A stretch of 64,000 nt of DNA from Candidatus Sulfidibacterium hydrothermale (GTDB taxonomy: Bacteria; Bacteroidota; Bacteroidia; Bacteroidales; F082), in assembly GCF_020149915.1 (NCBI RefSeq), contig NZ_CP083760.1:1674001-1738000 (forward strand), read 5' to 3'. The translations under genes and the position numbers were made by a program. Under the pieces are notes generated by a model, which was not told the origin of the DNA, ran no database searches, and saw nothing but the letters and a program-made list of their open reading frames with translations. Below are positions 1 through 64,000 of this stretch, piece by piece (within the stretch, counting starts at the first letter, position 1; the number at the start of each line of letters is the position of its first letter).

Positions 1-1308
1 TTATTTTACTCTTTTGTCATTTAATCGTTTTACTTTGCCGGTGATGGGGCTTCGCGGTAATGTTCCCAGTTTTAGAAATTGAATGTTCAGCGAAACAAGC
101 CCCATTTTTTCCCCTTCTTCAATATCGGAAATATTGGCTTCAATATTTTCTTTGATTTTTTCAGCCATTTTAGCTGATGTTTCCGGGTCAGACGACTCAA
201 TGAGCAAATCAATTTTCAGATTTCCGTTGGCGATGTCTTCCAAAACAAACTGGTAATTGGCGCTGATACCGTGGGTGGAAACATAATCGGAAAAGGATTT
301 TTCCACTACGTCCATGGAGATATAGGCTCCCCCAATTTTAAAATCATCGCCCACTCTTCCTCCAATGCGGAAAGTAGGATTTTTATCACCACAGGTACAC
401 GGTTTTCCGGTCCATTCTGCCACATCGCCCAAACGATAGCGAATGATAGGCTGCGACAGGCGTTCAAGATTGGTAACCAGTACTTCGCCCGTTTCCCCCG
501 GTTTACATACCCGGTTTTCATCAAAATTAAAAAGTTCTACAAACTGAAGATCTGAAGCCAGGTGATACTCATTGGAATCGCAATGGTCACATTGGTAACC
601 AATGAGCCCGCAGTCGGCACTGGTATAGGCCAGCGATTCTATTTTAACCTGATTCCCAAAGGCTTTATGTACGTGATTACGGATCATATCACTCATGTGT
701 TCACCAGCATAGCCGATAATTTTTACAAAATCAAGATTCAGGTTTTGCTGTAATATTTTGTCAGCGAGAATCACAAAAACGGTAGGCAGGCTCAGTAATA
801 CCGTTGGTTTAAATTCCATAATGTAAAACAGCATTTTGTCGAAATCGATGTTGGCAGAAATGGGTAGATGGTTGGCGCCAATCAGCCGGATATTGTCGTG
901 CAGGGCAATGAATGACGGCCACAGGCTGCCGGCTACAAACAGATTGGCTACCACATCTTTTTCGGATATCCCCATTAGCCGCAAGGCTTCAGCCTGACGC
1001 TCCAAAAACCGGTTCCATTCGTCATAGGTCAGCATGGTATAGCGGGCCAACCCGGTAGAACCGCCGGTGGAAGTCATAATAGTACCTTCCAGTGGTAGTT
1101 TCAGGGTGAGCATACGGGTTGATTTAGGATAACTGTTGTTATACAACTCGTCTTTGGTCAGGATAGGAATTTTCTGCCAGCTGTCATAAGTTGAAGCCTC
1201 TGGGATTGCCTGAAATTTGTCATGGTAAAAAGCGGAGTGCTCTTTGGCATACCGAAAAACCGAAGTGGCTTTTTCCAGGGCTTCTTTATTTGATAAATGT
1301 TGAAACAT
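1..1308 (-). CDS. PaaK-like adenylate-forming ligase
   Basis: A 435-residue member of the PaaK (phenylacetate-CoA ligase) branch of the AMP-forming ANL superfamily; these activate a carboxylate with ATP and usually transfer it to CoA. Seen: the A3-type glycine-rich motif TSTGGSTGLAR at residues 79-89, YRLGDVAEW (A7-type), GGRVGDDFKIGG (hinge), and near the end LPRSPITGKVKR with the expected catalytic lysine at about residue 425. Paired cysteines (CDHC, CTC) fit the metal site of some relatives. It is the last gene of a four-gene operon and starts 1 base after the stop of a second, more divergent PaaK-like gene. The substrate cannot be read from sequence; no carrier protein lies nearby. Family call is firm, activity is inferred. 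Confidence 0.85.
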   Translation of the reverse strand: MFQHLSNKEALEKATSVFRYAKEHSAFYHDKFQAIPEASTYDSWQKIPILTKDELYNNSYPKSTRMLTLKLPLEGTIMTSTGGSTGLARYTMLTYDEWNRFLERQAEALRLMGISEKDVVANLFVAGSLWPSFIALHDNIRLIGANHLPISANIDFDKMLFYIMEFKPTVLLSLPTVFVILADKILQQNLNLDFVKIIGYAGEHMSDMIRNHVHKAFGNQVKIESLAYTSADCGLIGYQCDHCDSNEYHLASDLQFVELFNFDENRVCKPGETGEVLVTNLERLSQPIIRYRLGDVAEWTGKPCTCGDKNPTFRIGGRVGDDFKIGGAYISMDVVEKSFSDYVSTHGISANYQFVLEDIANGNLKIDLLIESSDPETSAKMAEKIKENIEANISDIEEGEKMGLVSLNIQFLKLGTLPRSPITGKVKRLNDKRVK

Positions 1309-1309
1309 G

Positions 1310-2662
1310 TTAGTTTTTTATGGTGTGGTGTTTTTGTGCCAGGTTTTTGTCGGTTACAGGTAAAATCTTTACCCGAATAAGGTCTTGACCAGCGGCCGCT
1401 TTCAGCCTGTCATATTTGGCATTAAATTCATTGGAAGAGCTTTTCAGAAACCGGATAAGCGCTTGACGGTATTTTTCAGACAGCTCTTTGCGGGGGGCGA
1501 GTACATAAATGGTAAATTCCACAAACTGTATGTCGTTTTCTTCTGTTACTTTTACTTCATAAAGTCCGCCATAGGAGAAGCTGGTATCCAACATGTTAAG
1601 GTAATCGCCGCTGGCATAAATATTCAGGTTGGTTCCGTAAAAAATTACGGAATCGGACGTCCGTCCAAAAACATACAGTATTTCGTCAGGAAGCGCATTG
1701 TAAAGTGCCGGATCAATTCCGGTATCCCGGAAGGTTTCTTTTTTAATCAGCCCGCCTGTATCGTGGGTATTGTATCGGACAAGCGGAATAAACTGGTCTT
1801 TTGTAACCACTAAATTTCCATTGATGGTTTCGATGTAAGCTTGATGGCTTTTTTCGAAAAACATGGGCGGATTTTTGTCGCCCATCAGTTTTTCGGACAG
1901 TTCCGGATGGCGATTGAGAAATTTTCGCAAGCGAATGGTCGATTCTCTTTCAATGCCGAGGTCGCCCGTATCGGCTGAACCGTAGCCTGTTTTTACCACA
2001 TAGACATTGTCGGTACTGTGGCCAAAATTTTCCGCAATTTTTTCTCTGAAGTTTTCTGTAAAATATTCGCCTACCACAGGAAAAAAGATTTTTCCGTTTA
2101 GCAGTTCCTTATCTTCTTTTTTTAGCCGGGCATAAATAATGTTGATACTGGACGGGTTGGTAATCCAGATAATTTGGTCAAACATTTTACCGAAAGTTTT
2201 GGCAAGCCGGATGGATTCGTTCAGGTCGATACCGGGAGTGGCAGTAACGATGCCCTCCATTTTGCCGGCAAGGCTTCTCAGCGTACAGGCCAGTTGCATG
2301 CCGCCAATCCAGGTTCCTAGTGCCAACGAAACAAGGACCAAAGTAGATTTTTTGTCCACCCGGTAATCCCGGATAAAGAGTTCTTTTACTTTTTCAATAT
2401 AAGCTCCTTCGTCTTCCGACTGTTTGAGCCACCATACGGTTCCGCTTTTGGAAAAACCGCTGGAAGCACCGATTAAAAAACATTTTTTAAAGCTTCCTTC
2501 CCGGATGAGTTTGTTGACAGGATAGTGCAATAAATAATTTTGCTTGTTGGTTAGCGGTATTCGGTTCCAATCGGCTTCTGAGTGGATGGGATGACCGGAA
2601 ATAAAGTCTTTATATCCAGGCACGGTTTCTCGAACATTATTAAAAAATTCAAATTTGTCCAT
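1310..2662 (-). CDS. Divergent PaaK-like adenylating enzyme homologue
   Basis: A 450-residue relative of the downstream ligase. The A3-like segment reads GASSGFSKSG, followed by TGYGSADTGDLG, VRYNTHDTGG and VFGRTSDSVIFYG, which line up with the A5, A7 and A8 regions of PaaK proteins. The C-terminus (KILPVTDKNLAQKHHTIKN) lacks the clear R-x-x-x-GK-x-x-R motif that its neighbour keeps, so the second half-reaction lysine may be missing. It may be a ligase of different specificity, a ligase that only adenylates, or a non-catalytic partner. It lies 1 base downstream of the MFS gene and 1 base upstream of the second ligase, so the three are almost certainly co-translated. Family moderately sure; function open. 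Confidence 0.7.
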   Translation of the reverse strand: MDKFEFFNNVRETVPGYKDFISGHPIHSEADWNRIPLTNKQNYLLHYPVNKLIREGSFKKCFLIGASSGFSKSGTVWWLKQSEDEGAYIEKVKELFIRDYRVDKKSTLVLVSLALGTWIGGMQLACTLRSLAGKMEGIVTATPGIDLNESIRLAKTFGKMFDQIIWITNPSSINIIYARLKKEDKELLNGKIFFPVVGEYFTENFREKIAENFGHSTDNVYVVKTGYGSADTGDLGIERESTIRLRKFLNRHPELSEKLMGDKNPPMFFEKSHQAYIETINGNLVVTKDQFIPLVRYNTHDTGGLIKKETFRDTGIDPALYNALPDEILYVFGRTSDSVIFYGTNLNIYASGDYLNMLDTSFSYGGLYEVKVTEENDIQFVEFTIYVLAPRKELSEKYRQALIRFLKSSSNEFNAKYDRLKAAAGQDLIRVKILPVTDKNLAQKHHTIKN

Positions 2663-2663
2663 G

Positions 2664-3866
2664 TTATTGAATTTTAATCGTTTCTTTTTCGTTTAGTTCT
2701 TTAAGACGGTAAACACCAATGGCGCTTAACAAAATGATGGCTCCGCTGATAAAAAATGTCCAAAAAGTGCCGATATATCCTAAAACAACTCCCATAACAC
2801 CGTAACTGATAGGTTGTAGCGAAAGAGAAACCGCAATAATTAACGACATGATTTTTCCAAGCGACTCGCTCGGAAGCCGCATTTGATACAAAGAGATCAG
2901 TGTAATATTAAAGACATTCAGGAAAAAGCCGATGGTGAATATTTCAAAAAGCATGGGGATGAGATGCGGTGTAAAACCGGCGGCAATAAATGAGGCGCCC
3001 ATCATAACAAATGAAACCGAAAGAAGTGTTTTGGGCTTAAAAGAGAAATTTTTCCCCGAAAGGACCAGCGAGCAGACCAGCATACCGGCACCCAAAGCGC
3101 TCATCAGATAAGCAATAATTTTAACATCGGCTTTGGCAACAATGGGAATGATAATGGTCAGCGAGGAAAAGAAAAAATTAACCACAGCCATTTTAAAAAT
3201 CATTTTATGAACAATGGCATGCTGTTTTACCAGCCGGATACCCGTTTTGATGTCTTCGAGCATACCGGTGGCGATTTTTTTTGTGGATTGTTGTAGGTCT
3301 TTGATGTTCAATAAAAAGAGTACGGAGATAAGGAACATGACGCCGGCTCCGATAAAAGCGTTGGTAACCCCGAGAGTGGCAATGATGGCCGAGCCGAACA
3401 ACGGGCCGATAATGGCACTGGCACTGCCGCTGATTTGCTCAATGGCGTTGGCTTGTGTAATTTGGTTTTCTTTTACCAGCGATGGAATTACGGCCAGCGA
3501 AGCCGGGTTGAAAAATGCTGAAGCCAACGAAATGCCAATGGTGCCTATAACCAACCACTGGGTGTTTAATACCTGAATATGATAAAGAAAAGCAAAAATC
3601 AGTACAATGATTAATCGCGAAAAATCGGCGATCATCATCACGGCCACTTTGTTGTGACGATCCACCAGGCTGCCTGCAAAAGGCGAGATAAGAACCGCCG
3701 GCAGCGAAGCGGCTACCATGGCAATTCCCACAATAAAGGCCGAGTGAGTCCACTTGAAAACAATCCAGATGAGTATCAGCGAATGCATGCGCGAGGCAAG
3801 CTGCGATGCTACTGTAGCTATCCAGAACCGTAAAAAAACAGTGTTATGTCTAAAAAGCTCTATCAT
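2664..3866 (-). CDS. MFS transporter, DHA3/EntS-like exporter
   Basis: A 400-residue inner-membrane major facilitator with about 12 hydrophobic segments. The loop 2-3 region carries the MFS signature in the form GSLVDRHNKVAVM (residues 64-76), and the N-terminus (FLRFWIATVASQLASRMHSL) resembles drug and siderophore exporters of the MFS_3/EntS type. Its ATG overlaps the last codon and stop of the upstream GNAT-fusion gene by 4 bases (ATGA), and the next gene starts 1 base after its stop. Lying between a GNAT protein and two adenylating enzymes it most plausibly exports their product; that role is inference. No soluble regulatory domain is present. Confidence 0.85.
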   Translation of the reverse strand: MIELFRHNTVFLRFWIATVASQLASRMHSLILIWIVFKWTHSAFIVGIAMVAASLPAVLISPFAGSLVDRHNKVAVMMIADFSRLIIVLIFAFLYHIQVLNTQWLVIGTIGISLASAFFNPASLAVIPSLVKENQITQANAIEQISGSASAIIGPLFGSAIIATLGVTNAFIGAGVMFLISVLFLLNIKDLQQSTKKIATGMLEDIKTGIRLVKQHAIVHKMIFKMAVVNFFFSSLTIIIPIVAKADVKIIAYLMSALGAGMLVCSLVLSGKNFSFKPKTLLSVSFVMMGASFIAAGFTPHLIPMLFEIFTIGFFLNVFNITLISLYQMRLPSESLGKIMSLIIAVSLSLQPISYGVMGVVLGYIGTFWTFFISGAIILLSAIGVYRLKELNEKETIKIQ

Positions 3867-5326
3867 TGCAACGTTTTTTCTTTTTGTTGCAAAATGTATT
3901 GAAAGATTTCGTTGGCCTGCTGGCTGTAAATTTTAATTTTCGATGAATCGATAAATCCGTTCAGGTACTCAAATCGGATCACGTCGCGTCCGTCTAAAAA
4001 AGATGGCGTGATACCGGCAAAAAAGAATCGCTCTTTTTCAATGGCTTTGACAAGATGGGTAATGTCCGCATCTTCCAACGGAATGTACAAGAAGATGACA
4101 TCCGCTTTTAGCGTAAACAACAGGTTAAATAAAGCCTGTTTGATTTCGTAAAGATTGTTTTCGCCAATTTCGTCCACGGCAATTACTCCAAAACCCCAAT
4201 CGGCGTGATAGTTGTAATGTACACGTCCGTTTTTCCCGGATGGTACAGCCATTTTCCCCTGGCGAAAAGGTAAATTAAAGTGATGATAGATTTTTTCGAT
4301 GATCGTGCGGTGTTTTTCAGGAATAAAAAGTATCCTTTCTCTTTTTCGCAAGGGCTGGAAATAGAGCATGCAACTTTCGCGTTGTGATAACGAATCGCTA
4401 ATTTTCCGGAAGCTTAGCTTTTGGGGGACCAGTCCGAAAGAAAACCCGCAGGGTTTGGAACCAAAGCCTTCGTTTACTTTCTGGCTAAAGACATGGGTGG
4501 TTACCGGTTGCGACATGATGCCTTCGAGCTGGAGTTCGCGTGCTTTTTTTTCGAGCAGCGTTCGCATTTTTGCCATGAGATGAAATCCGCGATATGCCGG
4601 TGAAACCACCGCTTGTCCGCTTTCGGCCACCGGCCCCAGCGAAGGACGCTCCAGCGCATAATGGCCGGCTACTTCCTGTCGCTTTTTGTCGTAACAAACT
4701 ACCGAAATCAGGGTGCCGTTTTTATTTTGTGCTGCAATTTTTTCGGGATAGTACATGTCTTCGTTGGGATAGGTGTAGCCGTATGCCCGGTAAATGGCTC
4801 TCGAAATCTTAATGGCATCGCCATCTTGAAAAGTTCGTATTTCGATATCTTTGAGTGATGCTACCGGTTCTTCCTTTTTTTCTTTTTTCCCTTCGAGAAG
4901 CGTGATGATGTCTTTTTGTGGCAGTTCAAACGATAACCTGAATTCTTTTCCCTCGGCGCCGTGGTTAATCCATTCTACCCGGTCGGCAAACTGCTTGATA
5001 AGAAACAGTTCCATTCCTTCGGTGTCTAAGGTGCTGATGTCGTTTCCCGGATGGTATTCTTTTATCAGCGAGCTGTCGAAAGGAAGCCCTTTGTCGAAAA
5101 AAGAAAGCCTGAAGTGAAGGTGGTCAACTTCAACGGAAATTTTGATGTCGGAAATGTCGTCAGGCTGGAAAGAATTTTTTAGAACATGTAAAAAAGCTTC
5201 TTCGGAAACCAGTTTCAGATGCTCCAAAAGTGATTTGGGCAGCCGGTAAATTTTTGCATTCTCCACTACGAAGGCCTGAAGAACCCTGAGCATTTCTACA
5301 CGTCCCGGAATTTGTAATTGCGTCAT
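3863..5326 (-). CDS. HATPase-like / GNAT acetyltransferase fusion
   Basis: A 487-residue first gene of the operon. Residues 1-140 have the fold pattern of RsbW/SpoIIAB-type GHKL ATPases: an N-box region (VSEEAFLHVLKNSF), a G1-like DKGLPFD and a G2-like EGMELFLIKQFADRVEW. Residues 170-310 are a GNAT domain with the acetyl-CoA loop QAVVSPAYRGFHLMAKM. Residues 340-475 look like a second, degenerate GNAT-like half ending FFFAGITPSFLDGRDVIRFEYLNG. In the N-box the Mg-binding Asn of SpoIIAB aligns with His, and the glycine-rich G2 loop is poor, so kinase activity is doubtful. The ATPase domain may be a binding or regulatory module for the acetyltransferase. No sigma factor or anti-anti-sigma gene is adjacent. 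Substrate unknown. Confidence 0.7.
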   Translation of the reverse strand: MTQLQIPGRVEMLRVLQAFVVENAKIYRLPKSLLEHLKLVSEEAFLHVLKNSFQPDDISDIKISVEVDHLHFRLSFFDKGLPFDSSLIKEYHPGNDISTLDTEGMELFLIKQFADRVEWINHGAEGKEFRLSFELPQKDIITLLEGKKEKKEEPVASLKDIEIRTFQDGDAIKISRAIYRAYGYTYPNEDMYYPEKIAAQNKNGTLISVVCYDKKRQEVAGHYALERPSLGPVAESGQAVVSPAYRGFHLMAKMRTLLEKKARELQLEGIMSQPVTTHVFSQKVNEGFGSKPCGFSFGLVPQKLSFRKISDSLSQRESCMLYFQPLRKRERILFIPEKHRTIIEKIYHHFNLPFRQGKMAVPSGKNGRVHYNYHADWGFGVIAVDEIGENNLYEIKQALFNLLFTLKADVIFLYIPLEDADITHLVKAIEKERFFFAGITPSFLDGRDVIRFEYLNGFIDSSKIKIYSQQANEIFQYILQQKEKTLQ

Positions 5327-5388
5327 GGCCGAACGGATTAACCAGCAATGGCTTTGTTTCTTTTTTTGCCGCTTTTTTAGTAACCCAA

Positions 5389-5396
5389 CAAATATA
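5389..5396 (-). promoter_or_regulatory. -7 box for the GNAT/MFS/PaaK operon
   Basis: Reads TAtaTTTG on the minus strand, an exact match to the Bacteroidota -7 consensus TAnnTTTG, 62 bases before the ATG at 5326. No good -33 TTTG lies at the expected 19-21 base spacing. Confidence 0.45.
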
Positions 5397-5596
5397 TGAA
5401 ATTCAACAGGTTTTTGATGGGGGAGCGATGGATTTTAATATTATAGAATAGTTTTAAATAATTAATTGGATTGTAGAAAATTCCGGACTTTTGGGATGAA
5501 AAACAGAGAAGTAAAATTTGTCACCGGAAGATGTTTGGTTAATTGGGGTTTGAAAAGAAATTTTATCCGTTCTGTGTAAGAACTTCATATTTCCGT

Positions 5597-5604
5597 TAAG
5601 TTTG
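5597..5604 (+). promoter_or_regulatory. -7 box for the gene at 5632
   Basis: Reads TAagTTTG. It overlaps the TTG codon at 5602 that opens the longest reading frame, so that TTG would not be in the transcript. This favours the ATG at 5632 as the true start. Confidence 0.5.
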
Positions 5605-5631
5605 CCAAAGACCAACGGATTATCTGCAAGA

Positions 5632-6231
5632 ATGTTAAATCAAGAAATTCATCCGGTACGCATTAAACTGATTGGAACCGGTTGCCGGATATGGGCCGGG
5701 AAGTTTGATGAAGCCGGATGGAATGATTTGCATATTGCTGCTGAAAAAATAAAAATGCCTCTTACATCGGCAGTGTTTTTTCCGGCTTTTTATTCCCGGT
5801 TAGAAAATCCCGCTTTGAATTCCTTGGCTGATTTGGGAAATTATTTTAAAACAGCCGGGTTGCTTTTAACGAACCATAGTATTATTGAAATTCAGGTTTA
5901 CAGGAAACGGCGAAGAACCATTTTTTTGAGCGAAATAGTAAAGCCGGTTACGCTTTTCCCGGTTTACAATACCGTGTGGCGTACAGTTTCCCTTGAACCG
6001 GACCGCCGGATGCTTTTTGTGGTTGAAAAGGAAACGGGTATCTTTTTAAAATACCGGGTATTTTCTCCCACTTTTGTTTTGGATAACCTGTTTTTTGAAC
6101 TGACAGATGTGAAAACAAAATTCGGCGAAAACTTTTTTATGCTGAATAATTTGTATTATGCAAATCAACCGTTAATTCCATTAAGCGGAAACGGGCTGGT
6201 TTGCGGACAGTATGCTCTGACGGTACCGTAG
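5632..6231 (+). CDS. Hypothetical protein, no recognised family
   Basis: A 199-residue protein counted from the ATG at 5632; the frame can be extended to a TTG at 5602 but a -7 box covers that codon. It has no signal peptide, membrane segment or familiar motif. It is mixed alpha/beta in character with a basic stretch YRKRRR near residue 91 and a hydrophobic, aromatic-rich second half (VFSPTFVLDNLFFEL). It stands alone, divergent from the GNAT/MFS/PaaK operon and followed by a convergent ATPase gene. I do not recognise it and assign no function; codon usage looks like that of its neighbours. Confidence 0.6.
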   Translation: MLNQEIHPVRIKLIGTGCRIWAGKFDEAGWNDLHIAAEKIKMPLTSAVFFPAFYSRLENPALNSLADLGNYFKTAGLLLTNHSIIEIQVYRKRRRTIFLSEIVKPVTLFPVYNTVWRTVSLEPDRRMLFVVEKETGIFLKYRVFSPTFVLDNLFFELTDVKTKFGENFFMLNNLYYANQPLIPLSGNGLVCGQYALTVP

Positions 6232-6300
6232 AAAAATCAGACCACTTCCGGGTTTGTATTTGAAATGCAGAGGTTGAAATCTTTGGATTGTTTTTGGCTG

Positions 6301-6324
6301 TAATACCGATTGGATTTTAAAATG
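6301..6324. repeat. Solo end of a MITE-like repeat
   Basis: The sequence TAATACCGATTGGATTTTAA and the next four bases match the inverted right end of the hairpin element at 18963-19094 (20 of 23 positions, opposite strand). The rest of that element is not present here. It may be a decayed copy. Confidence 0.35.
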
Positions 6325-6450
6325 TTAAGTATCAGGATTTAATTATTGTTTCTATTTGTTATTTTCTGTGCCTGGAAAATATTTTTTGTTAGGTGTTGTA
6401 TATGATAAAAATGGTATTCTTATCAAGCATGTATGGTAAAACGCAAATAT

Positions 6451-7695
6451 TTATAATTTTAAAAACCACAAGCAAGTGTTGTTTTTGTCCAATGAGACGA
6501 TTTTATAAGAATATCCAGAATATTTTTCTGAAAATTTAGCCGGAGCGGAAATGGTTTTTGCAGGACACTTTGTTTTAACTTCATAAGCTTTTCCTTTTAA
6601 AAACGATTCAGTTACCACAAAATCGATTTCTTTTTTGTCGGTAGTACGCCAATATCTTATCTGTTCTTTATCGTATAACTCACACAAACGTTTAAATATG
6701 TAATTTTCAAATAATGCGCCTTTGTCATCACGATTGTCAAAGTTGTAAAATCTGTTTAATAAAACATTTCTCATTCCCGAGTCGTTAAAAAATATTTTTG
6801 GCATTTTGGTAAACTCTTTTCTGATATTGGAGAAAAATGGTTTTACCAATGAGATATGAAAACTGTTTTGTAGTACATACAAATATTTGTCAACTGTTTT
6901 GTGATCTATTCCTATGGTAGTGGACAGTTCGTTTTTGTTTACCAAGTTACCTGTTTGTCCAGCAAGTATGGTAAGTAGCATATAAAACTTTTCGTAATGC
7001 TGTATCCCGGATTCGTCAATGTCTCTACGCAAAAATGCATTTTTCAATTCTTTTAATAAAAAAATTTTTTCTTCCGGTTCTTTTTCCAAAGCAACACGCG
7101 GATAACCACCATAAACTATAAATGTTTGAAAAAGTTCCATCAATTCTCTTTTTCGTGTAGATACATAATCTTTTTGTTTCTGTATCATTCGGAGCTCTTC
7201 TTTCAGGTCATCTTCATTGTTAAACAAAAGCCATTCGGAAAAATTTAAGGTTTGTAATTCAAAAATTCTTTTTCTTCCTGCGAGTGAATCTTTAAATTTT
7301 TCATCCATATAAAAAGCGCTGCTGCCGGTAGCAATTATTTTCAAGCTGCTACCATAAGTGTCAAATAGATACTTTAAAAAGTTCGTGGGATTATTAGCGT
7401 ATTGTATTTCATCAATAAATAAATAATAAGGTTGTAACCTGTTGTTATCCGTTTCTTTCCGTTGTGGGCGGGCAGTTACTGAAAATATCTCTTCAGGATG
7501 TTTGTTGATACTACTCAAAATATCTACATCTTCAAAACTGACAAAAAAGGTTTTTTTCCCTTCCTTTTTCAGTTTTGCATAGAGATGTTTCAATAAAGTT
7601 GTTTTGCCGGTTTGTCTGGCTCCCGTGATAATTGTATATTCTTTTTTGTCAAGGTGTTTTATCAGTTCAGGTTCTATATCTCTTTTAAAATACAT
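6451..7695 (-). CDS. AAA-type ATPase with DUF4143-like C-terminus
   Basis: A 414-residue cytoplasmic protein of the large 'ATP-binding protein' family common in Bacteroidota. Walker A is ITGARQTGKTTLL at residues 19-31, Walker B YYLFIDEIQ near 91-99, and a sensor-1-like IIATGSSAFYMDEKF near 120. The C-terminal half has the DUF4143 pattern, including FENYIFKRL, then RYWRTTDKKEIDFVV and AYEVKTK, which resembles a PD-(D/E)xK-like fold. Members occur as solitary accessory genes of unknown role; toxin-antitoxin, defence and restriction-like roles have been suggested without proof. It is transcribed alone, divergent from an Ldh-family gene, with an inverted repeat between them. Confidence 0.85.
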   Translation of the reverse strand: MYFKRDIEPELIKHLDKKEYTIITGARQTGKTTLLKHLYAKLKKEGKKTFFVSFEDVDILSSINKHPEEIFSVTARPQRKETDNNRLQPYYLFIDEIQYANNPTNFLKYLFDTYGSSLKIIATGSSAFYMDEKFKDSLAGRKRIFELQTLNFSEWLLFNNEDDLKEELRMIQKQKDYVSTRKRELMELFQTFIVYGGYPRVALEKEPEEKIFLLKELKNAFLRRDIDESGIQHYEKFYMLLTILAGQTGNLVNKNELSTTIGIDHKTVDKYLYVLQNSFHISLVKPFFSNIRKEFTKMPKIFFNDSGMRNVLLNRFYNFDNRDDKGALFENYIFKRLCELYDKEQIRYWRTTDKKEIDFVVTESFLKGKAYEVKTKCPAKTISAPAKFSEKYSGYSYKIVSLDKNNTCLWFLKL

Positions 7696-7719
7696 GGTTT
7701 AAATGTTTGATATTGCACC

Positions 7720-7727
7720 CAAAAATA
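7720..7727 (-). promoter_or_regulatory. -7 box for the DUF4143 ATPase
   Basis: Reads TAttTTTG on the minus strand, 24 bases before the ATG at 7695. Exact consensus; no clear -33 element. Confidence 0.5.
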
Positions 7728-7748
7728 CGAAAAAATTGGATAAAATGA

Positions 7749-7784
7749 GAATAGTATTCCCAAAATATCGGATAATTTGGGAAT
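7749..7784. promoter_or_regulatory. Nested inverted repeats, candidate operator
   Basis: A 5-1-5 palindrome GAATA-G-TATTC (7749-7759) overlaps a perfect 9-base inverted repeat, ATTCCCAAA (7756-7764) and TTTGGGAAT (7776-7784), with an 11-base spacer. It lies between the two divergent start regions, 22 bases upstream of the ATPase -7 box. No regulator gene is adjacent. Confidence 0.45.
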
Positions 7785-7861
7785 TGTATTCCGAAAAAAT
7801 CCATTTTTTCGCTATTATCCCTTACCATATCTTTTTGCATCTTTGCCGAAAATTTTACTTC

Positions 7862-8935
7862 ATGTATTCGTACGATTATCTTTTTGCTTTTACCCAATCG
7901 GTGTTTGAAAAAATGGGATTGCCGGCGGATGAGGCCCGTCAGGCGGCCGATATTTTGATGCGGGCCGAGTTACGGAATATTTCCACGCACGGACTGGTGC
8001 GGTTGCCCGAATATGTCCGTTTGTGGCAAAATAAACGGATTACCGTTACCCCGAAATTTACTGTGGTTCACGAAACGCCTTCCACAGCCCTGGTGGACGG
8101 CGGAAAAGGATTGGGGCTGGTTACGGCGCCCAAAGCCATGAAACTGGCCATTGAAAAGGCCAAAACAGCCGGTACGGGCTGGGTGGCGGTGCGCAATTCG
8201 TATCATTTCGGAATTGCCGGTTACTATGCCATGAAAGCGCTGGAACAGGATATGATCGGCATTGCCATGACCAATGCCAATCCGCTGGTGGCGCCTACTT
8301 TTGCGAAAAACGGCATGTTGGGGACCAATCCCATTGCCGTGGCTGTTCCGGCAGGCGATGAGCCGCCTTTTGTGGCCGATTTTGCCACTTCGCCTGTCTC
8401 GCGCGGAAAAGTGGACATATATGAAAGTGAAGGAAAAACCGTTCCGGAAGGCCTGCTACAGGATGCCGGCGGAAGTCCGACTGTCGATCCTTCGGCTTTG
8501 CGTAATGGCGGGGCTTTGCGTACGCTGGGTGGCGACACCGATCATGGCGGGCACAAAGGTTTTTGCCTGACATCTATTGTAGATATTTTTTCGGCTGTGT
8601 TTTCCGGTGCCAATTTCGGGCCGACGGTAGTGCCTACCTTGGGTTATGTGAAAGATAAAGCCGGTGCGGAAGATCGCGGTATCGGTCATTTTTTCGGCGC
8701 CATGCGTATTGATGCCTTTCAGCCGGCAGCCGATTTTAAAGCCGGTATGGATGAATGGATACGGGCTTTCCGAAAAGCCGAACCGGTGCCGGGTCGCGAA
8801 CGGGTAATTATTCCCGGTGATCCGGAACGGGAATCGGAAAAGCGAAAAATGACCGAAGGAATTGCTCTCGGTAGTAAAACCGTCAGCGGACTGAAAACGC
8901 TGGCCGAAATGTTTGACTTGCCTTTCGAAGAATAA
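7862..8935 (+). CDS. Ldh/malate dehydrogenase-family NAD(P)-dependent oxidoreductase
   Basis: A 357-residue member of the type 2 malate/L-lactate/ureidoglycolate dehydrogenase family, which oxidises 2-hydroxyacids with NAD(P). Typical motifs are ADILMRAELRNISTHG, RNSYHFGIAGYYA (catalytic His region), NANPLVAPTFAKNGMLGTNP and DHGGHKGFCL. The ATG at 7862 gives the usual family length; the frame can be extended upstream to 7703, but that would run through the promoter region and the inverted repeat. Near-consensus boxes TAtcTTTT and cAtcTTTG lie at about 7828-7845, 16-30 bases before the ATG. It converges with the ABC-F gene 7 bases downstream. Substrate among malate, lactate, sulfolactate or similar cannot be settled. 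Confidence 0.85.
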   Translation: MYSYDYLFAFTQSVFEKMGLPADEARQAADILMRAELRNISTHGLVRLPEYVRLWQNKRITVTPKFTVVHETPSTALVDGGKGLGLVTAPKAMKLAIEKAKTAGTGWVAVRNSYHFGIAGYYAMKALEQDMIGIAMTNANPLVAPTFAKNGMLGTNPIAVAVPAGDEPPFVADFATSPVSRGKVDIYESEGKTVPEGLLQDAGGSPTVDPSALRNGGALRTLGGDTDHGGHKGFCLTSIVDIFSAVFSGANFGPTVVPTLGYVKDKAGAEDRGIGHFFGAMRIDAFQPAADFKAGMDEWIRAFRKAEPVPGRERVIIPGDPERESEKRKMTEGIALGSKTVSGLKTLAEMFDLPFEE

Positions 8936-8942
8936 TTGCGGT

Positions 8943-10820
8943 TTACGGGTTGGCTTTTTCTGCCAGTTCCATCCAGCGCAGGGTTTTTTCGTCCAGTGTT
9001 TCCATGAGCCGGGCAATCTGCCGGCCGGTTTCTTCCAGCTCCTGATAAGAAAGGTTTCCGGTATTCATGGTGCTTTCCAGTGCTGCTTTTTCTTTTTCGA
9101 GTTGTTCGATTTCGGTTTCTAATTGTTCAAATTCGCGTTTTTCCTTATAACTGAGTTTCCGGTTGTTTTGTTTTACTTTTGGTTGTGCCGGCTTTTTTTC
9201 GGCCGGTTTGTTTTTTTTCTCTTCATTCAGTTTGCTGAACCGGTATGACGTGTAGTTGCCGTAAAAATCTTTTATTTTTCCGTTGCCTTCGAAAATAAAC
9301 AAGTGGTCGGTCAGCCGGTCCAGAAAATACCGGTCGTGCGAAACCAGTATCAAACAGCCCTGGAAATCGGAAAGGAAAGCCTCTAACTTGTTTAGGGTAA
9401 CGATATCCAAATCGTTGGTGGGCTCATCAAGGATGAGAAAGTTGGGGTTGGTAATCAATACGGTAAGCAGGTACAACCTTCGCCGTTCGCCGCCGCTGAG
9501 TTTGGAAACCGGTGTTTGCTGCACTTTAGGCGGAAACAGAAAGTAATTCAGAAACTGTGAAGCCGTCAGGGTTTTGTTTTTCCCGGTTTGAATAACTTCG
9601 GCAATGTCTTTTACCACTTCGAGTACGGTTTTGTCCGGTGATGCTTTCAGCCCTTCCTGTGTGTAATAACCGATGGAAACGGTATCGCCCCGGATGATTT
9701 CGCCTTTGTCGGGTGGGGTTTTCCCTGTCAGCAGATTTAAAAAAGTGGATTTTCCCACCCCGTTTTTGCCAAGCAGCCCGATGCGTTCGCCTTTTTTGAA
9801 GATGTAACTGAAATTTTCAACGATTTTTTTATCGCCGAAATGTTTCTCAATGTTTTTTATTTCGATGATTTTTCCGCCGAGGCGCCGGGTTTGTGTTTGC
9901 AGTTTTATTTCATCGTCCGTAGTTTTTTTGGACGCTTTTGCTTTGGTTTCATAAAAAGCGTCGATACGTGCTTTTGATTTATGGGTACGGGCTTTGGGCA
10001 TCCGGCGCAGCCATTCGAGCTCTTTTTTCATCCATTTTTCCGCCTTTTCTCTTTCGGATTGTTCCGCTTCAATGCGGGCGGCTCTTTTTTCAAGAAAATA
10101 GGAATAGTTGCCCTGATAGGTATAAATTTGGCTGTCGGAAAGCTCCATGATGTTGTTACAAATCCTGTCGAGAAAATAACGGTCGTGGGTAACCATAAAA
10201 AGGGTGATGTCCGAAGCGGACAGGTATTTTTCGAGCCATTCGATCATGTCGATGTCGAGATGGTTGGTGGGCTCGTCGAGCAGCAGAAATTCGGGTTGGT
10301 CGAGCAGGGTGAGGGCAAGGGCAATTCGTTTTTTCTGGCCTCCCGAAAGGGTTTCTGTTTTTTGTTCCAGACGGGTAATGCCAAAGCGCGAAAACATTTC
10401 TGTCAGTCGCCGGTCGTAATCCCAGGCTTCGGCTTTGTCCATCCGGTTGATAGCTGCATTCAGTTGCTCGCGGGTTTCGGGGGTGTCTTTTTCAGCCTGC
10501 CGTTTTACGGCTTCTTCATAATCGCGAATGATCTGACGGATTTCCGAATCGTGGGTGTCAATCAGTTCTTTCAGCGAAATTCCCGGCTCAAATTCGGGCT
10601 GTTGTTCCAGATAGGCCACGCGAAGGCCGTCACGAAAGGCAAAGCTTCCGCTGTCGGCAAAGTCCTTTCCGGCCAGTATTTTAAAAAGGGTGGATTTCCC
10701 GGTTCCGTTGCCGGCGATGAGTGCTGTTTTATCGCCTTCGTGCAGGCCAAAACTGATTTCTTCAAACAAAACCTTATCGCCATAAGTTTTCGAAAGTTTG
10801 TCAACGGAAAGCAGGTTCAT
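8943..10820 (-). CDS. ABC-F ATPase, Uup-like
   Basis: A 625-residue soluble ABC-F protein with two ATPase domains and no membrane segments. Domain 1 has GNGTGKST at residues 37-44, LSGGQKKRIALA and LLLDEPTNHLDID; domain 2 has GKNGVGKST, LSGGERRRLYLL and LILDEPTNDLDI. The linker between them is basic and helical, and the last 90 residues form a charged coiled coil (KREFEQLETEIEQLEKEK), as in Uup. ABC-F proteins act on ribosomes or, for Uup, on DNA branched structures. The frame extends to 10883, but a -7 box at 10838-10845 and the motif-rich start MNLLSVDKLSKTYGDK favour the ATG at 10820. Confidence 0.9.
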   Translation of the reverse strand: MNLLSVDKLSKTYGDKVLFEEISFGLHEGDKTALIAGNGTGKSTLFKILAGKDFADSGSFAFRDGLRVAYLEQQPEFEPGISLKELIDTHDSEIRQIIRDYEEAVKRQAEKDTPETREQLNAAINRMDKAEAWDYDRRLTEMFSRFGITRLEQKTETLSGGQKKRIALALTLLDQPEFLLLDEPTNHLDIDMIEWLEKYLSASDITLFMVTHDRYFLDRICNNIMELSDSQIYTYQGNYSYFLEKRAARIEAEQSEREKAEKWMKKELEWLRRMPKARTHKSKARIDAFYETKAKASKKTTDDEIKLQTQTRRLGGKIIEIKNIEKHFGDKKIVENFSYIFKKGERIGLLGKNGVGKSTFLNLLTGKTPPDKGEIIRGDTVSIGYYTQEGLKASPDKTVLEVVKDIAEVIQTGKNKTLTASQFLNYFLFPPKVQQTPVSKLSGGERRRLYLLTVLITNPNFLILDEPTNDLDIVTLNKLEAFLSDFQGCLILVSHDRYFLDRLTDHLFIFEGNGKIKDFYGNYTSYRFSKLNEEKKNKPAEKKPAQPKVKQNNRKLSYKEKREFEQLETEIEQLEKEKAALESTMNTGNLSYQELEETGRQIARLMETLDEKTLRWMELAEKANP

Positions 10821-10837
10821 CGGCAATTTATTTTTTG

Positions 10838-10845
10838 CAAAGGTA
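10838..10845 (-). promoter_or_regulatory. -7 box for the ABC-F gene
   Basis: Reads TAccTTTG on the minus strand, 17 bases before the ATG at 10820. It lies inside the longer reading frame, so it argues against the upstream start at 10883. Confidence 0.5.
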
Positions 10846-11077
10846 ACCAATCCCCTTATGAGAGTCCGAATTTCCGGGAACATTTCGATGAAAAAGTCCG
10901 AAAAAATAACTTTGTTAGTGCCCTGACCGGTATCTTTCAGTGAACGAAGATCTTTCTGAAACTTTATTTTGTTAAAACTGTTTTTTTGAAGGATATTTGT
11001 ACAGAAAATAGGAGAGAAGAAAAATACCCGAATCGAGGGGATTTGTATATTTATTATATATGATAAAAATCAAGTTT

Positions 11078-12313
11078 ATGAAAAAACTTTTAGCAAGTAT
11101 TGTGTTCCTGTTCTTTTTCGGGATCTCGGCCGGGGTTGCCTGTACCACAGCTGTTATTTCCGGAAAGGCCACCAAAGACGGCCGTCCGATGTTGTGGAAA
11201 AACCGCGATACCGGAGCTTTGAATAACAAAATCATGATTTTTCATGATGGGAAATATCCGTATGTGGGGTTAGTCAATTCTCATGATAAAACCGGGAAAA
11301 GTATCTGGATCGGTTATAACAGTGCCGGCTTTGCCATTATGAACTCGGCCAGTTACAACCTGAACAATGATACCATTAAACAAACCGGCGGAGAAGGCCG
11401 GTTGATGAAACGGGCTTTGCAAACCTGTGCCACAGTGGATGATTTTGAAAAACTTTTGAATAGCCTGCCGCGTCCTATACGGCTTGAAGCCAATTTTGGC
11501 GTGATCGATGCCCAAGGCGGAGCTGCTTATTTCGAAGTGGGAAATTTCAAAGTGTACAAAATTGATGTAAACGATCAGGCGGTGGCCCCGGAGGGTTACC
11601 TTATCCGTACCAATTATTCTTTTAAAGGCACTCCGGGTAAAGGAGGTGGCTACATCCGTTACGTCAGTACGCAAAAAGTGCTGGATCAGGCGGTTAAAAA
11701 CGGCGGGATAACCGTTCGCACGATCATGCAGGAAGCCACGAAAAATTTACATCATTCACTTACCGGAACAAATTTATGGGATTATGCCAATTTACCGGCC
11801 GGACACCAAAAAATGGTCTGGTTCCGTGATTATGTTCCCCGCCGCATTTCGGCTTCGTCGTGTATGGTTGAAGGTGTCAACCCGGGGCAGAATCCTGCCT
11901 TGACCACCATGTGGACCGATTTGGGCTGGCCGCTGGCATCGGTTACTATTCCGGTCATCCTGACAAAAGACCACAGCCTGCCTGTTTTATTAAAATATGA
12001 CAAAAAAATTAATGATGCTCCCATGTGCCATCTGGCCCTCACGGTAAAAAAACGCTGTTATACTTACCACTGGGGGGCCAGCAGCAAATATTATATCAAT
12101 GTGAATGCCCTGCTCAATGCCGATAAAACAGGAATTTTGCAGGTATTGAAACCGCTTGATGATCAGCTTATTGACGAAAGCGAAAGGGCAATCGGAAAGT
12201 GGGTAAAAGCAAACAAAGTCGATCAAAAAGAACTCAATGATCTGTACGATCAAATTGATCGTCAGGTGACAAATTATTATGCAAAACATTTTGGGGTGAA
12301 AGAAAACTTTTAA
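11078..12313 (+). CDS. Exported C45-type Ntn hydrolase / acyltransferase
   Basis: A 411-residue protein of the C45/choloylglycine-like N-terminal nucleophile group. A signal peptide (MKKLLASIVFLFFFGISAGVA) ends directly before Cys22 of CTTAVISGK, so signal cleavage would itself expose the nucleophile Cys. Downstream family features include LWKNRDTG (residues 36-43), GYNSAGFAIMNSA and RTNYSF. Relatives cleave amide bonds of acylated amino compounds, bile salts or penicillins; the substrate here is unknown. The start at 11078 is chosen over the in-frame ATG at 11060 because it gives the better signal peptide. An exact TAacTTTG lies far upstream at 10907-10914 and a one-mismatch box at 11046-11053. 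It is followed 38 bases later by an exported amidotransferase-like gene. Confidence 0.75.
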   Translation: MKKLLASIVFLFFFGISAGVACTTAVISGKATKDGRPMLWKNRDTGALNNKIMIFHDGKYPYVGLVNSHDKTGKSIWIGYNSAGFAIMNSASYNLNNDTIKQTGGEGRLMKRALQTCATVDDFEKLLNSLPRPIRLEANFGVIDAQGGAAYFEVGNFKVYKIDVNDQAVAPEGYLIRTNYSFKGTPGKGGGYIRYVSTQKVLDQAVKNGGITVRTIMQEATKNLHHSLTGTNLWDYANLPAGHQKMVWFRDYVPRRISASSCMVEGVNPGQNPALTTMWTDLGWPLASVTIPVILTKDHSLPVLLKYDKKINDAPMCHLALTVKKRCYTYHWGASSKYYINVNALLNADKTGILQVLKPLDDQLIDESERAIGKWVKANKVDQKELNDLYDQIDRQVTNYYAKHFGVKENF

Positions 12314-12351
12314 CCGGTTTTGTTTTTGGGGTTAAACAGACATTCTTAAAA

Positions 12352-13515
12352 ATGAAAAAGATGAAAATCAAAGGGTACGGAATTATTGGAATACTTGCTT
12401 TTGCCTTATTTTTTGCGGCCTATTCCTGTTGCTCAAGCAAAGCGCCTGCTTCACAGAATGAAAATGCAAAGTTACGGGTTGGTGTTTTTAACGGCAACGG
12501 GGCCAGTCCGGTATGTGTTATCGAAACCATGGAAGCACTGAAAACGGATAGCGGTATTGTTGCCCGGGAGGTATCGGCTGTGGATATTATGAAAGGTGTT
12601 CTGGACAGCCTGGATGTTATGGTATTCCCGGGCGGAAGTGCCAGCAAGGAATACAACAACATGGGATTGGAAGGGGCTGCCAAAGTGAAAGCGTTTGCCC
12701 AAAAGAAAAATCACGGGCTTGTGGGCATTTGTGCCGGAGGCTATCTGTTCTCGACTACTCCGGGTTATCCCAGCCTGCAAATTTTTCCGGCTCCCGATAT
12801 TCGCGATCATTACAACCGTGGCCGGGCACTTATCGGCTTTAAGCTGACGTCACAAGGGGGGAAAGTTTTTCCGGAGCTAAAAAAAGTGGATACTGCTTAT
12901 TACCAGTATTATGATGGTCCGATGTTTAAAATTCCCAAAAACTCACCAATAACAATTTTAGCAAAGATCACCACGGACATTGTTCCCAATCCGGGAGATC
13001 CCAAAGGAGTTTCTCCGGGCAAGCCGGCATTGTTTACCATGGCTTATGGTAATGGCCGGGTGATTGCTTCGGCCGGTCATCCTGAGGCTACGCCCGGCAT
13101 GCGGTGGATGGTTCCACGAATGGCACGTTTTGTGGCAAACCGCCCGCTTATTTCTTATCCAAAGACCATCGTTAAACCGGAGCAATATACCCATGCCGTT
13201 CTTTATTTTCCAAAAGTCATTCGATATGAGAAAGCCAACTTCTGGAAATTGTTTAGTGACAATGCCGATACGGTTATTCAGGCAATTCATCACCTGCATT
13301 CGATCTATTCGAGACCCTCTATCCGTTGGTCCATCGGTTTGTTGCGCAGCACTTCGCCCAAAGTAAGAATTGCGGCAGCAGATTATCTGCTGAAAACGGA
13401 ATATACCGCAGCACTTCCGGATATCCGGACCGCGTATGCTTTGGAAAAAGATCCGCAGGTGAAGGCTGAGCTGGGCAAGGTTTTACACGGCTTGAGCCGG
13501 ATTGTTCAGCCCTGA
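12352..13515 (+). CDS. Exported amidotransferase-like (BPL_N type) protein
   Basis: A 387-residue protein starting with a hydrophobic leader that ends AAYSCCSSK, an imperfect lipobox, so probably envelope-anchored. Residues 38-250 have a class I glutamine amidotransferase/DJ-1-like fold of the BPL_N kind: LDVMVFPGGSASKEY and the nucleophile elbow VGICAGGYLFS. A late His is in ASAGHPEATPG. The last 80 residues look like a HEAT-type helical pair (SPKVRIAAADYLL and neighbouring helices). Role unknown; relatives are exported proteins of unproven function. It lies between the C45 hydrolase and a peptide-binding lipoprotein on the same strand, suggesting joint work on peptides or amides at the cell surface (inference). 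Confidence 0.7.
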   Translation: MKKMKIKGYGIIGILAFALFFAAYSCCSSKAPASQNENAKLRVGVFNGNGASPVCVIETMEALKTDSGIVAREVSAVDIMKGVLDSLDVMVFPGGSASKEYNNMGLEGAAKVKAFAQKKNHGLVGICAGGYLFSTTPGYPSLQIFPAPDIRDHYNRGRALIGFKLTSQGGKVFPELKKVDTAYYQYYDGPMFKIPKNSPITILAKITTDIVPNPGDPKGVSPGKPALFTMAYGNGRVIASAGHPEATPGMRWMVPRMARFVANRPLISYPKTIVKPEQYTHAVLYFPKVIRYEKANFWKLFSDNADTVIQAIHHLHSIYSRPSIRWSIGLLRSTSPKVRIAAADYLLKTEYTAALPDIRTAYALEKDPQVKAELGKVLHGLSRIVQP

Positions 13516-13578
13516 TGTTTTTGGGGGAATGATTTCGTTGTTTTTCCGAATGTTTTATCTTCGCCGAAAATCAGACAG

Positions 13579-15249
13579 ATGATGATTTTCAAAAAACGGC
13601 TTTTGGTTTTTTCTTTTTTGATGGCGGGTTTTTTCCTGTTGGTTTCCTGTGGAAATGATGTGCATCGTCATCCCGGTAAGATGATCTTCCGGTACAATGA
13701 GAGTGGGGGACTGGTTAATCTGGATCCGGCTTTTGCCAAAGATTTACCACATATCTGGGTATGTAATCAGCTGTACAACGGATTGGTACAACTGGACGAC
13801 AGCTTACATGTGCGGCCGGCTATTGCCCGTCACTGGAAAGTTTCTCCGGATGGCAAAACCTACACGTTTTATCTTCGTAAAGATGTTTATTTTCATGATG
13901 ACCCGGTCTTTCACGGGAAAAAGCGACGGGTAACTGCATTTGATTTTGTGTACAGTTTTCAGCGGCTGGCTAATCCGAAAACGGCTTCGCCGGGGAGCTG
14001 GGTTTTTGAAGGCGTAGCCGGAAAAGCGCCGCATAAAGCTTTCCGGGCGTTAAACGACAGCGTTTTGCAAATCACATTGAAAAAGCCTTTTCCGCCGTTT
14101 TTAGGGATTTTGGCCATGCAATATTGCTCGGTTATTCCGCACGAAGCCGTGGATTATTATGGGGTGAATTTCAGAAAACATCCGGTGGGAACAGGGCCGT
14201 TTTTCCTGAAAAACTGGGTAGAAGGTGTGAAGATGGTTTTGCAGAAAAATCCGGATTATTTTGAAAAGGACGCTTCCGGTCACCGGTTGCCTTATCTGGA
14301 TGCGGTGGCCATCTCTTTTTTGCGGGATAAAATGACGGCCTTTTTGGAGTTTACCAAAGGAAACCTGGATTTTATTTCCGGTATTGACCCTTCGTATAAA
14401 GATGAAATTTTAACCCGTACCGGCAAACTGCGCAGCCAGTTTCGTTCGCGGGTGAAAATGTTGAAGTCGCCGTACCTGAACACGGAGTATCTGGGCATTT
14501 TGGTGGACACTACGCTGCCCATTGTCCGGAAAAGTCCGTTGCGGATAAAAGCGGTGCGGCAGGCGGTGAATTATGCTTTTGACCGGAAAAAGATGATTAA
14601 ATACCTGCGAAACGGTATTGGAATTCCGGGAAACGAAGGAATTATTCCTGCCGGGATGCCGGCTTTTGATGCCCATGCGGGATACGGATACCATTATGAT
14701 CCGGAAAAGGCAAGGGCTTTGCTGAAAGCGGCCGGATTTGGTCCGGGAAAACCGGCTCCGAAAGTGACACTGGCTACCACATCGGAGTATGTGGATTTGT
14801 GTAAATATGTGCAGGCCCGGTTGAACAATGTAGGGTTTGATGTGCATATTAACGTGATGCCGGTGGGAACCCTGCGCGAAATGAAAGCCACATCGAAGCT
14901 GATGTTCTTCAGGGCTTCGTGGATTGCTGATTATCCGGATGAAGAGAATTATCTTTCGTTGTTTTATTCGAAGAATTTTACTCCTGACGGCCCCAATTAC
15001 ACCCATTTTTCCAATCCGGAGTATGATAAAATGTATTTGCGTTGTTTGTCGATGGTAAACGACCGGCAGAGAAGGATGCTTTACCGGAAGATGGACAGTT
15101 TGGTGATGTCGGAAGCACCGGTGGCTATTTTGTATTACGATGAAGTGATTCGTTTTGTGCAGAAAGATGTTACCGGTTTGGGAATTAATCCGGTGAATCT
15201 GCTGAAGCTGAAAAGGGTGAAGATAAAACGGCAGATTCAGGAAAAATAA
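13579..15249 (+). CDS. Peptide ABC transporter substrate-binding lipoprotein
   Basis: A 556-residue family 5 solute-binding protein (DppA/OppA type). The leader MMIFKKRLLVFSFLMAGFFLL ends in a good lipobox, LVSC, so the mature protein is lipid-anchored. Typical segments are LVNLDPAFAKDLPHIWVCNQ, RHWKVSPDGKTYTFYLRKDV, PVGTGPFFLKNW and RASWIADYPDEENYLSLFYS. These proteins capture di- or oligopeptides or nickel complexes for ABC importers, but no permease or ATPase gene is in the window. A near-consensus box (TAtcTTcG at 13557-13564) lies 14 bases before the ATG. A GC-rich structured element begins 11 bases after the stop. Confidence 0.88.
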   Translation: MMIFKKRLLVFSFLMAGFFLLVSCGNDVHRHPGKMIFRYNESGGLVNLDPAFAKDLPHIWVCNQLYNGLVQLDDSLHVRPAIARHWKVSPDGKTYTFYLRKDVYFHDDPVFHGKKRRVTAFDFVYSFQRLANPKTASPGSWVFEGVAGKAPHKAFRALNDSVLQITLKKPFPPFLGILAMQYCSVIPHEAVDYYGVNFRKHPVGTGPFFLKNWVEGVKMVLQKNPDYFEKDASGHRLPYLDAVAISFLRDKMTAFLEFTKGNLDFISGIDPSYKDEILTRTGKLRSQFRSRVKMLKSPYLNTEYLGILVDTTLPIVRKSPLRIKAVRQAVNYAFDRKKMIKYLRNGIGIPGNEGIIPAGMPAFDAHAGYGYHYDPEKARALLKAAGFGPGKPAPKVTLATTSEYVDLCKYVQARLNNVGFDVHINVMPVGTLREMKATSKLMFFRASWIADYPDEENYLSLFYSKNFTPDGPNYTHFSNPEYDKMYLRCLSMVNDRQRRMLYRKMDSLVMSEAPVAILYYDEVIRFVQKDVTGLGINPVNLLKLKRVKIKRQIQEK

Positions 15250-15260
15250 CGGTGATTTGC

Positions 15261-15429
15261 GGCAGCGGTTGGAATGGCAGCCCGGGGTTTTCGGTGCCCG
15301 GGTGGAGCAGGGCGGCGGGAGCGCCCTTGGAAGCTACCCGCCGGCCGTGGCGTAACAGGCACCGGAAACCCCGGCTACAATGGAAAACGCGCCGGCCTGA
15401 ATGACGCAGTAAGACAGGCCGGGCCGCCC
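15261..15429 (+). ncRNA. GC-rich structured intergenic element, copy A
   Basis: About 170 bases, far richer in GC than the flanks. A 17-pair stem (15282-15298 with 15358-15374, one G-U pair) encloses a GGGCG/CGCCC hairpin, and an 8-pair hairpin (15392-15399 with 15415-15422) follows. The 3' end reads GACAGGCCGGGCCGCC, similar to the ends of copies B (30515-30675) and C (59652-59795). It lies between the peptide-binding gene and the rpsP promoter. Expression and function are unknown; it may be an intergenic repeat or a non-coding RNA. Confidence 0.5.
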
Positions 15430-15527
15430 AAAAGAAAATCGTAAAAAAAGTTTTTTTAATTCAAAAAAAAGACGGATATTTGCAGCCGTTTTTGTACAAT
15501 TATTATTTATTTAAAAATTAGACTGTT

Positions 15528-16109
15528 ATGCCAGTTAAAATGAGATTGCAACGGTATGGAAAAAAGAGAAAACCTTATTTCCATATTGTCATTGCGGATG
15601 GTCGTGCACCACGAGACGGAAAATACATTGAAAAAATCGGATATTACGATCCGACCAAAAACCCTGCTGAAATCAATATTGATTTTGAAGGCGCCCTGGA
15701 TTGGCTGCAAAAAGGAGCCCAGCCTACCGATACGGTCCGGGCTATTCTTTCGTACAAAGGGATTTTGTATAAAAATCACCTGTTGAAAGGCGTAAAAAAA
15801 GGTGCGCTTACCGAAGAGCAGGCGGAAGTAAAATTCCAGGCCTGGCTGAAAGAAAAAGAAGCCAAGATTGCTGCCAAAGTGAGCGGATTGCAGGAAAAAT
15901 CACGTGAAGAAAGAAAAGCGCAGTTAGAAGCCGAGTCGAAGATTCGCGAAGCCCGCGAAGCAGAACTGGCCAAGAAAAAAGCTGCTGAGATTGAAGCACA
16001 GGCAGAAGCTGCCAAAGCAGAAGCCGGTGAAAACGAAGAAGCTGCTGCCGAAGGCGAAGAAGCTGCTGCTGAAAACGCGGAAGAAACCAAAGCAGAAGAA
16101 AAAGAATAA
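15528..16109 (+). CDS. rpsP: 30S ribosomal protein S16 (bS16) with long acidic tail
   Basis: A 193-residue S16. Residues 1-90 are the conserved core (MPVKMRLQRYGKKRKPYFHI, GRAPRDGKYIEKIGYYDP), which binds 16S rRNA in the 30S body. The remaining 100 residues are a Lys/Glu/Ala-rich, helical, low-complexity tail, a feature known in Bacteroidota S16 proteins and absent from the 82-residue E. coli protein. A near-consensus promoter box (gAtaTTTG) sits at 15475-15482. A strong hairpin terminator follows the stop, so rpsP appears monocistronic despite rimM lying just beyond, as in the classical rpsP-rimM operon. Confidence 0.97.
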   Translation: MPVKMRLQRYGKKRKPYFHIVIADGRAPRDGKYIEKIGYYDPTKNPAEINIDFEGALDWLQKGAQPTDTVRAILSYKGILYKNHLLKGVKKGALTEEQAEVKFQAWLKEKEAKIAAKVSGLQEKSREERKAQLEAESKIREAREAELAKKKAAEIEAQAEAAKAEAGENEEAAAEGEEAAAENAEETKAEEKE

Positions 16110-16128
16110 ATTTTGCTTTGTTCCTATA

Positions 16129-16161
16129 AAAAAAGCCCGGACATTGTGCCCGGGTTTTTTT
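16129..16161 (+). terminator. Rho-independent terminator after rpsP
   Basis: A-run, G, CCCGG, 9-base loop, CCGGG, T-run: a stem of 12 pairs including one G-U, followed by T residues. The A and T runs make it potentially bidirectional. Confidence 0.85.
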
Positions 16162-16175
16162 GTGTCTGTTTTTGT

Positions 16176-16183
16176 TATTTTTG
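16176..16183 (+). promoter_or_regulatory. -7 box for rimM-trmN6
   Basis: Reads TAttTTTG, 21 bases before the ATG at 16205. It lies between the rpsP terminator and rimM, supporting separate transcription of rimM and the 16205 start. Confidence 0.55.
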
Positions 16184-16204
16184 TGTCACAGCAAAATCCG
16201 GAGA

Positions 16205-16741
16205 ATGAAAAAAGATGCTTTTGACGATTATTTTTATTTGGGGTTGATAACCAAAACCCATGGCTATGACGGGAAAGTAGTCGCTTTTATTGATGCGGAT
16301 AACCCCGGTGCATACGAAAATATGGAGATGGTATTTTTGAATATCCGGGGTAGTCTTGTGCCTTATTTTATTGAAGAACGTTCCATCAAAAATAACCGGC
16401 TGATCATTCGCTTTCAGGATGTGAATACGGAAGCCGATGCGTCGGCTCTGGTGAAAAAGGAGTTGTATTTGCCGTTATCGGTTTTGCCTAAACTCACCGG
16501 AAACAAGTTTTATTATCATGAAGTGAAAGGTTTCACGGTGGTTGATGAGCAATTTGGCCGGGTGGGAGAAATAGAAGAGATCCTGGATTATCCGGCGCAG
16601 GCGGTGATGCAGGTTTTTCATGAAGGCAAAGAAGTGCTGATTCCGGTAAATGACGATGTGATTTTGCAATTGGACCGCGAAAAAAAGACCATCCGGATAA
16701 AGGCTCCGGAGGGATTGCTTGATCTCTATTTAAATCCCTGA
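16205..16741 (+). CDS. rimM: 16S rRNA maturation factor RimM
   Basis: A 178-residue RimM, which binds S19 and helps 30S head assembly. The N-terminal barrel has YFYLGLITKTHGYDGKVVA and the C-terminal PRC-like barrel FYYHEVKGFTVVDEQFGRVG and VLIPVNDDVI, ending in the conserved PEGLLDLY. The frame extends to 16160 but that reaches into the promoter; the ATG at 16205 gives the family's normal length. trmN6 starts 2 bases after the stop, so the two are co-translated. Confidence 0.95.
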   Translation: MKKDAFDDYFYLGLITKTHGYDGKVVAFIDADNPGAYENMEMVFLNIRGSLVPYFIEERSIKNNRLIIRFQDVNTEADASALVKKELYLPLSVLPKLTGNKFYYHEVKGFTVVDEQFGRVGEIEEILDYPAQAVMQVFHEGKEVLIPVNDDVILQLDREKKTIRIKAPEGLLDLYLNP

Positions 16742-16743
16742 CC

Positions 16744-17475
16744 ATGGACGCTTCTGACCGCCGGCCTTTTCATTTTCAACAGTTTAGTTTATACCATCAT
16801 CGTTCGACCATGAAAGTGGGGACGGATGCGGTGTTGCTTGGAATCTGGACGCCGTTGGACGACAACGAAAAGGTGCTGGACATTGGTACCGGCTGCGGAA
16901 TTCTTCCGCTGTTGCTGGCAGCACGTTGTGGTGATGTGACCGTTGATGCGGTGGATATTGATCCGGACTCGGCAGAAGAAGCCCGGATGAATTTTGAGCG
17001 TGCTCCTTTTTCCGGGCGCTTGCGGGCTTTTCAGACGGATATCCGGAATGCGAAAGCTTTGAACCGGCATCATTATGACCTGATTATCAGTAATCCGCCG
17101 TTTTTTCTGAATGATCATCGCCCGGTGCGGGAAGACCGGAAACGTGCCCGGCATACCGACTCGCTGTCGTATGAAGATTTGATAAAAGCTGCCGGATATT
17201 ATTTGAAACCCGGCGGGCGATTTTCGGTGGTTTTGCCTTACCGGCAGAGCCGTATTTTTTTGGAGTTGGCCTGTGTGGCGGGATTTTTTGTGCAGCGACA
17301 AATGCTGATCTTTCCCAAGCCCTGTAAGGAACCCAATCGTGTGAACCTGTTGCTGGGAAAGAATCCGGAAAATAAAATGGAAACAGAGAAGTTTATCATC
17401 CGGGATGAAACGGGGAATTTTACTTCGCAATATATCGACATGGTAAAAAATTATTACCTTTCGACCGGAAAATAA
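16744..17475 (+). CDS. trmN6: tRNA1(Val) A37 N6-methyltransferase
   Basis: A 243-residue SAM-dependent methylase of the TrmN6/YfiC family, which methylates N6 of adenosine 37 in tRNA1(Val). The SAM motif I is VLDIGTGCGILPLLLA (residues 40-55), motif II VDAVDIDPDSAEEA, and the target-base motif NPPFF at about residues 117-121. The N-terminus FHFQQFSLYHHRSTMKVGTDAVLLG is characteristic. It follows rimM with a 2-base gap and precedes the C26 peptidase gene by 4 bases. Confidence 0.88.
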   Translation: MDASDRRPFHFQQFSLYHHRSTMKVGTDAVLLGIWTPLDDNEKVLDIGTGCGILPLLLAARCGDVTVDAVDIDPDSAEEARMNFERAPFSGRLRAFQTDIRNAKALNRHHYDLIISNPPFFLNDHRPVREDRKRARHTDSLSYEDLIKAAGYYLKPGGRFSVVLPYRQSRIFLELACVAGFFVQRQMLIFPKPCKEPNRVNLLLGKNPENKMETEKFIIRDETGNFTSQYIDMVKNYYLSTGK

Positions 17476-17479
17476 TATT

Positions 17480-18304
17480 ATGAATATGAAAAAAATATAC
17501 ACTGTTTTGTTGATGTCTTTGTTGCTCTCCGGAATCCTGTTTCAGGGTTGTGTGCAACAGCAGCACGAAAAAAAGACTTCCGCGCCGTTAAAGCTGGCCA
17601 TCTCAAAATTAAAGCCCGACAAATACGGGCACACCTATCGTCAGTGGCTGCGCCGTTATGACAGTACCATTCAGTGGGTTAACCTTTATCCACTGTCGGT
17701 TGATTCGGCTCTGAAAGTTTTAAAAACCTGTGACGGTTTGTTGTGCACCGGTGGTGGCGATCTGGCCCCGTCGCTTTTTGGAAAAGGAGATGAAGCGTCC
17801 AAATGTGGTCCGCCGGATTTACACCGCGACAGCCTGGAACTGATGGCCATTCATGATGCCTTGCGTATGAAAATGCCCATTTTTGGCATTTGCCGCGGCC
17901 TTCAGGTGATGAACGTGGCTTTGGATGGCTCGTTGTACACCGATCTGCCAACAGATATCGGAACCAAAGTGACTCACCGGACTAAAGACGGAAAACCGGC
18001 CATGCACGAAGTGTATGTTAACCGGGCTTCGGAGTTATACCGGATTAGCCGGGTAGACAGTGGCTATGTGTATAGTCATCACCATCAGGGAATTGATAAG
18101 CTGGGAAAAGGGTTGCTGGTGGGTGCCCGCTCAGCAGACAGTTTGCCGGAAGAGATTGAATGGGCCGATACGACCGGAAAAGGATTTTACATGGGCGTAC
18201 AATGGCATCCGGAACATCTGGATACGCTGGCCCCGCTGTCGAAAAGCCTGGCGGTGAAGTTTCTGGGTGAAATGAAATTATTCCGAAAAGAGAAGAAAAA
18301 ATAA
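17480..18304 (+). CDS. C26-type gamma-glutamyl hydrolase, exported
   Basis: A 274-residue class I glutamine amidotransferase-like peptidase of the C26/PuuD family, which hydrolyses gamma-glutamyl amides. An N-terminal leader (MNMKKIYTVLLMSLLLSGIL) ends near FQGC, so it is probably an envelope lipoprotein, unlike cytoplasmic PuuD. Core motifs are GLLCTGGGDLAPSLF, the nucleophile GICRGLQVMN, and QWHPEHLD with the catalytic His/Glu. The ATG at 17480 or 17486 could be used. It is the third gene after rimM and trmN6 and ends shortly before the convergent Crp/Fnr gene. The substrate may be a gamma-glutamyl peptide or peptidoglycan fragment (inference). Confidence 0.85.
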   Translation: MNMKKIYTVLLMSLLLSGILFQGCVQQQHEKKTSAPLKLAISKLKPDKYGHTYRQWLRRYDSTIQWVNLYPLSVDSALKVLKTCDGLLCTGGGDLAPSLFGKGDEASKCGPPDLHRDSLELMAIHDALRMKMPIFGICRGLQVMNVALDGSLYTDLPTDIGTKVTHRTKDGKPAMHEVYVNRASELYRISRVDSGYVYSHHHQGIDKLGKGLLVGARSADSLPEEIEWADTTGKGFYMGVQWHPEHLDTLAPLSKSLAVKFLGEMKLFRKEKKK

Positions 18305-18355
18305 ACAGTTTTGTGTTTTTGATTCTGTCCGGATGGAATCCGGCAGGCGCAATAA

Positions 18356-18919
18356 CTATCCCCGTCTGATCCGGCTGAGGGTTTCGGGTGAAATACCGAG
18401 GTAAGAAGCCACGTAATGCAACGGAACTTTGAGTAAAAGGCCGGGATGTTCTTTCATCAGTTCATCATAACGCTCTTTGGCACTAAGTGTTTGCAGAGCG
18501 ATAGAACGTTTTTCCATGATGACGTAATACTGTTCCATGATAACCCGTCCGGTTTGTTGCCATTTCCAGCTTTTGCGATAGAGTGATTCCAGATCTTCTT
18601 TTGAAAGAATATATACCTGCGAATCTTCAATGGCCTGGATGTTTTCAAAAGCCGGTTTCATTTCAATAAAACTCGACATGGCCACGGCAATACTTCCCGG
18701 TCCGAGGAAGTAGGTGGTGGTTTCTTTGCCTTTGATGTTGAAAAACGAACGCATCAGTCCTGAGCGGATAAAAGCCAGCCGGTCGCAAATCAGTCCTTCT
18801 TTGCTGATAAATCCATTTTTGCGGATGGTTTCTTCACGAAAAAGGCGAAAGGCGTCTTCCAGTTCCTGATTGGTGAACGGGGCTGCCGATTTCAACAACT
18901 TGGCCATTTCGGTAAACAT
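18356..18919 (-). CDS. Crp/Fnr-family transcription regulator
   Basis: A 187-residue regulator: residues 20-120 are a cyclic-nucleotide-binding-like barrel and the C-terminus is a winged helix ending in VASYLGISPETLSRIRRG. The recognition helix carries E-T-L-S-R, the E-x-x-S-R pattern by which FNR contacts TTGA half-sites. It has only one cysteine, so it is not an oxygen-sensing iron-sulfur FNR; the effector is unknown. It has its own -7 box at 18940-18947. It sits just downstream of the SCP2/aminotransferase/transketolase operon, whose upstream region contains a TTGA-N6-TCAA palindrome (23895-23908), so it is a good candidate for that operon's regulator. Confidence 0.88.
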   Translation of the reverse strand: MFTEMAKLLKSAAPFTNQELEDAFRLFREETIRKNGFISKEGLICDRLAFIRSGLMRSFFNIKGKETTTYFLGPGSIAVAMSSFIEMKPAFENIQAIEDSQVYILSKEDLESLYRKSWKWQQTGRVIMEQYYVIMEKRSIALQTLSAKERYDELMKEHPGLLLKVPLHYVASYLGISPETLSRIRRG

Positions 18920-18939
18920 GGCTTTCTTTTTTTGAAAGT

Positions 18940-18947
18940 CAAATTTA
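18940..18947 (-). promoter_or_regulatory. -7 box for the Crp/Fnr gene
   Basis: Reads TAaaTTTG on the minus strand, 20 bases before the ATG at 18919. A small palindrome TTTGA-aag-TCAAA (18931-18943) overlaps it and could be an autoregulatory site, though its spacing differs from the FNR type. Confidence 0.5.
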
Positions 18948-18962
18948 CGAATTTTATAGAAT

Positions 18963-19094
18963 CATACCGACTAAGAATCAAAACGCGCTTTTGGTTCATC
19001 CCAATCCCAAAAGTGCTTTGATTTAATATCGGCATTTACCCTTGTAGATTTTAAAATGCCCTTTTAGCGCATTTTAAAATACAATTGGTATCAA
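18963..19094. repeat. MITE-like element with two strong hairpins
   Basis: Hairpin 1 (18976-19023) pairs AATCAAA and GCGCTTTTGG with CCAAAAGTGC and TTTGATT around a 12-base loop. Hairpin 2 (19048-19080) is a perfect 12-base inverted repeat ATTTTAAAATGC/GCATTTTAAAAT with a 9-base loop. The ends ATACCGA and TTGATACC (inverted) are similar, like short terminal inverted repeats. The right end overlaps the stop codon of the SCP2-like gene at 19091. A solo end of the same type lies at 6301-6324. No coding potential. Confidence 0.5.
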
Positions 19095-19861
19095 GTGGTG
19101 AGTGCCTGCACGCGCATCATCAGGTCGTTGAGCTGGGCTGCATATTCGGGCGAACCTTCGATGGACACATAACCTTTGTCCACGCCTTCCACAAATTCGG
19201 CTTCGCGTAACAAAATCTTCAGGGCGGCATCCACGCTGCCGAATTTCATATGTACAAAAGGACGTTTACGCTGATACAATCCTTTCCCCGCCTTGGTTTT
19301 TCCGGCTTTAACCCGCAGATACACGGCAATATCGCTGTCGTTTACCGACAATTGATAAACGCGGTCGGGCTGGTTTTTGGTCCAGGCGGTCATGTCGGGA
19401 TAACCAAAACGGTTGAGCTTGCTGAGTGCCAGGGTAACCATCGAAAGCGCCATTTTTACTTTCAGGTATTTTTTCAAAGGGGCTTTGGGCTTCACATTGG
19501 GCATCATCAGTTTGAGTGAAAGCAGCAGGCTGATGACTTTGAAAAGCAATGCCGGTTTTGTCAGCCCTTTTATTTTAGGCAAAGCGGTGCCGCCTTTTAA
19601 GAAAGTGTTCATTTTTTCCACTGAGCCGAACGAAAAAACGATATCCCCGCTTTCAAAATGGTTCAGGTCGATAGAAAAATTTCCTTTGTCGAAATGCAGC
19701 GTGCATCCCATTGAGCCGGTGTCGGTTTTGGCTTTAAACACTACGGAAGTCTGTACATTGGCAAATTTTTTCGCCAGGGCCGGATGGTCCTGCAGTAAGA
19801 TTTTCATTACCGGAAAAACGGCTTGAAAATAAAGGTTAGCCACCAGAATATCTTTTTCCAT
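19091..19861 (-). CDS. SCP2-like two-domain protein 1
   Basis: A 256-residue protein that I read as two tandem SCP2-like (sterol carrier/lipid-binding) halves joined by a hydrophobic helix (residues 105-125, LLFKVISLLLSLKLMM). The N-half has CTLHFDKGNFSIDLNHFESGDIVFSFGS and a mirrored pattern recurs as VYLRVKAGKTKAGKGLYQRKRP in the C-half. It is paralogous to the first gene of the operon (23080-23841). SCP2 folds bind lipids or long-chain acyl groups in a hydrophobic tunnel. It is the last gene of the operon, 18 bases after the transketolase C-subunit. Its stop codon TGA lies inside the end of a MITE-like element, so the native C-terminus may have been altered. Confidence 0.55.
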   Translation of the reverse strand: MEKDILVANLYFQAVFPVMKILLQDHPALAKKFANVQTSVVFKAKTDTGSMGCTLHFDKGNFSIDLNHFESGDIVFSFGSVEKMNTFLKGGTALPKIKGLTKPALLFKVISLLLSLKLMMPNVKPKAPLKKYLKVKMALSMVTLALSKLNRFGYPDMTAWTKNQPDRVYQLSVNDSDIAVYLRVKAGKTKAGKGLYQRKRPFVHMKFGSVDAALKILLREAEFVEGVDKGYVSIEGSPEYAAQLNDLMMRVQALTT

Positions 19862-19879
19862 ATCGGGTATTTTTACCGG

Positions 19880-20899
19880 TTAAAATTCGTCTTCCCAGTT
19901 TTCGTCTTCTTCAAAATCTTTCTGCATCACTTCCTGTACTTTTTCGATGATGCCGTTGGCGTCGAGTTTGTAGTATGCATACAGGTCTTCGGGATATCCC
20001 ACTTCGGAATAAACATCGGGGAAACCGACTTTGGTGAAAGCGCAGCCTTTTCCGCTTTGCGCGATGACGTCGGCCACGGCGGTGCCGAGTCCGCCTATCA
20101 CGTTGTGTTCTTCAAAAGTGATGATGCGGCGTGTTTCGGTCACGGCTTTCATTACGGCTTCTTCATCCAGCGGTTTGATGGTGTGCATGTTGATAACGCG
20201 GACACTCAGGCCGTGGTTCTTTTTCAGAAAATCGGCAGCTTCGGCGGCCTGCAGCACCGTGATGCCGGTAGCGATGATGGTGATGTCGGTACCTTCGCGA
20301 ACCAACACGGATTTTCCGATTTCAAAACCGTAATCTTCTTTTTGGTAATAATTGGGTTCAAATCCACGGCCGGTACGGATATATACCGGGCCGGGCCAGT
20401 CCACGGCAGCGCGCACGGCATTGGCGGTTTCGATTCCGTCGGCAGGAACAATTACCGTCATGTTCGCAAACGAGCGCATGATGGCAATATCTTCCGTGGC
20501 ATGGTGTGTGGTTCCTGCCGAACCGAACGAAACGCCGCCGTGTGTAGCAATGATTTTGACATTTAAATTCTGATAGCAAATGTCGGTTCGTACCTGCTCC
20601 GCCGCGCGCATAGAAGTAAAAGCGGCCATGGTAGAGACAAACGGCAAAAGGCCTGTGCGTGCCATGCCGGCGGCAATGCCAAACATATTCTGTTCGGCAA
20701 TGCCCACGTTAATGAATCGGTCGGGAAATTTTTCCTGAAAGATTCCGATTTTGGTTGATTTGGCCAGGTCAGCGGAAAGACCGACAATTTCGGGATGCTT
20801 TTCCCCGAGCTCGCACAGTACTCTGCCGTATATCTCGTTTTGTGTCAGTGTGTTCGCGTCGTACACCGTCCATGTTGTGCCTGTTATTTCTTTGCTCAT
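19880..20899 (-). CDS. Transketolase, C-terminal subunit
   Basis: A 339-residue protein holding the pyrimidine-binding and C-terminal domains of a split transketolase. Seen: GLSADLAKSTKIG, FINVGIAEQNMFGIAAGMA with the glutamate that activates thiamine diphosphate, GVSFGSAGTTHHATEDIAIMR, and in the C domain VREGTDITIIATGITV and ITFEEHNVIGGLG. With the N-subunit upstream (27-base gap) it would form an active two-carbon ketol transferase. The order of N then C genes is the usual one. The acidic tail DFEEDENWEDEF is unusual. Embedding between an aminotransferase and lipid-binding-like proteins suggests a dedicated pathway rather than the pentose phosphate cycle (inference). Confidence 0.9.
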   Translation of the reverse strand: MSKEITGTTWTVYDANTLTQNEIYGRVLCELGEKHPEIVGLSADLAKSTKIGIFQEKFPDRFINVGIAEQNMFGIAAGMARTGLLPFVSTMAAFTSMRAAEQVRTDICYQNLNVKIIATHGGVSFGSAGTTHHATEDIAIMRSFANMTVIVPADGIETANAVRAAVDWPGPVYIRTGRGFEPNYYQKEDYGFEIGKSVLVREGTDITIIATGITVLQAAEAADFLKKNHGLSVRVINMHTIKPLDEEAVMKAVTETRRIITFEEHNVIGGLGTAVADVIAQSGKGCAFTKVGFPDVYSEVGYPEDLYAYYKLDANGIIEKVQEVMQKDFEEDENWEDEF

Positions 20900-20926
20900 G
20901 ATTTTTGACTTTGATTAGAGAAACAA

Positions 20927-21775
20927 TTAAATCCCCAGTTTTTCATACACTGCATCAATGGAATGATGGGCTTTTTCGGCCAGTTCCGAATCAAGGCTGC
21001 CGTAATGCCATTGGGTTTTATCTTCCATAAAATCCACACCGTATCCTTTGACCGTTTTGGCGATAATGACCACCGGTTTTTCCGTAGCCTGTTGTGCTTT
21101 TTCAATGGCGTTGGCTACCTGTTGGATGTCGTTCCCGTTGATTTCCAACACATCCCAGCCAAAAGCTTTCCATTTGTCGGATAATGGTTCCAGTCCCATA
21201 ATCTCTTCCACCGGGCCGTCGATCATCTGCATGTTGCGATCCACAAAAACGGTCAGGTTGGTGAGTTTGTAATGAGCGCCGGTCATGGCGGCTTCCCAGT
21301 TGGAACCTTCGTTAAGTTCGCCGTCGCCCACAATGCAGTAGGTACGGAATTTCTTTTCCTGCAAACGGGCGCCAAGGGCCATGCCGGTAGCGATGGGCAG
21401 TCCGTGGCCGAGTGAGCCGGTGGAAGCGTCGCAGCCGGGAATTTTGTTGGCGTCAGGATGCATGCCGAAAGGCGATTTAAACTTGTTGAAATCGTCCAGC
21501 AGTTTTTTGTCGAAGAAACCGCGTTCGGCCAGTACCGGGGCATAAGCAATGGCAGCATGACCTTTGCTCAGCACCAGCCGGTCGCGGTCAGGGGCATCCG
21601 GCTTTTCCGGGTCGATATTCAGGTATTTGAAATAAAGCGTTACCAGAATATCCAGCACGCTGAGTCCGCCGCCGATATGCGCTCCGCCGGCTTTCATGGT
21701 AATTTCTACAATCTCGTGCCGTAATTTCTTGGCCGTTTGCAGCAAATGGTTGTATTCTTCAATGGTGAGTGCCAT
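20927..21775 (-). CDS. Transketolase, N-terminal subunit
   Basis: A 282-residue thiamine diphosphate-binding subunit of a split transketolase. The TPP/Mg motif is GDGELNEGSNWEAAM (about residues 149-163) followed by DRNMQMIDG. AGGAHIGGGLSVLDILVTLYF, LVLSKGHAAIAYAPVL and TGSLGHGLPIATGMA are characteristic. It transfers ketol units together with the C-subunit encoded next. Split transketolases are common in anaerobes and also occur in specialised pathways such as sulfoquinovose breakdown and unusual sugar biosynthesis. It lies 47 bases after the aminotransferase gene. Confidence 0.92.
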   Translation of the reverse strand: MALTIEEYNHLLQTAKKLRHEIVEITMKAGGAHIGGGLSVLDILVTLYFKYLNIDPEKPDAPDRDRLVLSKGHAAIAYAPVLAERGFFDKKLLDDFNKFKSPFGMHPDANKIPGCDASTGSLGHGLPIATGMALGARLQEKKFRTYCIVGDGELNEGSNWEAAMTGAHYKLTNLTVFVDRNMQMIDGPVEEIMGLEPLSDKWKAFGWDVLEINGNDIQQVANAIEKAQQATEKPVVIIAKTVKGYGVDFMEDKTQWHYGSLDSELAEKAHHSIDAVYEKLGI

Positions 21776-21822
21776 AATGTTTTATTTGAATGATTATTCA
21801 ACAGACAATCAGGATTCTTTAA

Positions 21823-23064
21823 TTATTTCCGGTTGTTTTTCACGGCTTTAAAGGCGTCATCAGCTATCTCAAAAGTTTTCTGGATATCTTCTTCCGTCAG
21901 GGCGGCAGAAATAAACCAGTTATGATGCGAAGTGAAATAAGCGCCGCGTTTGGTACACTCGCCGCACCATTCCTGATGCAGCATGAGCGACGGGTCGTCG
22001 GTGAGCCGCAGATAAGGCATAGCCGGATGGCCGGTTACTTTCAGATGAAAACCGTGGTCTTCCGCAATTTTTTGCAATCCGGATGTTAGTTCGCGGCCTT
22101 TTTCAGCCAGCATGGCCGGTACTTCATTTTCTTTCAGTTCCTGAATAGTGGCCAGTGCTGCTGCCATGGGGACGGCCGAAAACCAATAACTTCCGGTATA
22201 AAATACTTTCGATGCCGCTTCTTTCATTTCGTTGGTTCCCACCAGCGCCGAAATGGGATATCCGTTGCCGATGGCTTTACAGAAAGCAACCAAATCGGGC
22301 TTAAAGCCGAAATACTCGTTGCTTCCGCGCACATCAATACGAAAACCGGTGCGCACATCATCCACAATCAGCACGATGCCTTCTTTGTGACAAAGCTGTT
22401 CCACCTTTTTCCAGTATCCCTCGGCCGGCAGAACATTGTCTTCAAAAGTGGGATGATGATAAGGTGTGGCAATGATGCCGGCGATCTGATCCGGATTTTT
22501 CTTTACGAAATCTTCAAGTACTTCGTAATTATTCCATTCGCCGATGAGCATGTTCTCGGCATCTTCGAAGGTGATGCCGGGATGGTCGGGCGACTGGGTC
22601 CAGGGTTGTACACCGTGATAGCCGCCTTTGAGCCGGATAATCTTTTTCCGGCCGGTTTTGGCGCGGGCCACCATCAGGGCGAAAGTGGTGGCATCGTTAC
22701 CGTTTTTGGCAAAAAAGGCCCAGTCGGCAATGGTTACGGTGTCCACCAGCTCTTGTGCCAGTTGTACCATCACCTCTCCGGGAGCTGTAGCACAATTCAC
22801 TTTTTCGCGTTGCATTTCGGCTGCCGATTCCACTACGGGATTGTTGTACCCGAGAATAATGGGGCCGTAGGCACACATGTAATCGATAAATTCGTTGCCG
22901 TCCACATCCCAAAAATGGGCGTCCTGTGCTTTGGAAACGTAAAACGGATAGTCGGACACCGGAATGAGCGGCGCCGGGCTGAAATGGCCGTATATGCCGC
23001 AAGGAATGATTTCGGCTGCTTTTTGAAAAAGCGCTTTTGATTTTTTATAACTGTATGTTTTCAT
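21823..23064 (-). CDS. Class III PLP aminotransferase, GSA-aminomutase-like
   Basis: A 413-residue class III aminotransferase closest in feel to glutamate-1-semialdehyde aminomutase relatives. The PLP lysine lies in LVAFCKAIGNGYPISALVG (about residue 265), the cofactor aspartate in LIVDDVRTGFR, and the substrate-binding G-x-x-P in AEIIPCGIYGHFSPAP. Class III enzymes act on terminal amines, aldehydes or keto acids. It is not hemL by context: no porphyrin gene is near, and it sits between an SCP2-like gene (15-base gap) and a split transketolase. A pathway in which a transketolase product is aminated, or an amino-aldehyde becomes the acceptor, is possible but unproven. Confidence 0.88.
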   Translation of the reverse strand: MKTYSYKKSKALFQKAAEIIPCGIYGHFSPAPLIPVSDYPFYVSKAQDAHFWDVDGNEFIDYMCAYGPIILGYNNPVVESAAEMQREKVNCATAPGEVMVQLAQELVDTVTIADWAFFAKNGNDATTFALMVARAKTGRKKIIRLKGGYHGVQPWTQSPDHPGITFEDAENMLIGEWNNYEVLEDFVKKNPDQIAGIIATPYHHPTFEDNVLPAEGYWKKVEQLCHKEGIVLIVDDVRTGFRIDVRGSNEYFGFKPDLVAFCKAIGNGYPISALVGTNEMKEAASKVFYTGSYWFSAVPMAAALATIQELKENEVPAMLAEKGRELTSGLQKIAEDHGFHLKVTGHPAMPYLRLTDDPSLMLHQEWCGECTKRGAYFTSHHNWFISAALTEEDIQKTFEIADDAFKAVKNNRK

Positions 23065-23079
23065 TGTACTCTGTTTTTT

Positions 23080-23841
23080 TTACGATACATAATGAATAAC
23101 CCGGTCAAGAATTAAATTGATGCCGTCGAGAATGGGGATTTGTCCTTTGATCATCACATCACCCAGTGCGATGGCGGTAAACGGGTCGGATTTTCCATTG
23201 AGAAAATCGTTGGCTACCTGGGGATTTTTCATCAGCATCATGGCATCAGGATGATCTGCTTTTCCTTTTCCGGCAGTGATTTTCCCGCCTTTGATGGTCA
23301 GATAAACATGCGGACCGTCAGGTAACACGCTCATTTGCAGCGTGCCATCGGGCAGATGTGAAGCGGTGTATTTTGCCCGTTCGTCGTACAAGGCAATCTC
23401 GGGAAGGGCAAAAGCAGCAATGGTCAGTGTGAACATGGTGTTCATGCGGATGTAATGGTTGTCAGGCAGAGGAACATTCTCCGGACGCAGGAAATACTCC
23501 AACCGTTCGGTGAGTTTGGTGAACTCATTTTTCAGGAATCCCAGCTGGGTAAATCCTTTTAACGGAACCGGATTGGCTTTGCCGTCAAACATTTTGTTCA
23601 GGTGTTCGCAGGAAGAAAACCACAGGTGTACCTGCGACTTTCGGGCTTTTCCCCTTTCCACCGTGCACCGGCCATTTTCAAAACGAACCCATGCTTTCGG
23701 GCCGTTTTTTACCGTAAACTGAATACAGATTTTCCGGTCTTGTACCAGTGTGCGGGCTTCGTTGTCATAGGCAACCAAATCTTCCAGATTTTTTAAGATG
23801 GCGTAAAGATTGATGCCTGCTTTTATTCTTTGTGCCGACAT
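23080..23841 (-). CDS. SCP2-like two-domain protein 2
   Basis: A 253-residue protein, first gene of the five-gene operon and paralogous to the last one (19091-19861). The N-half contains AWVRFENGRCTVERGKARKS and VHLWFSSCEHLNKMF; the C-half LPDGPHVYLTIKGGKITAGKG and PDAMMLMKNPQVANDFLNGK, which is the SCP2 pattern of a strand pair, an acidic-hydrophobic strand and a helix lining a lipid tunnel. No signal peptide is seen, so it is probably cytoplasmic or membrane-peripheral. Upstream is an FNR-type palindrome and a one-mismatch -7 box (TActTTTA at 23865-23872). Family call from pattern only. Confidence 0.55.
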   Translation of the reverse strand: MSAQRIKAGINLYAILKNLEDLVAYDNEARTLVQDRKICIQFTVKNGPKAWVRFENGRCTVERGKARKSQVHLWFSSCEHLNKMFDGKANPVPLKGFTQLGFLKNEFTKLTERLEYFLRPENVPLPDNHYIRMNTMFTLTIAAFALPEIALYDERAKYTASHLPDGTLQMSVLPDGPHVYLTIKGGKITAGKGKADHPDAMMLMKNPQVANDFLNGKSDPFTAIALGDVMIKGQIPILDGINLILDRVIHYVS

Positions 23842-23890
23842 AAGTTCTGTTTTTAAAATTTGTTTAAAAGTACATTCAAGACATCAAAAG

Positions 23891-23912
23891 TTTCTTGACA
23901 TTTATCAAGAAA
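23891..23912. promoter_or_regulatory. FNR/CRP-type palindrome
   Basis: A perfect 8-base inverted repeat TTTCTTGA / TCAAGAAA with a 6-base spacer; its core TTGA-C-ATTT-A-TCAA matches the FNR consensus TTGAT-N4-ATCAA at 9 of 10 positions. It lies between the SCP2-led operon and the divergent MFS gene. Its centre is about 43 bases upstream of a start site predicted from the box at 23865-23872, which is a class II activator position. Confidence 0.6.
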
Positions 23913-23974
23913 TGAAACAGATAAATGTTTTTCTTTTGAAGAAAGAGAAAAGACTGCCTGAGAAAAACCGGCTG

Positions 23975-24006
23975 TTTGCAAATCGAAAAAAGTATTGTTA
24001 GCTTTG
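23975..24006 (+). promoter_or_regulatory. Full Bacteroidota promoter for the MFS gene
   Basis: -33 TTTG at 23975-23978, a 20-base spacer and -7 TAgcTTTG at 23999-24006: a complete match to the Bacteroidota primary promoter, 49 bases before the ATG at 24056. Confidence 0.75.
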
Positions 24007-24055
24007 AACAGTCAAAATCGGGGAGAGACCGTTTTTTAAATAAAATAAGAACATC

Positions 24056-25354
24056 ATGGCAAAATCTACTTACAAAGTGTACGGATACCGCTGGGTGATC
24101 CTGATTATTTTCATGTTGATTTCATTTGTTATTCAATTGCAGTGGCTGGCCCATGCCGCAGTGGAACGGCCTGCCGAGGTTTTTTACAAAGGACAATTTA
24201 ATCCCGATTCGTTTTTCAACATCGATTTTCTGGCCATGGTGTACATGCTGGTGTATATTGTAATGAGTATTCCGGCATCGTATATCATCGACACTTATGG
24301 TATCCGGAAAGCCATCGGTCTGGGAGCTGTAATTGCCGGAGTTTCTGGATTGCTGAAAGGTTTTTATGCCGATAGTTTTGAGATGGTGGTGATAGCCCAA
24401 ATCGGACTGGCAATTGCCCAGCCTTTTGTGCTGAATGCGGTAACGGCGGTAACGGTGCGCTGGTTTCCGTTGCGGGAAAGAGGACTGGCAGCAGGACTGG
24501 CTATTCTGGCGCAGTATCTCGGTATTATTTTTGCTATGCTGGTGACCCCGGCATTTATCGGTACGCATCCTGGCCGGCCTGATTACGGCAGCGGATTTCC
24601 GCACATGCTGATGACTTACGGTTGGCTAACTTTTGGCGCGGCAGTCGTTACTTTATTGCTGCTGAAAGAGAAACCACCCACACCGCCGGCAGCCGATGAT
24701 TTGGTGCGGCACAGCTTTTTTAAAGGGATTAAACATATTCTGAAACAGCGCGATATGGTACTGATGATTTTTGTGTTTCTTGTAGGATTGGGCATTTTTA
24801 ATGCCATCAGTTCCATGACCGATTCCATTTCGGCCAATCTCGGCGTAAAAGATTCCAACGGACTGATTGGCGGGTTGATGCTGATTGGCGGGGTTTTCGG
24901 TGCGGTGATCATTCCGGCTTTGTCTGATAAATACCGCATGCGCAAGCGGTTTCTGGTTATTTGTACGGTAGGTGCCCTGCCGGGCGTGCTCGGGCTCAGC
25001 CTGACCGGTTACTTTATCCATAATCCGGCGGTGGTGTACGACATTGCCCTGGCCTCGGCTTTTATTCTCGGTTTTTTCATTATGAGTGCCGGTCCGGTAG
25101 GATTTCAATATGCTGCCGAAGTCAGCTATCCTGCGCCGGAATCCATTTCGCAGGGACTGCTGCTCTGGATCGGGCAGATTTCAGGATTGCTTTTTGTGGC
25201 GGGTATGAGCATTAAAAACAACGCCTATCTGAACGACTGGATGATTCTTTTCTGCATTTTGATGCCGGTGGTGATTGCGCTTACGCTGATGACTAAAGAG
25301 TCGCCCATGATTATTACCGAAAAAGATAAAATGAAAGGAGAAATCGGAGGCTAA
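24056..25354 (+). CDS. MFS transporter, divergent from the transketolase operon
   Basis: A 432-residue, 12-segment major facilitator. The loop after helix 2 reads SYIIDTYGIRKAIGLG, the MFS A-motif region, and TVRWFPLRERGLAAGLAILAQYLG is helix 4-5, a pattern seen in FLVCR-like and oxalate/formate-like MFS proteins. A strong promoter precedes it. It is divergently transcribed from the SCP2/aminotransferase/transketolase operon and shares with it the region carrying an FNR-type palindrome, so it may import that pathway's substrate or export its product. The substrate is not readable from sequence. It converges with the 25365-25880 gene 10 bases downstream. Confidence 0.85.
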   Translation: MAKSTYKVYGYRWVILIIFMLISFVIQLQWLAHAAVERPAEVFYKGQFNPDSFFNIDFLAMVYMLVYIVMSIPASYIIDTYGIRKAIGLGAVIAGVSGLLKGFYADSFEMVVIAQIGLAIAQPFVLNAVTAVTVRWFPLRERGLAAGLAILAQYLGIIFAMLVTPAFIGTHPGRPDYGSGFPHMLMTYGWLTFGAAVVTLLLLKEKPPTPPAADDLVRHSFFKGIKHILKQRDMVLMIFVFLVGLGIFNAISSMTDSISANLGVKDSNGLIGGLMLIGGVFGAVIIPALSDKYRMRKRFLVICTVGALPGVLGLSLTGYFIHNPAVVYDIALASAFILGFFIMSAGPVGFQYAAEVSYPAPESISQGLLLWIGQISGLLFVAGMSIKNNAYLNDWMILFCILMPVVIALTLMTKESPMIITEKDKMKGEIGG

Positions 25355-25364
25355 CCGGTAACAT

Positions 25365-25880
25365 TTACTTTTTTGATTTTTTCAGGATTTTCTTTCGGAA
25401 TCCCAGGGTGATAAAAACAGAAGACGCATTGTCTGTGTACTGTCCGCCTGTTCGGTAACCGTAAAAAGTTTCTGTCCAGTAGTCCATTACAAAATCACCC
25501 CGGATAAAAACGAACCCTTTTTCTTTTACCTGTATGTCCGCTTCACCGCCGGCAGACCATCCGTAATTTCCGGTACTCCGGATAAATAAACCGAAAACCG
25601 GGCCTATTCTGAACTTTTTTTCGGAACTGAATTTCAGGTATAACGGAAAAGTGAAGATCGGTTTGCTGTCCGAATAAAACATCAAATTGGGCTCGGCGAT
25701 AAATGAAACCACCGAATGTGCCGGACGGAATTCCACCGTGCCACCCACCAAAAAAGATGTCAATTTTTTTGATTCGATTGAGGTTCCCATGATGCTACCT
25801 ATATTTAACTCTTGTGAAAAAGCAAAAGATGAAACCTGCAGGAAGAGTATGGACAGCAGAATTTTTAATCCGGGTTTCAT
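25365..25880 (-). CDS. Exported small beta-barrel-like protein
   Basis: A 171-residue protein with a clear signal peptide (MKPGLKILLSILFLQVSSFA, cleavage near FSQ-E). The mature part alternates aromatic and polar residues (FRIGPVFGLFIRSTGNYGWS, VFIRGDFVMDYWTETFYGYR) and ends with the strand-like SSVFITLGFRKKI, the pattern of a small outer-membrane beta-barrel of the OMP_b-brl kind. Function unknown. It is transcribed alone from a -7 box at 25905-25912, divergent from the sulfotransferase-like gene. Confidence 0.65.
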   Translation of the reverse strand: MKPGLKILLSILFLQVSSFAFSQELNIGSIMGTSIESKKLTSFLVGGTVEFRPAHSVVSFIAEPNLMFYSDSKPIFTFPLYLKFSSEKKFRIGPVFGLFIRSTGNYGWSAGGEADIQVKEKGFVFIRGDFVMDYWTETFYGYRTGGQYTDNASSVFITLGFRKKILKKSKK

Positions 25881-25904
25881 TGTTGATAATCAAATGATTT
25901 TTAC

Positions 25905-25912
25905 CAAAGATA
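25905..25912 (-). promoter_or_regulatory. -7 box for the beta-barrel gene
   Basis: Reads TAtcTTTG on the minus strand, 24 bases before the ATG at 25880. Confidence 0.5.
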
Positions 25913-25926
25913 GAGGGTTTTTTTTA

Positions 25927-25934
25927 TATTTTTG
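25927..25934 (+). promoter_or_regulatory. -7 box for the sulfotransferase-like gene
   Basis: Reads TAttTTTG, 54 bases before the ATG at 25989. The two divergent boxes lie only 14 bases apart, so the promoters overlap and may compete. Confidence 0.5.
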
Positions 25935-25988
25935 CCGCCAAAATTTTAACCAAAACCTTGAGGCATTTATGCCCGGAAAGCAGCGTTC

Positions 25989-26864
25989 ATGAGTCAAACA
26001 TCAAAAAAGCAAATCTTTTTTCATGTCGGTTTGGGAAAAACCGCTACTACTTATTTACAATACAGAGTTTTCCCGTATTTTAAAAATGTGGAATACATTC
26101 ATCATTCGTACCGCTATAAAAATGCGGTGGATATTGTAAGAAAAGGGAAAAGTAAGCGATATCTTATTTCGCGTGAATTTGATCAGCAAATGGAAGATGA
26201 AGTATCGAAATTTGCTGCGCATCATCCGGATACCACACCCATTATTGTTTTTCGCCGGCACGACAGTTGGATAGCTTCGCAATACAAACGTTTTGTGAAA
26301 AACGGTTATGCCATTCCTTTTCCTTCGTTTTTCGATTTGAAAAATGATCGGGGAATGTTCAAAAAAATAGATTTGGATTTTACTCATTACATTGAGATCC
26401 TGGAAAAATATTTTACCAAAAAACCAATTGTTTTGTTTTATGACGATATGAAAAAAGACCTTCCGGCTTTTATTGATTATTTTGCAGAGCAGGTGGGGGC
26501 TGAATATGAAAAAGAAGAAATCAGCCATAAAGCAAAACATCGGTCGTATAACGAAAAGCAGTTAAAAGCCATTATGCATGTCGGGAAAAAAGTTGATATC
26601 CGCCATTATCATCTTGACCGGAGATTTTATCCCCTGAACCGTTTTTATGCGAATATGATCCGTTATTCCACGTTGTTTGTGGGAAAGTATCTGCCCGATT
26701 CTTATTTCAGTCCTCATCCGCTTATTCACCCTGAAGAGTTGAAGGCAGTGAGACACTTTTACGAAAAAGACTGGCAGGCTGTGGTGGAATATGCCCGAAA
26801 AAACAATCCTCCGGGAAGTAATAAAAAATTGTTGCCCATTTTAGCCGGCATACAAGTTGGGTAG
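25989..26864 (+). CDS. Sulfotransferase-like protein
   Basis: A 291-residue protein with the layout of PAPS-dependent sulfotransferases. The 5'-phosphosulfate loop is HVGLGKTATTYLQ (residues 11-23) and the 3'-phosphate-binding strand-helix is VFRRHDSWIASQYKRF (about 86-101), with the Arg and Ser spaced as expected. A later basic helix (HKAKHRSYNEKQLK) and two aromatic-rich segments complete the fold. Members add sulfate to sugars, lipids or small molecules. No PAPS-synthesis genes are in the window. It stands alone, convergent with the S24 repressor gene 11 bases downstream. It could act on surface glycans or lipids (inference). Confidence 0.75.
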   Translation: MSQTSKKQIFFHVGLGKTATTYLQYRVFPYFKNVEYIHHSYRYKNAVDIVRKGKSKRYLISREFDQQMEDEVSKFAAHHPDTTPIIVFRRHDSWIASQYKRFVKNGYAIPFPSFFDLKNDRGMFKKIDLDFTHYIEILEKYFTKKPIVLFYDDMKKDLPAFIDYFAEQVGAEYEKEEISHKAKHRSYNEKQLKAIMHVGKKVDIRHYHLDRRFYPLNRFYANMIRYSTLFVGKYLPDSYFSPHPLIHPEELKAVRHFYEKDWQAVVEYARKNNPPGSNKKLLPILAGIQVG

Positions 26865-26875
26865 TTTTTTCTTTT

Positions 26876-27676
26876 TTACAGGTTCAATTTCATCTGAATG
26901 GCTTGTACTTGTTGTTTTAGTTGTTTTACTTCTTCGGCCAGACGGTCTTTTTCTTTGTTGGGTTCAGGAACTTCGGAGCTGATGTAATTAACAAATTTCC
27001 AGATTTCCCTGATTTCGGTAACCGGCAGCTCGTAAGGCAGATACAAGGGGTTCAGCGAATACAGCTTGATTTTTCCGGATTCTTTAATCTTGTTTTCCAG
27101 CACCTTAAAAACCACACCGTCTTCTTTGGTCAGTACAATGTAAGCATGGTGACTGCGAATGGTTGTCCAGTCTTGTACAAACTCGCCCGTGACGTATGAG
27201 CCATCGGGAATGGGCAGCATGGAATCGCCACTGATCTGGAAGGTGCGGTATTTTTTTTGTCTGGATAAAAATGGCAATTTAAAAGTGGGCAGCACTTTGA
27301 TGTATTCCGGATCGGCAAAACCGGTGGCATAACCCGCTTTGGCTTTTTCGTTTACCAGCTCGATATTTTCTTCATTGTCCTGATCTACGGTGGTGGCCAA
27401 TACGCGCAGGTTGCTGCCTTTTACGTAGATATCGTAGCCGCGTTCGAGTTGCGAGAGCTGACTTTCGGAAAGAGAGGATAAATCTACTTTTACCAGTGTG
27501 TCGATGGCTACGCCAAAATATTCTGAGAAGCGCATAAGTGCATTCAGATTGGGTTGTGCCACGCCGTTTTCGTAACCGCTCAGGGTGGAACGTTTCATGT
27601 CAAGGGCAAAAGCCACATCGTCCTGGGTGCGGCCTTTCCGTTTTCTGAGTAATTTGATGTTGTCTTTAAAATACAT
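26876..27676 (-). CDS. LexA/CI-like S24 repressor
   Basis: A 266-residue repressor: residues 4-62 are an XRE-type helix-turn-helix (LLRKRKGRTQDDVAFALDMK, STLSGYENG) and residues 140-230 an S24 self-cleavage domain. The catalytic Ser is S152 in SGDSMLP, the Lys is K191 in GVVFKVLE, and an Ala-Gly bond suited to autocleavage is at A114-G115 (KAKAGYATG). The last 25 residues form a coiled coil (EEVKQLKQQVQAIQMKL). Such proteins are inactivated by RecA filaments after DNA damage. The Y-family polymerase gene starts 0.9 kb upstream on the other strand, and may be its target. Confidence 0.9.
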   Translation of the reverse strand: MYFKDNIKLLRKRKGRTQDDVAFALDMKRSTLSGYENGVAQPNLNALMRFSEYFGVAIDTLVKVDLSSLSESQLSQLERGYDIYVKGSNLRVLATTVDQDNEENIELVNEKAKAGYATGFADPEYIKVLPTFKLPFLSRQKKYRTFQISGDSMLPIPDGSYVTGEFVQDWTTIRSHHAYIVLTKEDGVVFKVLENKIKESGKIKLYSLNPLYLPYELPVTEIREIWKFVNYISSEVPEPNKEKDRLAEEVKQLKQQVQAIQMKLNL

Positions 27677-27692
27677 TTTGCTTTTATTTTTT

Positions 27693-27721
27693 ATGTTTTT
27701 ATTTGTGTTTTAATGTTTTTA
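27693..27721 (-). promoter_or_regulatory. Direct repeat upstream of the S24 repressor gene
   Basis: TAAAAACAT occurs twice on the minus strand (27713-27721 and 27693-27701), 20 bases apart, 17-45 bases before the ATG. Two turns of helix apart, they could be an autoregulatory site. The AT-rich context makes chance likely. Confidence 0.25.
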
Positions 27722-27827
27722 CCACGAAAGCGCCCTAAGGATGTTACCAAGGCACACGAAGTATAATTTTTTTCTTTTCCTTTTTTCTTTGTGTTCCTTT
27801 GTGTGTACTTTGTGACCCTTTGTGGTT
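27721..27827. repeat. Hairpin repeat unit 1 (solo)
   Basis: Begins ACCACGAAAG and ends CTTTGTGGTT; the two halves are imperfect reverse complements around a T-rich centre. The right half is identical over 47 bases (27781-27827) to the right half of unit 3 (28370-28416). Confidence 0.8.
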
Positions 27828-27835
27828 CATCTTTT

Positions 27836-27939
27836 ACCACGAAGGCGCTCCAAGGATGTCACCAAGGCGCACGAAGGATAATTTTTCCTTCTTTTTTTCT
27901 TCGCGTTTCTTTGTGTGTGCTTTGTGACCCCTTGTGGTT
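27836..27939. repeat. Hairpin repeat unit 2 (solo)
   Basis: Begins ACCACGAAGG and ends CTTGTGGTT. Pairing blocks ACCAC/GTGGT, GTCAC/GTGAC and CGAAG/CTTCG flank a T-rich loop. Its left half (27836-27879) differs by one base from that of unit 3 (27948-27991). Confidence 0.8.
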
Positions 27940-27947
27940 CATCTTTT

Positions 27948-28416
27948 ACCACGAAGGCGCTCTAAGGATGTCACCAAGGCGCACGAAGGATTAAAGAATT
28001 ACCCGTTTTATACCATCTTTCAAATGTTTTACGTTAAAATTAATTAACAACCCCAAATGACAGTTGGAAAGCTTCAAATAAGTAAGAATTTGTGCCATGT
28101 GAATATCCGCCAGAGCATCTACCGATTTTATTTCAATAATTATTTGATCTTCAACTAGTAAATCCACCCGGTATCCTATTTCAAGTTTCACATCTTCGTA
28201 AACAAGCGGTAATGGTTTTTGTTTTACCACTTTTAATCCTGTTTGTCGAAGTTCATAAAACAGGCATTCCTCGTAAGCACTTTCCAATAACCCAGGCCCA
28301 AGGGCAGAATGTACTTTAAAAGAACAATCCAAAACTGTTTTAAATATTTCTTCTCTGTTCATGGTATTGTTTTTTCTTTGTGTTCCTTTGTGTGTACTTT
28401 GTGACCCTTTGTGGTT
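27948..28416. mobile_element. Hairpin repeat unit 3 carrying a GxxExxY gene in its loop
   Basis: Left half 27948-27991, GxxExxY gene 27991-28362, right half 28370-28416. The gene occupies the place where units 1 and 2 have only a T-rich loop. This is the layout of an element with imperfect terminal inverted repeats and one internal gene, with units 1 and 2 as gene-free derivatives. A fourth partial left end (CACCACGAAGGTGCC) follows at 28434-28448. Mobility is inferred, not shown. Confidence 0.5.
27991..28362 (-). CDS. GxxExxY family protein
   Basis: A 123-residue protein named for its motif, here GLLESAY at residues 24-30. The second half has a PD-(D/E)xK nuclease-like core: D67 in GYRVDLLVE and E77-x-K79 in IIIEIKSV, followed by HMAQILTYLKL and LGLLINFNV. 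Its function is unknown; the fold suggests a nuclease or a nuclease-derived binding protein. The stop codon overlaps the left half of a hairpin repeat and the right half begins 7 bases after the ATG side, so the gene is exactly framed by the repeat. It is on the minus strand, opposite to the polymerase gene that follows. Confidence 0.88.
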   Translation of the reverse strand: MNREEIFKTVLDCSFKVHSALGPGLLESAYEECLFYELRQTGLKVVKQKPLPLVYEDVKLEIGYRVDLLVEDQIIIEIKSVDALADIHMAQILTYLKLSNCHLGLLINFNVKHLKDGIKRVIL

Positions 28417-28511
28417 AAATTTTCACCACGAAGGTGCCTGAAATATCCCGCTTGGATTTTTTTAGTTTATCCATTGCCTGTTTTTTCTTAATGATTATAT
28501 TGTAGTCAATA

Positions 28512-28534
28512 TTTTGATGAAAAACTAATCAAAA
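28512..28534. promoter_or_regulatory. Inverted repeat upstream of the Y-family polymerase
   Basis: Perfect 7-base inverted repeat TTTTGAT / ATCAAAA with a 9-base spacer, 53 bases before the ATG. May be a second operator or a chance AT-rich palindrome. Confidence 0.3.
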
Positions 28535-28540
28535 GTACGT

Positions 28541-28566
28541 AAAATATTTGAAATGTCAAGTATTTT
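28541..28566. promoter_or_regulatory. Candidate SOS-type operator of the Y-family polymerase
   Basis: AAAATATTTGA, four bases, TCAAGTATTTT: an inverted repeat matching at 10 of 11 positions, 21 bases before the ATG at 28588. It overlaps a one-mismatch -7 box (AAtaTTTG at 28543-28550), a good place for a repressor. The nearby S24 repressor is the obvious candidate to bind it. Confidence 0.5.
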
Positions 28567-28587
28567 GTCGAAAAAAGGTATTGCTGT

Positions 28588-29730
28588 ATGAAAGAACGGA
28601 CGATTGTACATTTGGATTTGGACAGCTTTTTTGTATCGGTAGAACGGCTGGCAAACCGTGAGTTAATCGGGAAACCGGTAATTATCAGTGGGTTGTCTAA
28701 CCGTAGTGTGGTGGCCAGTTGCAGTTATGAAGCCCGGCGGTTTGGTGTACATTCGGCGATGCCTGTATATATGGCAAAGCAGTTATGCCGTGATGCTGTA
28801 TTTGTCCGGGGCAATATGGAGCGGTACAGTAAATACTCGCGGATGGTCACCGAAATGATTGCCGAAAGTGCTCCTGTTTACGAAAAAGCTTCTATTGACG
28901 AGCATTATCTGGATATTACCGGCATGGATCGTTTTTTCGGAAGCTTGTCGTGGACCCGTGCGCTGCGCCGGCGTATTATCAAAGAAACGGGTTTGCCTTT
29001 ATCGTTTGGGATGTCGGTAAACAAAACGGTTGCTAAGATAGCTACCGGCGAATCGAAACCCAACGGTGAGTTGTACATTCCTTCTTCGGAAGTAAAGTCT
29101 TTTTTGTTTCCGTTATCCGTGCGGAAAATTCCCATGGTCGGGCCTAAAAGCTATCAGATATTGCGTTCGATAGGAGTTACTACCATCCGGGCGCTGAGTA
29201 AGGTTCCGCCGGAAATCCTTATGCAACTGATGGGAAAAGCCGGACCGGTTCTTTGGAAAAAAGCCCATGGCATTGACCGGTCGCCGGTAAAGCCTTATAC
29301 CGAAAAGAAATCGGTGGGAACAGAACATACTTTTGATTTTGACATTACCGAACGGTTGCTGTTGCGGAGTACGCTTATTGCCATGGTGGAAAAGAGTACT
29401 TTTGAATTGCGCTCGTTGGGTAAGCTTACCGGATGTGTTACTGTAAAAATCCGGTATGGTAATTTTGACACCCATACATTGCAACGAGTCATTCCTTATA
29501 CGGCTTTTGACCATGTGCTGATAGAAGTTGTATTGGATCTTTTTGACCGGCTTTTCCGTTATCCGGTGCCGGTTCGGCTTCTTGGCGTACGATTTAGTCA
29601 TTTGATTGGTGGTTATCAGCAATTGGAATTGTTTGATGAGAAACCGGAGCTGGCCGATTTGTATCAGGCGATGGATAAAATGAGAATTCGTTTTGGCCGG
29701 CAAATTTTGAAACGGGGGTCGGGAGTTTAA
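28588..29730 (+). CDS. dinB: Y-family DNA polymerase (Pol IV/UmuC-like)
   Basis: A 380-residue translesion polymerase. The catalytic DLDSFF is at residues 10-15, and the second acidic motif is SIDEHYLD with D104 and E105 (His where most members have Ala). Substrate-contact YEARRFGVHSAMP, and the helix-hairpin-helix region KIPMVGPKSYQILRSIG follow, then a little-finger domain. The C-terminus ends QLELFDEK and has no obvious beta-clamp motif other than this QLELF segment, which resembles one. It bypasses DNA damage at the cost of fidelity. The upstream inverted repeat and the S24 repressor nearby suggest damage-inducible control. It overlaps the convergent HEPN gene by 4 bases. Confidence 0.93.
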   Translation: MKERTIVHLDLDSFFVSVERLANRELIGKPVIISGLSNRSVVASCSYEARRFGVHSAMPVYMAKQLCRDAVFVRGNMERYSKYSRMVTEMIAESAPVYEKASIDEHYLDITGMDRFFGSLSWTRALRRRIIKETGLPLSFGMSVNKTVAKIATGESKPNGELYIPSSEVKSFLFPLSVRKIPMVGPKSYQILRSIGVTTIRALSKVPPEILMQLMGKAGPVLWKKAHGIDRSPVKPYTEKKSVGTEHTFDFDITERLLLRSTLIAMVEKSTFELRSLGKLTGCVTVKIRYGNFDTHTLQRVIPYTAFDHVLIEVVLDLFDRLFRYPVPVRLLGVRFSHLIGGYQQLELFDEKPELADLYQAMDKMRIRFGRQILKRGSGV

Positions 29731-30119
29731 TATCCGATGATTTTATCTATTTCCTTTATAAACTGTTGAGCAGTAGAATACAATACAGAAACTTCTTCGT
29801 GGTTAAAATTTACAAAGTCATCGTAATCGCCTGCCATTCGTTTGTCAAAAAGAATAGAATAAAACTTCCCCAGATCTTTGTTTATTTTTCCTGTTTTGAT
29901 AAAATGAGAACCAAACATCTGGCGTACTCCAGAGTGTGTTTGTGCTTTTATATTTAAGCTGATCAACAAGGCGTTAACGGCATAATAACAAGCGTAATAA
30001 AGCCGATTTACTGCGGTATTCCACAATTGGTTTTTTATGAGAATATCCACCTCATTTAGCGTTTCATGAGCTCTTGATAACCGGTATTTAATGATTGCTT
30101 TTCTTTCAGCATCTGTCAT
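29727..30119 (-). CDS. HEPN-domain protein (UPF0332-like), putative toxin
   Basis: A 130-residue HEPN protein. The helix RLYYACYYAVNALL (residues 39-52) and SGVRQMFGSHFIKTG (63-77) are typical; R66-x5-H72 is the HEPN ribonuclease motif. In characterised HepT/MntA pairs a Tyr two residues after the His is AMPylated by the partner; here that place is Ile. Its ATG overlaps the stop of the nucleotidyltransferase gene by 4 bases, so the two form one operon. The pair is most simply read as an MNT/HEPN toxin-antitoxin or defence module. It converges on the Y-family polymerase with a 4-base overlap. Confidence 0.87.
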   Translation of the reverse strand: MTDAERKAIIKYRLSRAHETLNEVDILIKNQLWNTAVNRLYYACYYAVNALLISLNIKAQTHSGVRQMFGSHFIKTGKINKDLGKFYSILFDKRMAGDYDDFVNFNHEEVSVLYSTAQQFIKEIDKIIGY

Positions 30120-30430
30120 AGTCGGATCCCCTCATTTAAAATATTTTCATAAAACGGTGTAATCCGGTGTAGTTTGTTCCATTTTTTTTTCGATAAAATT
30201 AACGGGCTGATAATGACACCGGTTGAATATTCAATTTCGTAAAGAGGATAGGCGATTTTTATTTCATCATTTAAAGAAATATCATCCTGGTCAAGTAAAA
30301 TAAGAATATCAATATCAGATGTTGATTTTTCTTCTCCACGGGCATAGGAACCATAGAGGATAACTTCAGCTTTTGGAACAACAGCTGAAACCGACCTTTT
30401 GATTTGCTTTAATATTTTTTCCCGTTCCAT
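30116..30430 (-). CDS. Minimal nucleotidyltransferase (MNT), HEPN partner
   Basis: A 104-residue nucleotidyltransferase with the motif GSYARGEEKSTSDIDILILL: G27-S28 and the metal-binding D39 and D41. A third acidic residue in the later strand (YEIEYSTGV) may complete the triad. Family members act as antitoxins that AMPylate a HEPN toxin. First gene of the pair, with a -7 box 7 bases before the ATG, implying a very short or absent 5' leader. Confidence 0.9.
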   Translation of the reverse strand: MEREKILKQIKRSVSAVVPKAEVILYGSYARGEEKSTSDIDILILLDQDDISLNDEIKIAYPLYEIEYSTGVIISPLILSKKKWNKLHRITPFYENILNEGIRL

Positions 30431-30437
30431 CTCGTTA

Positions 30438-30445
30438 CAAAGGTA
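30438..30445 (-). promoter_or_regulatory. -7 box for the MNT-HEPN pair
   Basis: Reads TAccTTTG on the minus strand, ending 7 bases from the ATG at 30430. The transcript would have almost no leader. Confidence 0.45.
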
Positions 30446-30514
30446 TTAATTTCAGAAAAATGATTGTGTTTTTTCTGTTTTTATAAGAAAATAATGCCGG
30501 TTAAAAATCAAAAA

Positions 30515-30675
30515 GCAGCAGCGATAGAAGCGGCAGCGCCCGGCAGGGGCGGCTGATGAAGAGCTGACAGCCCGGCGCGACCAACGGAAGCGCCCGGGAT
30601 GACAAAAGCGAAACACAGACAGCCCTGCCGGGACTAAAGCGGATAGCGCGACCCGCCAGCGGCGGGGCTGCCCTG
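30515..30675 (+). ncRNA. GC-rich structured intergenic element, copy B
   Basis: Starts GCAGCAGCGATAGAAGCGGC and ends near CCCGCC-agc-GGCGGG. A perfect 10-pair stem (30539-30548 with 30623-30632) encloses a CCCGGCGC/GCGCCCGGG hairpin; a 6-pair hairpin follows (30652-30666). The 3' segment GCGGATAGCGCGACCCGCC resembles the ends of copies A and C. It lies between two minus-strand genes, in the opposite orientation to them. Confidence 0.5.
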
Positions 30676-30685
30676 AAAATTTGTA

Positions 30686-31558
30686 TTAGATCGAAACGCC
30701 CAGCCAGGCTTTGGCGAGATAACCGATTCCAAACGAAATGGCAGCTACACCAAGTGAAATAAGCGCCATGGTGAGAAACCGTTTTTTGAAATTGACGGTT
30801 TTGGCTACCGAGATGTAATAATTGTATCCGGCAATGATGAGCAGGGTCATGAGCAGCATAATGCCCATGGCGGTGCGCGGGTCGGTTACCAGAAAATAAG
30901 GGAAAACCAGCAGGGCTACGGTAATCAGGTATGCTACGCCAGTGTAAACAGCTGCAGTAATGGGGTTTACATCTTCTTTTTCTTCTTCTTCCTGCGAGGC
31001 GAGATAGCCGGAAGCGGCCATGGAAAGGGCGGCGGCAATGCCCATAATGAGTCCGGTAACGCCGATAACTTCGTTGTCGTTGAAGGCAAAGCTCAATCCG
31101 ACCAGTGTTCCGGTAAGCTCTACCAAAGCATCGTTGAGCCCGAGTACAATGGCACCGACGTAGGCCAGCCGTTTGTCGTTGAGAATGGCCAGTAATTCTT
31201 TTTCGTGGTCTTCTTCGTCTTGGGCAATGCGGCTGACTTCGGGGTGTTCAACAGCGGCTTTTTCATAAAAGGCCTGGGCGTGGATTTCACCGCTTTCCAT
31301 AAGCTTGAGGGCGAAACTTAAACCGAAGACACGGGCCAGCATTACATACCAAAATACTTTCCATTTGTTGGGTTTGCATTCTTTTCCGGTGATGTTTTTC
31401 CAGATTTGATAGTGCCGGAGCTCGTCGTTGGAGATGTCGAGCAGAATGGTTTTGTTTTTTTCGTCATTGCACAATGCGGCCAGCCGGGCATAAACATGAT
31501 ATTCTGTGATTTCCGCTTTTTGTTGCGAGAGATAAATGGGGTTAATGTTTTTTGTCAT
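30686..31558 (-). CDS. Ferritin-like/VIT1 (CCC1) fusion, metal transporter
   Basis: A 290-residue membrane protein combining a rubrerythrin-like domain with a VIT1/CCC1 transporter, as in MbfA-type proteins. Residues 8-125 carry the di-iron ligand pattern: EITEYHVYARLA, NDELRHYQIWK, ESGEIHAQAFYEKA and DEEDHEKELL. Residues 130-290 have about five membrane helices, beginning GAIVLGLNDALVELTGTLVG. Such proteins move Fe or Mn out of the cytoplasm and protect against iron and peroxide stress. The frame runs to 31672, but a -7 box at 31583-31590 and the ferritin-domain start favour the ATG at 31558. Confidence 0.88.
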   Translation of the reverse strand: MTKNINPIYLSQQKAEITEYHVYARLAALCNDEKNKTILLDISNDELRHYQIWKNITGKECKPNKWKVFWYVMLARVFGLSFALKLMESGEIHAQAFYEKAAVEHPEVSRIAQDEEDHEKELLAILNDKRLAYVGAIVLGLNDALVELTGTLVGLSFAFNDNEVIGVTGLIMGIAAALSMAASGYLASQEEEEKEDVNPITAAVYTGVAYLITVALLVFPYFLVTDPRTAMGIMLLMTLLIIAGYNYYISVAKTVNFKKRFLTMALISLGVAAISFGIGYLAKAWLGVSI

Positions 31559-31582
31559 GCTGTGTGTTTTTCTGGTTTGGGG

Positions 31583-31590
31583 CAAAAATA
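31583..31590 (-). promoter_or_regulatory. -7 box for the ferritin-VIT gene
   Basis: Reads TAttTTTG on the minus strand, 24 bases before the ATG at 31558. It lies inside the longer reading frame and so rules against the 31672 start. Confidence 0.55.
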
Positions 31591-31716
31591 GGGAAAAGGA
31601 AAAAAGAAACGGTTTGTGGAAAAAAGAAAAAAACGTATGCGCCGGAAGCTGGTGGTGACCGGAGAAAAACAAATTTGGAAGTTTGTTGAAAATTGTGTAA
31701 AATTGTAATTGAAAAG

Positions 31717-32763
31717 ATGATGAAATTATTTTTTTCCGTTTCTGTTATCCTGTTGTTTTTGTTCCCGTTTTTGCTGCTGAATGCAACAGAACCGGAAGTA
31801 AAGGAAAACAGGCCGTTTATCCGTATCGGATTTTACAATACCGAAAATTACTTTGACCCTTTTACAGATACCTTGTCGGATTATCATGAATTTGATCCTG
31901 GTGGGATCCGTCACTGGGATATGGCGCGTTACCGGATAAAACAGCAACATATTTTTAAAGTGATTGCTGCCATGGGCGGATGGCATGGTATGGATGTAAT
32001 GGCTTTTGCCGAGATAGAAAACCGGTTTGTTTTGGAAGATCTTTTGAAAAATACTCCGTTGCGGCGTGAAGATTATGGGATTGTTCATTTTGAGTCGCCG
32101 GATCATCGTGGTATTGATGTGGGGATGATTTATCGTAAAAATGTTTTTCATCTGTTGTGCTCAGAGGCCATTCCGGTGCGTGATACTGCAGGTAAAATTA
32201 TGCGAACCCGCGATATTTTGTATGTAAAAGGCCGGGTGGGAACCGATACGTTGCATTTATTTATTAACCACTGGCCATCGCGATATGGCGGATTAATGAC
32301 CACGGTTTATAAAAGAATACAGGCCGCAAAAGCATTGATCCGTGTTGTTGATTCGGTGTATCAGCGTCGTCCGGAAGCCCGTATTTTGATTATGGGTGAT
32401 TTTAATGAATCGTTGAAAGACAGTGGTTTACAGCGTGTCTTGCAGGATGCGGACGGGGGCGCGCTTGTTGCGCTTGCTTCGCACGCCGATTTCGGTCTTG
32501 CCGGAGGAACCATTCGCGGCATGTCGGGATGGAGTATCTTCGATCGTTTTTTATGTTCAAAAAATTTATTGAACCCTGCCGGCCGGATGTGGGTGTATGA
32601 CAAAAGCTTTCATATCTTTGATGCAGCGTTTTTGCTCGAAAGAGATAATAAAAATATGGGACAAAAGCCTGATCGCACATATAACGGGTTTGCTTATCAT
32701 GGTGGATTTAGTGATCATCTTCCTGTTTATGTGAATGTTGCTTTTGAAAATCCGGGGAAATGA
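31717..32763 (+). CDS. Exported endonuclease/exonuclease/phosphatase-family protein
   Basis: A 348-residue EEP-fold protein with a signal peptide (MMKLFFSVSVILLFLFPFLL, cleavage near LNA). Metal and catalytic motifs: GFYNTENYFDP, MAFAEIENRFV, FINHWPSRYGG, LIMGDFNESL and FSDHLPVYV, which together give the Asn, Glu, His, Asp-x-Asn and terminal Asp-His of the family. Such exported proteins may cleave nucleic acids or phosphodiesters in the periplasm. An in-frame TTG at 31693 is less likely than the ATG at 31717. Its stop overlaps the ATG of the AsmA-like gene by 4 bases, so the two are translationally coupled. Confidence 0.88.
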   Translation: MMKLFFSVSVILLFLFPFLLLNATEPEVKENRPFIRIGFYNTENYFDPFTDTLSDYHEFDPGGIRHWDMARYRIKQQHIFKVIAAMGGWHGMDVMAFAEIENRFVLEDLLKNTPLRREDYGIVHFESPDHRGIDVGMIYRKNVFHLLCSEAIPVRDTAGKIMRTRDILYVKGRVGTDTLHLFINHWPSRYGGLMTTVYKRIQAAKALIRVVDSVYQRRPEARILIMGDFNESLKDSGLQRVLQDADGGALVALASHADFGLAGGTIRGMSGWSIFDRFLCSKNLLNPAGRMWVYDKSFHIFDAAFLLERDNKNMGQKPDRTYNGFAYHGGFSDHLPVYVNVAFENPGK

Positions 32764-35700
32764 CAAAACGAAAACGGAAAATAATAGCGGTACTGGTATT
32801 TTTGCTGGTCGTAATGCCGGCAGGATTGTATCTGACCCGTAACCAATGGGTGGCTGCTGCTATGAAGTATATCGTTTCCGAACGGTCTCATCGTCAGATT
32901 ACATTGGATTTTCAAAGCATTGATGTCGGGGTTTTTTCCAGAACACTGACCATTGAAAAGCCGGAGCTGCGTTTTGAGCATGTTGTTTTTGATAAAGCGG
33001 CCGGAACATTGTTGAAAAAGGCCATTTTTCACCGTCTTGTCCTGACTAACGTTTCGTTGGGTGATGTTTTGTTGCACCGGCAATTTATTGTGGATAACCT
33101 GTTGCTGGAAAAACCGGAATTTATTTTCGGAATTACCAAAAAACACAAAAAAGTGGCAACTTCTTCTTCTTTTGATCCGTCAGGGTTAATCGAAGCCATG
33201 CAAAATCATCAGATCGGACGTATTCATTTTGGTTTTTTAATCCGTCAGACAGAAATTCATTTTGGAAGAGTTCAGCTGGACGGGAAGAAAAGTGCCGATA
33301 TTTACGGAAATGCCCAATATGATTTTACTATTTGGAATATGGGAACCGTAAAATATGCCGGCGATACACTGCATCCTATTTTTTTCGACAACCTGGAGTT
33401 AACGGTTCGTGATTTCCATCGCTTTTCGGCTCCGGAGAAATTGGATATTGCCCTGGATTCGGCTTTTTATTCAACCAGAAACAGAAAGCTGTTTTTGAGA
33501 GGAATTCATCTGAACCTGTTGGGTGACAATGAAAAAGCAAAGCCGGTCACTTCTATCTTTTTACGTTGGGCTGCCGTGAGCGGATTGCATACCCGGAAAC
33601 AGAAAAAACAAAAAAAATCGTGGTTTAAGCTGGGCTCTTTTAGAGTAGTAGGCGGGCAGGCCGTATTCCGGGAAAAATCATCGTCAAAAAAACAAAAAGA
33701 CAACATGCGCTGGCTGCGTCAGCTTTTTACGGCGTATCATTTGCTTTCGTTGGATACGCTTGATTTACGCCATGTGCATATTTATCATATTGATAAAAAA
33801 GAAGATACGACAATGGAACTCCGGCGTGTCAATATACAGGTAAATGGTTTGTGGGCCGATCGGCGTGTGTTGGCTGAGCCGGTGAGGGAGTTGCATTTTG
33901 ATACGTTGAAATTTTCGTTAAATCATCTTTTGTGGCGCAATATTCCCAACCGGGTGAAGGTAGAAAGTGGTTTGGTTTCCTATAATTCTTCACGTGAACA
34001 ATTACAGGTAAATGACCTGAATGTTCGTACCCGGTGCCCGGCGGAACAAACAAGTCCTGTTTCGGTTTATGGGGCAAAGCAGTTGGTGATCCGTCATTTT
34101 TCGGTGATGCGATGGCAACGCCAAAAACGTCAGTTGCTTGCTTTTGCTTTAGAAGATCCGGATATCCGGGTGATTCGCGACAGCAGCTGCCGGTCGGGAG
34201 AAATCCGTTGGCCGGATGCTTTGGCAACCCTTGTCCCGGAACAGATCGTTATTCACCGCGGAAAAGTTTCTTTCCGGAAAACCGGTTATTTCCATATCAC
34301 AGCATCTGGTCTTGACTTTTTTGCTGACAGCGTACAGGATACCCGTTTTTCTGGTCCCGATGCAGGATTGCATTACGATTCGGTTTATTTCCATGTGCAA
34401 AGAAGCAGCTATACGGATGAAAGAAAAAATATCAGATCCTTTGTACGTGATGTAACCTTTGATAAGAAGTTTTTCCGGCTGAAAGGTATCCGGTATTTCC
34501 GGAATGATTCTGCCGGATATGATTCGCTAAAAGCAGGACAGCTGCTGCTGACCCGTTTTCAGCCGGATTCTTTGCTTTTCCGTCATGTTCTGAAAGCACG
34601 CGGTGCTTATTTGTATCGTGCTGATTTGCATTCTTTCCGGCAGAAAGATGAACAGAATAAAGGTCTGGACAGTTTGGGGCGGCAGACGGGCTCTCCACAA
34701 ATTCCTTTGAAAACCAATATTGGTTATGTGCAGATTCGTAAAAGCAGTTTCTCGCTGGTATCCCGTACACCGGATAAAGATTTTTCCATTCGTAGCCGGG
34801 TAAATCTAAAACTGCATCGTTTTAAAATGGGATACGATACGGCGCATGTTCTTTCGGCTCCCAAAAGCTGGCAGGCCCGTTTTGAGGATACGCGCATGAA
34901 AAGCAATCACCTGACGGTTCAGTGGCAAAAAACGGTTCTTAACAGCGATTCCGGAATCTTGTTCCTGAAAAATGTACAGCTTAACCAGCTTTCTGATTCG
35001 AACCTGCAGTTCCGTATCAGCATTCCGACTGTTTCGTTACAGGGAGTCCGTTATCACCGGCTTTTTTATTCTGACAGCATTGTGTTTGGAAAAGCTGTTT
35101 TTGATTCGCCGAAAGGTATGATCCATTTTATGAGAATGATGTCTGACCGTGATGGAAGTAATTTGCGTCGCTGGAAACTGGTTTTCGACAGTCTGCGTTT
35201 TGTAAATGGAATGCTGGAAATACGAAATGGAGTAAAACAATTCAGTTCGCTTCAGCTTAACGGAATCAACTTGCTTTATCATCCTAATCGGTTGTTGGCT
35301 CTGGTACCGGACAGTAATTTGATAAAACAATGGGATTTTTCCATTAACCGGCTGGTGTTTGTGGGAAAATACCAGAAATTCAGAATGGTAGCTGACCGTA
35401 TTGCGTTACAGTCGGCAACCAGTCGTTTTCATGTGTTAAAAATTATTGGTACGAATTTCTCTCCCGATATGGTTGATCCGTCGAACCGGCAGATGTTTTC
35501 TTATTTCTTCGTGAATAATATGTCTTTTGAGCATATATTTCTTCGGGGAGGAACAACCCGGTTTTTGCATATTAAAAATTGGAATGTTCCGTCGGTATGG
35601 GTTAATATCATTAATAACAACACCGAAAGTAAGAAAAGATCACTTGCTTTTCTGACCAGTGGCTTTTTTAACCGCTACACCCGTTTTGTAGAAGGGGTTC

Positions 35701-36977
35701 ATATTGACAGTACATTTCTCGGAAATGTAAATCTAAGCTATCAGTATGACCGGATGAACAAGCTGGTAAACATTATGAAACTGACCATTCATACCCAGGG
35801 AATCCAGTTGGGAAAACCATTTTTGCCCGATTCTTCCGATGCGTTGTTCCAGAATATGTTCATCAATTTAAAAGATCGTCCGGTGATTAGTGGCGACAGT
35901 ATGTACACATTTCGGATGCGGGATATCCGGATTAATCTTCCGGAGCGAAGAATCCGTTTTGATTCCATTACGCTGACTCCCCGTTTTGACCGGAAAGCGT
36001 TTTTTGCCCGTGCCGGGTATCAAACCGACCGGATAACACTTTATGGAAAAAGTGCTGTAATGGAGCGGTTTAGCCCTGGTGACCTGTTGAATGGCCATTT
36101 TATTCATTTTGGGAAACTGGATTTGAACAACCTGAGTGTCCGGTTTGAAAGAGACATGCATTATCCGCGGCGGAATGTGGTGAAACCGATGCCGATAGAT
36201 GTGCTGAATGCTATTCCGTATAAATTCAGAATTGATACGGTTCAGCTGAACAACAGTATGCTCTCTTATTTCGAATACGAGGTAAAATCAAAAAATCCGG
36301 GGATCTTTTTCATCGATCATTTTAATGTGACTTCGATTAATGTGACCAACCATTTTATGCCGGGTGATTCCAATCTGGTATGGAAGTTCCAGGGCTCAGG
36401 AAAATTGATGAAACAGGCGAATATGGATTTCACCCTGGTGATGCCCTATTTTGCACCGAATCAGCAATGGTGGTTCTCTGCCGAAACCGGAAAAATAGAT
36501 CTTACCCAGTTTAATCCGCTGACCGAAAATGTACTGGGTATTACAGTAAAATCCGGTGTGGGAAGCTTGCAGGTTCCGATGATTACGGGAGATAATTTTT
36601 CGGCTCGCGGCAGTGTGGATTTTCTGTACAAGAAAATGAAACTTCGGTTATACAGCCGGAAGAAATCGCAGCAAAGCCGGAGTGTTTGGAGCCCGTTTGC
36701 TAACCTGATGATTAATGGGATTGTGGTAAAAAATAATAATCCGCCTTTCCTGGGACATGTGAAAAAAGGAATTGTTTATTTTGAACGGGTTCCGCAGAAA
36801 TCGTTTATCAATTATTTGTGGAAAAGTAATCTGAGTGGTATCCTTTCTACCATTGGTTTCAATAATAAACAGCAACGCGAAATGAAACGCGAAGAAAAGA
36901 AACAGACAAAAGCGGCCGGTAAAACCGGAGCAGCAGAGCAAAAGAATCCCAGCCCGAAAAAGAAAGAAAATAACTAA
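32760..36977 (+). CDS. Giant AsmA/YhdP-like envelope protein
   Basis: A 1405-residue protein with one N-terminal membrane helix (residues 7-26, KIIAVLVFLLVVMPAGLYL) followed by a periplasmic body that is almost all beta-strand. Short strands with the pattern 'hydrophobic-D-x-L-x-L' and regularly spaced recurrence (VSLGDVLLHRQFIVDNLLLE, IDTVQLNNSMLSYFEYE) recall AsmA-like bridge proteins, which are thought to form long hydrophobic grooves for phospholipid transfer to the outer membrane. The last 50 residues are basic (KREEKKQTKAAGKTG). It is coupled by a 4-base overlap to an exported EEP protein. AsmA assignment rests on architecture, not on a signature motif. Confidence 0.65.
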   Translation: MTKRKRKIIAVLVFLLVVMPAGLYLTRNQWVAAAMKYIVSERSHRQITLDFQSIDVGVFSRTLTIEKPELRFEHVVFDKAAGTLLKKAIFHRLVLTNVSLGDVLLHRQFIVDNLLLEKPEFIFGITKKHKKVATSSSFDPSGLIEAMQNHQIGRIHFGFLIRQTEIHFGRVQLDGKKSADIYGNAQYDFTIWNMGTVKYAGDTLHPIFFDNLELTVRDFHRFSAPEKLDIALDSAFYSTRNRKLFLRGIHLNLLGDNEKAKPVTSIFLRWAAVSGLHTRKQKKQKKSWFKLGSFRVVGGQAVFREKSSSKKQKDNMRWLRQLFTAYHLLSLDTLDLRHVHIYHIDKKEDTTMELRRVNIQVNGLWADRRVLAEPVRELHFDTLKFSLNHLLWRNIPNRVKVESGLVSYNSSREQLQVNDLNVRTRCPAEQTSPVSVYGAKQLVIRHFSVMRWQRQKRQLLAFALEDPDIRVIRDSSCRSGEIRWPDALATLVPEQIVIHRGKVSFRKTGYFHITASGLDFFADSVQDTRFSGPDAGLHYDSVYFHVQRSSYTDERKNIRSFVRDVTFDKKFFRLKGIRYFRNDSAGYDSLKAGQLLLTRFQPDSLLFRHVLKARGAYLYRADLHSFRQKDEQNKGLDSLGRQTGSPQIPLKTNIGYVQIRKSSFSLVSRTPDKDFSIRSRVNLKLHRFKMGYDTAHVLSAPKSWQARFEDTRMKSNHLTVQWQKTVLNSDSGILFLKNVQLNQLSDSNLQFRISIPTVSLQGVRYHRLFYSDSIVFGKAVFDSPKGMIHFMRMMSDRDGSNLRRWKLVFDSLRFVNGMLEIRNGVKQFSSLQLNGINLLYHPNRLLALVPDSNLIKQWDFSINRLVFVGKYQKFRMVADRIALQSATSRFHVLKIIGTNFSPDMVDPSNRQMFSYFFVNNMSFEHIFLRGGTTRFLHIKNWNVPSVWVNIINNNTESKKRSLAFLTSGFFNRYTRFVEGVHIDSTFLGNVNLSYQYDRMNKLVNIMKLTIHTQGIQLGKPFLPDSSDALFQNMFINLKDRPVISGDSMYTFRMRDIRINLPERRIRFDSITLTPRFDRKAFFARAGYQTDRITLYGKSAVMERFSPGDLLNGHFIHFGKLDLNNLSVRFERDMHYPRRNVVKPMPIDVLNAIPYKFRIDTVQLNNSMLSYFEYEVKSKNPGIFFIDHFNVTSINVTNHFMPGDSNLVWKFQGSGKLMKQANMDFTLVMPYFAPNQQWWFSAETGKIDLTQFNPLTENVLGITVKSGVGSLQVPMITGDNFSARGSVDFLYKKMKLRLYSRKKSQQSRSVWSPFANLMINGIVVKNNNPPFLGHVKKGIVYFERVPQKSFINYLWKSNLSGILSTIGFNNKQQREMKREEKKQTKAAGKTGAAEQKNPSPKKKENN

Positions 36978-37082
36978 CCTGTTTGTTTATAGTTTGTTGC
37001 AGGTGTCGGACTGCTTCTTTTCCAAGGAAGAAGCGTCAGGAATTTTGTCCCTCTTCGGGGGAGAATGCAACCTGAAAAATTC

Positions 37083-37090
37083 TATCTTTG
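37083..37090 (+). promoter_or_regulatory. -7 box at the aroB start
   Basis: Reads TAtcTTTG and ends only 4 bases before the ATG at 37095. It overlaps the upstream in-frame ATG's coding stretch (37065), so it supports 37095 and a near-leaderless transcript. Confidence 0.5.
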
Positions 37091-37094
37091 TGGC

Positions 37095-38171
37095 ATGCAC
37101 AAAGAACCGGTTTCATATCTGTTAAAAAAAGTACCTCACATCACGGGGCGCGGGGCATTGGATAAGGTGTGGAATTTTTCTTCCGGTTATTCGAAAGTCT
37201 TTGTGCTGACGGATGAAAATACAGAGAAAAACTGTCTTCCGTTGTTGCTGGGCCGGATTCCTCATCCCGGTTCGGTGGGGATTCTTCGCATTTTAAGTGG
37301 TGAGTCCAACAAAAATATCGAAACGGTTGTTTCGGTATGGGACCAGCTTACCCGGATGGAAGCTGACCGGAAGGCCCTCTTGATAAATCTGGGGGGCGGT
37401 GTAATTACTGATTTGGGCGGATTTGCCGCTGCTACCTACAAACGGGGAATTGATTTTATTAATATTCCTACCACATTGCTTGGCCAGGTTGATGCGGCCA
37501 TTGGCTCTAAAACCGGCGTGGATTTTCAGAAATACAAAAACCATGTAGGGTTGTTTGCCGATCCGAAAGCCGTGATTATTGATCCGCTGTTTTTGGATAC
37601 GTTGCCGGAAAAGCATCTCCGTTCCGGTATGGCTGAAGTGATCAAATATGCTTTGATTATGGATAAACCACTGTGGGAGCGGCTGAAAGGCAAATCTTAT
37701 TCTGCATTGCTTCAGGATGTATCCGCTATTACAAAAATGTCGGTAAAAGACAAGATTACGGTGGTGCGAAAAGATAAGCACGAATCGGGCCTGCGGAAAA
37801 TCCTGAATTTCGGGCATACTGCCGGGCATGCACTGGAAACTTTTTTGATGTCTTCCGATTCGCCGGCTACCCACGGCGAAGCAGTGGCTGCCGGAATGAT
37901 TTGTGCGGCCCGTATTTCTACAAAGCAAACCGGTCTTCCTGCGGAGGATGCCCGTGAAATTTACCATACCATTGATGGTATTTTTGAACGGCTTTGTTTT
38001 ACTGAAAGTGACATTCCTGTACTTTTGCATCTGATGCGGCAGGATAAAAAAAATCAGAAAGGAGAGTTACGTTTTACCTTGTTGAAAAAGACAGGAGAAG
38101 CTGTCCCGGATATTGCCGTTTCGGAAGAAACGGTTCGTGAAGTATTACAATCTTACCTGAATAACCAATGA
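37095..38171 (+). CDS. aroB: 3-dehydroquinate synthase
   Basis: A 358-residue NAD- and metal-dependent enzyme that converts DAHP to 3-dehydroquinate, step two of the shikimate pathway. Seen: NLGGGVITDLGGFAAATYKR, NIPTTLLGQVDAAIGSKTGV (substrate and NAD contacts), GMAEVIKYALIM, and the metal-binding LNFGHTAGHALE and THGEAVAAGM. The reading frame also has an ATG at 37065, but a -7 box lies between the two, so 37095 is preferred. aroA follows after 10 bases, so these two shikimate genes form an operon with the LutA-like gene after them. Confidence 0.95.
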   Translation: MHKEPVSYLLKKVPHITGRGALDKVWNFSSGYSKVFVLTDENTEKNCLPLLLGRIPHPGSVGILRILSGESNKNIETVVSVWDQLTRMEADRKALLINLGGGVITDLGGFAAATYKRGIDFINIPTTLLGQVDAAIGSKTGVDFQKYKNHVGLFADPKAVIIDPLFLDTLPEKHLRSGMAEVIKYALIMDKPLWERLKGKSYSALLQDVSAITKMSVKDKITVVRKDKHESGLRKILNFGHTAGHALETFLMSSDSPATHGEAVAAGMICAARISTKQTGLPAEDAREIYHTIDGIFERLCFTESDIPVLLHLMRQDKKNQKGELRFTLLKKTGEAVPDIAVSEETVREVLQSYLNNQ

Positions 38172-38181
38172 GAATTGATAT

Positions 38182-39438
38182 ATGATTAATATTCAGTATA
38201 ATAATAAAAAGCTAACCGGAACTTACCTTCTTCCGGCATCCAAAAGCATCAGCAACCGGTTGCTGGTTATGCGTGCCATGGCGCGGAGCAAGGTGCTTTT
38301 TGATAATCTTTCGGAAGCGGAAGATACGTATATGATGCGGCTTTATCTGAGTTTTATCAATACCTGTGCCGGTTCGGAAATTCCGCTTTCTTTGGATACG
38401 CATAATGCCGGAACCGTTTTCCGGTTTTTGCTGGCCTATTTGGCAAACCAGGATGGAAGATGGCTGCTTACTGGTGAAGAAAGAATGCGTCAGCGGCCGG
38501 TGGGCGCACTGGTGGATGCACTTCGCAGCCTGGGCGCTGATGTGGAATATACCGAAAAAGAAAATTTTCCGCCTTTGTTGATACGGGGCAGTAAACTGAA
38601 TGGCGGCGAAGTACACCTTAACGCCTCGGCCAGTTCGCAATATGTTTCGGCATTGATGTTAATTGCACCTTATCTGCCCGGAGGCCTTACAATCCGGCTT
38701 GAAACCGAGCCGGTTTCATCGGCTTATATTGATATGACGGCCACTTTAATGCGGAATTTTGGAGCCCAGGTGTCGGTTTCTCCCAAAGAAATCCAAGTGG
38801 AAGAAGGAACTTATCGGGTAGAAAAAATGCGCGTGGAATCTGACTGGAGTGCGGCTGCCTTTTGGTATGAAATGGTGGCTTTTTTGCCGGATTCATCCGT
38901 ATTCTTGCCGGGATTGACTGATGAAAGTGTTCAAGGCGATCGGTTTTTGATTCCTGTCTTTGAAAAACTGGGGGTTCGTTCTGATTTTCAGGATGATGGC
39001 TTGCTACTGACCCATCACGGAGAAAAAGCAGCTTCCATTGATTTTGACTTTCGGAGTGCACCGGATATTGTCCCTTCGGTGATGGTGGCTTGCGCTGCCT
39101 TGGGGGTGGAAGGAAAATTTAGTGGAATTGAGCATTTGCGGATTAAAGAGTCGGACCGTATCCGGAGTATGCAACAGGAACTGGGAAAAATTGGTACGGA
39201 GATTTTGAAAGAAGGAGAAGTTTATCACCTGATCCCGGGAGAAAAAGATAAAGTTTCCGGTGAGCTTGTCTTTAATAGTCATGGCGACCACCGGATGGCC
39301 ATGAGCCTGGCTCCGCTGGCTATTCCTTTTGACTCGGTAAGCATCAAAAATCCGGAAGTGGTGAAGAAGTCCTATCCGGATTATTGGGATGAACTGGAAA
39401 AATCGGCCCTGTTTTCAATGGAAAATTTAAATGATTGA
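38182..39438 (+). CDS. aroA: EPSP synthase (3-phosphoshikimate 1-carboxyvinyltransferase)
   Basis: A 418-residue enzyme that joins shikimate-3-phosphate and PEP, the sixth step of the shikimate pathway and the target of glyphosate. Motifs: LPASKSISNRLLVMRAM (S3P/PEP lysine), NAGTVFRFLLAYLA, RMRQRPVGALVDALRSLGA, SASSQYVSALMLIAP, and the late RIKESDR and HGDHRMAMSLA. The N-A-G-T-V-F-R stretch departs from the usual LGNAGTxxR/xP in length, typical of class II-like Bacteroidota forms. It lies 10 bases after aroB; the next gene begins 8 bases past its stop. Confidence 0.95.
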   Translation: MINIQYNNKKLTGTYLLPASKSISNRLLVMRAMARSKVLFDNLSEAEDTYMMRLYLSFINTCAGSEIPLSLDTHNAGTVFRFLLAYLANQDGRWLLTGEERMRQRPVGALVDALRSLGADVEYTEKENFPPLLIRGSKLNGGEVHLNASASSQYVSALMLIAPYLPGGLTIRLETEPVSSAYIDMTATLMRNFGAQVSVSPKEIQVEEGTYRVEKMRVESDWSAAAFWYEMVAFLPDSSVFLPGLTDESVQGDRFLIPVFEKLGVRSDFQDDGLLLTHHGEKAASIDFDFRSAPDIVPSVMVACAALGVEGKFSGIEHLRIKESDRIRSMQQELGKIGTEILKEGEVYHLIPGEKDKVSGELVFNSHGDHRMAMSLAPLAIPFDSVSIKNPEVVKKSYPDYWDELEKSALFSMENLND

Positions 39439-39446
39439 GTAAACAG

Positions 39447-40184
39447 ATGAAAAAGAAAGAAATCACCGATGTGGATATTTTTATTCCCTGTTTTATTGAT
39501 CAGGTTTATCCGCAAACCGGTTTTAATATGGTGAAAGTATTGGAAAAGGCCGGCCTGAAAGTGCATTATAATCCTAATCAGACTTGCTGCGGACAGATGG
39601 CTTTTAACAGTGGGTTTTGGGACGAAGCCAAAAAACTCGGAATCAAATTTATGGACGACTTCTCTTCGGATCGTCCGGTGGTCGGACCATCAGCCAGCTG
39701 CATTGGGTACATTAAAAATAATTATCACGAGCTGTTCCATAATTCGGCATATCACCTTGAATATAAGCGATTAACGCAAAATATTTATGAGATCACCGAT
39801 TTTCTGGTGAATGTGATTCATAAAACGGATTTTGGATCGGTATTCGAGCATAAAATTACTTATCACGATTCGTGTGCTGCTTTGCGCGAATACGGATTGA
39901 CCGATGAGCCCCGAACCTTGCTTAAAAATGTGAAGGGGCTGGAACTGATAGAAATGAAAGATACCCATACTTGCTGCGGTTTTGGCGGGACTTTTTCTGT
40001 TAAATTCGAACCCATTAGTACGGCCATGGCGGAGCAAAAAGTACAGAATGCACTGGAAACCGGTGCGGAATATATTGTTTCTACCGATTCTTCCTGTTTG
40101 ATGCATCAGTACGGTTATATTAAAAAACACAAACTTCCCATTAAAGTGGCACATATTGTAGATGTGTTGGCTTCGGGGTTGTAA
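39447..40184 (+). CDS. lutA: LutA/CCG-domain (Fe-S)-binding oxidoreductase
   Basis: A 245-residue protein of the LutA/YkgE group with two cysteine-rich CCG domains: NQTCCGQMAF (C47, C48) and HTCCGFGGTFSVKF, plus TYHDSCAALREYG and STDSSCLMHQ. In other bacteria LutA works with LutB and LutC to oxidise L-lactate. Here neither partner is in the window; instead it follows aroB-aroA and precedes an FmdE-like gene. The ATG at 39447 is chosen; a TTG at 39435 overlaps the aroA stop. Paralogous CCG proteins also serve as subunits of heterodisulfide reductases, so electron partner and substrate are open. Confidence 0.85.
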   Translation: MKKKEITDVDIFIPCFIDQVYPQTGFNMVKVLEKAGLKVHYNPNQTCCGQMAFNSGFWDEAKKLGIKFMDDFSSDRPVVGPSASCIGYIKNNYHELFHNSAYHLEYKRLTQNIYEITDFLVNVIHKTDFGSVFEHKITYHDSCAALREYGLTDEPRTLLKNVKGLELIEMKDTHTCCGFGGTFSVKFEPISTAMAEQKVQNALETGAEYIVSTDSSCLMHQYGYIKKHKLPIKVAHIVDVLASGL

Positions 40185-40216
40185 ATATTATTTATTAACG
40201 ATTAAAATGAAATAAA

Positions 40217-40810
40217 ATGAATTATCCTGAATTTTTTGATACGGTAAAACCGATTGTTTTATATGATGATTTAGCCGAATTTCTTGGTTCTGCCGAGAAA
40301 GGAATTGTTGAGATTAAATATCTTGAGGTAGTTAAAATGGCCGGCCACAGCTGTGGTGTGGTTGCCGGTGCATACATGATGGCCCAAAAAGGTCTGGCGG
40401 CACTTTTTCCTGATGAAATGCCCAAAAGGGGATACATCAAAGTGGAACTTCGCCGGCAGGCTGCTCAAGATAATGCCGGGGTAACCGGAAGTGTTTTATC
40501 AAATATTACCGGTGCCGGACTGGGTGACAGCGGTTTTAGCGGGATCCAACAAGGACGTTTCCGCCGTCGTGATTTGCTGTTTTTTGGTGTGGAAATGGAT
40601 GCTGATGTCCGTTTGACAAGAACGGATACCGGTGCTTCGGTGGCTTTGAAATATCGTCCTGGCAAAGTAGTGGAGCCCCGCTCGGTACTTATGACTGCCA
40701 TTGGTCCGCAGGCTACTCCCGAATCCAAGGCTTCTTTCCCCAAACGCTGGCAGGAAATGGTGAAATCTTTGTTAGGCCATGCCGATGAGGTAGTAGAAGT
40801 GATATCGTAA
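40217..40810 (+). CDS. FmdE-like protein, role unknown
   Basis: A 197-residue protein. The segment VKMAGHSCGVVAGAYMMAQKGL has a His-x-Cys near an alpha helix and is followed by KVELRRQAAQDNAGVTGSVLSNITGAG, then RFRRRDLLFFG, which resembles FmdE-family proteins (named for a formylmethanofuran dehydrogenase-operon subunit) where a GHxCP motif binds metal. Here the motif is G-H-S-C-G, lacking the proline. I give it low certainty. It follows the LutA-like gene by 32 bases on the same strand and could belong to the same redox unit. No signal peptide. Confidence 0.45.
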   Translation: MNYPEFFDTVKPIVLYDDLAEFLGSAEKGIVEIKYLEVVKMAGHSCGVVAGAYMMAQKGLAALFPDEMPKRGYIKVELRRQAAQDNAGVTGSVLSNITGAGLGDSGFSGIQQGRFRRRDLLFFGVEMDADVRLTRTDTGASVALKYRPGKVVEPRSVLMTAIGPQATPESKASFPKRWQEMVKSLLGHADEVVEVIS

Positions 40811-40823
40811 CCAGACGGCAAAA

Positions 40824-43328
40824 TCAGCTTTCGGCATCCGGATTTTTTCCGATGTAATGATTTAGTATTTGGATCAATTTCTTTTGGGCAATAGGTTTTG
40901 TGATAAAATCATCGCAACCGGCTTTCAGGGCAGCCTCTTTGTCTGATGCAAAAGCGTGAGCTGTTTGGGCAATTACCGGCAGGGTAGGGCGAAAAGCCTT
41001 AATTTGTCGGGTGGCTTCCAAACCGTTTAATTCCGTTAGTTTAATGTCCATCAAAACCAGGTCGATCTCTGGGTGTTTTTTGGTTAATGCCACGGCTTCT
41101 TTACCGGAGATCGTACGGATGATTTCCACATTTTGTGGAGATAGGATTGCCTTGAGATACAGAAATCCGGTTTCGTCGTCTTCTGCTATGAGAATTACCG
41201 GTTTTTTCTTTTGTTTTATAAGCCGTACCGGTTTTTGATTTTCTCCGGAAGAGGGCGCTTTTTGCATTTTTGTTGTTGATAACGGCAAGGTAAAATAAAA
41301 GGTGGAACCTTTTCCCGGGACAGATTTCAACCACATTCTTCCACCCAGCAACTCGGTCAGATTTTTACTGATGGGAAGCCCCAGTCCGGCTCCCTCAAAA
41401 TCGCGAGAGATGGAAGTGTCGGCTTGATAAAAACGTTCGAAAATCAGCTTCTGATGCTGGGGGAAAATGCCTCGGCCGGTGTCTTTTACCCAGAACAGAA
41501 ACTCATGTTCCTGTTTTTGATATCCCAATTCGATGCTCCCTTTCTCGGTGAACTTCAGTGCATTTCCCAGCAGGTTATTGATGATTTGTGTGAGTCTTTC
41601 AGGATCTGTTTGTATGGTGTCTTCTCCGTCGGGGAGCGAAAACCGGAATTGAATGCTCAGGTTTTTCTTTTGGGCCTGTAACTCAAAAGGTTGGCGTAGT
41701 TCGTTTAGTAACTGGTTAAGCGAAAAAGGAACGATCTTCAGCGGAATGGAACCCGATTCAATTCGGGAGATATCAATAATATTATTGATCAGGTTAAGCA
41801 GCCGGCGTCCGCTTTTTAAAATATAACTTGCATAAGTTTTGATTTGTTGGGCCGGATAATCTTCCATTGCCAGGAGTTCGGCAAAACCCAGTATTCCATT
41901 AAGCGGTGTGCGGATTTCGTGTGAGATATTTTGCAGAAATGCCGTTTTCAGCCGGTCGCTTTCTTCCGCTTTTTCTTTGGCTTTTATCAATTCTTCCCAC
42001 AGTTTCTTTTTCTCGGTGATATCTTCTTTTATGCCGAGCAGGTGGGTGATTTCTCCGGTGTTATTAAAAATAGGGGAGATGAGTGCGTTTTCCCAATACA
42101 ACTCGCCGTTTTTTCTTTTGTTCAGGAATTCTCCGTTCCACTCTTTTCCGGATAAAATAGTGTTCCATAGGTTTTTGTAGAAAGCCAGGTCGTGTTCTCC
42201 TGATTTTAAGATTCTTGGGTTTTGGCCAATGGCTTCTTCCAGGGTGTAACCGGTTACTTCTGTGAACTTGGAATTGATGTATTCGATATTTCCGTCGGTA
42301 TCGGTGATGACGATGGAAGCGGGATTTTGCTCTACGGCTTTGGACAGTTTCCGGTCAAATTCTTCGGTTTTCTTTTGTTCGATATAAAGGCTTAACTGGC
42401 TGGCAATGGTGCTGAAAATTTCTTTGGCTTTATCGTCGTAAGCATTCGGATCAGAATAACTTTGAACTGCCATGATTCCCAAAGGACGGTTTTTAATGAT
42501 AAGAGGAGCTCCCATCCAGCTTTCTGATCGGGCGCCTATTAAAGTAATTTCCCCTTTTCGGGCCAATTTTAGGATCTCCTTTTTTTTGAAGAGCATGGTT
42601 TTCCTTTTCTTCATAACAATGGCAGAAAGGGAATGATGAGGGGGAATTTCTTTGACGTATTTTTTTTCGTCAGCACCAAGTATGGTGGTTAGTTTATCGG
42701 CTTTGGGGTCATATAAGGCAATGAAAATATTTTTGGCATCAATCACTTTATTGAGCTCATCTTTCACGGTAATAAAAAGCTCTTGTAATGTATGGGAAGT
42801 GATCATGCGATGGGCAATATTGAACTGGATTTCCCGGAACAAATGACTGCGTTTTTCTTCGGAAATATCTTTTACTGCGCCAATGATGGCTTTTAACCGA
42901 TTGTTCTGTTTGTCCCAAACCGGAATACAGGAAGTTTGAACATGGACATCTTTCCCGTTTTTATGGACTAAACGCACTTCTGTGTTTACACGTTGATTTT
43001 TTAATAATTTTTGAAAGGCCTCTGTATCTTTATCATGGTCTTCGGGATGTAAAATCTTGGGCCATCCGGTAATTTTAGAATATTCCTGAAAAGAATAGCC
43101 GGTAATTTTTTTAAAAGAACCTGCTACCCAGTGAATTTCTCTTCTGTTATCAGGAAAGACCCTGGTTTCGAAGACATAATCAGAAGTAAGGCTGGTAATA
43201 ATTTGGTATCGCTCCTGGTTTTGTTTTAAAATGTCCTCGATTTCCAATCGCCGTTTGATTTCAGCATTTAAATCACGTTTATAATCCTCAAGCAGGCTGT
43301 CTAATGATTTATTCCCCTTTCCTTCCAT
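40824..43328 (-). CDS. Hybrid sensor histidine kinase (PAS-GAF-PAS-HK-REC)
   Basis: An 834-residue cytoplasmic hybrid kinase without membrane segments. From the N-terminus: coiled coil, PAS with PAC (about 40-160), GAF (165-315), PAS with PAC (325-440), dimerisation domain with phospho-His in ISHEIRTPLNG (about H470), ATPase domain with NLLGNALKFTEKG, DTGRGI and GLGLPISK, and a C-terminal receiver with phospho-Asp in LVLMDIKL (about D761). The start at 43361 lies inside a -7 box, so the ATG at 43328 is used. Signal unknown; no partner Hpt is adjacent, but one is encoded at 54765-55112, and a similar receiver-only protein is next upstream (43492-43881). Confidence 0.92.
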   Translation of the reverse strand: MEGKGNKSLDSLLEDYKRDLNAEIKRRLEIEDILKQNQERYQIITSLTSDYVFETRVFPDNRREIHWVAGSFKKITGYSFQEYSKITGWPKILHPEDHDKDTEAFQKLLKNQRVNTEVRLVHKNGKDVHVQTSCIPVWDKQNNRLKAIIGAVKDISEEKRSHLFREIQFNIAHRMITSHTLQELFITVKDELNKVIDAKNIFIALYDPKADKLTTILGADEKKYVKEIPPHHSLSAIVMKKRKTMLFKKKEILKLARKGEITLIGARSESWMGAPLIIKNRPLGIMAVQSYSDPNAYDDKAKEIFSTIASQLSLYIEQKKTEEFDRKLSKAVEQNPASIVITDTDGNIEYINSKFTEVTGYTLEEAIGQNPRILKSGEHDLAFYKNLWNTILSGKEWNGEFLNKRKNGELYWENALISPIFNNTGEITHLLGIKEDITEKKKLWEELIKAKEKAEESDRLKTAFLQNISHEIRTPLNGILGFAELLAMEDYPAQQIKTYASYILKSGRRLLNLINNIIDISRIESGSIPLKIVPFSLNQLLNELRQPFELQAQKKNLSIQFRFSLPDGEDTIQTDPERLTQIINNLLGNALKFTEKGSIELGYQKQEHEFLFWVKDTGRGIFPQHQKLIFERFYQADTSISRDFEGAGLGLPISKNLTELLGGRMWLKSVPGKGSTFYFTLPLSTTKMQKAPSSGENQKPVRLIKQKKKPVILIAEDDETGFLYLKAILSPQNVEIIRTISGKEAVALTKKHPEIDLVLMDIKLTELNGLEATRQIKAFRPTLPVIAQTAHAFASDKEAALKAGCDDFITKPIAQKKLIQILNHYIGKNPDAES

Positions 43329-43360
43329 GATAACCAGAACTTTAAATGATTTTGTTTTCA

Positions 43361-43368
43361 CAAAAGTA
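43361..43368 (-). promoter_or_regulatory. -7 box for the hybrid kinase
   Basis: Reads TActTTTG on the minus strand, 32 bases before the ATG at 43328, and overlaps the alternative ATG at 43361. Confidence 0.5.
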
Positions 43369-43491
43369 TGAAATAAAGGGTGAGAATTACTTTTGTTAAA
43401 ACAATTCTTTGGCGGTTACCCCTTATTTCAGCTTATCTGTAATTATTATACAGATTTTTCGAGTTAAAATGTGTTGAGCCGTGGCCGGTAG

Positions 43492-43881
43492 TTATACGTT
43501 CAGATATTTTTCCATCATATCGAAAAGCTTTTCGCGCAGGATGGGTTTGGTAATGTATTCGTCGGCTCCTGATTTTAAAGAGTTTATTTTGTCATAGTCA
43601 AAAGCATAAGCCGTTTCAACAATAACCGGAATTTGGGGGAAGTTTTTTTTCAGTTCTCGTGTGGCGGTTAGTCCATCTTTAATGGGCATTTTAATATCCA
43701 TCAGAACCAGGTCAATTCTGGGATGGTCGTTACAGTAGGCTACAGCTTCTTTCCCGTTTCGTACAAAGGAAAGAGTAGCTTTTGTGGGTTCCAGTACTTT
43801 CGCAAAATATCTTCTTGACAGGCTGTCATCATCAGCAATCAGAATTTTTTTGTCGGGCCACTGATATCTGGAGTAGTCCAT
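43492..43881 (-). CDS. Receiver-only response regulator
   Basis: A 129-residue CheY-like protein: acidic pocket IADDD (residues 15-19), phospho-Asp D62 in LVLMDIKMP, VIVETAYAF with the conserved Thr, and the Lys of EYITKPI. It has no output domain. Its segment LVLMDIKMP-KDGLTATRELK closely resembles the receiver of the hybrid kinase encoded 164 bases downstream, so one may derive from the other. It may shuttle phosphate within a phosphorelay with the hybrid kinase and the Hpt protein at 54765. Confidence 0.92.
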   Translation of the reverse strand: MDYSRYQWPDKKILIADDDSLSRRYFAKVLEPTKATLSFVRNGKEAVAYCNDHPRIDLVLMDIKMPIKDGLTATRELKKNFPQIPVIVETAYAFDYDKINSLKSGADEYITKPILREKLFDMMEKYLNV

Positions 43882-43906
43882 GTTAAATTTAGTTTGTTTG
43901 TTTATG

Positions 43907-43914
43907 CAAAATTA
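43907..43914 (-). promoter_or_regulatory. -7 box for the receiver gene
   Basis: Reads TAatTTTG on the minus strand, 25 bases before the ATG at 43881. Confidence 0.5.
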
Positions 43915-43957
43915 CAAAATAGTGGGAAGCCGGAAAAGGAAAATGTCGGCTTTTGCT

Positions 43958-43965
43958 TATTTTTG
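43958..43965 (+). promoter_or_regulatory. -7 box for the rhomboid gene
   Basis: Reads TAttTTTG, 23 bases before the ATG at 43989. Confidence 0.5.
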
Positions 43966-43988
43966 CCTGAAAATAAAGACTTTTTTTT

Positions 43989-44594
43989 ATGAATATTTTT
44001 ATTCTTGCAGTTACGGTGGTGGTTTCCATTTGGGCATTTAATGATTCTTCTTTGTTTAGTCGTTTAAAGTTTAGCCCGTATCAAATTCATCACCGCGAAG
44101 AAGTATGGCGGTTTGGAACGTATGCCCTGGTTCATGCAGGATGGCTGCATTTATTGGTCAATATGTGGGTGCTGTATTCTTTCGGGAATATTGTGGAACG
44201 TGCTTTCCGTTTAAACTATGGGGTAAAGGGCTTGTTTTACTATTTTTTGTTTTATCTCGGCGGGGTTTTGTTCTCGGTACTTTTCGATTACGGAAAATAT
44301 AAAAACAATGTGTATTACAGTGCTGTGGGAGCTTCGGGAGCTGTGTCGGCTGTGGTATTTTCAAGTATCCTGATTTTTCCCACGGGCAGCATTTATCTTT
44401 TCCCCATTCCTTTTGCTATTCCGTCGTGGCTTTTCGGAATCCTGTATCTCGTTTATACCGCTTATATGCAGCGAAAAGGTACGGACAATGTTGGACATAG
44501 TGCGCACTTCTGGGGGGCAATTTTCGGAATGATGTTAACGGTTGTGCTGTTGCCGGGTGTTCTTCATAATTTCTTTTTCCAGCTTGGGTTTTAA
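43989..44594 (+). CDS. Rhomboid-family intramembrane serine protease
   Basis: A 201-residue membrane protein with about six helices. Rhomboid motifs: HAGWLHLLVNMW (H54 and N58), the nucleophile GASG with Ser116, and the catalytic His in GHSAHFWGA (about H173). The L1-loop feature WR is present as EVWRFGTYALVHA. Rhomboids cut transmembrane substrates in the bilayer. The target is unknown; it lies directly upstream of a polysaccharide export and assembly set and may be unrelated to it. Length is at the short, minimal end of the family. Confidence 0.92.
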   Translation: MNIFILAVTVVVSIWAFNDSSLFSRLKFSPYQIHHREEVWRFGTYALVHAGWLHLLVNMWVLYSFGNIVERAFRLNYGVKGLFYYFLFYLGGVLFSVLFDYGKYKNNVYYSAVGASGAVSAVVFSSILIFPTGSIYLFPIPFAIPSWLFGILYLVYTAYMQRKGTDNVGHSAHFWGAIFGMMLTVVLLPGVLHNFFFQLGF

Positions 44595-44627
44595 AACCGC
44601 AAAAACGGAAGTTGCCGCGCATTTGTA

Positions 44628-44635
44628 TATCTTTG
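44628..44635 (+). promoter_or_regulatory. -7 box for the Wzx-like gene
   Basis: Reads TAtcTTTG and ends 4 bases before the ATG at 44640, as at aroB. It implies a leaderless or very short-leader mRNA. Confidence 0.4.
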
Positions 44636-44639
44636 TGAA

Positions 44640-46127
44640 ATGCAGAAGAAATTTCTGAAAAACCTGGTCTTTTTACTTTTCCTGAATTTACTGGTGAAAC
44701 CCTTTTGGATTCTCGGTATTGACAGAACCGTACAGAATATGGTGGGAAGCCGGGAATACGGATTTTATTTTGCAGTTTTCAATTTCTCCTATCTTTTTTA
44801 CATCTTTCTCGATTTAGGAATTACGAATTTTAATAACCGGAACATTGCCCGGAATCATGATCAGCTGAAAGAGCACTTCGGCGGAATGGCCGTAATGAAA
44901 TTATTACTGGGCGTTGTTTATGGAGTACTGATCTTTCTGGTGGCTTGGCTGATTGGCTATCGCGGACGCCAACTTTATCTTTTGGCCTGGGTAGGATTTA
45001 ATCAGTTTTTGCTTTCGTTTATTCTGTATTTACGGTCAAATATTTCGGGTTTGCTCATGTTTACTGTTGACAGCGTGCTCTCGGTCATGGACCGTATACT
45101 CATGATCGGTATGGTGGGGGTGCTGCTGTGGACCGGAATTTTTCATGGGCGGTTTTCCATCGAGTGGTTTGTTTATGCACAAACGGTGGCCTATTTGCTG
45201 ACTGCTGCAGTGGCCTGGGTGGTGTTGCTGAAGAAATCCGGTAAGCTTACCCTGCGATGGGATGTGGACTTTTTTAAGTTGGTTTTACGCCGGAGTTTCC
45301 CTTTTGCTTTACTGGTTTTGCTGATGAGTTTTTATTCCCGGATGGATAGTGTGATGATTGAGCGGCTTTTGCCGGTTCCGGTAGGCGACCAGCAGGCGGG
45401 AGTTTATGCACAGGCCTTCCGGTTGCTGGATGCGGCCCAGAATCTGGCTTATCTTTTTGCTGTATTGTTACTGCCTCTCTTTTCAAAAATGCTGAAAGAT
45501 AAGATTCCGGTGGATAATCTGGTCCGGTTGGCGTTTTCGATTATGATGACAGGGGTTGTGATCGGTGCCGTAACCACTCATTTTTTTGCCAAAGATTTGA
45601 TGCAATGGATGTACCCGGTTCGTCATGGCGAAACGGCCATGGCGTATCAACTGCGAATGGAACAGTCGGCAACCATTTTCCGGCTTTTGATGTGGGGCTT
45701 TGCCGGAATTGCTTCGAATTATATTTTTGGGACTTTACTTACGGCTAATAATAACCTGCGGGTGTTAAACGGAATCGCTTTATCCGGACTTATAATTAAT
45801 TTTACCTTGAATTTTTTGCTTATTCCGCATTATCAGGCAGTGGGTTCGGCAGTGGCTACGTTGGTTACACAATGGGGCACAGCGGTTCTTCAGCTGATCT
45901 TCGCCTTCCGGTTGGTGCGGCTGAACATCCGGCGCGATTTGTGGCTTCGCCTTTTTGTATTGCTTGCCGGAACTTTCTTGGCCGGGCTGCTCCTGCAGGA
46001 GGCAGGCATTTTATCATGGAAAATGCAGTTGTTGTTACTTCCGGGAGTGGGATTGTTAATGGGGGTTTTAATGAAAACATTGGATGTGAAAAAGTTCTGG
46101 TTGCTTGTTTCGGAAAAAACAGCCTGA
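44640..46127 (+). CDS. Wzx-like polysaccharide flippase (MOP superfamily)
   Basis: A 495-residue membrane protein with 12-14 predicted helices and the layout of the MOP/MATE polysaccharide transporters: N-terminal KPFWILGIDRTVQNMVGSREYGFYFAV, mid-region VLLMSFYSRMDSVMIERLL, and GLIINFTLNFLLIPHYQAVG near the end, typical of Wzx/RfbX proteins. It would flip lipid-linked oligosaccharide across the inner membrane. It leads a group with Wzz-like and Wzy-like genes on the same strand, 150 bases ahead of the next. Confidence 0.85.
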   Translation: MQKKFLKNLVFLLFLNLLVKPFWILGIDRTVQNMVGSREYGFYFAVFNFSYLFYIFLDLGITNFNNRNIARNHDQLKEHFGGMAVMKLLLGVVYGVLIFLVAWLIGYRGRQLYLLAWVGFNQFLLSFILYLRSNISGLLMFTVDSVLSVMDRILMIGMVGVLLWTGIFHGRFSIEWFVYAQTVAYLLTAAVAWVVLLKKSGKLTLRWDVDFFKLVLRRSFPFALLVLLMSFYSRMDSVMIERLLPVPVGDQQAGVYAQAFRLLDAAQNLAYLFAVLLLPLFSKMLKDKIPVDNLVRLAFSIMMTGVVIGAVTTHFFAKDLMQWMYPVRHGETAMAYQLRMEQSATIFRLLMWGFAGIASNYIFGTLLTANNNLRVLNGIALSGLIINFTLNFLLIPHYQAVGSAVATLVTQWGTAVLQLIFAFRLVRLNIRRDLWLRLFVLLAGTFLAGLLLQEAGILSWKMQLLLLPGVGLLMGVLMKTLDVKKFWLLVSEKTA

Positions 46128-46190
46128 CAGCAGTTTGCTGTTTCGCACGGGGAAAGGGATTTTTTTCTTTCATATCCCCGTTAATTTTTC

Positions 46191-46198
46191 TACTTTTG
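46191..46198 (+). promoter_or_regulatory. -7 box upstream of the Wzz-like gene
   Basis: Reads TActTTTG, 79 bases before the ATG at 46278; the leader is long compared with neighbours. Confidence 0.4.
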
Positions 46199-46277
46199 AT
46201 TTTTTTAAAGAAAGAGATTTATTTTCTAAAAACTGGTTGCGCCGAAGCGCATCAATCTTATTTTTAAAACAAAACCT

Positions 46278-47237
46278 ATGGATTATCAATTTGACAGCCG
46301 GGAGAGCTGGAAGATTTTAATGAAATGGAAATACCATCTTTTAATCATTGTTTTGCTTACTGCGGCGCTGTCCGCTTTTTTTTCCGGACCACGGTTTATT
46401 ACGCCGCTGTATAAATCATATGCTGTGGTCTATCCTGATAATATCAAAGCTTATTCCAAAGAAAGTACCACGGAACAGATGATACAGATCTTTCAGTCAC
46501 AGGATATTGTGGATAGTATGATCCGTAAATTTTCTTTGGGGAAACACTATGAAATTGATCCGCATTACAAATATTATCTTACCGAGTTGTTGCGCCAGTA
46601 TCACGAAAATGTTTCTATCTCCAAAACCAGTTATGAAGCGGTAAGAGTTGCTGTTTTGGATAAAAGTCCGGATACGGCGAAGCTGATGGTCGATGCTTTG
46701 TTGGATTTTTATAACCGGAAAGTACGCCGTATGCAAAAAGAGAAATTTAGAGAGCTGGCTGATGCTTATGCCGGACAGTTGCACCGGCAACGGGTTTTTA
46801 TGGATTCGTTGAAAAATCGCTTGCGTGAGTTGGGAACGAAAGAAGGAATTTTTGAATATGATTATCAGTCACAGCAGATTATGAAAGCCTATTTGCATAA
46901 TGTGCAGACCAATCCATCGAAAGCGGATGTGGCTGAAGCAAAACGGCTGGCAAGGAATATGGGAAAATACGGCGGAGAGCTGGTGCAACTGGTGAATATG
47001 TTAAAAAAAGAAGCCGCTGCCTACGTTCAGGTAAAATTGAATTATGAATTGGAATATCGTCATGTGGTTTCCAATGTGACTTATACCAACGTGGTTACTT
47101 ATCCGTTTGTTCCTGATAAAAAGGATTATCCTATCCGCTGGCTCATCGTTCTTATCTCGGTCTTGTCGGTATTTACACTTTCTCTGGTAGTCATTTCTTT
47201 TCTGGAAAAGAAAAGATCAGGACAAAATGAGCAGTAG
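46278..47237 (+). CDS. Wzz-like chain-length determinant
   Basis: A 319-residue membrane protein with the Wzz layout: one helix near the N-terminus (residues 17-34, YHLLIIVLLTAALSAFF), a periplasmic, coiled-coil-rich domain, and a second helix close to the end (289-310, WLIVLISVLSVFTLSLVVI). It lacks a C-terminal kinase domain. The second-helix entry PFVPDKKDYPIRWLIV matches the proline-rich motif of polysaccharide co-polymerases. It would set chain length with the Wzy-like ligase/polymerase that starts 2 bases after its stop. Confidence 0.78.
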   Translation: MDYQFDSRESWKILMKWKYHLLIIVLLTAALSAFFSGPRFITPLYKSYAVVYPDNIKAYSKESTTEQMIQIFQSQDIVDSMIRKFSLGKHYEIDPHYKYYLTELLRQYHENVSISKTSYEAVRVAVLDKSPDTAKLMVDALLDFYNRKVRRMQKEKFRELADAYAGQLHRQRVFMDSLKNRLRELGTKEGIFEYDYQSQQIMKAYLHNVQTNPSKADVAEAKRLARNMGKYGGELVQLVNMLKKEAAAYVQVKLNYELEYRHVVSNVTYTNVVTYPFVPDKKDYPIRWLIVLISVLSVFTLSLVVISFLEKKRSGQNEQ

Positions 47238-47239
47238 TG

Positions 47240-48691
47240 ATGCGGCCTGTGGCAAAAACAAGAAATATTATCCTTTTATACCTTCTTGTGGGGCTGTTTT
47301 TGTGGGGAGGATTGTATTTTTTGATCCGGCGTGAAACGTTGTGGTTTTTTGTTTTGCCTTTGGTGTTGATTGTTGCTTATTATTACCTTGTTTCTTTGGA
47401 TAAGGTATTGTTGTTCATTACTTTTTTTACGCCGTTAGCGATTAACTTCCAGGATCCGCGTATCGGAGCCGCATTGTCAATACCTACTGAACCGCTGATG
47501 TTTGGTGTGGTGATTGTTTTCTTGGGAAATGTATTGCTGACCCGCCGTTATCCGCGGAGCGTGGCGGCTCATCCTTTATCTTATCTGTTGTATTTTAGTC
47601 TTTTGTGGATGTTTGTTACTTCTGTTACCAGCCAGTTGCCGTTGGTTTCGTTTAAACATCTGCTGTCGCGAATATGGTTTGTCATTCCTTTTTATTTTGT
47701 GGCTGTGCCCATGTTTCGCCAAAAACGCAATATCTATCGTTTTTTGTGGCTTTACATAGTTGCTTTAAGCGGAGTTATTGTCTATACCCTGATTCGTCAT
47801 GCTGCCCATGGTTTTGACGAAGATTCAGGCCATTGGGTGATGTCTCCGTTCTATAATGACCACACGGCTTATGGAGCAGCCATTGCCATGTATTTGCCGG
47901 TGTTGGGAGGAATGTTGCTGGCTTCCGGCTATTCTTTTTGGAAAAAAGTGCTGGTGGTTTTGCCCTTTTTTGCGTTGTTTACAGTAGCTGTGGTTCTGTC
48001 GTATACCCGGGCGGCCTGGCTGAGCCTGGGAGTGGCTGCTATTGTCCTGGTCATTGTTTTGCTGCGTATTCGTTTTCGTTGGGTAGCTCTGGGGACAGTG
48101 GTATTGGTCGTAATAGGAATACTTTCTTACCAGTCGGTTTTAGACCGAATGGAAAAAAATCGCCAGGATTCTTCTACCAATATGGAACAACACCTGCAGT
48201 CGATGACTAATATTTCGTCAGATGCTTCCAATCTGGAGCGGTTAAACCGGTGGGCATCTGCGATCCGGATGTTTGATCAACGTCCGTTGTTGGGATGGGG
48301 ACCAGGAACGTATCAATTTGTTTATGCACCTTTTCAGATGGCCAGCGAACGGACGGTTATTTCTACTAACTTGGGAGACCGGGGGACAGCACACAGCGAG
48401 TATCTCGGCCCACTTTCCGAAGAGGGAATTTTAGGCTTGCTTTCCGTCCTGTTATTATTTGGTTATGCTGTTTTTCTTGGTTTGACCATTCATTCCCGTT
48501 CTGATGACAAAGAAGTAAAATGGTTAAGCCTGGTAATTACCCTTGGGCTGATTACCTATTTTGTTCACGGATTTTTAAATAATTTTCTGGATACTGATAA
48601 GCTCTCGGTTCCTGTATGGGGTTTTATGGCTATTCTGGTGGCTTTGGATGTTTACGACCTCAGAAAAGAACAAGATTTGGTTGAATCATAA
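47240..48691 (+). CDS. Wzy/WaaL-like O-antigen polymerase or ligase
   Basis: A 483-residue membrane protein with about 10-12 helices and the O-antigen ligase (Wzy_C) pattern: the long periplasmic loop starts near residue 300 and includes NRWASAIRMFDQRPLLGWGPGTYQ and GTAHSEYLGPLSEEGILGL. The His in TAHSEYL and the Arg residues before the loop are typical. The longest frame begins with GTG at 47237, but the ATG at 47240 follows it directly. It completes the Wzx-Wzz-Wzy set and is followed by a bidirectional terminator. Polymerase versus ligase cannot be told apart here. Confidence 0.82.
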   Translation: MRPVAKTRNIILLYLLVGLFLWGGLYFLIRRETLWFFVLPLVLIVAYYYLVSLDKVLLFITFFTPLAINFQDPRIGAALSIPTEPLMFGVVIVFLGNVLLTRRYPRSVAAHPLSYLLYFSLLWMFVTSVTSQLPLVSFKHLLSRIWFVIPFYFVAVPMFRQKRNIYRFLWLYIVALSGVIVYTLIRHAAHGFDEDSGHWVMSPFYNDHTAYGAAIAMYLPVLGGMLLASGYSFWKKVLVVLPFFALFTVAVVLSYTRAAWLSLGVAAIVLVIVLLRIRFRWVALGTVVLVVIGILSYQSVLDRMEKNRQDSSTNMEQHLQSMTNISSDASNLERLNRWASAIRMFDQRPLLGWGPGTYQFVYAPFQMASERTVISTNLGDRGTAHSEYLGPLSEEGILGLLSVLLLFGYAVFLGLTIHSRSDDKEVKWLSLVITLGLITYFVHGFLNNFLDTDKLSVPVWGFMAILVALDVYDLRKEQDLVES

Positions 48692-48693
48692 AA

Positions 48694-48722
48694 AAAGCCG
48701 GAACTTTTTTAATTCCGGCTTT
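48694..48722. terminator. Bidirectional terminator between wzy-like and efp
   Basis: Perfect 10-pair hairpin AAAGCCGGAA / TTCCGGCTTT with a 9-base loop, flanked by A- and T-runs. It lies between two convergent genes and can serve both. Confidence 0.88.
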
Positions 48723-48743
48723 CCTTTTTTAATCGCGTAAAAT

Positions 48744-49310
48744 TTATTCTTTCACTCTTTCAGAATACTCGTGTGTTCGGGTATCCACCTTAATTTTATC
48801 TCCGATATTGATGAAAAGAGGCACTTTTACAATAGCACCGGTTTCGAGTTTGGCATCTTTAAAAGTATTGGTAGCGGTGTTCCCTTTTTCACCCGGTTCG
48901 GTGTAAACTACTTCCAGTGTAACGTAAGCAGGCATTTCACAGGCAATAGGAGACTCTGTTTCAGCATGAAAAGCAATGGTAACCAAATCTCCTTCTTTTA
49001 ATAAGTCAGGAGCAGGAATCATGGCTTCATCCAAAAAGGTTTGCTCGTAATCTTCCGTATTCATAAAATGATACTGTTCTCCTTCGCGATAAAGGAACTG
49101 GTAACTTCTTTTTTCAATACGTTGAACGTTAATTTTTACTCCGGAGGTAAAGGTGTTGGACAGAACACGTCCGGTTTTTACATTTTTTAGTTTTGTACGA
49201 ACAAAGGCCGGGCCTTTTCCCGGTTTTACATGTTGAAATTCAACGATGGTCCATAATTCGCCGTTGTGTTCAATGACCAGTCCGTTTCTGAAGTCTGCTG
49301 TTGTTGCCAT
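48744..49310 (-). CDS. efp: Elongation factor P
   Basis: A 188-residue EF-P, which binds the ribosomal E site and relieves stalling at polyproline stretches. The three barrel domains are clear: domain I with HVKPGKGPAFVRTKLKN (the modified residue would be Lys32 at the PGKGP tip), domain II around QYHFMNTEDYEQ, and the C-terminal VKVPLFINIGDKIKVDTRTHEY signature. It is the last gene of the lpxD-lpxC-fabZ-lpxA-efp series, 27 bases after lpxA. No EF-P modification gene is nearby. Confidence 0.97.
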   Translation of the reverse strand: MATTADFRNGLVIEHNGELWTIVEFQHVKPGKGPAFVRTKLKNVKTGRVLSNTFTSGVKINVQRIEKRSYQFLYREGEQYHFMNTEDYEQTFLDEAMIPAPDLLKEGDLVTIAFHAETESPIACEMPAYVTLEVVYTEPGEKGNTATNTFKDAKLETGAIVKVPLFINIGDKIKVDTRTHEYSERVKE

Positions 49311-49337
49311 AATAAAACAATAAGGTGTTTTAAAAAA

Positions 49338-50126
49338 TTACTCTTTTACTCTTCGATATCCGCGCATTATGCCGCGTTGTGAGTTTGCGATGAAGCTGAG
49401 AATCTCATCCCTGTCTTTGTTAATCGGCATATTGGCTTCGATGTAATCGGTAGCCTGAGAAATATTTCGTCCTTTCAGGTAAAGATTCCGGTAAACATCG
49501 TGGATAAAATTAATTTGCTCGTTGGAGTAGCCCCTTCTTCTGAGTCCAATGGAATTTACTCCGACAAAAGAGATGGGGTGTCTTCCGGCTTTGGTAAATG
49601 GCGGAACATCCTTGCTCACCATACTTCCACCGCCCACCATGCTGTGTTTGCCAATGTGAACAAACTGATGAACGGCCGACATGCCGCCAATAATGGCAAA
49701 ATCGTCAATTTCGATATGGCCGGCTAAATTACAGGCATTGGCAAGGATAACATTATTTCCGAGAATACAGTCGTGGGCAATATGTACGTATGCCATTAAA
49801 AGACAATTATTTCCCACTACGGTTTCCCAATTGGCTTTGGTTCCGCGGTTGATGGTAACAAATTCGCGAATGGTGACATTATCGCCAATCTTCACCAGCG
49901 TTTCTTCGCCTGAAAATTTAAGGTCCTGGGGAATGGCAGCAATCACTGCCCCGGGAAAAATCTTACAGTTTTTCCCGATACGGGCTCCTTCCATAATCGT
50001 TACATTGGAGCCGATCCAGGTTCCTTCACCAATTTCTACATTTTTTTCGATATTAACAAAAGGCTCGATTACAACATTCGGTGCAATTTTTGCCTGAGGA
50101 TGAACGTAGGCTAAAGGTTGATTCAT
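49338..50126 (-). CDS. lpxA: UDP-GlcNAc acyltransferase
   Basis: A 262-residue left-handed beta-helix enzyme, first step of lipid A synthesis: it adds a 3-hydroxyacyl group from ACP to UDP-GlcNAc. Hexapeptide repeats fill residues 10-170 (e.g. VEIGEGTWIGSNVTIMEGAR). The catalytic His is in MSAVHQFVHIGKHSMVGGG, followed by SKDVPPFTKAGRHP. The C-terminal helices include GYSNEQINFIHDVYRNLY. It starts 1 base after the fabZ stop and precedes efp by 27 bases. Confidence 0.96.
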   Translation of the reverse strand: MNQPLAYVHPQAKIAPNVVIEPFVNIEKNVEIGEGTWIGSNVTIMEGARIGKNCKIFPGAVIAAIPQDLKFSGEETLVKIGDNVTIREFVTINRGTKANWETVVGNNCLLMAYVHIAHDCILGNNVILANACNLAGHIEIDDFAIIGGMSAVHQFVHIGKHSMVGGGSMVSKDVPPFTKAGRHPISFVGVNSIGLRRRGYSNEQINFIHDVYRNLYLKGRNISQATDYIEANMPINKDRDEILSFIANSQRGIMRGYRRVKE

Positions 50127-50127
50127 T

Positions 50128-50604
50128 TTACTGTTTATTTTTTACCACTTGTGCTACCAAATCGCCTTGCATCACCAGTTTGTTTCCCACGAAAATTTTT
50201 CCGTGCATGTCGCAAATCCCTCTTTTGATAGGAGCCGCCAGCTCAAGTGAAAAAACAAGGGTATCGCCCGGAACAACTTTAGAACGAAACCGTACATTAT
50301 TCACCTTCAAAAAATAGGTGGAATAATTTTCCGGATCGGGAATGCCATGTAGCACAAAAATACCCCCAACCTGAGCCATTGCTTCAATTTGTAACACGCC
50401 GGGCATGATGGGTTCATTCGGAAAATGTCCGACAAAAAACGGCTCATTCATGGTCACATTCTTCAAACCGATGATGTGATCATCAGAGATTTCCAATATT
50501 TTGTCAACCAGTAAAAAAGGCGGACGATGTGGAAGCGTTTTTTTTATCCGGTTGATGTCGTACACCGGTTCGGTATAAATATCGAAAGGTGGTTCTTTAA
50601 TCAT
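50128..50604 (-). CDS. fabZ: 3-hydroxyacyl-ACP dehydratase, separate from lpxC
   Basis: A 158-residue hot-dog dehydratase of fatty acid synthesis. Catalytic motif GHFPNEPIMPG with H60 and E74 (LQIEAMAQ), N-terminal LPHRPPFLLVDKI. In most Bacteroidota this domain is fused to LpxC in one protein; here the first 15 residues (MIKEPPFDIYTEPVY) look like the remains of the fusion linker, and the ATG overlaps the lpxC stop by 8 bases (50597-50604) in a different frame. It is translationally coupled to lpxC and lies 1 base before lpxA. Confidence 0.93.
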   Translation of the reverse strand: MIKEPPFDIYTEPVYDINRIKKTLPHRPPFLLVDKILEISDDHIIGLKNVTMNEPFFVGHFPNEPIMPGVLQIEAMAQVGGIFVLHGIPDPENYSTYFLKVNNVRFRSKVVPGDTLVFSLELAAPIKRGICDMHGKIFVGNKLVMQGDLVAQVVKNKQ

Positions 50605-51523
50605 GGCTTAAAACGCTAAGTTTTTCGGCAATTAAACGGGCAAATTCCGTATTGGCATGATGCCCGGGACGATAAGCGGTTACGTGTCCTTTAATGGGTT
50701 TCCCAAGAAGAGACAGATCACCTACCATGTCGAGAAGTTTATGGCGGGCCGGCTCGTTGTCGAAATAAAGCGACAGATTATTCAGGATTCCGTTGCCATT
50801 CACTTTTACACGCGGTTTTTTGAAAAGATCAGCAAGGTAATCCATTTCTTCCTGCGGAAGCTGGTGATTAACAAAAACAATGGCGTTGTTTAAATCACCT
50901 CCTTTAATCAGATTGTTTTTCAGCAAGAATTCAAGTTCATGGAGAAAAACAAAAGTTCTGCAAGGAGAAATTTTATCTTTGAATTCGGAGATATCATCCA
51001 TCTCTGCTGTTTGCTCGCCCAGTACCCTTGATTCAAAATCAATGGTAACGTTGAGTGAGAACCGTTTGGACGGACGAATCTCTATCACTGTTTTCTTTTC
51101 AGGAATTTCAAGTTTAATATTTTCGGTAATCTCGATGTATTCCCTGGGGGCATCCAGTGTTTTGATGCCGGATTGCTCAATGGCTTCCACGAAATATTTT
51201 GCCGAACCGTCTTTGATCGGAATTTCTTCCATATCCAGCTCTACCATGACATTGTCTACATTCATGCCGCGAAAAGCAGCCATGACATGCTCAATGGTAA
51301 AGATTTTGGCGCCGTTCACGCCAATACAGGTCCCACGGTCGGTACTAATTACATTTTCAATGGTTGCATCAATAACAGGCTGGCCTTCCAAGTCCACACG
51401 CCTAAATTTTATTCCGTGATTAGCGGGAGCAGGGAGGAATGTCATCTTTCCCAACGTGCCGGTATGCAGCCCCTGTCCCTCTATGGAAACCGGGATTTCC
51501 AGGGTTGTTTGCCTTTCAGTCAT
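50597..51523 (-). CDS. lpxC: UDP-3-O-acyl-GlcNAc deacetylase
   Basis: A 308-residue zinc deacetylase, the committed step of lipid A synthesis. Zinc ligands are H79 (FTIEHVMAAF), H261 and D265 (ARHKLLDMVGD), and the catalytic His H288 is in AYRPGHHANT. The ATG at 51523 is chosen; the longer frame to 51562 runs across a -7 box at 51560-51567. It stops with SHD at 50597, where Bacteroidota relatives normally continue through a linker into FabZ. Gene order lpxD-lpxC-fabZ-lpxA follows the phylum norm. Confidence 0.95.
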   Translation of the reverse strand: MTERQTTLEIPVSIEGQGLHTGTLGKMTFLPAPANHGIKFRRVDLEGQPVIDATIENVISTDRGTCIGVNGAKIFTIEHVMAAFRGMNVDNVMVELDMEEIPIKDGSAKYFVEAIEQSGIKTLDAPREYIEITENIKLEIPEKKTVIEIRPSKRFSLNVTIDFESRVLGEQTAEMDDISEFKDKISPCRTFVFLHELEFLLKNNLIKGGDLNNAIVFVNHQLPQEEMDYLADLFKKPRVKVNGNGILNNLSLYFDNEPARHKLLDMVGDLSLLGKPIKGHVTAYRPGHHANTEFARLIAEKLSVLSHD

Positions 51524-51559
51524 TAAAACGGTATTATGTTTATTTAAATAAATTGGGCA

Positions 51560-51567
51560 CAAAATTA
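51560..51567 (-). promoter_or_regulatory. -7 box for lpxC-fabZ-lpxA-efp
   Basis: Reads TAatTTTG on the minus strand, 36 bases before the lpxC ATG at 51523 and downstream of the lpxD stop, so the lpxC group has its own promoter. Confidence 0.5.
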
Positions 51568-51636
51568 GTATTTTTTTTGTTTGGTTTCACTTTTCCGAAC
51601 CGGAAAGTGTCTGTCTGTGCTTTTGATGGGGTAAAT

Positions 51637-52668
51637 TTACTTTTTTTCACGCTGTTGTCGTTCCAGTTTTGTCAGCCGTTGTTCCATGGAAACAAGGTTT
51701 TTGAACCGGGCATAAGCCCTTAAAAAATCAGGAAGGTGAAATGCCGGAGAGCCTTCCCAGGGAGAGCCCTCTTTTTTTATGCTTTTGCTAATTCCTGACT
51801 GCGCTTGTATTTTTACATGATCGGCAATGGTTAGATGGCCAACAATTCCTACCTGACCGCCAATCATACAGCCTTTTCCAATTTTAGTGGAACCGGCAAT
51901 ACCGGTTTGTGCGGCAATTACCGTGTTCTCCCCGATTTCCACGTTGTGGGCTATCTGTATAAGATTATCCAGTTTGACCCCTTTGTGAATAAGAGTGGAG
52001 CCCAGCGTGGCCCGGTCGATGGTGGTGTTGCTTCCGATTTCCACATCATCTTCAATAACGACGTTTCCGATTTGCGGAATTTTCTTGTATGTCCCGTCGT
52101 TTTGTGGTGCAAATCCAAAACCGTCAGCGCCAATAACTACTCCGGCATGCAAAGTACAACGGTTCCCAATAACACACTCATCGTAAATTTTTACTCCTGC
52201 GTACAGTGTGGTGTCATTTCCTATGGTACAATGGCTGCCCACAATTGCGCCGGGATAAATTTTTACATTGTCTCCCAGGGTTGTATTTTCTCCAATAACA
52301 ACATAATCGGCAATGTAAACGTTTTTTCCTAATTGGACAGATTCGGCTATGGAAGCTTTTTCTGAGATGCCGGTTTTATTGTTTTTGGCCTCTTCGTACA
52401 TGCGTAAAAGGTCGGTAAAAGCCGAATAGGCATCTTTTACCCGTATCAGGGTGGGATGAATTGGCTTTTCCGGAACAAAATCCTGATTGACAATGATGAT
52501 GTCGGCCTTTGTGGAATAGATGTATTTGGTGTACATCGGATTAGCCAGGAAACTTAAACTGCCGGGTTTCCCCTCTTCAATCTTCGAAAGCGTGGAAACT
52601 TCTGCTTTCGGATTTCCCTCAATGGTGCCGCCCAATGCTGCGGCTATCTGTTCTGCAGTAAACTTCAT
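51637..52668 (-). CDS. lpxD: UDP-3-O-(3-hydroxyacyl)glucosamine N-acyltransferase
   Basis: A 343-residue trimeric beta-helix acyltransferase that adds the second acyl chain in lipid A synthesis. The N-terminal uridine-binding domain ends near residue 100; hexapeptide repeats follow ([38 protein letters not shown]). The catalytic His is in [13 protein letters not shown]. The C-terminal helix ([19 protein letters not shown]) is standard. The ATG at 52668 is preferred to the 52698 start since [14 protein letters not shown] is the normal beginning. It leads the lipid A group, 113 bases before lpxC. Confidence 0.96.
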
Positions 52669-52794
52669 AAGGTTATTTTTGTGGAGACCAAAGTACAAAA
52701 AAAAGCCAAACAGCCATGGGGTTGCCGGCTTTCTGTTTTATACTCCGGGAAGTGAAAAAATCAACTTTTTGCTTTTCAGGAAGTAATCACGGGT

Positions 52795-53271
52795 TTATTC
52801 CAGGTCAGTAGGCAGTTGTCGGCGAAAACCTTCTTCCAGCGAAATAAAAGTTTCGGTAGCAGTAACCTCCAGAATCGATTGAATGTTTTCGACCAGTATC
52901 TTTTTTAAATGCTCATTATTGTGGGCGTATATTTTCAAAAAAAGCGAGTATTTGCCCGTAGTATGATGACACTCTACCACCTCGGGAATGAGTAAGATTT
53001 TCTCAAAGACCTCTTCGTGTGTGCGGGTATTGATCAGATTAACCTGTATGCCTACAAAAGCCGTGGTATGGTATCCCAATCCCTTGGGTTCAATACAAAA
53101 CCGGGAACCGGAAATGATTCCGGCTTCCTGCATTTTTTCTACCCTTTGGTGAATTAATGCGCCCGAAACATGACATTGCCGGGCAATTTCCAGGAAGGGG
53201 GTGCGGGCATCTTTGCTTAAAAATTCCAGAATCTTTTTATCCAGACTATCAATTTGAAAAGGATGAACCAT
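52795..53271 (-). CDS. Lrp/AsnC-family regulator
   Basis: A 158-residue transcription regulator: winged helix at residues 1-60 (LDKKILEFLSKDARTPFLEI, CHVSGALIHQRVEKMQEAGII) and an AsnC ligand-binding domain at 70-150 (GYHTTAFVGIQVNLIN, VECHHTTGKYSLFLKIYAHN). These sense amino acids and often control a divergent amino-acid gene. It is divergent from a PLP-dependent sulfur amino-acid enzyme, with a 157-base AT-rich region holding both promoters and an inverted repeat. Confidence 0.94.
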   Translation of the reverse strand: MVHPFQIDSLDKKILEFLSKDARTPFLEIARQCHVSGALIHQRVEKMQEAGIISGSRFCIEPKGLGYHTTAFVGIQVNLINTRTHEEVFEKILLIPEVVECHHTTGKYSLFLKIYAHNNEHLKKILVENIQSILEVTATETFISLEEGFRRQLPTDLE

Positions 53272-53297
53272 TATTTTTTATTTAAAAATATTAAATC

Positions 53298-53317
53298 ATA
53301 ATTAAAATTGTAATTAT
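53298..53317. promoter_or_regulatory. Inverted repeat next to the Lrp promoter
   Basis: Perfect 7-base inverted repeat ATAATTA / TAATTAT with a 6-base spacer, just downstream of the lrp -7 box (53322-53329), where binding would block it. AT-rich, so chance cannot be excluded. Confidence 0.35.
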
Positions 53318-53321
53318 AATG

Positions 53322-53329
53322 CAAAATTA
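53322..53329 (-). promoter_or_regulatory. -7 box for the Lrp gene
   Basis: Reads TAatTTTG on the minus strand, 50 bases before the ATG at 53271. Confidence 0.5.
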
Positions 53330-53367
53330 TAAAAAAATTATTGGTTATAATATTTAATAGGTTTATT

Positions 53368-53400
53368 TTTTGCAAAATTGGTGTTGAATTATTAAATTTG
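53368..53400 (+). promoter_or_regulatory. Full Bacteroidota promoter for the PLP lyase gene
   Basis: -33 TTTTG at 53368-53372, a 20-base spacer and -7 TAaaTTTG at 53393-53400, 28 bases before the ATG at 53429. One of the best-formed promoters in the window. Confidence 0.75.
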
Positions 53401-53428
53401 CATCAGAAAATCATAAAAACCCGATGTC

Positions 53429-54634
53429 ATGAAAAAACATTTTGATCCGGCAACAGCCATCCAAAAGCTGGAGCAGTTTGGTGAATTTGGCGGAGTAAAT
53501 CCGTCGATTACTGATTCGGCCACTTTTACGTTCATGACCGAAGAGGAAATGATCAAGACTTTTCACGGAGAGAGTGAAGGTTGTTTTCTGTATTCCAGAC
53601 ACTGGAATCCGACCAACCGCTATCTCTCCGAAGCACTGGCAGCCATGGAAGGTACTGAACTCGCCTGGGTTACCGGTTCCGGAATGGCGGCTATCACTAC
53701 TACCATTTTGCAGCTTTGTAATGCCGGCGATCACATCATTACCAGTATTACTACTTACGGTGGTACTTACGCCTTTCTGGCCAACTACCTTAAAAAATTC
53801 AATATTGAGGTTACGTTTGTAAATATTACCGATTTGGAAAGCATCAAACGGGCCATTCGTCCCAATACACGGTTGCTTTATACCGAATCGATGACCAACC
53901 CGATGTTGCAAATTTCCAATATTCCTGAACTGGCTAAAATTACCCGGGAACATGATATGAAACTGGTGGTGGACAATACCTTTACGCCGATGATTTTTTC
54001 TCCGGCACAGCTTGGGGCAGATATTGTGGTTTACAGTATGACCAAGTTTATCAACGGGAAAAATGATGCGGTGGCCGGAGCCATTTGTGCCTCGCGTGAA
54101 TTTATTGATGCCATTAGTAATGTGAACGATGGCACGGCCATGTTGTTGGGACCGGTACTCGATCCGTTGCGTTCATCTAATATTTTGAAAAACCTGGCTA
54201 CTTTGCATATCCGGATGCAAAAACACAGCGAAAATGCCATGTACATGGCAAAAAAGTTTAAAGAAATCGGGCTGAAACACATTTATCCCGGTTTACCCGA
54301 TCATCCGCAACATGAATTGATGAAACAGCTGATGAATCCTGATTTTGGCTTTGGCGGCATGATTGCCATTGACCTGGATACCGCCGAGCGGGCTGCTCCG
54401 TTTATGGAACTGATGCAGCAAAAAGGAGTAGGCTACCATGCGGTGAGTTTGGGGTATTTTAAAACCCTGTTTTCCAATTCCGGAAAGAGTACTTCCTCGG
54501 AAGTACCTGCAGAATTACAGCGCGAAATGGGACTTTCTCCCGGATTAGTCCGCTTTTCTGTCGGATTGGATCATGACATTGAAAGAAGTTACCGTTTGGT
54601 GGAAGATACTTTGCGGGAGTTGAAATACATTTGA
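53429..54634 (+). CDS. Cys/Met metabolism PLP enzyme (methionine gamma-lyase-like)
   Basis: A 401-residue gamma-family PLP enzyme of the cystathionine/methionine gamma-lyase group. Seen: YSRHWNPTNRYLSEALAAME (Tyr/Arg phosphate contact), VTGSGMAAITTTIL (PLP phosphate), YTESMTNPMLQISNI, VVDNTFTP (PLP-ring Asp), and the Schiff-base lysine K206 in YSMTKFINGKNDAVAG. The family makes or cleaves C-S bonds: methionine gamma-lyase, cystathionine synthase/lyase or O-acetylhomoserine sulfhydrylase. Which reaction is not certain. It is divergent from an Lrp regulator and ends in a strong terminator. Confidence 0.88.
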   Translation: MKKHFDPATAIQKLEQFGEFGGVNPSITDSATFTFMTEEEMIKTFHGESEGCFLYSRHWNPTNRYLSEALAAMEGTELAWVTGSGMAAITTTILQLCNAGDHIITSITTYGGTYAFLANYLKKFNIEVTFVNITDLESIKRAIRPNTRLLYTESMTNPMLQISNIPELAKITREHDMKLVVDNTFTPMIFSPAQLGADIVVYSMTKFINGKNDAVAGAICASREFIDAISNVNDGTAMLLGPVLDPLRSSNILKNLATLHIRMQKHSENAMYMAKKFKEIGLKHIYPGLPDHPQHELMKQLMNPDFGFGGMIAIDLDTAERAAPFMELMQQKGVGYHAVSLGYFKTLFSNSGKSTSSEVPAELQREMGLSPGLVRFSVGLDHDIERSYRLVEDTLRELKYI

Positions 54635-54662
54635 TATTTTTCGGACAATTCAGTTTATATTG

Positions 54663-54694
54663 CAAAAGCCGCTTTTATGCGGCTTTTGTTTTTT
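54663..54694 (+). terminator. Rho-independent terminator after the PLP lyase gene
   Basis: Perfect 10-pair hairpin CAAAAGCCGC / GCGGCTTTTG with a 6-base loop, followed by six T residues. Confidence 0.9.
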
Positions 54695-54764
54695 GTTCCG
54701 ATGTAAGTTTTGGGATAAAAGTTTTCCGGCAGGAAACGGTAAAAAAGAATCTTAAACCGGATGG

Positions 54765-55112
54765 TTATTCATATTCTTTTTTTATTTCTTCCAGTTCATC
54801 TACTAAAATATCTGCTTTCTCTCGTAATTCGGTGTAGATTTCTTCCACGTCCGAAAAATCTTGCTCTGCACCTTTCATTTCCAGTTGGCGTGCCAGCTCT
54901 TGCACCTCGGGAGCTACAAAATTGGCGACAACCCCTTTTAGGCTGTGTGCATTAAATTTTAACTGGTCGAAATCCTTGTCGTCGATATTTTTCCGCAGGG
55001 TTTCCATCCGTTCCGGATATTCATTAATAAAAATATTAATAATCTCCAGAATAACTTCATTGTCAAAGTATTGGAAGTTTTCCAGAAATTTTTCCTTATC
55101 AATCATTTTCAT
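54765..55112 (-). CDS. Hpt (histidine phosphotransfer) domain protein
   Basis: A 115-residue all-helical Hpt protein with the phospho-His in FNAHSLKGVVANF (H56), preceded by an acidic helix and followed by LARQLEMKGAEQ. It transfers phosphate between hybrid kinase receivers and response regulators. Either ATG at 55112 or 55106 could be used. It is solitary; the hybrid kinase at 40824-43328 has a receiver but no Hpt, so this is a plausible partner. -7 box at 55135-55142. Confidence 0.92.
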   Translation of the reverse strand: MKMIDKEKFLENFQYFDNEVILEIINIFINEYPERMETLRKNIDDKDFDQLKFNAHSLKGVVANFVAPEVQELARQLEMKGAEQDFSDVEEIYTELREKADILVDELEEIKKEYE

Positions 55113-55134
55113 GGTTTACCATTTAAATTATTTT

Positions 55135-55142
55135 CAAATGTA
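55135..55142 (-). promoter_or_regulatory. -7 box for the Hpt gene
   Basis: Reads TAcaTTTG on the minus strand, 22 bases before the ATG at 55112. Confidence 0.5.
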
Positions 55143-55225
55143 CATAAATTTTTAATCTCTTATATCGAGTTCGTATTATTTTGTTTTATCCAATTTGCTG
55201 AAAGGAAAGAGTGTAGCACGAAGAA

Positions 55226-56365
55226 TCATCGTATCCAGGCGTTTCCCACCACAACATAAACCGCCCATTGTTCCGGCCCGCGAGCTACATCCATTCCCAT
55301 TTTCATCCCGAACAACCGGGCAATAAGATAGCGGAATCCTGTACCTGCATTCCAGGCATTGACTCCCTCCGAGAACGTTTTATACGACGAAAAAGCTTTT
55401 CCGTATCCCCCAAAAGCCAGTATGCTCCATCGCCGGTTGATTGCCACCTCTTGCTCCGTTTCAATAAGAGCTGTCAAATCGTTTTGATAGCGCATGGCAG
55501 GAATTCCCCGCAGTTGGATAAAAGGTTTCATATAAAAAGGCGGGTCTCCGGTAGCCCATTGCGATTCAAACCGGAATCCGGCGGTCCAGTGTTGGGCAAT
55601 GACCGGCTGATAATAACAAGCGAAAAAAGTGATCTTTCCAAAATCTCTGTCGCTTCCCAGAAATTTTAAATACTGGTCGTACGTGAGATTCATACGGATT
55701 CCTCTGGATGGAGAAAAAAGATTGTTGTAACTTTCGTATTCGGCAATGATTCCTAAACCACCATTGGTTGCATCCAGGTCTATGGGGTTGATTCCGGGAA
55801 TTTCGGAATTGTCAAAGAGAACGACGGTATTTTTCATCCATTGAAATTTCCCGCCGAGAAAAAAAGGGCTGTCTCCCAGCCTGAAGATCATCTGTTGCAG
55901 GAAAAAGTAACTTTTTATCCGGAAAGTTACCGGGTGTTTATCCAGGAAATCATTCCCCTCGCCGTAATATTTTAATTTGATGTCTCCATAACCGAAAACG
56001 CCCCGGTAGCGGATATGGTCTTTTTTCCAAAAACCAAAATAACCGCCTCCGGTAAACCAGGTGCCGTTGGCGGTATAGCCGCCGAAAACACCGGCAATAT
56101 CAGGCATTCTGAATTGATGTTCGTTGACTTTAGCTTTTTTGGTAATGAAAAATAATCCGCCGCCGGCTGCACCGTAGCCGACAGCCGGCTCAGTGATAGG
56201 GGAGACCAGGGGTAAAAAACCGTGGAGCGTTTTCAGGTAATAGCTCACATCAAAAGCATGATCCAGCGTGTCTTTAAAGGTTTGGTGTTTTTTCTGGGCA
56301 TTTACCCATAGCGGACTGAACAAAACTGAAAACAGAAAAATAATAGGAAACAGGTATTTTTTCAT
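55226..56365 (-). CDS. Omp85/BamA-like outer-membrane barrel protein
   Basis: A 379-residue exported protein with a signal peptide (MKKYLFPIIFLFSVLFSPLW, cleavage near NA-Q). The mature part is a beta-barrel without POTRA repeats: strand-rich segments such as FPLVSPITEPAVGYGAAGGG, SPSRGIRMNLTYDQYLKFLG and WTAGFRFESQWATGDPPFYM, then LRGIPAMRYQNDLTALIETE. The last pair resembles the surface-antigen (D15/Omp85) barrel, with RGIPA resembling the VRGY-type loop-6 motif. The ATG at 56365 is chosen since a promoter box overlaps the 56398 start. The substrate is unknown. Confidence 0.78.
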   Translation of the reverse strand: MKKYLFPIIFLFSVLFSPLWVNAQKKHQTFKDTLDHAFDVSYYLKTLHGFLPLVSPITEPAVGYGAAGGGLFFITKKAKVNEHQFRMPDIAGVFGGYTANGTWFTGGGYFGFWKKDHIRYRGVFGYGDIKLKYYGEGNDFLDKHPVTFRIKSYFFLQQMIFRLGDSPFFLGGKFQWMKNTVVLFDNSEIPGINPIDLDATNGGLGIIAEYESYNNLFSPSRGIRMNLTYDQYLKFLGSDRDFGKITFFACYYQPVIAQHWTAGFRFESQWATGDPPFYMKPFIQLRGIPAMRYQNDLTALIETEQEVAINRRWSILAFGGYGKAFSSYKTFSEGVNAWNAGTGFRYLIARLFGMKMGMDVARGPEQWAVYVVVGNAWIR

Positions 56366-56395
56366 TTTGGTACAGCCGCTGACAGAAGATGTGTA

Positions 56396-56426
56396 CAAAG
56401 TTAAAAAATCCTGTCGAAGTTGTCAA
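56396..56426 (-). promoter_or_regulatory. Full promoter for the Omp85-like gene
   Basis: Minus strand: -33 TTG at 56424-56426, a 20-base spacer and -7 TAacTTTG at 56396-56403, 30 bases before the ATG at 56365. It overlaps the 56398 alternative start. Confidence 0.65.
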
Positions 56427-56446
56427 TCCGAGAAACAACGGGCGAT

Positions 56447-58975
56447 TTAGAATCCCAATAACCGGCCTCCCTGATAAACAATAAAAGCAATTATCCAGGC
56501 CAGGGTGGTGGTGTAAGTTGCCAAAAACAGCGACCATTTCCATTGTCCGGTTTCGTGCTTGATGGCTGCCACTACCGCAACACAAGGGAAATAAATCAGG
56601 ATAAACAGCAGGAAAGACATGGCCACCAGCGGAGTAAATACTTTTTCTCCTTTGCGTGGTCCGCTATTGTACACCTGTTCACGCAACCGTTGCGACAGTC
56701 CTTCTTTTTCCTGTGATGCCGACGATGGTGGGTACAGAACGCCCATGGTGGATACGACCACTTCTTTGGCTGCTCCGCCGGCCACAAGGCTTACGCCCAT
56801 TTTCCAGTCGAAACCCAAAGGCCGGATTACCGGTTCGATAAAGTGCCCGATGCGTCCAATGTAAGAGTTTTCCTGTTTTTTCATGGCCAGCTGGTCTTTC
56901 AAAAGGTCGATTTCCTTTTGCCGTTTTGCCTCCAGCTTTTTGATTTGTTCCGGGGAAAGATGGTCTTTTTTCAGTTGGGTATAAACCTGTTCGTTTATTT
57001 TGCTAACCTGTTGTTTATATGCGGCTTCATATTTTTTCCCTAAAGGAAAATAACCCAGTGCCCAGATAATTAGTGAAGCCAGCAGAATAACGGTTCCCAT
57101 TTTCTTTAGGTACATCTCGCCTTTAAACCAGGTTTGTTTCAGTACCGAACTGAAGCGGGGCATCCGGTAAGGCGGAAGCTCCATCACAAAAGGAATCGTA
57201 TTGGCTTTAAACAGGGTCTTTTTGAAGATCCAGGCCATGACACCCGCCAAAAAGATGCCAAACAGGTAAATACCAAACAGAATGGTTCCCTGATACGACG
57301 GGAAGAAGGCACTGATAATTAAAATGTAAACCGGATATCGCGCACTGCACGACATAAACGGAATGATGAGCATGGTAACCAGCCGGTCGTTTTTGTTTTC
57401 AATGGTACGGGTAGCCATGATGGCCGGCACATTGCAGCCAAATCCCATGAGCATGGGAACAAATGACTTGCCATGTAACCCAATTTTATGCATTAGTTTG
57501 TCCACAATAAAAGCTACCCGGGCCATGTATCCCGACGCTTCCATAAGGGTGATGAAGAAAAAGAGAATCAGAATGTTCGGCAGAAAAACAATGACCCCGC
57601 CTACGCCGCCGATAATACCGTCCACAATTAAATCGCGAAAAGCGTTGGGCGGAAGAATCCGCGTAAAAAGTTCGCCCAACGCATTTACTCCGTCTTGAAT
57701 CCACTGCATGGGATAATTGCCGATATAAAAAGTGGATTCAAAAGTAAGCCACATGGCAAACAAAAAAATCGGATAGCTCAGCAGTTTTCCGGTGACCACC
57801 GTGTCGATGATCCGGCTCATGGTAATTTTATCTTTTTTTTCAGCCGGTGTTAGTGTTTCGCGCAACGCCCCTTCAATAAAACCATATTTGGCATCGGTAA
57901 TGATGGTTTCCATGGTTTCTTTACGCTGTTTTTCAATGCTCTCGGCTTCCTGCTGGGCCAGCGCCAGAATTTCATCAGCATTGACACAATATTTTTTTAC
58001 CCGTTCAATCTCCTGCGGATCGCGTTCTAAAAGTTTCAGCGAAAGATAACGTGGCGATATTTTTACGGTTAGAGCTTCATTGCCGGGTTGGTTAATTAAA
58101 AGTTGCAGCTTTTTAATGGCATCTTCAATTAAATGCCCGTAGTTGATATGGATATGCCGGATGGTGGGTTCGCGGTCTTCGTAAACTTCAATCAGTTTGT
58201 TGAACAATTTCCCGATGCCGCGTCCTTTTGAGCCTACCGTGTGTACCATGGGAATTCCCAGCATTTTCGACAAAGCTTCATAATCCAGAATGTCGCCTTT
58301 TTCCAGAAATTCGTCCCACATGTTCAGGGCCATCACCACCTTCATGTCCATGTCGATGAGCTGGGTGGTCAAATAGAGATTCCTTTCCAGGTTAGACGAG
58401 TCTATCACGTTCAGAATGATGTCCGGAAGTTCATTGATGATGTGGTTCCGTACGTATCGTTCTTCCGGTGTGTAGCTGGTAATGGAATAGGTGCCGGGTA
58501 AATCCACCAGCTTAAAAGTGTAACCGCGGTGCTCAAAAGTGGCTTCTTTGGCGTCAATGGTTACGCCGCCATAGTTTCCCACTTTTTCTTTGGAATGCGA
58601 AGCATAGTTGAAAATGGTGGTTTTCCCGCAATTCGGATTACCGACCAGGGCTACATTGATAACCTTGCTGCGAGCCTGAGCCGGTGTAATGTTCAGCTGC
58701 TCTTCCACTTCAAAAGTCCCTCTGAATTTATTATCCGGACTTTCAAAGGAGAGGTCTTTGGTTACCTCGATCAGGGCTGCTTCGCTGCGGCGCAACGAAA
58801 CTTCATATCCCATAATGTTATATTCCACCGGGTCTTTCAGCGGGGCATTTTTTACTACCGTTACCAGTTTGCCCACCACAAAGCCCATTTCGATAATGCG
58901 TTTCCGGAAAGCGCCCCGTCCGCGTACTTTGGTGATAATCGCTTTTTCTCCCGTTTTGAGTTCTGCCAGCGTCAT
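56447..58975 (-). CDS. feoB: Fused FeoA-FeoB ferrous iron transporter
   Basis: An 842-residue fusion. Residues 1-75 are the SH3-like FeoA domain; residues 105-270 are the FeoB G-domain with G1 GNPNCGKT (112-119), G3 DLPG (158-161) and G4 NMWD (218-221); then a helical insertion, and about ten membrane helices from residue 390, including GGVGGVIVFLPNILILFFFI and the two Gate regions (FVPMLMGFGCNVPAIMATRT, VVSTMGVLY). It imports Fe(II), a typical anaerobe system. The FeoA-FeoB fusion is usual in Bacteroidota. No FeoC is seen. No perfect -7 box is evident upstream. Confidence 0.96.
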   Translation of the reverse strand: MTLAELKTGEKAIITKVRGRGAFRKRIIEMGFVVGKLVTVVKNAPLKDPVEYNIMGYEVSLRRSEAALIEVTKDLSFESPDNKFRGTFEVEEQLNITPAQARSKVINVALVGNPNCGKTTIFNYASHSKEKVGNYGGVTIDAKEATFEHRGYTFKLVDLPGTYSITSYTPEERYVRNHIINELPDIILNVIDSSNLERNLYLTTQLIDMDMKVVMALNMWDEFLEKGDILDYEALSKMLGIPMVHTVGSKGRGIGKLFNKLIEVYEDREPTIRHIHINYGHLIEDAIKKLQLLINQPGNEALTVKISPRYLSLKLLERDPQEIERVKKYCVNADEILALAQQEAESIEKQRKETMETIITDAKYGFIEGALRETLTPAEKKDKITMSRIIDTVVTGKLLSYPIFLFAMWLTFESTFYIGNYPMQWIQDGVNALGELFTRILPPNAFRDLIVDGIIGGVGGVIVFLPNILILFFFITLMEASGYMARVAFIVDKLMHKIGLHGKSFVPMLMGFGCNVPAIMATRTIENKNDRLVTMLIIPFMSCSARYPVYILIISAFFPSYQGTILFGIYLFGIFLAGVMAWIFKKTLFKANTIPFVMELPPYRMPRFSSVLKQTWFKGEMYLKKMGTVILLASLIIWALGYFPLGKKYEAAYKQQVSKINEQVYTQLKKDHLSPEQIKKLEAKRQKEIDLLKDQLAMKKQENSYIGRIGHFIEPVIRPLGFDWKMGVSLVAGGAAKEVVVSTMGVLYPPSSASQEKEGLSQRLREQVYNSGPRKGEKVFTPLVAMSFLLFILIYFPCVAVVAAIKHETGQWKWSLFLATYTTTLAWIIAFIVYQGGRLLGF

Positions 58976-59032
58976 TTCTTGCCTTTTCTTTGTTCTTCGT
59001 TGAAACTTATCTTGCTTTTCCGCATTATTCCG

Positions 59033-59590
59033 CTAAAATGTATCCAGCGTCTGCATAAACGGGAGCGAGTCGGTATCTTCTTCATACAGCAGATGATGCA
59101 CTTTGGCCATAATGTTGGTAATGCGGTAGCCCCAGTGAGTAGCATACAGCTTTTTAATTTCTTTCACTGCATTTTGCCGTGCCGCATAAGTATTGCGCTG
59201 ATAAAGCAGAATAAAATCTTTCATATCCTGGTAAATGTCTGAAAGGTTTTCCGAAAGGCTGGCTTTCAGTGGCTCATTCTCGTTGATGTATTGCGGATCA
59301 ATAATCCAGAATTCATCGTATTTTCCGAATGTTTCCCGCAACGAATAGAAAAGATTTTCCCACTCTTCCGGGGTCACAAACCGTTCGTTGGCTTCCGGAT
59401 TTTCCACTTCCACATCGGGTAACAGGCTGCCTTTTAGGTACATCAGCGGCCCAATGCGCGATACGAATTCAAGAATTTCATTGTGTGTCTTTTTGGCCAG
59501 ATGCTCAAAATAATAGCAATACTCATTGGCCACGGTCAGCATTTCAAGAACAGACTTATGCAGCGTTATATCGGTAGATGGATGATTCAT
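59033..59590 (-). CDS. DUF5063-like hypothetical protein
   Basis: A 185-residue soluble helical protein with the pattern I associate with DUF5063: FEHLAKKTHNEILEFVSRIGP, LMYLKGSLLPDVE and DEFWIIDPQYINENEPLKAS. Its function is unknown. It has no signal peptide or membrane helix. It lies 57 bases upstream of FeoAB on the same strand and has a clear -7 box 14 bases before its ATG, so the two may be transcribed together. Confidence 0.72.
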   Translation of the reverse strand: MNHPSTDITLHKSVLEMLTVANEYCYYFEHLAKKTHNEILEFVSRIGPLMYLKGSLLPDVEVENPEANERFVTPEEWENLFYSLRETFGKYDEFWIIDPQYINENEPLKASLSENLSDIYQDMKDFILLYQRNTYAARQNAVKEIKKLYATHWGYRITNIMAKVHHLLYEEDTDSLPFMQTLDTF

Positions 59591-59604
59591 AATAAAAATT
59601 TTTG

Positions 59605-59612
59605 CAAAAATA
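59605..59612 (-). promoter_or_regulatory. -7 box for the DUF5063-like gene
   Basis: Reads TAttTTTG on the minus strand, 14 bases before the ATG at 59590. Confidence 0.5.
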
Positions 59613-59651
59613 CGTTCTTTTTTTCACCCAATCAGGAAATATTATAAATAA

Positions 59652-59795
59652 GGCGGGCGGCCGGGCTGTCCGTTCTATCTGTCGCCAGGCAGCCCGTGTT
59701 TCGTAAAGCGGCAAAGGAGCTTCCGGCGGTCGCTCTTTCCCGCTACTTCACATCGGGTTGCCTGGCGGCAGGATGCCACTGCCATCCCTGCCCGG
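59652..59795 (-). ncRNA. GC-rich structured intergenic element, copy C
   Basis: Read on the minus strand it starts GCAGGGATGGCAGTGGCATCC and ends GACAGCCCGGCCGCCCGCC, like copies A and B. A 13-pair stem (59684-59696 with 59754-59766, one G-U) encloses smaller hairpins such as GAGC/GCTC. It lies downstream of the phosphohexomutase gene and co-directional with it. About 145 bases, well above local GC. Confidence 0.5.
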
Positions 59796-59844
59796 AAAAT
59801 ATTTGAATAACAAAAAAATCGGATTTCGACAACCGAAAGCCGGG

Positions 59845-61578
59845 TTATAAATTCAATTCCCGGATGATGCTGTCGATTTTTTCTTCCAGTTCACGGTTTA
59901 CCTGATCAAATGCTTCCCGCTTTTTCAGCTCGCCTTTGATACCGAAATAGAATTTGATTTTCGGTTCGGTTCCTGACGGCCGTACGCTGACTTTCGAGCC
60001 GTTTTCCGTAAAAAACTGTAACACATTCGATTGGGGTAAATCAATGGTCGTTTTTTCGCCGGTTGCCAAATCGTGGTCTGTGCTGCTCAGATAATCTTTT
60101 ATTCTGACCACGGTTGAGCCACCCAGCATTTTGGGCGGATGAGCCCTGAAATTATCCATCATTTGCTGGATCTCTTCGGCACCTTCTTTCCCTTTGCGTA
60201 CAATGGAAACCAGTTTCTCTTTATAAAATCCGAATTCAAGATACAGGTCTTTTAACATTTCGTACAGCGAGGTGCCCTGATCGGCTGCCCACGCGGCGGT
60301 TTCGGCAATCATCGAGCACGAAATCACGGCATCTTTGTCCCGGACAAAATCGCCCACCAGATAACCGTAGCTTTCTTCACCGCCGCCGATAAAGGTTTTC
60401 TTCCCTTCAAAACGTTTGATGATGTCGGCAATGTATTTGAAGCCGGTGAGTACATCGTAATGTTCCACCTGGTATTTTTTAGCCAGGTCAAACAGCAATT
60501 CGGACGTAACGATGGTTTTTACAATAAACTCGTTGCCGGTGAGTTTTCCGTTTTCGTCCCATTTTGTCAACAGATAGTTGATCAGCAGCGAAGCTGCCTG
60601 ATTGCCGTTGAGCAAAACAAAATCGTCACCGTTTCGTACGGCAATTCCCACCCGGTCGCCATCGGGATCGGTGGCCATGACCAGATCGGCATGCAGCTCT
60701 TTGGCTTTTTGTATGGCCAGCTCCAGTGCAGCCGGTTCTTCCGGATTGGGCGATACCACCGTGGGGAAATTTCCGTCAGGAACAGCCTGCTCTTTGACAA
60801 CATGTACGTTGGTAAATCCGAAATTTTTCAACGAATCCGGAACCAGTTTAATGCCTGTTCCGTGCAGCGGCGTGTAAACAATTTTTAAATCTTTTTGTCT
60901 TTCAATGACTTCTGGCGACAAAGAAAGCGCTTTTACTTTTTCAAGATAAGCTTTGTCCACTTCAGCACCGATGGTTTCAATCAGCTCAGGCTTTCCTTCA
61001 AAATCAATTTCTTCTACGCCGGCAATTTTTTTCACTTCGGCAATTACATTTTTGTCGTGCGGACTGATCAGTTGCCCGCCATCTTCCCAGTAGGCTTTGT
61101 ATCCGTTGTATTCTTTCGGGTTGTGCGAAGCAGTAATCATAATGCCGCCCTGGCATTTCAGGTGCCGGATGGCAAACGAAAGTTCCGGCGTGGGACGCAA
61201 ATCATCAAAAAGATAAACTTTGATGCCGTTGGCCGAAAAAACCTTTGCCGTCACTTCGGCAAAAAAGCGGCTGTTGTTTCGCGAATCGTGCGAAATCACC
61301 ACCTGTATAGGCTGGTCCGGAAAATGGGCTTTCAAGTAGTTGCTGAAACCCTGTGTGGCCATGCCCACCGTGTATTTGTTCATCCGGTTTGAACCGGCCC
61401 CCATAATGCCGCGCAGTCCGCCGGTTCCAAATTCCAGATCTTTGTAAAAAGCTTCGGTAAGCTCTTTCGGATCGTTTTCCATCATTTCACGGACGGCTTT
61501 CCGTGTTTCTTCGTCATAGGCATCGGTAAGCCATTTTTTGGCTTTTTCCAGTATTTTCGGGTCAACTTGTGTTTTCAT
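59845..61578 (-). CDS. Phosphoglucomutase/phosphomannomutase
   Basis: A 577-residue alpha-D-phosphohexomutase. Motifs: TGGLRGIMGAGSNRMN, catalytic Ser151 in TASHNPKEYNGY, metal-binding ATDPDGDRVG (D304, D306, D308), sugar-binding GGGEESYG, and phosphate-binding RPSGTEPKIKFY. It interconverts hexose 1- and 6-phosphates, providing glucose-1-phosphate for UDP-glucose. It lies upstream of the UDP-sugar genes in coordinate terms but downstream of them in transcription, 93 bases after the RfbD-like gene. The long PGM2-like form is common in Bacteroidota. Confidence 0.95.
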   Translation of the reverse strand: MKTQVDPKILEKAKKWLTDAYDEETRKAVREMMENDPKELTEAFYKDLEFGTGGLRGIMGAGSNRMNKYTVGMATQGFSNYLKAHFPDQPIQVVISHDSRNNSRFFAEVTAKVFSANGIKVYLFDDLRPTPELSFAIRHLKCQGGIMITASHNPKEYNGYKAYWEDGGQLISPHDKNVIAEVKKIAGVEEIDFEGKPELIETIGAEVDKAYLEKVKALSLSPEVIERQKDLKIVYTPLHGTGIKLVPDSLKNFGFTNVHVVKEQAVPDGNFPTVVSPNPEEPAALELAIQKAKELHADLVMATDPDGDRVGIAVRNGDDFVLLNGNQAASLLINYLLTKWDENGKLTGNEFIVKTIVTSELLFDLAKKYQVEHYDVLTGFKYIADIIKRFEGKKTFIGGGEESYGYLVGDFVRDKDAVISCSMIAETAAWAADQGTSLYEMLKDLYLEFGFYKEKLVSIVRKGKEGAEEIQQMMDNFRAHPPKMLGGSTVVRIKDYLSSTDHDLATGEKTTIDLPQSNVLQFFTENGSKVSVRPSGTEPKIKFYFGIKGELKKREAFDQVNRELEEKIDSIIRELNL

Positions 61579-61671
61579 ATCGTTATTTTTTATGACTTGC
61601 TTTTTTATGAACGACAGACATGGGGATGCCCCGCAAAAATCCGGCCAATGGCTGTTGCTGCCGGAAGGTTT

Positions 61672-62538
61672 TTACTGCCGGTTCAGTTGTTTTAAAACTT
61701 TTTTCAAACTGTCGAGCCAGTACGGAATTTCCAACCCGAAGGTCTCTTTTATTTTCGTTTTACTCAACACGCTGTAAAACGGCCGTTTGGCTTTCGTCGG
61801 AAAATCCTTTGATTCGATGGGGTTAATTTTGCAGGATAAGCCGGATTCGGACATCACGGCTTTGGCAAAATCGTACCAACTAATAACGCCCTCGTTGCTG
61901 TAATGGTAAATTTCAACCCCTTGCAGTGGTTTTCCGGCTGACAAAATGTCAAGAATCGCCTTGGCCAGGTCCCCGGCATGGGTGGGCGTGCCCACCTGGT
62001 CGGCCACAACACCGAGCATTTCACGCTCGTTTCCCAACCGCAGCATGGTTTTAACAAAATTGTTGCCGTAAGCCGAATAAAGCCACGATGTACGGATGAT
62101 AAGGGCATCGGTCATTTGTTTTTTTACCACCTCTTCGCCTTCGAGTTTGGTCAGCCCGTAAAAAGATTGTGGCGCAGTCGCGTCGGTTTCGGTATAGGGC
62201 TTATGGTTTTTCCCGTCAAAAACATAATCGGTCGAGATGTGTACCAAAAAAGTTCCGGCAGTAGCACAGGCGGTGGCAAGATAATCCACTGCCGTTACAT
62301 TGATGAGCCGCGAGAGCTGGCGGTCGTCTTCGGCTTTGTCAACGGCAGTGTAAGCAGCACAGTTTATACAGAAATCAAAGGGATGTTCCGAAAAAAAACG
62401 GTTGACGGCATCTTTATCCGTCAGGTCCAGCTCGTCAACATCCGTATAAATGAAAGAAAATCCGGGGTAATCTTTTGCCTGATTTTTTATTTCGGTTCCC
62501 AGTTGCCCCTTGCTGCCGGTGACAAGTACTCTTTTCAT
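61672..62538 (-). CDS. rfbD: dTDP-4-dehydrorhamnose reductase-like
   Basis: A 288-residue NAD(P)-dependent sugar reductase of the RfbD/RmlD type. Seen: MKRVLVTGSKGQLGTEIKN (Rossmann), INCAAYTAVDKAEDD, VHISTDYVFDG, and the catalytic Y-x-x-x-K in FYGLTKLEGEE. In dTDP-rhamnose synthesis RmlD is the last step; no rmlA, rmlB or rmlC is visible here, and its place after UDP-xylose synthase makes another nucleotide-sugar reduction possible. The ATG at 62538 is used; the frame's earlier start at 62544 is a TTG. Only 2 bases separate it from the previous gene's stop. Confidence 0.85.
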   Translation of the reverse strand: MKRVLVTGSKGQLGTEIKNQAKDYPGFSFIYTDVDELDLTDKDAVNRFFSEHPFDFCINCAAYTAVDKAEDDRQLSRLINVTAVDYLATACATAGTFLVHISTDYVFDGKNHKPYTETDATAPQSFYGLTKLEGEEVVKKQMTDALIIRTSWLYSAYGNNFVKTMLRLGNEREMLGVVADQVGTPTHAGDLAKAILDILSAGKPLQGVEIYHYSNEGVISWYDFAKAVMSESGLSCKINPIESKDFPTKAKRPFYSVLSKTKIKETFGLEIPYWLDSLKKVLKQLNRQ

Positions 62539-62540
62539 GC

Positions 62541-63491
62541 TCAACTATCTTTGTTTTCTCTGATAAGATTTTCAAAATAGGCGATGGTTTTTTTCAGCCC
62601 TTCTTCCAGCGGTATTTTCGGCTCCCAGTTTAGTTTTTCTTTGGCCAGACTGATGTCGGGTTTGCGCTGCATGGGGTCGTCTGCTGGCAACGGCTGGTAA
62701 ACGATCTTCGATTTGCTGCCGGTCATGTCAATCACTTTCTCGGCCAGCTCAAGAATGGTGAATTCACCCGGATTCCCGATGTTTACCGGACCGGTAAAAT
62801 CATCTTCGGTAGCCATCATTTTCAACATGCCTTCCACCAGGTCATCCACATACTGAAAACTGCGTGTTTGCTGTCCGTCACCGTAAATGGTGATATCTTC
62901 TCCGCGAAGGGCTTGCATGATAAAATTGGAAACCACGCGGCCGTCGTGCGGATGCATGTTGGGGCCATACGTATTAAAAATCCGTATGATCTTGATTTTT
63001 ACATGGTTTTGATGGTGGTAATTCATGAAAAGCGTTTCCGCCACGCGTTTTCCTTCGTCGTAGCATGACCGTTGACCAATAGGATTCACATGGCCCCAGT
63101 AATCTTCTTTTTGGGGATGTACTTTTGGGTCGCCGTAAACTTCGCTGGTAGAGGCTTGCAAGATTTTTGCCCGTACCCTTTTTGCTAATCCTAACATGTT
63201 AATAGCGCCCATCACCGAAGTTTTTACGGTTTTAATGGGATTGTATTGATAATGAACCGGCGAAGCGGGACAGGCCAGGTTAAAAATCTGATCGACCTCT
63301 ACAAAGTAAGGACTTGTTACGTCGTGACGAACCACTTCAAAATAGGGATTGTCCATCAGTGGAACAATGTTTTTCTTTTGTCCGGTAAAATAGTTGTCCA
63401 GCGAGATGACCTCGTTGCCTTCGTCAAGCAGTCGCTTACAAAGATGAGAGCCGATAAATCCGGCGCCTCCGGTTACTAATATTCGTTTCAT
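62541..63491 (-). CDS. UDP-glucuronate decarboxylase (UDP-xylose synthase)
   Basis: A 316-residue extended SDR that decarboxylates UDP-glucuronate to UDP-xylose. Seen: GGAGFIG at residues 8-14, [20 protein letters not shown] and [16 protein letters not shown] with the catalytic Y144 and K148, which is the UXS signature. It lies directly after UDP-glucose dehydrogenase, making UDP-Glc to UDP-GlcA to UDP-Xyl in two steps. The RfbD-like gene follows after 2 bases. A terminator lies between it and the dehydrogenase gene, so it may also have its own promoter. Confidence 0.95.
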
Positions 63492-63506
63492 GGTACGTCG
63501 TTTAAA

Positions 63507-63537
63507 AAAATCCCGGACATACTTTGCCCGGGATTTT
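63507..63537 (-). terminator. Hairpin terminator between UDP-glucose dehydrogenase and UXS
   Basis: AAAATCCCGG / CCGGGATTTT, a perfect 10-pair stem with an 11-base loop, followed on the minus strand by T residues. It would end or attenuate transcription from the dehydrogenase gene. Confidence 0.8.
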
Positions 63538-63550
63538 ATGGGTGATTGAA

Positions 63551-64000
63551 TTATTTTTTTTGGTTGCTCCGGCCGATTCCAAAGTAATCAAAGCCGGCTT
63601 CCGCCATTTCTTGCGGGTTATAAATGTTTCGTCCGTCAAAGATGACTTTGCCCTTGAGTAGTTTATCCAGAATTTTCAAATTGGGGAATTTAAATTCAGG
63701 CCATTCGGTAACGACAAACAAACCATCCGCATCGATCAGTACTTCGTATTGATCGTCGATCAGCTCGATGGAGTCACCAAGAATCCGTTTGGCTTCTTTC
63801 ATGGCTACCGGATCATAAGCTTTGACTTTGGCTCCGGCATCCAACAGCTTTTGAATAATCACCAGCGACGGAGCTTCGCGCATGTCATCGGTTTGTGGTT
63901 TAAAAGCCAGTCCCCAGATAGCAAAAGTTTTTCCTTTCAGATCACCGTTGAAATAGGTTTTGGCTTTCCCAAACAAAATACTTTTTTGACGTTCATTCAC
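63551..64000 (-). CDS. ugd: UDP-glucose 6-dehydrogenase, C-terminal part (cut by window)
   Basis: The last 149 codons of a UDP-glucose/GDP-mannose dehydrogenase, which oxidises UDP-glucose to UDP-glucuronate with two NAD. The part seen is the C-terminal nucleotide-binding domain: [46 protein letters not shown] and [10 protein letters not shown]. The catalytic Cys and the NAD domain lie beyond the window. The first codon shown is internal, not a start. Confidence 0.93.

What the first reader, a model, noticed from the sequence alone, without database searches (positions are those of the whole stretch)
18356..25354. Regulated locus: two SCP2-like proteins, class III aminotransferase, split transketolase, MFS transporter and a Crp/Fnr regulator
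Seen: five tightly spaced minus-strand genes (gaps 15-47 bases) beginning and ending with paralogous SCP2-like two-domain proteins, with an aminotransferase and both transketolase subunits between, and a divergent MFS gene. Known: transketolase moves ketol units and class III aminotransferases act on aldehydes or keto groups. SCP2 folds hold lipids. Inferred: a dedicated pathway that makes or breaks an amino-sugar or amino-polyol, possibly lipid-linked. I recall no described system with this gene set.
Basis: partly seen in the sequence, partly recalled or inferred. Interest (0 to 1): 0.75.

Follow-up and report, generated by a model that had tools for sequence, protein, structure and literature searches.

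The report
Probable lipid-amine cleaving five-gene operon
A set of five neighbouring genes, shared in the same order by bacteria of many unrelated groups, looks like an undescribed pathway that takes apart a long-chain amino-alcohol lipid such as a sphingolipid backbone, with one lipid-holding protein for each of its two enzymes.

Summary
In detail: window 19091-23841 (-) encodes SCP2-like A, class III aminotransferase (AT), both halves of a split transketolase (TK) and SCP2-like B, with a Crp/Fnr gene and a divergent MFS gene. Of 80 loci found with the AT alone, 61 carry all five in this order, 12 more are cut by a contig end, 7 depart. Some genomes split the set into SCP2A-AT and TKN-TKC-SCP2B, so each SCP2 protein travels with one enzyme. 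Both are predicted tandem SCP2 folds. The AT's nearest solved relative is fumonisin aminotransferase, which works on a sphingoid-base analogue. The TK keeps the ketol-binding histidines but has Ala/Gly in 79 of 79 distinct sequences where ordinary TKs have an Asp that reads an acceptor hydroxyl. Best explanation: AT turns a sphingoid-like 2-amino-1,3-diol into a 1,3-dihydroxy-2-ketone; TK moves its two-carbon ketol to a sugar phosphate and frees a fatty aldehyde. Neighbouring alanine and aldehyde dehydrogenases fit breakdown. Substrate and direction are inferred; a ceramidase association was largely explained away by a control.

The parts
23080..23841 (-). SCP2A: tandem SCP2-fold protein that travels with the aminotransferase
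   Evidence: Pfam SCP2 1.7e-10; AlphaFold2 mean pLDDT 92; Foldseek hits UbiJ, SCP2 and alkylsulfatases; paired with AT without TK beside it in split genomes
21823..23064 (-). AT: class III aminotransferase, fumonisin-aminotransferase-like
   Evidence: PDB 6hbs aminopentol aminotransferase 352 bits against 173 for the next, a glutamate-semialdehyde aminomutase; profile 425 against 229 bits
20927..21775 (-). TK-N: ThDP-binding half of a split transketolase
   Evidence: Transketolase_N; split transketolase 6yak 279 bits; H33, H73, H257 in 25 of 25 aligned sequences and H106 invariant
19880..20899 (-). TK-C: other half of the split transketolase; A128 where human D424 lies; conserved acidic tail ending WEDEF
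   Evidence: 6yaj 284 bits; residue counts
19091..19861 (-). SCP2B: tandem SCP2-fold protein that travels with the transketolase
   Evidence: AlphaFold2 mean pLDDT 94; Foldseek; paired with TK without AT beside it in split genomes
18356..18919 (-). Crp/Fnr-type regulator, probably of this operon in Bacteroidota
   Evidence: cNMP_binding 4.1e-12; near the core in 7 of 80 loci
23891..23912 (.). Palindrome TTTCTTGA-N6-TCAAGAAA, candidate Crp/Fnr operator between SCP2A and MFS
   Evidence: the only match in the window with up to 2 mismatches, expected 0.09; same palindrome at about the same distance upstream of SCP2A in L010 and L011 (perfect arms) and L014 (one mismatch), not found in L012, L013, L016 and L025
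24056..25354 (+). MFS transporter, divergent; accessory
   Evidence: MFS_1 4.2e-29; 89% identical gene in the same place in L011

Best explanation
The operon encodes a catabolic pathway for a long-chain 2-amino-1,3-diol, most likely a free sphingoid base such as sphinganine or sphingosine, or a close bacterial analogue. SCP2A holds the water-insoluble amine for the aminotransferase, which passes the amino group to pyruvate (giving alanine) and leaves a 1,3-dihydroxy-2-ketone. That ketone has the CH2OH-CO-CHOH head of a normal transketolase donor. SCP2B holds it for the split transketolase, which breaks the bond between C2 and C3, moves the two-carbon ketol to an aldose phosphate of the pentose phosphate pathway, and releases a long-chain aldehyde. 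Aldehyde dehydrogenase or aldehyde:ferredoxin oxidoreductase then oxidises the aldehyde to a fatty acid, and alanine dehydrogenase returns pyruvate. No ATP-dependent phosphorylation (as in the sphingosine-1-phosphate route) is needed. Shown by calls: gene order, modular pairing, predicted folds, family membership, residue changes, neighbours. Inferred: substrate, order of steps, direction, acceptor, and direct contact between each SCP2 protein and its enzyme.
For: AT: nearest solved relative is aminopentol (fumonisin) aminotransferase 6hbs, 352 bits against 173 for the next and 425 against 229 by profile; as part of a fusion enzyme it converts hydrolysed fumonisin B1 to its 2-keto form in a buffer with PLP and pyruvate (PMC9025740, passages). 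TK: His residues matching human H37, H77, H110 and H258 (numbers recalled, alignment) and the catalytic Glu are invariant, but the position of human D424 (E. coli D469, yeast D477) is Ala in 76 and Gly in 3 of 79 distinct family sequences; 5 of 6 half-length TK relatives and 11 of 11 full-length TK or DXS-like sequences in the set keep Asp (the sixth, L172, has Gly). D469E/T and D477E raise activity on aliphatic aldehydes (PMC5573996 and PMC6310800, passages; no Ala variant in those passages). SCP2: confident tandem SCP2 folds; SCP2A pairs with AT and SCP2B with TK when the operon is split. Neighbours in the 80 loci, each cluster member verified by Pfam: alanine dehydrogenase in 8 loci (3 within 42 bases, 6 within 1.4 kb), aldehyde dehydrogenase in 9 (5 within 0.8 kb; the one tested, L026, resembles class 3 enzymes, 423 bits to fatty aldehyde dehydrogenase 4qgk), old-yellow-enzyme-type reductases in 7 (which could reduce a 2-enal from sphingosine; one of them 7.7 kb away), TetR in 26. 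Aldehyde:ferredoxin oxidoreductase lies beside the TK module in L108 (Pfam) and, by a near-identical start read by eye, in L109.
Against: No substrate was tested. Sphinganine C3 is 3R and a usual transketolase donor is 3S (worked out by hand), so the TK would need the opposite preference or an epimerase. The window genome and 19 relatives of its genus and family lack neutral ceramidase PF04734. Ceramidase is commoner in module genomes (6 of 15 against 10 of 282; 11 of 27 against 31 of 269), but in the second sample an unrelated control, GH18, is more strongly enriched (25 of 27 against 105 of 269), and among GH18-positive genomes the difference is small (10 of 25 against 24 of 105, p 0.07). 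Three of 13 SCP2A-AT genomes of the Desulfobacterota sample, plus G335, showed no TK of this family, though some may be incomplete. AT relatives without an SCP2 match occur in 3 of 20 control genomes, one of them (G340, 637 bits) within the score range of the SCP2A-paired ATs. Three of the four residues recalled as phosphate ligands in TK are kept, so an ordinary sugar-phosphate donor is not excluded. Four of the nine aldehyde dehydrogenases are Desulfoluna copies 5-6 kb away, that is, one lineage, and no background rate for neighbours was computed.
Confidence: 0.5

Rival explanations
1. Synthesis, not breakdown: the TK condenses a fatty aldehyde with a ketol from a sugar phosphate to give a 1,3-dihydroxy-2-ketone and the AT aminates it, a serine-palmitoyltransferase-independent route to a sphingoid-like base.
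For: Both enzyme types are reversible (transketolase: passages; aminotransferase: recalled); TK variants at this Asp convert aliphatic aldehydes (passages); in its usual direction TK would set 3S, which fits synthesis of a threo-type base better than use of natural sphinganine (by hand).
Against: Alanine dehydrogenase, aldehyde dehydrogenase and aldehyde:ferredoxin oxidoreductase lie beside the core in some loci, which fits removal of alanine and aldehyde; sparse occurrence (1 of 296 sampled genomes of the window's phylum, the window genome itself; 5 of 40 relatives) and different sites within one genus look like an accessory trait rather than membrane-lipid synthesis. Serine palmitoyltransferase was not searched for.
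Confidence: 0.17
2. The same chemistry on another amino lipid: a serinol-type lipid, a bacterial sulfonolipid base (capnine-like), a 1-deoxysphingoid, or an amino-polyol hopanoid.
For: SCP2 folds bind many hydrophobic ligands (recalled); the characterised AT relative works on hydrolysed fumonisin, a 1-deoxy-type base (structure recalled).
Against: The TK keeps the residues recalled to bind the C1 hydroxyl of a ketol, which a sulfonate or methyl head lacks; the host range includes Bacillota, where hopanoids are uncommon (recalled).
Confidence: 0.18
3. A hydrophilic amino-sugar or amino-polyol pathway, with SCP2 folds used only as structural or scaffold subunits.
For: Phosphate-site residues S48, H120 and R178 (human S345, H416, R474, roles recalled) are invariant in 24 of 24; the AT also scores well with glutamate-1-semialdehyde aminomutase models.
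Against: The AT is far nearer to fumonisin aminotransferase than to aminomutases; the Asp that reads the sugar hydroxyl is gone in 79 of 79 and R318 is replaced in 65 of 79; each enzyme has its own SCP2 protein.
Confidence: 0.12

Closest known systems
FumI, fumonisin (aminopentol) aminotransferase, PDB 6hbs/6hbv
   Same: closest solved sequence; class III aminotransferase on a long-chain amine, assayed with pyruvate
   Different: a mycotoxin detoxification enzyme; no transketolase or SCP2 partner named in the passages read; profile score 425 bits against 555-799 for the SCP2A-paired ATs
Split transketolase of Carboxydothermus hydrogenoformans, PDB 6yak/6yaj
   Same: two-chain transketolase, best solved match for both halves
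   Different: keeps the GEDG Asp and its chain ends without the acidic C-terminal tail
Rif15 two-subunit transketolase of rifamycin biosynthesis (PMC6002545, passages)
   Same: a split transketolase that uses a bulky non-sugar partner
   Different: adds a two-carbon unit to an antibiotic and forms a C-O bond; no SCP2 or aminotransferase partner mentioned in the passages read
UbiJ (SCP2 protein of ubiquinone synthesis) and the SCP2-like domain of alkylsulfatases SdsA1/Pisa1
   Same: SCP2 fold serving enzymes with greasy substrates (fold hits; roles recalled)
   Different: one SCP2 unit or a fused domain; here two separate tandem proteins, one per enzyme
Sphingosine-1-phosphate lyase pathway (recalled)
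   Same: would end in a long-chain aldehyde from a sphingoid base
   Different: uses a kinase and a PLP lyase and gives phosphoethanolamine; neither was seen among the neighbours scanned, and neither was searched for genome-wide
Sulfo-transketolase and apulose-phosphate transketolase catabolic pathways (recalled)
   Same: a dedicated transketolase strips a two-carbon ketol and frees an unusual aldehyde
   Different: substrates are polar sugars, with no aminotransferase and no lipid carrier

Membership tests
Class III aminotransferase, FumI-like | Aminotran_3 family and closer to 6hbs than to aminomutases | tested here: met
Class III aminotransferase, FumI-like | activity on a long-chain amine | not testable with these tools
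   needs assay
Transketolase (EC 2.2.1.1) | ThDP and ketol-binding residues (human H37, H77, H110, H258, E366) | tested here: met
   invariant in 25 (N-half) and 24 (C-half) aligned sequences
Transketolase (EC 2.2.1.1) | Asp that reads the acceptor alpha-hydroxyl (human D424) | tested here: not met
   Ala 76, Gly 3, Asp 0 of 79 distinct
Transketolase (EC 2.2.1.1) | sugar-phosphate ligands R318, S345, H416, R474 (names recalled) | tested here: inconclusive
   last three invariant in 24 of 24; R318 kept in 14 of 79
SCP2 fold | SCP2 fold in both proteins | tested here: met
   predicted models, (pLDDT 94, 92), Foldseek 49, 51
SCP2 fold | hydrophobic ligand binding | not testable with these tools
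   cavity not measured; needs lipid-binding assay
Sphingoid-base catabolism | ceramide-cleaving enzyme in the same genome | tested here: inconclusive
   PF04734 absent from the window genome; enriched in two phyla but confounded in the one where a control was run
Sphingosine-1-phosphate lyase pathway | kinase and PLP lyase | not tested
   not seen among the neighbours scanned; not searched genome-wide
Sulfo-transketolase / apulose-type pathway | isomerase feeding the transketolase (recalled) | tested here: not met
   no isomerase in the five-gene core

The most novel reading that the evidence does not exclude
A widespread, undescribed, phosphorylation-free route that dismantles sphingoid bases: transamination to a ketose-like lipid followed by transketolase cleavage, so that a lipid head group feeds directly into the pentose phosphate pathway, with one tandem SCP2 carrier dedicated to each enzyme.
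Probability: 0.42. Interest if true: 0.88.

Novelty: categorically new. Interest (0 to 1): 0.74.

Why it matters
If right, transketolase, a textbook sugar enzyme, also cuts membrane-lipid backbones, and bacteria have a way to use sphingolipids without ATP-dependent phosphorylation to sphingosine-1-phosphate. It would give a function to a five-gene set found under 11 phylum names, show SCP2 proteins acting as enzyme-specific lipid presenters, and offer aminotransferase and transketolase catalysts for long-chain substrates. The enzymes belong to known families; it is the pathway that matches no described kind, as far as the searches here reach.

Tried and rejected
Fusion of SCP2A to AT in L151: rejected, because the two matches lie in different frames. 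Ceramidase co-occurrence as proof of sphingolipid use: enriched in two phyla, but the GH18 control run in one of them was more strongly enriched, so kept only as weak support. MFS and Crp as core parts: rejected, since they are local to Bacteroidota loci. The reductase cluster mixes full-length (750-756 aa, L073, L078, L081, L089) and short (365-412 aa) proteins; all 8 carry Oxidored_FMN. Transketolase half in L018/L170: a 214-aa antisense ORF at 26% identity, 53 bits, not counted as this family. Literature: of ten searches, seven were aimed at the gene set or pathway and gave no paper on it in their listings; three were for enzyme background. Subscription papers are not held. Papers: passages only of PMC9025740, PMC5573996, PMC6310800 and PMC6002545; the rest seen in listings.

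Rows left out: alignments A1-A5 took 49 of 67, 43 of 51, 30 of 77, 24 of 56 and 23 of 55 ORFs within the length limits, plus the window. Module genomes were counted at 60 bits or more with A1: 15 of 33 matching genomes and 27 of 33; the weaker SCP2 matches were dropped. The 79 TK-C sequences are those above 350 bits without L172. The 20 control genomes are the first 20 listed without an SCP2 match.
Full report
Observation. The five minus-strand genes and their spacing are as described: SCP2B 19091-19861, TK-C 19880-20899, TK-N 20927-21775, AT 21823-23064, SCP2A 23080-23841, with gaps of 18, 27, 47 and 15 bases. The Crp/Fnr gene lies 171 bases further downstream and the MFS gene is divergent. 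Pfam confirms the enzyme families; SCP2 is clear for A and sub-threshold for B. The genome is one 3.27 Mb contig and has, elsewhere, a separate full-length transketolase and a DXS-like gene (labels by eye), so the split transketolase is additional.

Conservation. With profile HMMs of the five proteins, 61 of 80 loci carry SCP2A-AT-TKN-TKC-SCP2B on one strand in this order (in L057 and L060 the TK halves lie in one ORF of 602 or 610 aa); 12 more are consistent but cut by the contig end (L012, L023, L027, L029, L032, L050, L059, L062, L074-L077); 7 depart (L018, L019, L020, L021, L037, L068, L071) (the division into cut and departing is my reading of its coordinates against the contig lengths). 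Record titles name 11 phyla (bins can be mislabelled). The AT tree needs 16 label changes where 10 is the minimum, so inheritance is mostly within phyla with some mixing. Occurrence is sparse: 5 of 40 relatives of the window genome have an SCP2 match (one, G003, only weak and partial), and 1 of 296 sampled genomes of its phylum, the window genome itself (Bacteroidota by the titles of the nearest loci). In L010 and L011, contigs of two genomes of the same genus, none of eight flanking genes of the window was found; Crp lies beside the operon in both and MFS in L011. L010 ends 0.2 kb upstream of SCP2A, so its MFS cannot be judged. The operon thus seems to sit at different sites.

Two modules. 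The spirochaete genomes behind L020, L021 and L023 have the TK half with SCP2B at a second locus. In 297 genomes of the phylum of G336 (Desulfobacterota by the titles of its loci), SCP2A next to AT occurs in 13; some of these keep TKN-TKC-SCP2B on another contig (for example L143/L153 and L145/L152). The TK family (575 bits or more) was found in 10 of these 13, in 2 genomes with SCP2B only (G571, G470), and in 0 of 20 genomes without an SCP2 match; the same 20 gave AT-like matches at E up to 1e-100 in 3. G336, G406, G631 and G335 have SCP2A-AT without this TK. So SCP2A goes with AT and SCP2B with TK: each enzyme has its own lipid-fold partner.

Folds. AlphaFold2 models of both SCP2 proteins are confident (mean pLDDT 92 and 94) and the order of helices and strands repeats in the two halves. 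Foldseek returns UbiJ, sterol carrier proteins and alkylsulfatases; whole-chain TM-scores are low (0.25-0.36), which I read as each single-domain hit covering one of the two halves.

Aminotransferase. The best solved relative is the aminopentol (fumonisin) aminotransferase, 352 bits against 173 for the next, 425 against 229 with the family profile. As part of a fusion enzyme it converts hydrolysed fumonisin B1 to 2-keto-HFB1 in a buffer with PLP and pyruvate (PMC9025740, passages). Fumonisins are sphinganine-analogue mycotoxins (PMC7711896, title and start of abstract).

Transketolase. Alignment with human transketolase shows the cofactor and ketol residues kept. The exception is Asp424, equivalent to E. 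coli D469 and yeast D477 (equivalence partly recalled): in 79 distinct family sequences it is Ala 76 times and Gly 3 times, never Asp. Of the other half-length TK relatives in the set, 5 of 6 keep Asp (L173-L177) and one, L172, the closest at 433 bits, has Gly; all 11 full-length TK or DXS-like rows keep Asp; the remaining rows are a 2-oxoacid-dehydrogenase-like protein and badly aligned fragments. D469E, D469T and D477E raise activity on aliphatic aldehydes (PMC5573996, PMC6310800, passages). R318 is Arg in only 14 of 79. The C-half ends in an acidic tail: F329, E330, W335, D337 and E338 are invariant in 24 of 24; over the 79, WxDE is read in 74, WED- in 2 and a gap in 3. The Carboxydothermus chain ends before it. 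It may be a docking peptide. Rif15 shows that a split transketolase can use a bulky non-sugar partner (PMC6002545, passages).

Chemistry. Transamination of a 2-amino-1,3-diol gives CH2OH-CO-CHOH-R, the head group of a transketolase donor; cleavage gives a long-chain aldehyde and a ketol for a sugar phosphate. This links two otherwise unrelated enzymes through one intermediate and explains the two lipid carriers. It is inference.

Direction. Clusters of neighbours, each member checked by Pfam: TetR in 26 of 80 loci; VOC (glyoxalase fold) in 12, ten of them within 0.4 kb; aldehyde dehydrogenase in 9, five within 0.8 kb and four Desulfoluna copies at 5-6 kb; alanine dehydrogenase in 8, three within 42 bases, six within 1.4 kb; flavin ene-reductases in 7, one of them 7.7 kb away. 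One aldehyde dehydrogenase (L026) matches 6k0z best (455 bits, named only aldehyde dehydrogenase) and fatty aldehyde dehydrogenase 4qgk at 423. One reductase (L073) matches NCR (recalled as an enoate-type reductase) and 2,4-dienoyl-CoA reductase. Aldehyde:ferredoxin oxidoreductase lies by the TK module of L108 (L109 by its start). Alanine dehydrogenase by the TK module is shown for L152 and read by eye in L153. These fit alanine recycling and aldehyde oxidation. No background rate for such neighbours was computed, and related loci are not independent.

Tests that weakened the case. Neutral ceramidase PF04734 is in 6 of 15 module genomes against 10 of 282 others in one phylum and 11 of 27 against 31 of 269 in another (p values), but GH18, chosen as an unrelated control, is in 25 of 27 against 105 of 269 of the latter, and within GH18-positive genomes the ceramidase difference is 10 of 25 against 24 of 105 (p 0.07). 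No control was run for the first phylum. The window genome has no PF04734. The C3 configuration of natural sphinganine is opposite to that of usual transketolase donors (worked out by hand); the VOC proteins might epimerise the ketone, which is speculation.

Regulation. The SCP2A-MFS gap holds a palindrome TTTCTTGA-N6-TCAAGAAA at 23891-23912, the only one in the window with up to two mismatches (expected 0.09). It recurs at a similar distance upstream of SCP2A in L010, L011 and L014, all with the Crp gene; the other Crp-bearing loci L012, L016 and L025 lack it and L015 has only a poorer one. A perfect 8-base-arm palindrome of any sequence occurs in 189 of 5000 shuffles of this gap, so its recurrence, not its existence, is the evidence.

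Verdict. A real, conserved five-gene system, not described in anything the searches here reached. The reading as sphingoid-base cleavage by aminotransferase and transketolase is the best fit and is directly testable.

Noticed in passing
L172:5109-6972: A sister split transketolase (433 bits) with GNGG in place of GEDG and no acidic tail, beside a gene that starts like a zinc alcohol dehydrogenase (by eye): perhaps another unusual transketolase pathway.
   Followed up: partly
L166, L167, L168, L169: A second group of fumonisin-aminotransferase-like enzymes (447-490 bits) in Desulfobacterota genomes with no SCP2 or TK core hit in the stretch fetched.
   Followed up: partly
L035, about 165 bases upstream of SCP2A: Perfect palindrome AAAAGTGAGTAAGTGCTCACTTTT in a locus that carries TetR-type genes; a candidate TetR operator.
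   Followed up: no
L108:11298-12686 and L109:5520-6911: A second class III aminotransferase, distinct from the core AT (107-114 bits), near the aldehyde:ferredoxin oxidoreductase and the TK module.
   Followed up: no
L033, L038, L040, L042, L063, L066, L073, L078, L081, L089: A VOC-fold protein within 0.4 kb downstream of SCP2B in Bacillota and Spirochaetota loci (and one unnamed bin); could be an epimerase of the ketone intermediate.
   Followed up: partly
window 27717-27991: A 112-base tandem repeat, 2.4 copies, next to a small ORF at 27991-28362.
   Followed up: no
window 32760-36977: A 1405-aa ORF with no Pfam match at 1e-5.
   Followed up: no
window 6001-8000: GC falls to 33%, the lowest 2-kb step in the window, over an AAA/DUF4143 gene (6451-7695); perhaps acquired.
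   Followed up: no
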